Source: a virus | Direction: 5' to 3' (one strand) | Virus record (IMG/VR): IMGVR_UViG_3300009149_000168 | Location: 1 to 31,297 of that record | Length of the DNA: 31,297 nt | Shown here: piece by piece, positions 1 to 31,297 of the stretch | How the letters are laid out: each line of letters opens with the position of its first letter | Position numbering within the stretch: position 1 is the stretch's first letter | The notes under the pieces: generated by a model | The model's database searches: none | Seen by the model: only the letters and a program-made list of their open reading frames with translations | Told to the model about the DNA's origin: nothing | Position numbers and translations under genes: made by a program

Positions 1-36
1 ATTCGTGTAGGGCATGAAAAAATGAGAGTGATTTAA
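1..36 (+). CDS. 3' end of an unidentified upstream gene (partial)
   Basis: Frame 1 is open from the first base and ends at TAA (34-36), encoding the C-terminal residues IRVGHEKMRVI. The other two forward frames meet stops within 20 bases (TAG and TGA), and the next gene starts 6 bases later, which fits the tight same-strand packing seen throughout. Eleven residues are too few to identify a family. Its existence is inferred only from the open frame and spacing. Confidence 0.4.
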   Translation: MRVGHEKMRVI

Positions 37-41
37 TTCTT

Positions 42-224
42 ATGTTTAATATTCTTTATAAGAAAAATAAAATATATTCAAATCTTTCTCATGAAGAATT
101 AGCAGAAATACTTGACGAACTTTCCGAAAAGTATTATGATACAGGAGAATATAATCCAAATGATATTATACTGGAGGAATTTTTAAATGGCACAGAGACC
201 GAACCTAAACGCACAACAAATTGA
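42..224 (+). CDS. Small acidic hypothetical protein, 60 aa
   Basis: This gene encodes a 60-residue, mostly soluble protein with many Glu and Asp residues in its second half. The segment NLSHEELAEILDELSEKYYD looks like one amphipathic helix. There is no signal peptide or membrane segment. I do not recognise a function. Small proteins of this style are common in marine T4-like phages. The ATG lies 6 bases after the preceding stop, and only a weak purine run (GAGAG) precedes it. The 3' end overlaps the next gene by 38 bases in another frame and carries that gene's strong ribosome binding site (GGAGG at 173-177), so the two are probably translated together. Confidence 0.65.
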   Translation: MFNILYKKNKIYSNLSHEELAEILDELSEKYYDTGEYNPNDIILEEFLNGTETEPKRTTN

Positions 225-327
225 ATCAAAGCCCAAGTCTACCCGTCAGGGTCTTGGAAAACATACAAAATACGCTGCCTCAAGTCGGAATAAGGCAAGA
301 AAAAAATATAGAGGTCAAGGAAAATAG
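187..327 (+). CDS. Small basic hypothetical protein, 46 aa, overlapping the previous gene
   Basis: The ATG at 187 opens a 46-codon frame ending in TAG (325-327). The product starts MAQRPNLNAQQIESKPKS and finishes in a strongly basic tail (SRNKARKKYRGQGK), so it may bind nucleic acid; that is inference from charge only. A near-perfect Shine-Dalgarno sequence (GGAGG, 173-177) sits 9 bases before the ATG, inside the preceding gene. Local base use is visibly less A+T-rich than its neighbours. The frame ends 7 bases before a strong terminator hairpin, so it is the last gene of its transcription unit. I recall similar short basic proteins from cyanophages, but no function is known to me. Confidence 0.75.
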   Translation: MAQRPNLNAQQIESKPKSTRQGLGKHTKYAASSRNKARKKYRGQGK

Positions 328-334
328 ATAAACT

Positions 335-364
335 ATTCGGGGATTGTATCTCCGAATTTTTTTT
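335..364 (+). terminator. Rho-independent terminator
   Basis: The arms ATTCGGGGA (335-343) and TCTCCGAAT (349-357) form a 9-bp stem with one G-U pair and a 5-base loop (TTGTA). Eight consecutive T residues (357-364) follow. This is the textbook intrinsic terminator layout. It closes the unit ending with the 46-aa gene and separates it from the structural block to the right. Confidence 0.9.
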
Positions 365-416
365 ATTATGATATATAAGATAGAATCTGAAAGGGATAGA
401 AACCCCTTAAAAAGTT

Positions 417-432
417 CTGATTTTTTAATCAG
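417..432 (+). promoter_or_regulatory. Small hairpin touching the ribosome binding site of the 442 gene
   Basis: CTGATT (417-422) and AATCAG (427-432) can form a 6-bp stem with a TTTT loop. The last two bases of the 3' arm are the first two of the Shine-Dalgarno AGGAG (431-435), which precedes the ATG at 442 by 6 bases. The structure could modestly mask ribosome access. A second weak hairpin (AAGGG 391-395 / CCCTT 404-408) lies just upstream. Regulation by these hairpins is inference; they could be incidental. Confidence 0.35.
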
Positions 433-441
433 GAGAAAAAA

Positions 442-684
442 ATGTCTAAACTTTCAGATAGAAACATTGAATATATGAAACAAACTTGGGGAACAACTAA
501 ATTAGTTACAGATTATGGAGTGTTGGAAGAAACTAAAATGCTTCGTGAAATTAATAATGATACTCTAACTCCCAAAAAACATGACTTTATTGTTCAAAAT
601 GAAATTCATGAAAAAATACGAAACCAAAAAGATTATGATGATTGGGAGTATGGAACTGAACCAATTCCACTTCAAGAATGGTGA
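442..684 (+). CDS. Hypothetical protein, 80 aa
   Basis: This 80-residue soluble protein is rich in charged residues and ends in an acidic, aromatic tail (DYDDWEYGTEPIPLQEW). It has no membrane segment, signal peptide or cysteine. I do not recognise the family. The start is well supported, with AGGAG 6 bases upstream of ATG. The gene lies between the terminator at 335-364 and the late-type promoter at 683-690. That promoter overlaps its TGA stop, so the gene may be transcribed separately from the baseplate block. Confidence 0.7.
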   Translation: MSKLSDRNIEYMKQTWGTTKLVTDYGVLEETKMLREINNDTLTPKKHDFIVQNEIHEKIRNQKDYDDWEYGTEPIPLQEW

Positions 685-690
685 TAAATA
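683..690 (+). promoter_or_regulatory. Putative T4-type late promoter (GATAAATA) before gp25
   Basis: GATAAATA differs only in its first base from the T4 late consensus TATAAATA, the element recognised by the phage gp55-type sigma factor in this group. It overlaps the stop of the preceding gene and lies 24 bases before the GTG start of gp25. That placement would give a leader of about 18 bases and would drive the baseplate genes. In such A+T-rich DNA a single match can be chance, but two other copies also sit just before gene starts. Confidence 0.6.
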
Positions 691-714
691 AAAGATAGAA
701 TTGCCATACTAAAT

Positions 715-1116
715 GTGCCCATAGAACGAGTAAGTAAAGGTTTTAAAGATATAAGTTCATCTTTTCAAATAAGTCCAATTAACTTTGATCTTGTTGCGAT
801 TAAAAATGAAACCGCTATTGCTCGTTCTGTTCGCAATCTAGTACTTACTTTACCTGGTGAAAGATTTTTTAATCAAAATTTAGGATCAAGAATTTCAGAT
901 TCTTTATTTGAAAATATTGATGAAATAACTGCAGGAATTATTAAAGATGAAATTGAAACTACAATTCAAAATTATGAACCAAGAGTTGATTTAATATCAG
1001 TTGAAGTCTTACCTAACTATGATGAATATTCGTTTGATGTTAATATAACTTATAATATCGTTGGCATTGATGTTCTACCTCAACAATTAACCTTCGCTCT
1101 AGAGCAGACACGATAA
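715..1116 (+). CDS. 25: Baseplate wedge subunit gp25
   Basis: This is a GPW/gp25-family baseplate wedge protein. In T4, gp25 joins gp6 and gp53 in the wedge and contacts the first sheath ring. The product is 133 residues, against 132 for T4 gp25. The family signature LTLPGERFFNQNLGS is near residue 45 and is followed by a helix (DEITAGIIKDEIETTIQNYEP) and a C-terminal beta section. The start is GTG at 715: the ATG at 713 reads into a stop after two codons, and no other start exists in this frame after the TAA at 685. The resulting N-terminus MPIERVSKGFKDIS fits the family. No clear Shine-Dalgarno is present. The gp6 gene begins directly after the stop. Confidence 0.93.
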   Translation: MPIERVSKGFKDISSSFQISPINFDLVAIKNETAIARSVRNLVLTLPGERFFNQNLGSRISDSLFENIDEITAGIIKDEIETTIQNYEPRVDLISVEVLPNYDEYSFDVNITYNIVGIDVLPQQLTFALEQTR

Positions 1117-3024
1117 ATGGCATTAGTCAACTTTACTTCCTTAGATTTTGAAGATATAAAAACTTCCATAAAGGATTATATTCGTGCGAATTCTAGTTTT
1201 ACTGATTATGATTTTGAAGGATCTAATCTATCAGTAATTATTGATACATTGGCATACAATACCTATATCTCATCATATAATGCAAATATGATGAGTAATG
1301 AAGTTTTTATTGATAGTGCCACACTAAGAGAAAATGTTGTCTCATTAGCAAGAAATATTGGATATGTTCCTCGCTCTCGCCAATCTTCCAACGCTAATAT
1401 TTCATTCTTTGTTGACGTTCAAAATCCTAATTCACTATTTTTAACATTACAAAAAGGTATTGTATGTTCAACTACATCTAGTTTTGGTGGGCAAAGTTTT
1501 ATATTTTCAATACCAGAAAATATAACAGTTCCAATTGTTGATGGAATTGCATTATTTGAAGACATCAAAATATTTGAAGGAACATTTATAACTCAAGAAA
1601 TTGAAGTAAATGCAGTTAATTTTGATGAAAAATATATTTTACAAAACGAAAATATAGATATCAATACTCTTAGAGTTTTTGTAAGAGAAAATATATTAAG
1701 TAATACATCAGTAAAATATAAATTATCTGATAATATTATAAATGTGAGACCATCATCTAGAGTTTTTTATATACAGGAAATAGAAGATCAAAGATATGAG
1801 ATAATATTTGGAGACAATATATTTGGAAAAAAATTAGAACCTTCAAATATTATAGAAATCTCATACATTGTCACAAATGGAGAAATTGGTAATGGAATAT
1901 CTAATTTTACATATAGTGGAAGAATTATTGATAATAATGAAAATTCAATTACTGAAGGACTTTCATTAATAACTACGATATCAGAATCAAGAAATGGTAG
2001 TGAAATAGAAAGTGTAAATTCTGTTAAAAAATATGCCCCTAGAATATATTCCGCACAAAATAGAGCAGTAACCTCTAGTGATTATGAATCAATAATTCCA
2101 AAGATATATCCACAAACTGAATCAGTTTCAGTTTTTGGTGGAGAGCAACTTACACCTCCACAATATGGGAAGGTTTTTATCACAATAAAACCTATAGAAG
2201 GAAATTTTTTATCAAATGGAATTAAAATAAATATAAAAAACGAATTAAAAAAATATTCTGTTGCTGGAATTATTCCTGAAATATTAGATTTAAAATATTT
2301 GTATATAGAAATTTTCTCTAACGTATACTATAATACTAATTTGTCTAGAAGTGTTTCTTCCGATAAAGATAAAGTAACTAAAAATATAGAAAGATTTGCA
2401 AAATCTGATGAATTAAATAGATATGGTGCTAGATTTAAATATAGTAAATTTTTAAATATAATTGATAACAGTACTCAGTCTATTACATCAAATATTACTT
2501 CAGTTCAAATGAGACGAGATTTAAGACCGGAGTTAAATAAGTTTGCAGAATATGAAATATGTTATGGAAATTCTTTTCACATAAAAAATAATTGTGAGGG
2601 ATATAATATAAAAACTTCTGGATTTAAAGTTGATGGAATATTTGATACTGTTTATATTGGTGATATTCCTAAAGTAAACAAAAAAGAAGGTTCTTTATTT
2701 TTATTTACACTTAAATCAAATGATGAACTAATCGTTGTTAGAAAAAATGTTGGAACAATATTCTACGAAAAAGGAGAAATTTTATTGTCACCTATAAAAA
2801 TAATTTCAACAAGTAAAGTTAAAAATAATATACCAATAATAGAAATATCTGTATCACCAAAATCAAATGATATTATCGGAAAACAAGATCTTTACCTTCA
2901 ATTAAACATTAATGATGTCCAGATAAATATGATAGAAGATGTAATAGAGTCCGGATCCGATTTAAGTGGTTCTTCTTATTTTTCATCATCTAGTTATTTA
3001 AACGGAAATGCGGTAAGAAAGTAA
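1117..3024 (+). CDS. 6: Baseplate wedge subunit gp6
   Basis: The product has 635 residues, close to the 660 of T4 gp6, the baseplate-J-like wedge protein whose dimers form the continuous inner ring of the baseplate. The N-terminus (FTSLDFEDIKTSIKDYI, then YDFEGSNLSVIIDTLAYNT) is the hallmark opening of gp6 in marine T4-like phages. A central segment around residues 300-345 (KYAPRIYSAQNRAVTSSDYE) matches the baseplate-J pattern. The C-terminus is serine-rich. The ATG follows the gp25 stop without a gap and has no Shine-Dalgarno, so translation is probably coupled to gp25. Family and position agree, so the call is firm. Confidence 0.93.
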   Translation: MALVNFTSLDFEDIKTSIKDYIRANSSFTDYDFEGSNLSVIIDTLAYNTYISSYNANMMSNEVFIDSATLRENVVSLARNIGYVPRSRQSSNANISFFVDVQNPNSLFLTLQKGIVCSTTSSFGGQSFIFSIPENITVPIVDGIALFEDIKIFEGTFITQEIEVNAVNFDEKYILQNENIDINTLRVFVRENILSNTSVKYKLSDNIINVRPSSRVFYIQEIEDQRYEIIFGDNIFGKKLEPSNIIEISYIVTNGEIGNGISNFTYSGRIIDNNENSITEGLSLITTISESRNGSEIESVNSVKKYAPRIYSAQNRAVTSSDYESIIPKIYPQTESVSVFGGEQLTPPQYGKVFITIKPIEGNFLSNGIKINIKNELKKYSVAGIIPEILDLKYLYIEIFSNVYYNTNLSRSVSSDKDKVTKNIERFAKSDELNRYGARFKYSKFLNIIDNSTQSITSNITSVQMRRDLRPELNKFAEYEICYGNSFHIKNNCEGYNIKTSGFKVDGIFDTVYIGDIPKVNKKEGSLFLFTLKSNDELIVVRKNVGTIFYEKGEILLSPIKIISTSKVKNNIPIIEISVSPKSNDIIGKQDLYLQLNINDVQINMIEDVIESGSDLSGSSYFSSSSYLNGNAVRK

Positions 3025-3027
3025 GAT

Positions 3028-6000
3028 ATGAAAGATACTAGAGTAAAAATTTCAACTTTTATAGAAAATCAAATTCCAAAACATTTGAGGGAAAATTCTC
3101 CACTTCTAATAGATTTTTTACGTCAATATTATATTTCAGTAGAATCTAAAGGGCAAGTACTAGATATACTTGAAAATATAGATCAATATATCAATATCAA
3201 TAATTTAACAAATGTTAAATATGAAACTAAATTAATAAATTCAGTCTCTTTTTTTGATACCACTATACAAGTAGAATCTACTTTAGGATTTCCTGATTCT
3301 TACGGATTAATTAAAATTAATGAAGAAATTATATCATATGAATTTAAAACAGATACTTCATTCGTAAATTGTTTTAGAGGTTTTAGTGGCATAGAATCTT
3401 ATGGTGATTCCAATTTTGAAAAGAATGTAGTATTTAATGATTCTAATATATCTGAACATTTAAATGGAGACAATGTAGAAAATTTAAGTGTTTTATTTTT
3501 AAGTGAATTTTTACAAAAAATAAAAAAACAAATTTTACCTGGTTTTGAAAATAGAAAACTTAATTCAAATTTAAATGAAAATATTTTTATAAAACAATCT
3601 AAAGATTTTTATTCTTCTAAAGGAACTGCTTCTTCATTTGAAATATTATTCAGATGTTTATACGGAGAAAAAGTATCTGTAATACGTCCCAGTGAATTTT
3701 TAATAGAACCATCAAAAAGTAACTATTTAATTACAAAAGATATAGTTGTTGAAGCAATAGAAGGAAATTTAGAAGAATTAAAAAATCAAACTATATTTCA
3801 ACGCGAAGATGAATATTTTTCGGAATCTTCATCTACAGTAACAAGAGTAGAAAAAATACTTAGAAATGATAAAGAATATTTTATATTAAGTTTAGATTCT
3901 GGCTATGATAGGGATCTTGAATCACGAGGTTCTCTTGTTGGTGATTTTGAAATACATCCAAAAACAAAAGTAATTGGAAATGTTACATTTGGACAAAATT
4001 ATATTGATGTAGATTCAACATCAGGATTTCCTAATTCCGGAGTATTAATAGTAAATCGCAGTGGTATAGATTTTAGTATTCAATATAAATCAAAAACTTT
4101 AAACCAATTTTTTCAATGTGAAAATGTACCAAATATAGAAGATGGTTTAGATATAAGATTAGATACTTATGCATTTGCAATTTCTCCAACTAGTAATGAA
4201 GAGATTAAATTTAGAATTAGTGGCGTACTTTCTAATTTAAATATATCAGATAATACAATATTATCTGATATTGGAGATACTATAAAAATAATATCTCCTG
4301 GTAAAATATTAACTGATATAAGAGCAAAAAATTGGTTATATAATATTCCAATTACTCATAATATAAGTACTATATTGGATAATGGATTAGTTACGACAAT
4401 TGATGTCCATAACTTTATTTTAGGGGATAATGTATCTATAGAATCTAGTAATGGCAATTTGAGTTTTAATTCTAATGTTATAGAAATAAAGAATAAAAAT
4501 CAAATTGTAATCAATCCACCTTTAGTGAACATAAATGATGAATTTTCTTATAAAATTAGAAGAAAATTCTCAAAATCAAGATTTGAAAATTATCCAGAAA
4601 TTTCAAATATAAATTCAAATGTTCAAAATGTATACGAAAAAATAGAAGACAAGTCAATATATGTAATGTCTGCTTCAATTCCAAATTATTTTAATAAAAA
4701 TTTAAATATATCCGATAGATCAATTTTAATAAATGGATTTCAATTAAACAATCAAATAACTTTTTCAACTACACACTCATTTCTTACAGGAGATATTGTA
4801 TCATATTCTTATGGTTCTTCTACTTTAAATTTAAATATTGATGAAGGATTATATTATGTTAAAAAAATAAATAACCAAACTATAAGATTATTTAAAAGTC
4901 GTGAAGATATTTTATTGGATAGATTTATATTATTTGGTGATGATATTAATGTATTTAATAATAAAATAACACCATTTTCGTTTGTAAATAAAAAATTAGA
5001 TACTCAAAAATTAGTAAGAAGACTTGATTCTCCTAAATTCAGTTTAAATTTAGAAAAAACTCAATATGGATCTACCGGTATTTTATTAAACGGAGTAGAA
5101 ATATCAAATTATAAGAGTAATGATTTTATTTACTATGGTCCTATTGAAAATATAGATGTTAGTTCAAATTTAGAAAATTATGATATAATAAACCCAAATA
5201 CAATTCAAATATCTGATCCTAATGGTGTTGGAGTTGGTGCATCTGCTATTCTACATGTAACTGGAAATTTAAAAAAAGTTAATATTTTAAATGCTGGGTT
5301 TGATTATCTTAGTGAACCTAAAATTAATATTACAGGTGGAAATGGTATAGGATATATTTTAGATGTAAATTTAATAAATTTTACTCATAGTTTAGATTTT
5401 AATTCAGAAAATACCAATTCGTTAAATTTACAAGATAATATTATTACTTTTTCGGAAGAACATAAGTTCAGAAATATTGAAAGAATTGTATATAAATCTA
5501 ATGAAAAAAATTCTATAGGTGGATTAGTAAATTTTTCAAATTATTATTTAAAGTCAATAACTTCAAATTCAATAAAATTATATTCTACAGAACAAGATGC
5601 TCTGATTGGAATTAATACTATTAATTTTTCTTCTTTAGGTCAAGGAATACACACAATAGAATCTTTTAATAAAAAAAAGAAAATATCTTCTATTAATGTT
5701 ATTAACTCCGGATCTAATTACTCAAATAAAAAACTAATTGTATCATCAAATAATGTAAATACTAAAAGAAATACAATATTTGCAAAAAATCATGGATATA
5801 AAAATAAAGAAATAATTTATTATAATAGTACTGGAGTAAAAATTGGTGGATTAAATGAAAAAAATTATTATATAAGGGTTATAAACACAAATGAATTTAA
5901 TCTAGTTGAAATAGTTGAAAATTCTGATCTTAGTATAGATTTTAATTTTGTAAATAATAATGTAGTAAATTTTGAAAATAAAGGTTCTGGAGAACATGTA

Positions 6001-9000
6001 TTTAATTATCCACAAATTAACACTTTAGTTGAAGGAATTATTGGAGTAAATACATTTTCGTCGGAAAATTCTCAGGCAAAAATACAACCAATATTCCGTG
6101 GAAAAATAGAGAATGTATTTATTGCATCTTCTGGTATAAAATATGGTACACCTGATATTATTAATTTTGAGAGACAACCAAATTTTAATTTAATTGAGGG
6201 TAATGAAGCTCTTTTGACTCCTATAATATTAAATGGAAATATTGAAGATGTTTTAGTATTAAATGGTGGAAAAAATTATAATACTCCACCTGAAATAAAA
6301 ATTAATGGAGAAGGAACTGGAGCAATACTAACTCCAATTATTGAAAATGGAAAATTAAAAAAAATAGTAGTAGTTAATAAAGGTAATGGTTATAAAAAAA
6401 ACTCCACTAATATAATAGTAGAAACTGGTAATTTAAATTCTAATACTTATTTTAAATGTAAAATAAAATCTTGGAATATAAATGAATATTCTAAATTACT
6501 AGAATTAAAAGCATTATCAGAAAATGAATCTTTATTAACTATACCTTTGAATAAAGAATATGGTTTACAATACAAACATATTGCATTACCAAATGATTTA
6601 AGAAAATTAATTTTTGTATCAAAAATTGTAGAGAATGAAAACTATTATATTTCAGATAAAGATAATGATATTCAAGATGATCCAAACTTAATAATTCATT
6701 CTCCAATTGTAGGATGGGCGTATGATGGTAATCCAATATATGGGCCTTATGGATTTGATACACCTACTGGTGGATTAGTCCGAAAGATGAATAGTGGATA
6801 TACTTTATCTATTGCAAATTTACAAAACAGACCAAGTTATTCTCCGGGATTTTTTATTGAGGACTATACTTTCACTAATTCTGGAGATCTAGACATTCAT
6901 AATGGAAGATTTTGTAAAACACCAGAATTTCCGGATGGAATATATGCTTATTTTTGTACATTAGATGAGCAACTTAAACCAGAATTTCCATACATAATAG
7001 GAAATTTTTATAAATCATCTCCAATAAAATTCAACCTTGATAAAAATTCAAATCAAGATATTTTTAACATTAATGATAACAATTTAATAAGAAATACCGA
7101 TCCATATAAATTTTTATCTAAAAATAGTAATTATGATTATTTAAATGATCCAAATAAAATAAAAAACCAAACATCCAAGATTTCTTCAGTAATTGCAGGA
7201 AATATAGATTCTATAGATATAATTTTTCCGGGTGACAATTATAAAATTGGAGAAGATATAATCATAGAATCTTCAGATCAAGATACTGGTCTTGGTGCCT
7301 CAGCGAAAATAAGTGAATTATTGGGAAAAGAAGTAGACAATATCACTACTGAAATAAAAAATATTAGTAATGTACAATTTTCAAAAAATAATATTTTTAA
7401 TAATACAATTTCAATAGCTGCAACTCCTCATAATTTAATTGATGGCGATTTTATTACAATTCAAAAATATAATATAGATGATATTTTTAGAGAAGAAAAA
7501 TTTTATAGAATATACATAATTCCCACCGAATTAACATTAAATGAAGATGTTGGAAATCAATCTGGAATATCATATTTTAGTGTTGATGGAAATCTTGATT
7601 ATCCATTTATTATTGAAGATGATATATTTGTAGTTGGTTTGGGTAAGTCCACTGAAGAAGAAATAAAAATTTTATCAATAGATTTAGATAGTAGACGGAT
7701 TAAAGTATTAAGAGGAGATAATGCGGTTCCACATTCTAAAAATGATCTTCTAATAGAAAAACCCAGAAAATTTTACTTTGATAGTAATTTAGATAAAAAC
7801 TATAAAATTAATAAAAAATATTATTTTAATCCAAAAGAAACAGTTGGAGTTGGTATAGGTACAACTTTATCATTTAGTAATCCGGGTGTTGGAATAACTG
7901 AAATTTTCATTCCTACAAGATCATTGTATATTAAGGATCATCATTTAAAAACTGGTGATATATTAATCTATAATACAAATGGTGGAGTTGGTATAAAAGT
8001 ATCAAATAATGGATTAAGTGATTTTACATTAAATAATAATGATTTTCTATATGTAGCACAAATAAGTGACAATTTAATTGGATTATCTACAAATAAAATA
8101 GGATTATCTACTCAAGGAAATTTTATAGGAATAGGAACTAATACAGGTATTTTATTTTTTAAAGATTTTGGTAGTGGATTAAATCATTCATTTACTACTA
8201 ATTATGATGAAAATTTAACTAGAAATGTAAACAGTATAAAATCTACATTAACTACAAATTCTGAACATTTTTTAAAATTTAAAGATCTAATAGATTTAGA
8301 TGTAAGGTCATCTAATACAAAAACTTTTATTTTATCTTATGATTTTAATTCTAGAAATTTAATTATAAACAAGACTTTAGTTCAATCAATTAATGGTAAT
8401 ATTCTTACAATAGTTAATCATAACTTTATTAAGGGACAAAAAGTTTTATTTAATTCATTTAATTTATTAGATAGTCCTCAAACTAATCTTATTGATGGAG
8501 AAAAATATTACGTATTACCATTAAATCCTAATCAATTTAAATTATCAAGAACATATTTTGGGTCATTTAATAATGAAAATATAGTTGATATAAATATACA
8601 AATTTATAATCCACTTATTCCGGGATTCAACTTAGAAAAAGGTTTATTTTTATCATTAATAAACCCAAATATAAAAATTATTAAAAATGATAATATAGTG
8701 TTTAATTTATCAGATAGATCTCTTGATGGATTTGATTTTAATATATTTGAAGATGAAAACTATAATAATATTTTTTATGGATTTGATGGATTTAATGTTT
8801 CTAAAAATGGTATTCCAGGAACTGTAAATTCTAATTTAATATTAAATATTAAAGAAACTGAGATACAAAAATTATATTATACCTTAACAATACCAGATAA
8901 AAATAATATCTTCTTTGAAAAATTAGAGTATTTTAATGATACTTTAAATATATTAAATAATAATACTTTAATTATTGAAAATAGTATATATTTGGGAGAA

Positions 9001-10893
9001 AAAATTATATCAGGAATTGGAACAAATTACTTTGAATTTAGTCTTAATAATATACCAGAATCTTTAAATTATATTAATAAAACTAATTCAATAATAAAAT
9101 ATACTACAAAATCAAATAATACTTTGGGTCCGATTTCAAAAATAAAAATAATATCAAAAGGTAGAAATTATAAAAAGTTACCTATTATAAGAGAAATTTC
9201 TACAAAGTTTGGAAAGGGGGCATTTTTAAAAGTAAAAACAAACAATATTGGAAAAATAAAAAAAACAACACTTGAAGATATTGGATTTGATTATTTTTCA
9301 GATAGTAGTTTAAGACCTTTTTCTAAAATTCCTGAAATTTTAAGAGTTAATCCATTGTCTATTATAGATGAAATAAAAGTAATATCTTTTGGCAAAGAAT
9401 ATAATATTGCTCCAGATCTTATTTTATTAGATGGAAGTACTAATAAAATTATCAATGATATTATATTAGATTTTGAATTGAATAATAATTTTGTTTCTGT
9501 AATAAAAAATACGGGCGGAATAAACGAATCAACTCCTACTATAATCCCAATTAATAATTCTAATGGAATTAATATTTCTTTAATTGAATTCAATTCTTCC
9601 AATAATTGTTTAGATATATTTTTAAATTCATCATATTCGGAGATAAAAACTTTTCCATTTTCAAAAGTAGTAGCAAAATTAATTAATGATGTTGAAATAT
9701 TTACAACTGAAATTTTGGTAGATGATTCAAGTAGTATACCGGAATCATCTTTAATTAAAATTTTTAATCCAGAAGGTAGTATTATTAAAGATGAAGTTTT
9801 ATATGTCAAAGAAAAAAATGGCAATATTCTTACAGTAGAAAGAGGATTTTTTAACACTGAAATACCCAATACTCCATTTAAATATCAACCTAATTTTTAT
9901 ATTCTACTTTTAGAAAAAGAAGTTTTAATTGAAAATGTAAAAATACTACAAAATAGCGGGAAAGAATATAATTCTAGTGAATATAATTATAATTTATTTA
10001 AAATAAAGCAAATATCTCCAGAACTTGGTGGGGAAACCCCCTTTATATCCGTAGATTTTTCTAATATTGTTGACAATGGTAATTCATTTGGCACATATGA
10101 TATTAATAGTTCTTTCAGTAGAGTAGTTCCTAAAAGTTATTTTCCCGTATTTGACATACATTTAAAGAAAAATTTATTTTCTGTCGGAGAATCTGTAACA
10201 TCTGGAAATAACTTTGGAATTGTAGAATTTTGGGACTCTAAAAATGAATTATTAAAAATTAATACGTCTGATAATTTTCAATTAAATGAAACAATTACTG
10301 GGAAATCAAGTGGATATAATGCAATTATAACCGACATATTTAATTTTGAATCCTATTATGATGTAAGTTCTTCATCAACTGTAATTCGCTCTTGGCAAGA
10401 CTCTGTTGGTTTTTTAAATGATGACTTACAAAGAATACATAATAATGAATATTATCAATATTTTTCATATTCATTGAAGTCAATTGTACAATATAATGAT
10501 TGGGAAAGTACTGTTAATTCTTTAAATCACACATCTGGGTTCAAAAAGTTTTGCAATTTAGATATTGAAATAAAAAATCCTGATTATATTTTTGAAAATA
10601 ATGTTGAAATACCTTACATTGGTATTTCAACAAATCAAAATAATGGAACCGTTTCATCTTTAGCAAATTTAATTTCTTTTTCTAACTTCAATTGTAGATA
10701 TGATTATGATCTAGTTAGTGAAAATAATGGAGTGATATATTATAATTTAATTTCAGATAAAATATATTTTGAATCAGTGGAACTATTAGATTATTTCAAT
10801 TGTATCAATAACAAAGTTTTAAGTATTGATGATATTAGTAGTGAATTTATAGTCAGGGAAAGATTTAATGTTGTGTCAAAATTCTCCTTATAA
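3028..10893 (+). CDS. Giant virion structural protein (2621 aa) with YHYH-like domain; probable baseplate/fibre protein
   Basis: Residues 1-60 (KISTFIENQIPKHLRE onward) and the block at about 186-232 (SSKGTASSFEILFRCLYGE) are the conserved head of a structural family I know from marine T4-like phages. The C-terminal block at about 2450-2520 (WQDSVGFLNDDLQRIH, then QYFSYSLKSIVQYNDWES) is its conserved tail. Between them lie repeated beta-rich modules: an N-G-G-x-x-Y type (about 745-780, three in tandem at 1027-1135, 1390-1440, 2033-2145), a start-of-turn type with RG (71-125, 319-365, 2215-2275), and at least six copies of a third type containing H-x-F/L and YYV. A YHYH-like domain occupies about 1225-1332 (GWAYDGNPIYGPYGF to FPYIIG). 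The protein is very Asn-, Ile- and Ser-rich, with no signal peptide or membrane helix. It lies between gp6 and gp8, where T4 has gp7, so a peripheral wedge or fibre role is inferred. Confidence 0.85.
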   Translation: MKDTRVKISTFIENQIPKHLRENSPLLIDFLRQYYISVESKGQVLDILENIDQYININNLTNVKYETKLINSVSFFDTTIQVESTLGFPDSYGLIKINEEIISYEFKTDTSFVNCFRGFSGIESYGDSNFEKNVVFNDSNISEHLNGDNVENLSVLFLSEFLQKIKKQILPGFENRKLNSNLNENIFIKQSKDFYSSKGTASSFEILFRCLYGEKVSVIRPSEFLIEPSKSNYLITKDIVVEAIEGNLEELKNQTIFQREDEYFSESSSTVTRVEKILRNDKEYFILSLDSGYDRDLESRGSLVGDFEIHPKTKVIGNVTFGQNYIDVDSTSGFPNSGVLIVNRSGIDFSIQYKSKTLNQFFQCENVPNIEDGLDIRLDTYAFAISPTSNEEIKFRISGVLSNLNISDNTILSDIGDTIKIISPGKILTDIRAKNWLYNIPITHNISTILDNGLVTTIDVHNFILGDNVSIESSNGNLSFNSNVIEIKNKNQIVINPPLVNINDEFSYKIRRKFSKSRFENYPEISNINSNVQNVYEKIEDKSIYVMSASIPNYFNKNLNISDRSILINGFQLNNQITFSTTHSFLTGDIVSYSYGSSTLNLNIDEGLYYVKKINNQTIRLFKSREDILLDRFILFGDDINVFNNKITPFSFVNKKLDTQKLVRRLDSPKFSLNLEKTQYGSTGILLNGVEISNYKSNDFIYYGPIENIDVSSNLENYDIINPNTIQISDPNGVGVGASAILHVTGNLKKVNILNAGFDYLSEPKINITGGNGIGYILDVNLINFTHSLDFNSENTNSLNLQDNIITFSEEHKFRNIERIVYKSNEKNSIGGLVNFSNYYLKSITSNSIKLYSTEQDALIGINTINFSSLGQGIHTIESFNKKKKISSINVINSGSNYSNKKLIVSSNNVNTKRNTIFAKNHGYKNKEIIYYNSTGVKIGGLNEKNYYIRVINTNEFNLVEIVENSDLSIDFNFVNNNVVNFENKGSGEHVFNYPQINTLVEGIIGVNTFSSENSQAKIQPIFRGKIENVFIASSGIKYGTPDIINFERQPNFNLIEGNEALLTPIILNGNIEDVLVLNGGKNYNTPPEIKINGEGTGAILTPIIENGKLKKIVVVNKGNGYKKNSTNIIVETGNLNSNTYFKCKIKSWNINEYSKLLELKALSENESLLTIPLNKEYGLQYKHIALPNDLRKLIFVSKIVENENYYISDKDNDIQDDPNLIIHSPIVGWAYDGNPIYGPYGFDTPTGGLVRKMNSGYTLSIANLQNRPSYSPGFFIEDYTFTNSGDLDIHNGRFCKTPEFPDGIYAYFCTLDEQLKPEFPYIIGNFYKSSPIKFNLDKNSNQDIFNINDNNLIRNTDPYKFLSKNSNYDYLNDPNKIKNQTSKISSVIAGNIDSIDIIFPGDNYKIGEDIIIESSDQDTGLGASAKISELLGKEVDNITTEIKNISNVQFSKNNIFNNTISIAATPHNLIDGDFITIQKYNIDDIFREEKFYRIYIIPTELTLNEDVGNQSGISYFSVDGNLDYPFIIEDDIFVVGLGKSTEEEIKILSIDLDSRRIKVLRGDNAVPHSKNDLLIEKPRKFYFDSNLDKNYKINKKYYFNPKETVGVGIGTTLSFSNPGVGITEIFIPTRSLYIKDHHLKTGDILIYNTNGGVGIKVSNNGLSDFTLNNNDFLYVAQISDNLIGLSTNKIGLSTQGNFIGIGTNTGILFFKDFGSGLNHSFTTNYDENLTRNVNSIKSTLTTNSEHFLKFKDLIDLDVRSSNTKTFILSYDFNSRNLIINKTLVQSINGNILTIVNHNFIKGQKVLFNSFNLLDSPQTNLIDGEKYYVLPLNPNQFKLSRTYFGSFNNENIVDINIQIYNPLIPGFNLEKGLFLSLINPNIKIIKNDNIVFNLSDRSLDGFDFNIFEDENYNNIFYGFDGFNVSKNGIPGTVNSNLILNIKETEIQKLYYTLTIPDKNNIFFEKLEYFNDTLNILNNNTLIIENSIYLGEKIISGIGTNYFEFSLNNIPESLNYINKTNSIIKYTTKSNNTLGPISKIKIISKGRNYKKLPIIREISTKFGKGAFLKVKTNNIGKIKKTTLEDIGFDYFSDSSLRPFSKIPEILRVNPLSIIDEIKVISFGKEYNIAPDLILLDGSTNKIINDIILDFELNNNFVSVIKNTGGINESTPTIIPINNSNGINISLIEFNSSNNCLDIFLNSSYSEIKTFPFSKVVAKLINDVEIFTTEILVDDSSSIPESSLIKIFNPEGSIIKDEVLYVKEKNGNILTVERGFFNTEIPNTPFKYQPNFYILLLEKEVLIENVKILQNSGKEYNSSEYNYNLFKIKQISPELGGETPFISVDFSNIVDNGNSFGTYDINSSFSRVVPKSYFPVFDIHLKKNLFSVGESVTSGNNFGIVEFWDSKNELLKINTSDNFQLNETITGKSSGYNAIITDIFNFESYYDVSSSSTVIRSWQDSVGFLNDDLQRIHNNEYYQYFSYSLKSIVQYNDWESTVNSLNHTSGFKKFCNLDIEIKNPDYIFENNVEIPYIGISTNQNNGTVSSLANLISFSNFNCRYDYDLVSENNGVIYYNLISDKIYFESVELLDYFNCINNKVLSIDDISSEFIVRERFNVVSKFSL

Positions 10894-10902
10894 AAAAATT
10901 AA

Positions 10903-13900
10903 ATGACAATTAAAAAAATTAAAGCAAAAAAAATATTTTTAACTACATCAAATCAAAGACTACCTGATAATGTTCAGCTTAATATATTTACCATTCTTAA
11001 TGATGATTTAAATATTTTAACTAATGATTATTCAAAAATATTTACAAAAAGTGATCTTGGAAATTATAGTATTGTTAAGGAACAAAATTCTGGAGTTTTA
11101 TCATTTTTTCCATTTGATAGTAGGCCAAACGATTATACATATGCATATTTGTCATTTGATTATTTTCAAGGAGAATCTACTGGGGAATATGTAAATGAAT
11201 TTCTAGGAGATTTAGTTAGTGTTGGTTCTTTCAGTACTGAGAGGACATTAAATTTTTCAAAAGTTCTAGAAATACCATTTAGTTTTTCTTCCTCTAAAAT
11301 AGAAATACAATGTTCAGTAAATGATAGCAATCATTTTAGTACTATATCTCTCACCCATAATAGAAATAATGCAGGTATTGGATCAACTGTTGCATCAGTT
11401 TTAAACTATGGAGCAATTTTTTCCGAAAACTTAAAAGAAAAAAGTTCTACTGGATTAGGAACATATTATTCATATGTTGAAAATAATAAAATATGTATAG
11501 ATTTCATACCATCATTTGAAATTACAGATAAAGTTAATTTTACTGCATCTTTAGTTTCTATAGCGAACACTAATTTTTCAACTGATGGGTCTAAAAGTTT
11601 ACAAAATGTTAGTTTATTATCAAGAAAAACTTATATTCCTAAAAATCAAATTTCAAACGAAGTTTCTCCAACTGTAGTTGCAGGTCATCAATTTGATTAC
11701 CGAGTATCTTATTATATTGCACAATGCACAGATTTAAATAACAATCATACTCAATTATCGGAAATTATAGTAATTAATAGTAGAACAGAATCTTATCTGA
11801 CAGAATATGGATCTATATTTACAAAAGATAGAATTGGTAATTTTTCATCTTTAAAAACTTTAGATGTTGAATTATTATTTACACCAATACAAAATGTTGA
11901 CGTAGAGGTTACTATTTTCCAAATAAAAATATCATCTTTTTTGGAATTTGCTGACTTAAATACGTTAGATCTTGATAATTTAAGAATAGAGTCTGGATTA
12001 AATAGACTTGGATCTTCAGGAGATTCAACATTAAATTTTGAATTAACTCATAAAAATATTCCTATTTTTGAAAGGGTATTTAATGGCAGCAGTTCATCTA
12101 TTGTAAATTTAACTGATAATACTATTTTATTACCAAAGCACTTTTTTGTAACCGGAGAAAATGTTAGATATATATCAAATGAAATTAATGAAAGTAGTAG
12201 TATAAATTCAATTGGTATAGGAACTACAGTAGTTTCTGGAATAGGTATTACTGATAAATTGCCGAATAATTTATTTGTAATTAAAGTAAATGATACTAAG
12301 ATAAAATTAGCACAAACCGCTGAAGATGCATTAAAAATATTACCAAAGTCGTTAAATTTAATTGGATTAGGAAGTGGGCCTACACATAAAATAGTATCAA
12401 CTCAGCAGAATACTAAAGCATTAATTAGTGTAGATAATATTATACAAAGTCCGATACAATATACTAATACAGCAACAAATTTATCTAAAAATGTTAATTT
12501 TAATGATCTTTTAATTGAAGTTAATAATGAAAAATTATTTAGATATAATGATATTATAAAAATTGATAATGAAATTATGACAGTTTCTTCCATAGGAATT
12601 GGAAAAACTAATTCTATATTAGTGTTAAGAGGATCATTGGGAACTAATGTAGATCAACATTCTATTGGATCAATAGTAAGAAAATATGAAGGGAATTATA
12701 ATATTGTTAATAATAAAATATGTTTTAAATCGGCTCCATATGGACTAAATCCAATTCCTATAGAAGATTCTTATGATGAAAAAGATTATCTTGGATTACA
12801 AATTAAGTCATCTTTTGATGGCAGAGTATTTTTAAGATCTGGAATACCATTAAGTTCAAATAAAACCTACACCGGAAACTATATTTTTGATAATTTGGGT
12901 GATCAATTTAATGGAATTCAAACTAATTTTACACTAAAAGAACAAAATAATAATATTACTGGAATAAGTACAAATAACTCTGTAATTTTAATAAACAATA
13001 TATACCAATCACCTAAAGGATCAGAATTTTCAAATGTAAGTGGATATTACGAATTAAAGGAAGAATTTAATCAGACAAAAATAAAATTTATTGGAAATTC
13101 AATACAAAATGTATCCGATATTAATACAGCATCAGTACCATATGGTGGTGTTATAGTTTCTGTTGATTCTACAGATGGCTTTGGTTATCAACCTTTGGTT
13201 TCTGCTGGAGGTACTGCAATAGTTTCCATTGCAGGAACAATATCTCAAATTTCTATAGGAAATAGCGGTTCTGGATATAGAGTTGGTATACAAACACAAG
13301 TTAATGTTGGTATTAAAACGTATAGTTCAGGAATACCAAACATTAATGTAGTTGGTATTGCATCTATAACAAAAGGAAATGTGGTGAGTGTTAAAATAAC
13401 AAATCCTGGGTCTGGATATACTTTTACTAGTCCACCAGAAGTAGTTTTTGATTCTCCCATAGGATATACAAATATTCCATTAATATACAGTAAGGATTCT
13501 CAATCTGGAGTAGGAACTCAATCTACGATTGATATTGTTGTAGGAAATGGTAGTAATATTATTGATTTTAATATTAATAATTATGGATATGGGTATAAAT
13601 CTGGCGATGTTCTTACTGTTCCTATTGTAAACAATGTGGGAATACCTACTATTTTAAATGAAAATTCTTTTTCAGAATTTAAAATAATTGTAGATGAAAC
13701 ATATAATGTAAAATTTTCTGGGTGGAGTATGGGTCAATTTGAAGTTCTTGATAATTTAGATTCCAAATTTAATGGTATAAATAAAAACTTCCAAATTTCT
13801 TTGGACGGTAGACCAATTTCAATTTCAAAAAAGAAAGGATCTCCTATTGAGTTAGAATATGTTCTTTTAGTTTTTATAAATGATATATTACAAATCCCAT

Positions 13901-15015
13901 TTAACAATTATACATTTACTGGTAGTGTTATTAAATTTAAAGAAGCACCAAGAGGTAGAGTTATAAATCCACCATTTAATGGAGATACTTCTAAAATAAT
14001 ATTTTATAAAGGAACTGAAGATATTGATGTTATTTTTAATAGAATTTTAGATTCTCCCAAAATTGGAGATTTTCTGACAATACAATCAGATAGTAAACAA
14101 CTATCACAAAAGTTTAGAATAATAGAAACCATATCAAGTATAGACACTGCCGATACTAATAAGTACTCTGATATTGGTATTTCCGAAGATCAAAATTTGT
14201 TAAGACCGGTTAAATGGTGTAAGCAAACCGAAGATCTGTATATTTTTGGTAAGGAAATTACTAAAAATAGAAGAATATATGATCCATATATAAATCCAAT
14301 TTCATATTTAATTAAAAATATAGAAATAAATGACTCTGAAATTTTTGTAGATTCTTCCAAATTATTTTTTGATTACCCAAAAGAAAATATACCAGAAAAA
14401 GAATCTAATATAGTAGAAATAATATCAAATAATGATGATTTTGGTGGTTATGAAAAAATTACTAATGTCACTAAGTTTGAAGGTGATTTTGGATTAATAG
14501 TTGGAATTGGTAGTACATCAATTTTGGGAATAGCAAATACTTGTTTAGTATTTGATCTTTTTATACCCATGGATTCATATTTGAGAAATGAAGAATTGAA
14601 TTCAGATATTTCAAATCAAGGTATAAGTGGAATACAAACTGGATATAGATTTGTAGTTTCTGGAACATCTAAAGGATCTCCAAATATATCATTTGATATT
14701 GATGGAAATCCCGTCAGCGTTGGAACTACATTTTTAAATAATGTATATGAATGTTTAGATTTTTATACAGATAACATAGAAATTATTGGGATAGGATTTA
14801 CTACAGTCACAAAAGTTATTTCTTCAGTAAATACTTATGCGGGTATAGTTGGATTTGGTACATTTTATGGTAAGTATAGTTGGGGAAAAATTATAACTCC
14901 ATATAGATCATCTCCAAAATCATTTGATGTAAATTTACTTTCATTATCAGGTATATCAACAAATCCAATAATAAGAAGAAAGAATTCTTTAAAAAAAGAT
15001 TTATATTTACCATAA
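10903..15015 (+). CDS. Large virion structural/tail-fibre-like protein (1370 aa)
   Basis: This is a soluble, beta-rich 1370-residue protein. Two related segments near residues 1-220 and 240-350 (both with a Y-S/G-x-I-F-T-K-x-x-x-G-N motif) suggest an internal duplication of sandwich domains. The modules shared with the neighbours follow: the H-x-F/YYV type at about 405-515, an RG-type turn at 526-593, and the N-G-G/G-S-G-Y type at 747-913. The C-terminal third (about 1046-1370, with QNLLRPVKWCKQTEDLYIFG and ending near NVYECLDFYTDN...FYGKYSWGKI) resembles structural proteins of marine T4-like phages. It starts 9 bases after the previous stop, has no Shine-Dalgarno, and lies just before gp8, so it is probably part of the wedge periphery or a fibre. 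The exact function is unknown. Confidence 0.82.
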   Translation: MTIKKIKAKKIFLTTSNQRLPDNVQLNIFTILNDDLNILTNDYSKIFTKSDLGNYSIVKEQNSGVLSFFPFDSRPNDYTYAYLSFDYFQGESTGEYVNEFLGDLVSVGSFSTERTLNFSKVLEIPFSFSSSKIEIQCSVNDSNHFSTISLTHNRNNAGIGSTVASVLNYGAIFSENLKEKSSTGLGTYYSYVENNKICIDFIPSFEITDKVNFTASLVSIANTNFSTDGSKSLQNVSLLSRKTYIPKNQISNEVSPTVVAGHQFDYRVSYYIAQCTDLNNNHTQLSEIIVINSRTESYLTEYGSIFTKDRIGNFSSLKTLDVELLFTPIQNVDVEVTIFQIKISSFLEFADLNTLDLDNLRIESGLNRLGSSGDSTLNFELTHKNIPIFERVFNGSSSSIVNLTDNTILLPKHFFVTGENVRYISNEINESSSINSIGIGTTVVSGIGITDKLPNNLFVIKVNDTKIKLAQTAEDALKILPKSLNLIGLGSGPTHKIVSTQQNTKALISVDNIIQSPIQYTNTATNLSKNVNFNDLLIEVNNEKLFRYNDIIKIDNEIMTVSSIGIGKTNSILVLRGSLGTNVDQHSIGSIVRKYEGNYNIVNNKICFKSAPYGLNPIPIEDSYDEKDYLGLQIKSSFDGRVFLRSGIPLSSNKTYTGNYIFDNLGDQFNGIQTNFTLKEQNNNITGISTNNSVILINNIYQSPKGSEFSNVSGYYELKEEFNQTKIKFIGNSIQNVSDINTASVPYGGVIVSVDSTDGFGYQPLVSAGGTAIVSIAGTISQISIGNSGSGYRVGIQTQVNVGIKTYSSGIPNINVVGIASITKGNVVSVKITNPGSGYTFTSPPEVVFDSPIGYTNIPLIYSKDSQSGVGTQSTIDIVVGNGSNIIDFNINNYGYGYKSGDVLTVPIVNNVGIPTILNENSFSEFKIIVDETYNVKFSGWSMGQFEVLDNLDSKFNGINKNFQISLDGRPISISKKKGSPIELEYVLLVFINDILQIPFNNYTFTGSVIKFKEAPRGRVINPPFNGDTSKIIFYKGTEDIDVIFNRILDSPKIGDFLTIQSDSKQLSQKFRIIETISSIDTADTNKYSDIGISEDQNLLRPVKWCKQTEDLYIFGKEITKNRRIYDPYINPISYLIKNIEINDSEIFVDSSKLFFDYPKENIPEKESNIVEIISNNDDFGGYEKITNVTKFEGDFGLIVGIGSTSILGIANTCLVFDLFIPMDSYLRNEELNSDISNQGISGIQTGYRFVVSGTSKGSPNISFDIDGNPVSVGTTFLNNVYECLDFYTDNIEIIGIGFTTVTKVISSVNTYAGIVGFGTFYGKYSWGKIITPYRSSPKSFDVNLLSLSGISTNPIIRRKNSLKKDLYLP

Positions 15016-15018
15016 ATA
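15011..15018 (+). promoter_or_regulatory. Putative T4-type late promoter (CATAAATA) before gp8
   Basis: CATAAATA matches seven of eight bases of the T4 late consensus TATAAATA and overlaps the TAA stop (13015 equivalent at 15013-15015) of the preceding gene. It ends 33 bases before the gp8 ATG. An A-rich leader without a Shine-Dalgarno follows. The position between two long genes supports a real internal promoter for gp8 and downstream genes; the sequence match alone would be weak in DNA this A+T-rich. Confidence 0.55.
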
Positions 15019-15051
15019 GATAAAAATAAACTGTAAAAAATAGAAAAAAAA

Positions 15052-16638
15052 ATGCCCGCAATTATAACTGATCAATTGAGAATTAGTAATGCAAATTTTT
15101 TTGTTGAGAAAGTTTCATCAGAAAATTTATCTTATTACTCATTCATCGGATTAACAAATCCAGAAGAAATTAAATTAGATTGGGATCAATTTCCACCATC
15201 CCCAAAAGATAGTTTTAATGAACAAACTAATTATTGGGATACCATAATATCTTTAAAAAAAATAACAAGTGGAGATGTTAGGCAATTAGTAAGAAAAATA
15301 GAATGGAATAGTGGTGATATTTATGACATGTATAGACATGATGTTACCCGTGATGCAACTCCTATTGATAAAAGATCTAAACCATCAAATTCAACTACTC
15401 TGTATTTGTCAAATTACTATGTGATTAATAGTGATTTTAGGGTTTATATTTGTTTATTTAATGGAGCATCTCCGGAAAATAATTTCCAAGGAGTTCCATC
15501 TTTAGATGAACCAACATTTACTGATTTAGACCCTAGACCAGCAGGAATCAGCGGAGATGGATATATTTGGAAATACTTATATACAATAAAACCTTCAGAG
15601 ATTATAAAATTTGATTCTATAGATTACATACCAGTTCCTAAAAATTGGGGGATGGAAGGTGAAAGTATAACAGTAAAAAATCATGCTGGAACTAGTTCTC
15701 AAATAAAAATTTGCACCATAAGAAATAGAGGAAGAGGGTTGGGTCAACCAAGAATTGTTACTAATGTACCAATAGTTGGCGATGGATTTAGTGCTGAAGC
15801 TTCTATAACTATAGGAAATGATTCGCAAATTGATTCCATTCAAGTGACTAATGGTGGAACAAACTATACTTTTGCTTCTGTTGATTGGAAATCAGTTGGA
15901 ATAACTGCTTCTGAGGAAAATCCCGTTTTTGATGTTATAATACCACCAAAAGGTGGACATGGATTTGATATTTATAGAGAACTTGGAGCTTATTATGTAC
16001 TTTTATATTCTAGATATGAAAACGATACTAATAACCCAGATTTTATTATTGGAAACAAAATATCTAGAATTGGACTCATAGAAAATCCTAAAAGATTTAA
16101 TACGGAAGAAAATTTAAAATTAAACACTGCTAGTAGCGTTTTTGCTCTAAAATTAAAAGGAATATCACCAAATGATGATGAATTTAAAACTACTATATTT
16201 ACTGCAAATTCAATTATAACTCAAACTGTAGGAACTGGCCAAACTGCTATTGGTAAAGTTGTTTCCTATGATCCAGAAAATGGAATTTTAAAGTATTGGC
16301 AAGATAGATCTAATGTTGGATTTAATTATGATGGAACTGAGAATAAAGATCCAACATTTGGATTGAGAGTTTATAGATTTTCAGATTTTGTTACAGGTTC
16401 TGGAAATATAAAAATACAAGGAGGAACAAAAGAACTTGAAATAGATACAAGTTTTGGTACAACACAGGTTCCAGTATCAAGTATAAATAGTATAAATCTG
16501 GGTCAAATATTTGTTAGAGGAATTTCTAATCCGGAAGTTCAAAAATATAGTGGAGATATTGTTTATGTTGATAACAGACCTTCAATTTTAAGAAACATAA
16601 ATCAAAAAGAAGATATAAAAATCGTATTGCAATTCTAA
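15052..16638 (+). CDS. 8: Baseplate wedge subunit gp8 (enlarged)
   Basis: T4 gp8 is a dimeric wedge protein that binds gp10, gp7 and gp6. Two T4 landmarks are visible: GDGYIWKYLYTIKP near residue 165 (T4 GDGYVWEYLFEIPP) followed by YIPVP, and the C-terminus GDIVYVDNRPSILR...IVLQF near 500-528 (T4 GEMIYMENRPPIIM...ILFTF). The product has 528 residues against 334 in T4. The extra length is internal: an N-G-G-x-x-Y module at about 211-283, then PPKGGHGFDIYRELGAYY, and a GxxxSYDPENGILKYW turn near 393-427. A poly-A-rich leader precedes the ATG and no Shine-Dalgarno is seen. The next gene starts 6 bases after the stop. Confidence 0.92.
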   Translation: MPAIITDQLRISNANFFVEKVSSENLSYYSFIGLTNPEEIKLDWDQFPPSPKDSFNEQTNYWDTIISLKKITSGDVRQLVRKIEWNSGDIYDMYRHDVTRDATPIDKRSKPSNSTTLYLSNYYVINSDFRVYICLFNGASPENNFQGVPSLDEPTFTDLDPRPAGISGDGYIWKYLYTIKPSEIIKFDSIDYIPVPKNWGMEGESITVKNHAGTSSQIKICTIRNRGRGLGQPRIVTNVPIVGDGFSAEASITIGNDSQIDSIQVTNGGTNYTFASVDWKSVGITASEENPVFDVIIPPKGGHGFDIYRELGAYYVLLYSRYENDTNNPDFIIGNKISRIGLIENPKRFNTEENLKLNTASSVFALKLKGISPNDDEFKTTIFTANSIITQTVGTGQTAIGKVVSYDPENGILKYWQDRSNVGFNYDGTENKDPTFGLRVYRFSDFVTGSGNIKIQGGTKELEIDTSFGTTQVPVSSINSINLGQIFVRGISNPEVQKYSGDIVYVDNRPSILRNINQKEDIKIVLQF

Positions 16639-16644
16639 ACAATT

Positions 16645-19600
16645 ATGCCACAAGAAATTAATTTAAATGTATCTCCATATTTTGATGATTTTGATCAAAA
16701 TAAAAATTATTATAAAGTTCTTTTTAAACCTGGAGTACCAGTTCAAGCTAGAGAACTAACAACTCTACAATCAATATTACAAAATGAAATTGAAAAATTT
16801 GGTGATCATTTTTTTAAAGAAGGTGATGTAGTTATACCAGGTCAAACTAATTTTAATGCGTATTATAATGCAGTAGAATTAAATAGAAATTTCTTAGGTT
16901 CTAATGTATCATCTTATATAAAATCTTTAGTTGGATTAAAAATCAAAGGAGAAACATCAGGAATAATTGCAATAATTAATAATGTACTAACTTCTGAAGA
17001 GTCTGAAAGAGGAAATCCAACTCTTTATGTTAGTTATTTAAGTGCTAATGTAAATGATAATGAATCTTTTTTCTTTAGTGATGGAGAAAATTTAATAGTA
17101 GAAGAAAATATAATTGTTGACTCAGTATCATTTGTTGCAGGAGAACTTTTTGCATCTACAATAACACAAAATTCCCATTCCTTTGGTTCTTCTTTTACGG
17201 TTTCTAATGGCGTTTACTACTTAAGAGGACATTTTGTAAATGTTACCAACGAAACAATAATTTTAGATCAATATACAAATTCACCAAATTATAGAATTGG
17301 ATTTTCATTATTTGAAGAACTTATAACATCTTTTGATGATGAAAGTTTAAATGATAATGCAAAGGGATTTAATAATTTTACTGCTCCTGGATCAGACAGA
17401 TTAAAAATAACAGCATTTCTGACTAAGAAAAATTTAGACGATACTAGTGGGGAAAATTTTATACAAATTACTCAAATAGAAAATGGAATTATTAGAGTAA
17501 GATTGAATAATCCATTATATAGTATAATTAATGATAAATTTGCTCAAAGAACTTTTGATGAGTCTGGTGATTATTATGTCAATAGATTTAATGTATCTTG
17601 TGAAGAATCTTTAAATGATAATCTTGGAAATAATGGAATATTTTTAAAGGATGGAAGAACATATCAAAATAATAGTCCATCAGATAATTTAGTAATATAT
17701 CAAATCTCGCCTGGAAAAGCATATATTAGAGGATATGAAGTTGAAATAAATGCTCCAACATTTTTAGATATAGAAAAACCAAGAACAAAAAAAACTACTC
17801 AGAATGAATCAGTAATATATTCAACTGGTCCATCTGTAGCATTAAATAGAGTAAGTGGTTCTCCGGTTATCGGTGTTGGAACAAACTATACTCTTAGTTT
17901 AAGAGATACTAGAATAGGTGAAAATAAACAAGTAGCCTCTGGAGAAGAAATAGGAATAGCAAGAATTTTTGATTTTGCATTAGAGGAAGGATCTTATAAT
18001 ACATTTTCTTTAGATTTTAATAGATGGGATGCATCCTTATTTGACATTCAAACTTACAGTAAAATTACATTAAATCAACCCATATCGTTACAAGTTCCAT
18101 CATATATTGTAGGAAATTCTAGTGGTGCAACAGGATATTTAAAGGAGAATACTGTAGGAGTAGGACTTACTCTTTATAATGTAACGGGAAATTTTTTAAC
18201 TAATGAGTCATTTACAATAGATGGAGTGAGAAATAATAGAGTTGCTATATCCGCAACAAATTATGGGTTTTCTGATGTTAAATCTGTTTTTTCTAATGAT
18301 TCTGGTACTATTTTTAATGGAGATACGGTACAATCAGTTTCGTATTCTGTTGGAATTTGCTCAATATCGGCACAATCGCAAGGTTTTTCTACAATAACAA
18401 TACCAGGTACTGGATATTTTAACACAATAAAACCTTCAAATCTTCTTCGTTTTACTAATCCACTATCTCCAAATATATCAAATTTTGCAAAAGTATTAGA
18501 AGTAAATACAAATAATATTTCAACTCTTGTCAAAATTTCTGGAATAACCACAGTAACTGGAGTTTGTGAAGGTGAATTGCCTGACGTAAATATATCTGTA
18601 ACCGATTTAGTATCTTTAAGAACTAATTATCTCTCATCTATTAATAACACTTTATTTACACCATTATCTAAACAAAATGTATCTGAGGTTGATTTATCAA
18701 AATGTAGTTTAGTGATTAGAAAAAATTTTAGTTTAAATATAGTAAGCAACAATACTGAAAATATTTCTGCTGGTCCTAATGAAATATTTTTACCCTATGA
18801 TGAAGAAAGATATTCGTTAACTAGATCCGATGGTACAATTGAACCGTTATCATTTGATAAATTTAGTATTTCTCCTGATGGTAAAAATTTACAAATAGTT
18901 GGATTAAATGTAGTAAATAATACTGGAGCAAGATTGATTGCTACTTTAAGAAAGTCTCAAATAAAATCAAAAATAAAAAAAAGATCTAGAGTTTCTTCAA
19001 TTATTATTGATAAATCAACACTAAACACTTCTGGGATAGGAACAACAACTTTAAATGATGGTCTTATCTTTGGAAATTTTCCATATGGAACTAGAGTGCA
19101 AGACGATAAAATATGTTTAAATGTTCCGGACATTATACGTGTGCATGGAGTATTTGAATCTCTAGGTACATTAGAACCAACTTCTCCTCAAATGATAATA
19201 TCCAATATTATTGGTTCTAATTCAACTACTTCTGATTTAATCATTGGAGAACAAATTATTGGAAAAAATAGTAATGCTATAGCTATAGTTGCAGAAAAAG
19301 TATCAAACAATAAAATTTCATTTATTTATTTGAATAATTTAACATTTTTAATAGATGAAATAGTTGAATTTAATGAATCATTAGTTACGGCTAATGTAAG
19401 TTCCTTACAAAATAATAGTAAAGATATAACAAATATATTTACATTTGATAGTGGTCAGCAAAATACTTTTTATGATTATGGTAAAGTAATTAGAAAAGAT
19501 GAATTTTCTAGTCCACAAAGAAAAATAAAAATATATTTTGATTGCGCATTTTATGACCCCCAGGATGATGGTGATATAACTACTGCAAACTCATATCAAC

Positions 19601-22600
19601 TTTTTGACTATAAAGATGATATTTCATACTATAATGGTTATAGAATGACTGATATTATTGATATCAGACCAAGAGTTTCTAATTACGTTGTGTCTGCAGG
19701 AAGTAGATCTCCATTTGAGTTTGAAGGAAGACTTTTTAGTCAACAAGGAAATAGTGTTACCAATATTTTAGCATCAGATGAAACAATTATATTGGATTAT
19801 AATTTTTATCTACCAAGAATTGATAAAATATTTCTCAATAAAGAATCTACATTTGTGGTTCAACATGGAGTGCCTGATGAAAATCCAAAGCCACCTCAAA
19901 TAGTAGAAGATTCTTTAGAAATTGCAGAGATATTTTTACCACCGTATCTTTATGATGTAAATAAATGTTCAATAAAATCTTTTGAATATAAAAGATATAG
20001 AATGTCTGATATTTCTAAATTAGAAACTAGAATTAAAAATCTAGAATATTATACAACATTATCTTTATTAGAATCTGAAACTTCAAATTTAAATATTGTT
20101 GATTCTGATGGATTAAACAGATTTAAATCTGGATTTTTTGTAGATAATTTTTCCACATTAACAACTCAAGAAGACCGAGTTGGAGTAAGAAATTCCATAG
20201 ATCCAGTTTTAAGTGAATTAAGACCATCCCATTATACAAATTCAATAGATCTTGTAGTTGCAACAAAATCTAAATTAGGTATTGGTACAACTTTTAATGA
20301 AGACATTGCTAATTTAGAAACTAGTGATTTAATTGGTTCAAATATTAAAAAAAGTGGAGATATAATAACTTTAGATTATACTAACATTGAATATATTAAA
20401 CAACCTTTTGCAACTAGAATTGAGAATGTTCAACCGTATGTATTGACATTTTGGGAAGGAACAGTAAGATTAAATCCTTCTTCTGATATTTGGATTGATA
20501 CTGTTAGATTAGAACCGGCAACTATTCAAATTGAAGGAGATTATTTGTCTACTTTAAATAATCTTCAACGTACTCAAGGAGTGAACCCTCAAACTGGATT
20601 AGGTCCGGTAATTTGGGGATCGTGGGCATTACTTGGATTTGGAAGACCGAGATGGGTAGATGCTAGGGGTTCAAGACAAAGGGGAAATAGTCCAGAAAGT
20701 CTGGCTGTAAGAAATAGGTTTCTTGCAGCAAAAAATAGCGGAAATACCATCAATCCACCTCAATGGATAGGTGGTGGTGGAGAGTTCTTTAGAAACGGAA
20801 CAATACCAACAACAGGACTTTATGTTCAAGTAGTTGATGCTTTATATGGAAGAAGTGGAACACAACTTAAAGTAACAGAAAAATTTGATACTCAATCTTT
20901 GGGTGATTCTGTGGTATCTATAGATGTTCAACCTTACATGAGATCTAGAAATGTACAATTTAAATCACTTACTTTAAAACCAAGTACTAGATTATATGTT
21001 TTCTTTGCCGGACGTAATGTAACTTCACTTTGCTTTCCTAAATTACTTGAAATTACTATGACTTCCGGAACCTTTATTGTCGGAGAAACAGTTAATATTA
21101 TGAAGCCAGGTTCTACTATTAAAGAAGGTTCTTTTAGAGTTGCAACATTAAATCATAAAAGTGGTAATTTTAGAACTCCGTCACAATTTTATATAAAAAA
21201 TCCTTATTCTCCAGATCAAACTATTCCGTCAATTTATTCATCAACATCAAATTTATTAAATGTTGATACTGCTTCAATGGCAGTTAATTCACAGGGATCA
21301 TTTTACGGATTGATTAAGAAAGATTATCTTTTAGTTGGAAATACTAGTGGTTCTATTGCCAGAGTAAATGACATTAGATTGATTACTGATAATGTTGGGG
21401 ATATAGTTGGATCTTTCTTTATTCCAAATCCAAATAATTCTGGTAATTTAAAATTTAAGGCAGGAATAAGACATTTTAAATTAACAAGTGACGCAAATAA
21501 TAATCCAATACCAGGATCTGGCGGAACTTCAGCTCAAAGAAATTATTTTGCTTCAGGTAAAACTCAAAATGTACAAGAAAAAATAGTTTCTATTAGAAAT
21601 GCTGAAGTTTCTACAAATACATTAACTAAAACTAGAAATGAAGAGGCATTCACTGGATTATATATTGATCCATTAGCACAATCTTTTGCATGTGATGAAC
21701 CAACTGGAGTATATTTAACTAAATTAGATGTTTATTTTCAATCAAAAGATCCAATTTTACCAGTTTCTTGTCAAGTAAGAACAATGGATCTAGGTTTTCC
21801 AACATCAACTATTTTACCATTTAGTGAAGTTAGTATTAATGCAGATAATGTAAATATTAGTGATAATGCTTCAATTCCAACCAGTTTTGTATTTGAGTCT
21901 CCTGTTTATATTGAAGCAAATAAAGAATATGCAATAGTATTACTTTCAAACTCAACTTCATATTATGTGTGGATTTCTTCTCTATTGGGTAGAGATCCAG
22001 ATGGAGATGAAGCTAACAAAGGAGTTAATTTCAGAGAACCTATTGATACTTTAACTGGTGAAAGAGTTACTACTCAACCTATTTTAGGTTCTTTATTCAA
22101 ATCACAAAATGCATCAACTTGGACTCCAAGTCAATATGAAGATTTGAAATTTACTCTACACAGAGCGCAATTTAGTACAAATCCAGGAATTATTAGTTTT
22201 TATAATCCAGATTTATCTATAGGAAATAATCAAGTTCCTATTTTAACAAGAAATCCTTTAGATTTTATTTCAAGAAAAATACGAGTTGGTCTTTCTAGTA
22301 TTATTACGGAAGACGATGAAGATTTCCCAATTGGAACTACTGTAATCCAACAAAGTTCAAATGCATCTGCAATTTATTCAGGTAAAGTAGGAATTGCCAC
22401 TGGAAGTAGTGATGATGGTGGATTGGGTATTGGTAATAGTGGAATAGGATATCAACCCACATCCGGAATTTCAATATATAATAATATTCCTCTTTTGAAT
22501 GTATTGAGTGATGGTAGAAATGCCACCGCAAAAATAACAATAGAAAATGGTTCCGCTTCTAAAGTTGAAATTGTTGGTGGTGGTTCTGGTTATGAAGTTG

Positions 22601-24207
22601 GTGATCTATTGACTGTTGGTCAACTTGGTGTAAATAATCTGGGAAGAAATATTAGAATTTCTATTGGTAGAATAGATGATTTTAATGAACTCATTTTGGA
22701 TGCAGTGCAAGGTAATTTTAATACTGGTGTGGGGGTAGGAAATGTAATTAAATTTATAAATTCAGATGGAAATTTGGTTGAATTAAATTCAAATTCGGAA
22801 GAAAATGTTACAATAATTAATCCAATTAATATAGAATCAGATGGATTACATTTTAGAGTTCGTCATCTAAATCACGGAATGCATTCTTCATTAAATAATG
22901 TAAAAATATCAGGAGCAAAATCAGATTTAGAACCATCTACAATAAATCAAGATATAACTAATACATTTTCTGGATCTTTAAATATAACTAATTCTTCTAT
23001 GTTTCAAACCTTTGAGGGGTTGCCAGTTAGTATAGAAAATCCAGGTTATGTAACAATTGAAGATGAAATTTTAAAATATACCTCAGTTTCTTCTAATTCA
23101 ATTAATATTATTTCTAGAGGAATTGATAATACAAATCCAATCTCTCATAAAATTGGATCTGAAATTTTAAAATATGAATTAAATGGAGTTTCACTATTAA
23201 GAATTAATAAATTGCATAGACTTGAAAGTGCAACAATAAGTAATCCAGTAGGATTAGATTATTACAGTATAAGCATTGATCAAAGTGAATTTATTGATGG
23301 AAGTTTAAAAATAACAAACAGAACTGAAGCAACTGGATTAACTCCATCTTTATATTTCAACAGGAGTAAATTTGATGGCGGTTCAGAAGTTAGAGCATCC
23401 CAAAATATGCAATTTGAAGTTCTGACTCCATTAATAGAAACTTTCACTCCAAATCAAACTAATATTTCTGCACAAGTTAGAACAGTATCTGGTACTAGTA
23501 TTTCTGGAAATGAACAATCTTTTATTGATAATGGATTTTCTGCTATTAGTTTAGGAGTATTTAATTATTTTGAAACTTCTAGATTAATTTGTTCAGTTGA
23601 TAATGAATCTAATTTACTATCTGGATTGCCTGCAAATAGGTCTTTCAATGCTATTTTGAACTTATCATCAAATGACTCTAGATTATCTCCATGTATTGAC
23701 CTCACAAGAACTAGTATTATAACAACTACTAATAGAGTTAATAAAATAATATCTGACAACAAATATCCAACTGATTCTCGTATAAAATCTTTAACTACAA
23801 ATCAAAATGCATTCATATATGTAACAAAATCAATTAGACTCCAAAATCCTGCTACTTCATTAAAATTATATGTAACTGCACATATTAATGAATATTCAGA
23901 TATAAGAGCAATGTATTCTATTGACAATAATGAAAATATTAATCCAATTTTTGAATTATTTCCAGGTTTTAATAATTTAAATAATTTAATTGAAGTTATT
24001 AATCCAGAACTAAGTGACGGGAGACCAGATAAATTTACTGAAAAAAATCCATTCCTAGATTTTGAAGATAATCAATTCACAGAATATGAATTTACTATGA
24101 ATAATTTACCATCATTTAACTATTATCGTATTAAATTAATAATGACTTCTACTAATCAATCTTATGTTCCAAAACTAAAAGATATTAGATCCATTGCTTT
24201 AGTATAA
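16645..24207 (+). CDS. Giant virion structural protein (2520 aa), DUF4815-type N-terminus
   Basis: Residues 1 to about 385 form a DUF4815-type domain: NLNVSPYFDDF, then FKPGVPVQARELTTLQSIL, EKFGDHFFKEGDVVIPG, and later YQISPGKAYIRGYEVEI. The middle (about 946-1280) carries a conserved stretch with DYKDDISYYNGYRMTDI and VQPYVLTFWEGTVRLNP. After a G/R-rich variable loop (1311-1396) comes another conserved part around 1672 (LYIDPLAQSFACDEPTGVYL). Two fibre modules follow (N-G-G/GSGY at 1952-2012; RG-type turn at 2106-2180). The C-terminal domain (2349-2520) ends in KLKDIRSIALV. It is a virion structural protein by family. Its place after gp8, where T4 has gp9-gp12, suggests the outer wedge and short-fibre region, which is inference. 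There is no signal peptide or membrane helix. Confidence 0.87.
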   Translation: MPQEINLNVSPYFDDFDQNKNYYKVLFKPGVPVQARELTTLQSILQNEIEKFGDHFFKEGDVVIPGQTNFNAYYNAVELNRNFLGSNVSSYIKSLVGLKIKGETSGIIAIINNVLTSEESERGNPTLYVSYLSANVNDNESFFFSDGENLIVEENIIVDSVSFVAGELFASTITQNSHSFGSSFTVSNGVYYLRGHFVNVTNETIILDQYTNSPNYRIGFSLFEELITSFDDESLNDNAKGFNNFTAPGSDRLKITAFLTKKNLDDTSGENFIQITQIENGIIRVRLNNPLYSIINDKFAQRTFDESGDYYVNRFNVSCEESLNDNLGNNGIFLKDGRTYQNNSPSDNLVIYQISPGKAYIRGYEVEINAPTFLDIEKPRTKKTTQNESVIYSTGPSVALNRVSGSPVIGVGTNYTLSLRDTRIGENKQVASGEEIGIARIFDFALEEGSYNTFSLDFNRWDASLFDIQTYSKITLNQPISLQVPSYIVGNSSGATGYLKENTVGVGLTLYNVTGNFLTNESFTIDGVRNNRVAISATNYGFSDVKSVFSNDSGTIFNGDTVQSVSYSVGICSISAQSQGFSTITIPGTGYFNTIKPSNLLRFTNPLSPNISNFAKVLEVNTNNISTLVKISGITTVTGVCEGELPDVNISVTDLVSLRTNYLSSINNTLFTPLSKQNVSEVDLSKCSLVIRKNFSLNIVSNNTENISAGPNEIFLPYDEERYSLTRSDGTIEPLSFDKFSISPDGKNLQIVGLNVVNNTGARLIATLRKSQIKSKIKKRSRVSSIIIDKSTLNTSGIGTTTLNDGLIFGNFPYGTRVQDDKICLNVPDIIRVHGVFESLGTLEPTSPQMIISNIIGSNSTTSDLIIGEQIIGKNSNAIAIVAEKVSNNKISFIYLNNLTFLIDEIVEFNESLVTANVSSLQNNSKDITNIFTFDSGQQNTFYDYGKVIRKDEFSSPQRKIKIYFDCAFYDPQDDGDITTANSYQLFDYKDDISYYNGYRMTDIIDIRPRVSNYVVSAGSRSPFEFEGRLFSQQGNSVTNILASDETIILDYNFYLPRIDKIFLNKESTFVVQHGVPDENPKPPQIVEDSLEIAEIFLPPYLYDVNKCSIKSFEYKRYRMSDISKLETRIKNLEYYTTLSLLESETSNLNIVDSDGLNRFKSGFFVDNFSTLTTQEDRVGVRNSIDPVLSELRPSHYTNSIDLVVATKSKLGIGTTFNEDIANLETSDLIGSNIKKSGDIITLDYTNIEYIKQPFATRIENVQPYVLTFWEGTVRLNPSSDIWIDTVRLEPATIQIEGDYLSTLNNLQRTQGVNPQTGLGPVIWGSWALLGFGRPRWVDARGSRQRGNSPESLAVRNRFLAAKNSGNTINPPQWIGGGGEFFRNGTIPTTGLYVQVVDALYGRSGTQLKVTEKFDTQSLGDSVVSIDVQPYMRSRNVQFKSLTLKPSTRLYVFFAGRNVTSLCFPKLLEITMTSGTFIVGETVNIMKPGSTIKEGSFRVATLNHKSGNFRTPSQFYIKNPYSPDQTIPSIYSSTSNLLNVDTASMAVNSQGSFYGLIKKDYLLVGNTSGSIARVNDIRLITDNVGDIVGSFFIPNPNNSGNLKFKAGIRHFKLTSDANNNPIPGSGGTSAQRNYFASGKTQNVQEKIVSIRNAEVSTNTLTKTRNEEAFTGLYIDPLAQSFACDEPTGVYLTKLDVYFQSKDPILPVSCQVRTMDLGFPTSTILPFSEVSINADNVNISDNASIPTSFVFESPVYIEANKEYAIVLLSNSTSYYVWISSLLGRDPDGDEANKGVNFREPIDTLTGERVTTQPILGSLFKSQNASTWTPSQYEDLKFTLHRAQFSTNPGIISFYNPDLSIGNNQVPILTRNPLDFISRKIRVGLSSIITEDDEDFPIGTTVIQQSSNASAIYSGKVGIATGSSDDGGLGIGNSGIGYQPTSGISIYNNIPLLNVLSDGRNATAKITIENGSASKVEIVGGGSGYEVGDLLTVGQLGVNNLGRNIRISIGRIDDFNELILDAVQGNFNTGVGVGNVIKFINSDGNLVELNSNSEENVTIINPINIESDGLHFRVRHLNHGMHSSLNNVKISGAKSDLEPSTINQDITNTFSGSLNITNSSMFQTFEGLPVSIENPGYVTIEDEILKYTSVSSNSINIISRGIDNTNPISHKIGSEILKYELNGVSLLRINKLHRLESATISNPVGLDYYSISIDQSEFIDGSLKITNRTEATGLTPSLYFNRSKFDGGSEVRASQNMQFEVLTPLIETFTPNQTNISAQVRTVSGTSISGNEQSFIDNGFSAISLGVFNYFETSRLICSVDNESNLLSGLPANRSFNAILNLSSNDSRLSPCIDLTRTSIITTTNRVNKIISDNKYPTDSRIKSLTTNQNAFIYVTKSIRLQNPATSLKLYVTAHINEYSDIRAMYSIDNNENINPIFELFPGFNNLNNLIEVINPELSDGRPDKFTEKNPFLDFEDNQFTEYEFTMNNLPSFNYYRIKLIMTSTNQSYVPKLKDIRSIALV

Positions 24208-24209
24208 TT

Positions 24210-24431
24210 ATGAATGAACTAATAGCAATAAAAGATAATTGTAATCTTTTAAGAGATCCAAATACAAATTCAATATTAAACCATAGTAAATCTGAGTATG
24301 AGAATTATTTAATATTAAAAAAAAATAAAAAAACTGAAATTGAAAAAATTAAAACTATTCAAGATGAAGTTGAACAAATTAAAAATGATGTTCATGAAAT
24401 TAAAAATCTTCTGCATAAATTATTAAAATGA
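24210..24431 (+). CDS. Small coiled-coil protein, 73 aa
   Basis: The N-terminal part (NCNLLRDPNTNSILNHSKSE) has the conserved L-x-R-D-x-x-T-x-x-I-x-N pattern found in short proteins of T4-like marine phages. The C-terminal 40 residues are a clear heptad-type coiled coil (KIKTIQDEVEQIKNDVHEIK, then LLHKLL). The gene lies between the tail-protein block and gp13, where T4 has fibritin (wac), but it is far too short to be fibritin and has no foldon. The ATG follows the previous stop by 2 bases. Its TGA stop overlaps the next ATG (ATGA at 24428-24431). The role is unknown; scaffolding or a trimerisation aid would be a guess. Confidence 0.78.
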   Translation: MNELIAIKDNCNLLRDPNTNSILNHSKSEYENYLILKKNKKTEIEKIKTIQDEVEQIKNDVHEIKNLLHKLLK

Positions 24432-24592
24432 ATCCAGATAAAATTTGTTTAAATAGTGTTAATAGATTATTTGAATATGAAAAAATGTCTAGAGAAATAG
24501 ATAGTATAGATGATATCAAAATATTAAAAAATTATACAAAATCATACATAAAACTTTATTTCAAACAACAAGAAGTTATTTCTGAACTATAA
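24428..24592 (+). CDS. Small conserved hypothetical protein, 54 aa
   Basis: The frame starts at ATG 24428, inside the ATGA overlap with the preceding gene, and stops at TAA 24590-24592, whose last base is the first base of the gp13 ATG. The 54-residue product (MNPDKICLNSVNRLFEYEK, then EIDSIDDIKILKNYTKSYI and LYFKQQEVISEL) is mostly helical and soluble. The E-K-x-x-R-E-I-D-S and L-Y-x-K-Q-Q-E-V patterns recur in short proteins I recall next to gp13 in marine T4-like phages. Its function is unknown. One-base and four-base overlaps at both ends make translational coupling across 24210-25434 very likely. Confidence 0.8.
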   Translation: MNPDKICLNSVNRLFEYEKMSREIDSIDDIKILKNYTKSYIKLYFKQQEVISEL

Positions 24593-25434
24593 TGGCAAAA
24601 CCATCAACAAGGCAAGAACTTATAGACTACTGCTTAAGAAAACTGGGAGCACCAGTTCTAGAAATTAATGTTGCAGATGAGCAAATAGATGATCTTGTTG
24701 ATGATGCCATACAATTCTTTCAAGAAAGACATTTTGATGGTGTATATCCAACATTTTTAAAATATCAAATAACTAAAGAAGACATAGAAAGAGGAAAAGC
24801 AAAAAAAGTCGGTGATTTGGGAGTTGATTCTATATCAGCAACTGCAAACATAGTAGGAACAGCGACCACTTTTAATTATTTTGAAAATAGTAACTATCTT
24901 CAAGTACCATCTCATGTTATTGGAATAAATAAAATATTTCATTTTGAGGGGTCAAATAGTATCTCTAGTGGAATGTTTAGTATCAAGTATCAATTGTTTT
25001 TGAACGATATTTATTATTGGGGGTCAACAGAACTACTTACATATAGTATGACTAAAAGATATCTAGAAGATATTGATTTTCTGCTAACTACTCAAAAGCA
25101 AATTAGATTTAACAAAAGACAAGATAGATTATATCTTGATATTGATTGGTCTAGTTTAAGAGAAGGGCAATATTTAATTTTAGATTGTTACCGAATGATG
25201 GATCCAAATGATTATGATAAGGTTTGGAATGATTCATTTATAAAACCATATTTAACCTCGCTAATAAAAAAACAGTGGGGGCAAAATTTAATCAAATTTC
25301 AAGGAGTTAAACTTCCTGGAGGTGTTGAGTTGAATGGAAGACAAATGTATGATGATGCAATACGCGAAATGGATGAATTGATGGGTAAAATGTCAAGTAC
25401 TTATGAACTCCCACCCTATGACATGATAGGATAA
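24592..25434 (+). CDS. 13: Neck protein gp13
   Basis: gp13 joins gp14 to form the neck ring that seals the filled head and connects it to the tail. The product has 280 residues (T4 gp13: 309). The opening TRQELIDYCLRKLGAP and the acidic stretch EINVADEQIDDLVDDAIQFF are typical of gp13 in marine T4-like phages. The W-rich segment WNDSFIKPYLTSLIKKQWG and the end ELPPYDMIG also fit. The ATG overlaps the stop of the preceding 54-codon gene by one base (TAATG). gp14 begins 3 bases after the stop. Confidence 0.93.
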   Translation: MAKPSTRQELIDYCLRKLGAPVLEINVADEQIDDLVDDAIQFFQERHFDGVYPTFLKYQITKEDIERGKAKKVGDLGVDSISATANIVGTATTFNYFENSNYLQVPSHVIGINKIFHFEGSNSISSGMFSIKYQLFLNDIYYWGSTELLTYSMTKRYLEDIDFLLTTQKQIRFNKRQDRLYLDIDWSSLREGQYLILDCYRMMDPNDYDKVWNDSFIKPYLTSLIKKQWGQNLIKFQGVKLPGGVELNGRQMYDDAIREMDELMGKMSSTYELPPYDMIG

Positions 25435-25437
25435 AAT

Positions 25438-26820
25438 ATGCTTAATCCATTCTTTCTCCAAGGGTCAAAAACTGAACAAGGTTTAATACAAAGTTTAGTA
25501 AATGAATCTATACAAATTCATGGAATTGATGTGTATTATATTCCAAGGCAATATGTTAATGAAAAAACCATCATAAAAGAAGTTATAGAATCTGAATTTA
25601 ATAATGCATATCCAATAGAAGCGTATTTAAATTCTTATGAGGGATATGATGGTCAGGGCACTATATTATCAAAATTTGGTATTCAAGAACTTGATGATGT
25701 ATCTTTAATAATTTCAAAAGAAAGATTTGAACTTTATATATCTCCGCTTATTCAAAAATTAGATAATATAAAATTATCATCAAGACCTAAAGAAGGTGAT
25801 TTAATTTATTTTCCCTTAGGTGATAGATTATTTGAAATAAAATATGTTGAGCACGAAAAACCATTTTATCAATTAAGAGAAAATTACGTATATGAGTTGA
25901 GATGTGAACTGTTTAGATATGGAGATGAAGTATTAGATACTGGGGTTAATTTTATTGATGATAATGTAGAAAATGAAGGGTATATTCAAACTTTAACACT
26001 AGTTGGCGCATCATCAACTGCAACTGCTGTAGCAAATTCGGTTAATGGTGGAGTAAGATTAATTAATGTTCTTAATAGAGGGTCTGGGTATACTTCTACA
26101 CCAACAGTAAACATATCAAATTCTCCAATTGTAAACGGCAATGCAACTGGAATTGCGACTATGATCTCAGGAATTGTTGATATTTGCGAACCAGATAGTA
26201 ATTTGTTACGTGTTCAAGGTGTTCAAATTACAAATCCTGGATTTGGATATACAATTGCGCCAAAAGTAGTTTTTGTTAGTAGAAAAGGTTCTGGAGCAGA
26301 AGCTGTATCTGTAATTGCGGATGGTGTGGTTGGTATCATAACAATAACTAATGGTGGTTCAGGTTATGTAACTTCTCCCTTGGTTTATTTTAATTCTCCA
26401 ATTTCTGGTGAAATTGCAAAAGCTGTAACAGTTATAGAGAATGGTTCAGTTACACAGATAAGAATGTTAGATGGTGGATTTGGTTACCAATCAATACAAC
26501 CAACAATTCAAATAGAGTCACCTCCAATATCGGGTATAGGTGCATTTAGAGTTAATGAAATTGTAATTGGATCTTCTAGTGGTAAAAGTGGAAGAGTAAA
26601 AACTTGGAATTCTCAAACTAATACATTAAAATTATCAAATATAACTGGATCTTTTATGGTAGGAGAAATTTTGATCGGACAAACTAGTGGTGCCGAATAT
26701 AAGTTAGCAGATCTAAATATTAATAATACTAATGATGCGTATGCTCAAAATCAGGACATACAAATAGAAGCAAATAGTATTATTGATTTTAGTGAGAAAA
26801 ACCCATTTGGAACTCCATAA
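25438..26820 (+). CDS. 14: Neck protein gp14 with a long modular C-terminal extension
   Basis: Residues 1 to about 185 are the gp14 neck core: MLNPFFLQGSKTEQGLIQSL, HGIDVYYIPRQYVNEKTI, and the SRPKEGDLIYFPLGDRLFEI segment followed by FYQLRENYVYELRCELF. T4 gp14 has 256 residues and this one has 460. The excess is C-terminal: four copies of a beta-rich N-G-G-S-G-Y module at about 205-365 (NRGSGYTSTPTVNIS, NPGFGYTIAPKVVF, NGGSGYVTSPLVYF, DGGFGYQSIQPTIQI). A G-K-S-G-R-V-K-T-W/G-E-I-L-I-G module follows at about 375-428. These modules also occur in the baseplate and fibre-like proteins of the window. AGGA lies upstream of the ATG. Confidence 0.9.
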   Translation: MLNPFFLQGSKTEQGLIQSLVNESIQIHGIDVYYIPRQYVNEKTIIKEVIESEFNNAYPIEAYLNSYEGYDGQGTILSKFGIQELDDVSLIISKERFELYISPLIQKLDNIKLSSRPKEGDLIYFPLGDRLFEIKYVEHEKPFYQLRENYVYELRCELFRYGDEVLDTGVNFIDDNVENEGYIQTLTLVGASSTATAVANSVNGGVRLINVLNRGSGYTSTPTVNISNSPIVNGNATGIATMISGIVDICEPDSNLLRVQGVQITNPGFGYTIAPKVVFVSRKGSGAEAVSVIADGVVGIITITNGGSGYVTSPLVYFNSPISGEIAKAVTVIENGSVTQIRMLDGGFGYQSIQPTIQIESPPISGIGAFRVNEIVIGSSSGKSGRVKTWNSQTNTLKLSNITGSFMVGEILIGQTSGAEYKLADLNINNTNDAYAQNQDIQIEANSIIDFSEKNPFGTP

Positions 26821-26864
26821 ATTTAAAATTTAATAATTAAGTATATTAAGAGGAAATTAAAAAA

Positions 26865-27869
26865 ATGTTTGAATATTTTTATCACGAAATATTGAGAAAA
26901 ACTATTGTATCTTTTGGTACACTTTTTAATGGAATAAGCATTCAAAAAATAGATTCTCAAGGTGTTGTTAGTTCTATTATTCAAGTTCCTCTAGCATATT
27001 CATCAACTCAAAAATTTCTGGCAAGATTGGAACAATCTCCTGATCTTAACAAACCTGTTCAGATTACTTTGCCGAGAATGTCATTTGAATTTACAGGATT
27101 ATTTTATGATTCTCAAAGAAAAGTTACAACAACTCAGTTTTTTGTCAGCAAAGATTCTAATAATAATGAATTAAGAAGGGCATATATGCCAGCTCCATAT
27201 AATATGGAATTTGAACTTAACATATACATTAAAACTAATGATGATATGCTTCAAATTATTGAACAAATTTTACCATATTTTCAACCACATTACACTCTTA
27301 CAGTTGATTTAGTTGATAAAATTGGAGAAAAGAAAGATGTTCCTATAATATTAAATTCATTGTCTATGGATGATACTTATGAGGGAGATTTTTCAACCAG
27401 AAGAGCACTAATATATACTTTAAAATTTACTGCAAAAACTTATCTGTTTGGTCCAGTTTCTAATGAAGATGTATCTAAAGATATTATTAAAAAAGTTAAT
27501 ATTGGATTTATTTCCGGAGATGTAACATCTTCACCAAGAAGAGAACTTACTTATTCAGTTGAACCAGTTGCAACTAAAAGTTATACAAATAATATTGTAT
27601 CAATGCTAAGTGAAGATGTTAATACTTCTGTATCTAAAATAAGAGTTTCAGATTCTTCTACAATACCAGTATCTTCTCACATTACAATAAGTAATGAGAC
27701 ATTATATGTAAAATCAAAAACTGAAAATATTTTAACTGTTGAAAGAGGATCATATGGAACACAAATTTCTGAGCATGTTTCTGGAACTAATATACTATTA
27801 TTAACCGATGCTGATAATTCTCTAATAGAACCTGGAGATGATTTTGGATTTGGCGGAGAGTTTTTATAG
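26865..27869 (+). CDS. 15: Tail terminator / proximal sheath stabiliser gp15 with C-terminal extension
   Basis: gp15 caps the tail tube and sheath after polymerisation and provides the surface that docks the head. The T4 landmarks are visible: MFEYFYHEILRKTIVSFGTLF at the start (T4 MFGYFYNSSFRRY...), RAYMPAPYNMEFEL, and IEQILPYFQPHYT near residues 130-145 (T4 VEQILPYFQPHFN). The family core covers about residues 1-205. Residues 245-317 are an added beta-rich turn module (IRVSDSSTIPVSSHITI, then LTVERGSYGTQISEH) of the type found in the fibre-like proteins here. The product has 334 residues against 272 in T4. The start is well supported by AGAGGAA upstream of the ATG. Confidence 0.93.
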   Translation: MFEYFYHEILRKTIVSFGTLFNGISIQKIDSQGVVSSIIQVPLAYSSTQKFLARLEQSPDLNKPVQITLPRMSFEFTGLFYDSQRKVTTTQFFVSKDSNNNELRRAYMPAPYNMEFELNIYIKTNDDMLQIIEQILPYFQPHYTLTVDLVDKIGEKKDVPIILNSLSMDDTYEGDFSTRRALIYTLKFTAKTYLFGPVSNEDVSKDIIKKVNIGFISGDVTSSPRRELTYSVEPVATKSYTNNIVSMLSEDVNTSVSKIRVSDSSTIPVSSHITISNETLYVKSKTENILTVERGSYGTQISEHVSGTNILLLTDADNSLIEPGDDFGFGGEFL

Positions 27870-27872
27870 TAT

Positions 27873-28319
27873 ATGGCAAAACAATACGATAAACTTAATG
27901 ACATTTTTAATGTATCTGGAGAAATAGTATCAGCAAGTTGTGAAAGTAATGATTCTAAATTACCTTCTGATAATATTATTGTGGATAAAATTACAATTAG
28001 TGATATAAAAAAAGATTATGAGTATGCTCGTGGTAACATGTATTCTATTATTGAGAAAGGTCAAGAAGCACTAAATGGTATCTTAGAGTTAGCGCAAGAA
28101 ACAGAATCTCCAAGAGCATATGAAGTTGTTGGACAATTAATAAAGAATGTTTCAGATTCTACTGAGAAATTAATTGAATTGCAAAAAAAATTAAGGGATT
28201 TGGAAGAAATAAAAACTTCAAGTGGTCCAACAAGTGTAACTAATGCACTTTTTGTTGGATCTACTACAGAATTATCAAAATTATTAAAAGGTAGATTAAA
28301 TAACCAGGAGGATAAATAG
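27873..28319 (+). CDS. 16: Terminase small subunit gp16
   Basis: gp16 is the DNA-recognition subunit of the packaging terminase and regulates gp17. The product has 148 residues (T4: 164). The central helical hairpin has the family pattern DIKKDYEYARGNMYSIIEKG, then LAQETESPRAYEVVGQLIKN, followed by a C-terminal helical part and the tail VGSTTELSKLLKGRL. The ATG lies 3 bases after the gp15 stop, and GGCGGAG lies about 14 bases upstream. The stop TAG (28317-28319) is embedded in a GATAAATA late-promoter-like element. Unlike in T4, gp17 does not follow directly: about 2 kb of other coding sequence intervenes. Confidence 0.92.
   Translation: MAKQYDKLNDIFNVSGEIVSASCESNDSKLPSDNIIVDKITISDIKKDYEYARGNMYSIIEKGQEALNGILELAQETESPRAYEVVGQLIKNVSDSTEKLIELQKKLRDLEEIKTSSGPTSVTNALFVGSTTELSKLLKGRLNNQEDK
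28311..28318 (+). promoter_or_regulatory. Putative T4-type late promoter (GATAAATA) at the end of gp16
   Basis: GATAAATA matches the T4 late consensus in seven of eight bases and is identical to the element before gp25. It overlaps the gp16 stop and lies only 8 bases before the ATG at 28327. Transcription would therefore start about 3 bases before that ATG. The Shine-Dalgarno AGGAGG (28307-28312) overlaps the element and would be present only in read-through transcripts. It may be a real promoter producing a nearly leaderless message, or a chance match. Confidence 0.4.
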
Positions 28320-28326
28320 AAATAAA

Positions 28327-29856
28327 ATGCTATCACAAGCAGTAATTGAATTAAAAAACAAATTATTAAAGTTATCTAATATTTCATATAATTCTATAGA
28401 TTCTCTTATGAGAAAAATTATGAAATCTTATAACATTACTGCTAAAGAACTTCATAATGCTTTTAAACAAAAAAACAAAAAAACTCCCGACGATTGGATC
28501 AAAGGAAAAATGAAAAAACTTCAAGAAGATCACAAAGAAATTGCCTCCGGTGAAAAAAAAGATGATGAAGGATATATGGCAAGAAATGAATTAGATTCAA
28601 TTGAAAGAGCAATTAAAAATCTTCGTAAAAGTATAAAATCTGGAAATCAACAACTTCCTGCTTGGGTTCAATCAAAAATTACAAAGGCTGCTGATTATAT
28701 TGATACTGCATCAGAGTATCTTGAAAGTGATGAGAAAGTTGATGAAGAAATAAGTCCTACAATTAATATTAAGAAGCACCGAGAAGCAAGAAAACAAGAA
28801 AGAATTAATAAATTAACTACAAGTCCAAATCCAAATGAAGCAAGTGTAGCTAAATCAAAATTAAAAGGGCCTTCTCTCCCATTTAAAGAAGAAATTTCTT
28901 TAGTAGAAAAAATACTTGGTGAAGAAAAATGTGGAAAAGGAATGTACTGGTGCAATACTGATAAAGTATGTAAACCACTTCAAGGAATGAAAGTTCCTGG
29001 ACAAAAAATAAACCCAACTGAGGTCGGAATTGGAAAACCAGTTGCCGAAGGTTCTTGCAACCATACAAAGAAAGGTAAATCTTGTCCAGTTCATGGAGAA
29101 AATCAATGTCCAATGAGTGAAGAGAAAGACCCTAAAGGACCTGTAAAATCTTATAAATCTCCAGAAGAACTTGCTAAGAAGCACGGAGTATCAGTAGAAG
29201 AAATTAAAAAGCAATTAGAAATTGGAACTAAAGTTGAATTTGAACATACTACAAGTAAAAGTTCCGCAAGAATCACTGCACTTCAACATTTAGATGAAAA
29301 ACCAGATTATTATACTAAGTTGAAAAAAATGGAGACTCAAAAAGAAAGTAATATAGTAAGAGATATGAATGGAAATGTATATGCAGAATTTATTGACATA
29401 ATAAAATCTGGAAGTATTGAGGAAGAAAATCCTTGCTGGAAAGGATATACACAAGTTGGTATGAAATCAAAAAATGGAAAAGAAGTTCCTAACTGTGTTC
29501 CATCAAAAGGTGTTCCTAAGGCAAAAGGATATAAGAAAAAAGATGTAAATGAAGCAGTAAGACTTCAAGCACAAACTGGAAATAATATTTTTGTCACCTT
29601 ATCTTGGAGAGGAAAATATTACACTATACAATTATTTTTCCCTCAAGCAAAAATTCCAAGCAGAATGGAAATTTCTGATGAAATACAAAAAATTTATCCG
29701 GGTTCTAGAGTAATGACATATAGAGTAACTGATTTTAAACAAGGAGAACCCATAGTTTATGCTTACAAAGGTGGTAATGCCGGAAAATTGGGTTCCAATA
29801 AAAATTATGTAAAGACTATGGGCGAAGAGGTTGAAATAACAGAGGTAAAAAAGTAG
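28327..29856 (+). CDS. Cys-motif phage protein (509 aa) ending in a slippery heptamer; DUF5661-like segment
   Basis: Residues 16-60 contain a helical motif (SIDSLMRKIMKSYNITAKEL to KTPDDWIKG) recurrent in marine T4-like phage proteins. A charged helical region follows, then CGKGMYWCNTDKVC (about 202-215) and CNHTKKGKSCPVHG (about 243-256), possible metal-binding knuckles. A DUF5661-like segment is at about 278-336 (LAKKHGVSVEEIKKQL, then DYYTKLKKME), CWKGYTQVGMKSKNG at about 370-385, and a C-terminal beta domain at 409-478. The biochemical role is unknown. The gene sits between gp16 and gp17. The start follows AGGAGG with a long 14-base spacer. The last codons are AAA AAG TAG, preceded by A, which makes a -1 slippery site; the -1 frame is open into the next coding segment. 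Confidence 0.85.
   Translation: MLSQAVIELKNKLLKLSNISYNSIDSLMRKIMKSYNITAKELHNAFKQKNKKTPDDWIKGKMKKLQEDHKEIASGEKKDDEGYMARNELDSIERAIKNLRKSIKSGNQQLPAWVQSKITKAADYIDTASEYLESDEKVDEEISPTINIKKHREARKQERINKLTTSPNPNEASVAKSKLKGPSLPFKEEISLVEKILGEEKCGKGMYWCNTDKVCKPLQGMKVPGQKINPTEVGIGKPVAEGSCNHTKKGKSCPVHGENQCPMSEEKDPKGPVKSYKSPEELAKKHGVSVEEIKKQLEIGTKVEFEHTTSKSSARITALQHLDEKPDYYTKLKKMETQKESNIVRDMNGNVYAEFIDIIKSGSIEEENPCWKGYTQVGMKSKNGKEVPNCVPSKGVPKAKGYKKKDVNEAVRLQAQTGNNIFVTLSWRGKYYTIQLFFPQAKIPSRMEISDEIQKIYPGSRVMTYRVTDFKQGEPIVYAYKGGNAGKLGSNKNYVKTMGEEVEITEVKK
29847..29856 (+). promoter_or_regulatory. Candidate -1 programmed frameshift site (A AAA AAG + TAG)
   Basis: The heptamer A AAA AAG (29847-29853) is in the correct register for tandem -1 slippage (0-frame codons AAA AAG) and is followed at once by the TAG stop. 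It is the slippery sequence of E. coli dnaX. SD-like purine runs lie upstream (GAAGAGG 29824-29830; AGAGG 29841-29845). GAGGT (29842-29846) could pair with ACCTC (29861-29865) across the site. A weak AAGTA/TACTT hairpin is at 29875-29888. The -1 frame continues to 30296. A missing A in the homopolymer would give the same picture. Confidence 0.6.
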
Positions 29857-30296
29857 AAACACCTCCTTCCTCTCAAGTAGACTTACTTAAAAAGACAAAA
29901 AAAGCAATTAAAAGAACTGATACAAATATTGACGGATTTGTGGATGGCAAAGATGGCAAAACTGGTCCTTATGGATCTTTTATTCCTTCTGTAAATGGTA
30001 AAGGAAAATTATATACAGATTTAAATGTTAAAAATGAAGATTGGCAAAAAGTAAATCGTCAGGATAAAACTGATGGATTGAGTCAAAAAGCAGTTAATGC
30101 TTATAAAAAAGAAAATCCAGGATCTAAACTTAAAACTGCAGTAACTGAAAAGAATCCTAAAGGAAAAAGATCAAAACGGCGTTCTTCTTTTTGTAGTCGC
30201 ATGTCTGGTATGAAATCAAAACTTACATCATCAAAAACTGCAAAAGATCCAGATTCTAGAATAAATAAAGCACTTCGTAGATGGAGATGTAACTAA
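29853..30296 (+). CDS. -1 frame extension of the 509-aa protein (or start-less downstream gene), basic C-terminal motif
   Basis: This frame is open from 29835 to TAA 30294-30296 but contains no ATG or TTG start. The only candidate is GTG at 29940 (118 aa), with no Shine-Dalgarno in front. Read as a -1 continuation of the preceding gene it adds 147 residues, beginning VETPPSSQVDLLKKTKKAIK, and gives a 656-residue protein. The coding sequence looks genuine. DGFVDGKDGKTGPYGSFIPS lies just around the GTG, so the similarity to phage proteins may start before it. The C-terminal part (ENPGSKLKTAVTEKNPKGK, then SKRRSSFCSRMSGMKSKL and ALRRWRCN) is a basic motif common in marine T4-like phage proteins. 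Possible roles include a nucleic-acid or virion-associated function; this is not established. Confidence 0.75.
   Translation, partial: VETPPSSQVDLLKKTKKAIKRTDTNIDGFVDGKDGKTGPYGSFIPSVNGKGKLYTDLNVKNEDWQKVNRQDKTDGLSQKAVNAYKKENPGSKLKTAVTEKNPKGKRSKRRSSFCSRMSGMKSKLTSSKTAKDPDSRINKALRRWRCN
30260..30267 (+). promoter_or_regulatory. Weak late-promoter-like element (AATAAATA) before gp17
   Basis: AATAAATA lies within the coding end of the preceding frame, 43 bases before the gp17 ATG. It matches seven of eight bases of TATAAATA. The placement would suit a gp17 promoter, but an identical string occurs by chance inside gp13, so support is low. Confidence 0.2.
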
Positions 30297-30310
30297 ATTG
30301 GTACTTTATT

Positions 30311-31297
30311 ATGTCTGAAGAACATTATCTGGGTAATCCACTTCTCAAGAAAGCGAATACCAAAATTGAATTTACAGAAGATCAAGTACTTGAGTGGATT
30401 AAGTGTGCTGAAGATCCAGTATACTTTGCCAAAAAATATATTCAAATTGTAACTCTGGATCACGGACTACAATCTTTTGATATGTACTCATTTCAAGAGG
30501 AAATGGTAAATACATTTCACAAAAATAGATTTACTATTTGTAAGTTACCCAGGCAGTCTGGTAAAAGTACGGTCGTAGTTTCGTATCTTCTTCACTATGC
30601 AATATTTAATGATAATACAAATATTGCTATTCTTGCTAACAAAGCAAACACCGCCAGAGACCTTCTAACGCGCCTTCAAACAGGTTATGAGAATTTGCCC
30701 AAGTGGTTGCAACAAGGCGTCTTGTCGTGGAACAAGGGATCCTTAGAACTTGAAAATAAGTCAAGAATCACTGCAGCTTCAACATCAGCATCATCAATAC
30801 GAGGGGGAACATATAATATTATTTTTTTGGATGAATTTGCGTTCGTTCCAAATACTGTTGCGGAAAATTTCTTTAGTTCAGTTTATCCTGTAATTACATC
30901 AGGACAATCATCTAAGGTTATTGTCGTAAGTACTCCTTACGGTATGAACCATTTTTATCGTCTTTGGGATGACGCTCAAAAGAAAAAAAATGAGTATATT
31001 CCAATTGAAGTTCATTGGACTGATGTTCCAGGAAGAGATGGAGAGTTCAAAAGATCTACTATTGCAAACACAAGCGAAAGTCAATGGAGACAAGAATTTG
31101 AGTGTTTATTTTTAGGTTCTTCAGATACTCTTATATCTGGTCCAATATTAAATAGATTAGTATTTGACAATCCTAAAAATTCAAGTGCTGGATTAGATGT
31201 TTATGAAGATCCACAAGAAGATCATACTTATGTAATTACTGTGGATGTTGCTCGTGGAGTTGAAAAAGATTATTCAGCATTTATAGTAATTGATGTG
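30311..31297 (+). CDS. 17: Terminase large subunit gp17 (5' part, truncated by window end)
   Basis: gp17 is the packaging ATPase and headful nuclease. The frame is open from ATG 30311 through the window edge (329 codons, no stop). The ATPase domain shows Walker A RQSGKST (residues 81-87, Lys85), a Q-like segment FDMYSFQEEM upstream of it, Walker B IIFLDEF (Asp174, Glu175) and coupling motif VVSTPYGMNHFYRLW. The nuclease domain begins with VDVARGVEKDYSAF, where Asp312 would be the first metal ligand. Active-site residues are intact as far as visible. The gene lies 14 bases after the preceding stop without an obvious Shine-Dalgarno. T4 gp17 has 610 residues, so roughly half is present. Confidence 0.95.
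   Translation, partial: MSEEHYLGNPLLKKANTKIEFTEDQVLEWIKCAEDPVYFAKKYIQIVTLDHGLQSFDMYSFQEEMVNTFHKNRFTICKLPRQSGKSTVVVSYLLHYAIFNDNTNIAILANKANTARDLLTRLQTGYENLPKWLQQGVLSWNKGSLELENKSRITAASTSASSIRGGTYNIIFLDEFAFVPNTVAENFFSSVYPVITSGQSSKVIVVSTPYGMNHFYRLWDDAQKKKNEYIPIEVHWTDVPGRDGEFKRSTIANTSESQWRQEFECLFLGSSDTLISGPILNRLVFDNPKNSSAGLDVYEDPQEDHTYVITVDVARGVEKDYSAFIVIDV

Follow-up and report, generated by a model that had tools for sequence, protein, structure and literature searches.

A probable -1 programmed ribosomal frameshift site in a gene between gp16 and gp17 of a T4-like virus

The locus and its neighbours

The window, that is, the whole stretch of DNA analysed here, is a 31,297-base IMG/VR fragment of a T4-like virus. 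DNA comparison places Synechococcus and Prochlorococcus phages as its nearest annotated relatives, the best being Synechococcus phage DSL-LC02. The gene under study starts at position 28327 and sits among the neck and packaging genes; the features of the locus are collected in Table 1. The PHROG profiles phrog_10346 and phrog_727 cover its upstream and downstream parts alike. As some of the annotated homologues are named virion or structural protein, the favoured, though inferred, role of the extended product is that of a minor virion component with a C-terminal extension.

The AlphaFold2 model of the slip-proximal domain has a core pLDDT of about 80-90 and a tail under 50. Judged from this model, a disordered tail following a small folded domain would be a suitable point for appending a module. 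Foldseek gave no match at E under 0.001 for this ββαβ model and no solved-structure match at all for the AlphaFold2 model of DUF6321. A sequence search against solved structures and an Rfam scan returned chance matches only, no tRNA was found by a tRNA search, and no paper mentioning DUF6321 was found in the literature library searched.

Two observations concern other genes of the window. The successive ORFs at 3028-10893 and 10903-15015 match successive parts of the baseplate-wedge profile phrog_2885 (4179 aa) and share one frame, with a TAA at 10891 and another at 10900 between them; this suggests a giant gp7-type gene that has been split. At 16645-24207, a 2520-aa protein has a full-length match to phrog_358.

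Table 1. Features of the locus, with window coordinates
Feature	Position	Strand	Basis or remark
gp16-type small terminase, flanking	27873..28319	+	phrog_445, E 2e-48
0-frame ORF, short product, 509 aa (509 codons)	28327..29856	+	between gp16 and gp17; PHROG and Pfam matches
DUF5661 (PF18905) domain, within the short product	29161..29337	+	E 5e-15
Small beta-beta-alpha-beta domain directly before the slip site, then a low-confidence, probably disordered tail	29545..29757	+	homologues, AlphaFold2
Upstream element GAAGAGGTTGAAATA	29824..29838	+	GAG GTT GAA ATA codon-invariant in 50-51 of 51 relatives, zero synonymous steps
Slippery heptamer A_AAA_AAG	29847..29853	+	kept in 17/17 split and 46/46 in-frame relatives
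0-frame stop TAG, directly 3' of the heptamer	29854..29856	+	TAA, TAG or TGA here in all split relatives
-1 frame extension, 147 codons, entered at GTA; linker VETPPSS..., then DUF6321	29853..30293	+	dN/dS
Degenerate 3' hairpin remnant: left arm CCTCC kept, right arm AGTAG noncomplementary	29862..29880	+	intact in L103 and L216
DUF6321 (PF19846) domain, helical	30060..30284	+	E 6e-15; structure model
Stop (TAA) of the extended product	30294..30296	+	
gp17-type large terminase, flanking, extends past the window end	30311..31297	+	terminase match

The slip site

The 509-codon gene ends in GTA AAA AAG TAG (29845-29856), in which A_AAA_AAG (29847-29853) lies in the correct register. An earlier note on this DNA had pointed this out, together with a -1 frame open from 29835 to 30296, and both are confirmed; the protein is continued from the GTA at 29853 for 147 codons. 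The two product lengths that it predicted, 509 and 656 residues, are correct from the frame lengths.

In E. coli, this heptamer counts among those most liable to shifting (PMC5009743, PMC4066793); it is one of the three most efficient there and far shiftier than its A-run cousins (PMC4066793; PMC5009743). The window, with 10,094 codons, contains three in-frame copies of A_AAA_AAG in all, and AAG is a rare Lys codon in it (79/647). Just one of the three has an adjacent stop and a long -1 frame, with a -1 run of 147 codons as against 5 and 5 at the others; the median -1 open run elsewhere inside the window's genes is 4 codons. The combination of heptamer, stop and long -1 frame exceeds chance.

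Split relatives

The same arrangement is found in at least 14 further distinct contexts on other IMG/VR contigs, where A_AAA_AAG is followed by an immediate TAG, TAA or TGA and then by a long -1 frame. The shift is always -1, and two unrelated C-terminal modules follow it. DUF6321 or the window's linker is present in L008, L091, L092, L103 and L216, and a phrog_7595-like module (KKVNKAEMPCNKPK...) in L094, L099, L100, L101, L104, L116, L133, L141 and L142. In the close relative L008, the junction reads GCA AAA AAG TAA with the -1 continuation VNEDWQKVNR; the sequence after the heptamer differs from that of the window, which has about 60 extra codons there. Since TAA, TAG and TGA are all retained at this place, it is the stop itself that is kept and not its letters.

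In its relatives, the downstream part usually forms the C-terminal domain of a protein encoded in one continuous frame. In distant relatives, ...GEEVEISE is joined straight to DWQKVNRQ..., without the lysines, the heptamer or the stop. Thus, the downstream domain belongs to the 28327 gene, and the break seen in the window is the derived state.

The next gene after the split one is gp17 or an HNH-like ORF in those relatives that are long enough to show it. HNH homing endonuclease-like ORFs lie between the split gene and gp17 in L101 and L116, so gene drive or exchange may take place at the module boundary.

In-frame relatives and exchange of modules

The phrog_7595-like module is also fused in frame (KK-SEMPCNK...) in 46 distinct contexts, and A_AAA_AAG is kept in every one of them. 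Here it is the -1 frame that closes, after one codon (GTC TGA) in 40/46 and after 5-6 in the rest; L087, L137 and L136 are examples in which the heptamer and a near-immediate -1 stop form a dnaX-like arrangement. As in dnaX, slippage in these relatives would be expected to release a short product, here ending in the same tail. DUF6321 and phrog_7595 modules alike are fused in frame in many relatives. On the tree of the upstream domain, the split and in-frame arrangements interleave, which points to a slip site that stayed in place while the modules behind it were exchanged. The automatic labels of this tree contain errors: 'B' is wrong for L003, L005, L023 and L039, which have an unrelated in-frame AAAAAAG, and 'N' is wrong for L148 and L231, where the element lies past the scanned distance. 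No conclusion is based on these labels.

Whichever phase the module is in, one short and one long protein would be expected, as far as can be inferred from sequence without translation data. That selection maintains this pair in both phases is inferred; shared descent, which could account for the pattern in part, is weakened by the 12 synonymous steps within the conserved stretch described below.

In L189, L186, L135, L165 and L180, which have unrelated upstream domains, the upstream element and the heptamer are likewise followed by two other DUF6321-like modules (LSEDDMKG... and SPAWQRK...), with the -1 frame closed after 2 or 9 codons. In the roseophages CRP-1, CRP-603 and CRP-345, the matches to the phrog_7595-like module extend over two to three annotated ORFs, which may reflect a further change of frame.

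A codon-frozen element upstream of the heptamer

For 51 genes sharing the upstream domain, a tree with a length of 9.4 substitutions per site was built without the codons to be tested. On this tree, the GAG, GTT, GAA, ATA, AAA and AAG codons of the site underwent 0 synonymous steps; for the 49 background codon columns the mean is 7.0, and every one of them has at least one step. GAG and AAG are each the less common synonym, at 12%. The pattern GAGGUUGAAAUA-N8-AAAAAAG has zero synonymous changes across the 51 genes. A codon-blind scan with the peptide E-E-V-E-I-x-E/D-x-K-K led back to identical nucleotides, GAAGAGGTTGAAATA...AAAAAAG, in genes with many different upstream modules; GAAGTAGAAATT is an example of a synonymous version of the upstream GAGGTTGAAATA. 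Among the matches listed for the exact upstream 15-mer, the heptamer stands at +8 in 59 of 60 related contexts, the exception being L215 with C_AAA_AAG. Each of the 12 records examined, including one of 258 kb, has one copy of the element. The close relatives are all metagenome assemblies; none of the isolates in the collections searched carries the element, and a scan of genome contigs for it gave no matches.

The element includes a Shine-Dalgarno-like GAGG at 29827-29830, 16 nt 5' of the heptamer. Published search rules ask for a GAGG 6-17 nt before the second base of the motif and for a hairpin that starts 4-10 nt after the motif (PMC4066793), and the distance of the -1 stimulator is given elsewhere as 9-14 nt (PMC5009743). 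Counted in this way, the distance for the GAGG of the window is 17 nt, barely within the former range and outside the latter. Because its distance sits at or beyond the published ranges, it is left open whether it acts through the 16S rRNA. The codon-frozen dodecamer offers a concrete candidate for stimulation from farther away than is usually accepted.

The conserved stretch of 30 nt could also be explained as a recombination boundary for C-terminal modules, with the heptamer present merely by descent and the frame offset accidental. The modules upstream and downstream clearly do shuffle here: the window's nearest upstream domain, that of L090, is 95% identical and of the in-frame kind, with a different module in the other phase, and the HNH endonuclease-like genes after L101 and L116 fit such a boundary. 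However, the stretch is unevenly frozen, as the Glu codon between its two frozen parts shows 12 synonymous steps and the codon before that Glu varies even in amino acid. Nor would an accidental offset account for split copies that keep the immediate stop, purifying selection on the -1 frame and, mostly, a hairpin. As a complete account, this is regarded as improbable, although the stretch could be a boundary and a frameshift site at once.

The 3' hairpin

In 12 of the 15 split contexts, a hairpin with 6-8 pairs in its stem begins 3-8 nt past the heptamer; at the same spacing, one is found in 8 of 48 in-frame contexts and at 3.8% of random positions. The 12 cases reduce to about four unrelated hairpins, so that the effective number is smaller. 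Between L103 and L216, one stem position has a compensatory U-A/C-G pair. The folding z-scores of split and in-frame contexts differ (Mann-Whitney p = 0.002, uncorrected for relatedness).

In the window itself, only the remnant listed in Table 1 is left, with no other stem at the usual spacing and a folding z of +0.46; L133 and L142 are likewise without a recognisable 3' hairpin. The efficiency of slippage in the window is doubtful on account of this broken hairpin. The left arm of the lost hairpin is CACCTCCTT (29861-29869), which is identical to the anti-Shine-Dalgarno end of the 16S rRNA and lies 7 nt past the heptamer; it could pair with upstream GAGG copies.

Selection on the -1 frame

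In most pairs compared, the -1 extension evolves as a protein under purifying selection. The dN/dS is 0.11 between the window and L008, 0.05 between the window and L103 (dS 1.58), and 0.08-0.19 in the remaining same-module pairs, i.e., 0.05-0.19 overall; the value is 0.67 for window-L216, where the modules past the linker are not the same.

These values bear on whether re-initiation or an internal start yields the downstream part as a protein of its own. The phrog_7595-type module exists as a stand-alone gene in podoviruses, and its split copies have an ATG 5 codons past the slip, with AAGG ahead of it. The DUF6321 class does not offer the same opportunity. In L008, L091 and L092, the first -1 start comes only mid-domain, past the beginning of the conserved part, and L216 has none at all. 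For the window, the earlier note had described a -1 frame without ATG or TTG and with the GTG at 29940 as its only start. The first part does not hold, since there is a TTG at 30078 and an ATG at 30201 and at 30210, all inside DUF6321; the second holds ahead of DUF6321 only, where the GTG is the sole start, 29 codons past the slip. A downstream homologue with its own ATG, which according to that note would have spoken against a frameshift, was sought and not found at this place in the DUF6321 class. Moreover, the 29 codons between the slip and the GTG show 15 synonymous changes at 19 sites and 6 non-synonymous changes at 68 sites between the window and L103. Such strong purifying selection implies that they are translated, though no start precedes them in the -1 frame. 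Separate initiation is, thus, given very little credence.

Transcriptional slippage on the A run would lead to the same long protein, as an extra A in some of the mRNAs would fuse the frames, and a run of A6-A7 is indeed available. For slippage by a bacterial or phage RNA polymerase, runs of six to seven A are short. This route, which is scarcely credible, would not account for the constant G at the end of A_AAA_AAG, nor for the register, the hairpins past the site or the upstream element.

An error of sequencing or assembly in the A run, with one truly continuous ORF beneath it, was held by the earlier note to be the main rival; homopolymers are error-prone in some technologies and most of the distant homologues are single continuous in-frame ORFs, but the break is common to at least 14 other contexts from different metagenome samples, always -1, with three stop codons and different downstream sequence, errors would yield neither hairpins nor frozen codons, and the idea is ruled out for the clade. 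The seven-A in-frame fusion that such an error implies had 0 matches in the scan, and in the close relatives the run is of six or seven A's, with the heptamer in register and the stop retained.

Frameshifting as the preferred reading

Programmed -1 frameshifting, which the earlier note had inferred to join the two segments, remains the best-supported reading, given the anatomy of the site, the conserved heptamer and stop, and the selection on the -1 frame. The probability that A_AAA_AAG in the 28327 gene is a real -1 programmed frameshift site producing isoforms with and without a C-terminal extension is put at roughly 0.87; in the absence of translation data, both the slippage and its efficiency are inferred.

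According to the proposed mechanism, ribosomes on the 28327 gene would arrive at A_AAA_AAG, and most of them would stop at the adjacent UAG, releasing the 509-aa protein with its predicted disordered tail EEVEITEVKK. A fraction would slip back by one base, the tRNA-Lys re-pairing from AAA AAG to AAA AAA, and would then read GTA GAA ACA and onwards. These ribosomes would make the 656-aa protein, which carries the C-terminal linker and DUF6321. The adjacent stop would tune the ratio of the isoforms, together with the frozen dodecamer upstream and, in the relatives, the hairpins. It is inferred that the conserved GAGGUUGAAAUA stimulates slippage, perhaps through the 16S rRNA, and that both isoforms may serve the virion, like the coat-protein extensions of T7/T3.

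A further proposal, to which we would give slightly less than even odds, treats GAGGUUGAAAUA-N8-AAAAAAG as a portable frameshift cassette whose two parts are selected together. It would supply the same pair of short and extended proteins whatever the module or its phase, with the dodecamer acting as a new kind of stimulator or as a distant classical Shine-Dalgarno sequence. If so, the extended form should be the minority with a module in the -1 phase, and the short form with a module in the 0 phase (GTC TGA).

If real, the site would make this a gene of the T4-like cyanophage group that is decoded by frameshifting; for this gene, no such decoding is described in the literature searched, and a search of the literature library on frameshifting and cyanophages gave no report of the site. 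Annotated gene calls would show the short ORF only. The near-identical upstream genes with modules in opposite phases, and with the slip site kept in both, form a natural comparison. Such pairs make it testable whether a fixed isoform ratio is under selection or the modules have landed by chance.

Comparison with known systems

The phenomenon as a kind is already known from T7/T3 10A/10B, the Ig-like extensions and dnaX; what is new is the gene family, the retention of the slip site in two phases and the frozen upstream element. The analogy with lambda gpG/gpGT drawn in the earlier note proved weak. As in lambda, a slip near the end of the gene would give a minor, C-terminally extended product. 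However, the window's gene is flanked by the small and large terminase genes and does not lie between tail tube and tape-measure genes, it matches no tail-chaperone family, its products are unrelated to tail chaperones, and the module is another one.

The IS911 OrfAB of the IS3 family shares A_AAA_AAG with the present family, along with an upstream Shine-Dalgarno-like sequence and a downstream stem-loop, which are putative stimulators here, the stem-loop being absent from the window. Unlike it, the gene in the window is no transposase, and its stop directly follows the heptamer. The tau/gamma frameshift of dnaX likewise has A_AAA_AAG, a 3' hairpin and an upstream Shine-Dalgarno-like sequence, and it resembles the in-frame relatives in having a long 0 frame with a -1 frame closed after one codon. 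The window-type arrangement is its mirror image, the 0 frame being short; moreover, the phage gene has another function, and its GAGG is 16 nt away as compared to about 10 in dnaX.

In gene 10A/10B of T7/T3 and the related -1 extensions (phage A2, the Listeria phages A118/A500, Ig-like domains), low-level frameshifting near the end of a gene adds a C-terminal domain, as is proposed here. Such -1 extension domains of coat and tail proteins are known to be modular and are fused in frame in other phages (PMC5009743). In contrast to the T7/T3 10A/10B kind, the gene in the window is T4-like, lies between gp16 and gp17, and carries in its family a domain of the DUF6321 or phrog_7595 type. This family keeps the heptamer in its in-frame fusions as well, which the explanation by chance landing, quoted for the Ig-like domains, does not predict.
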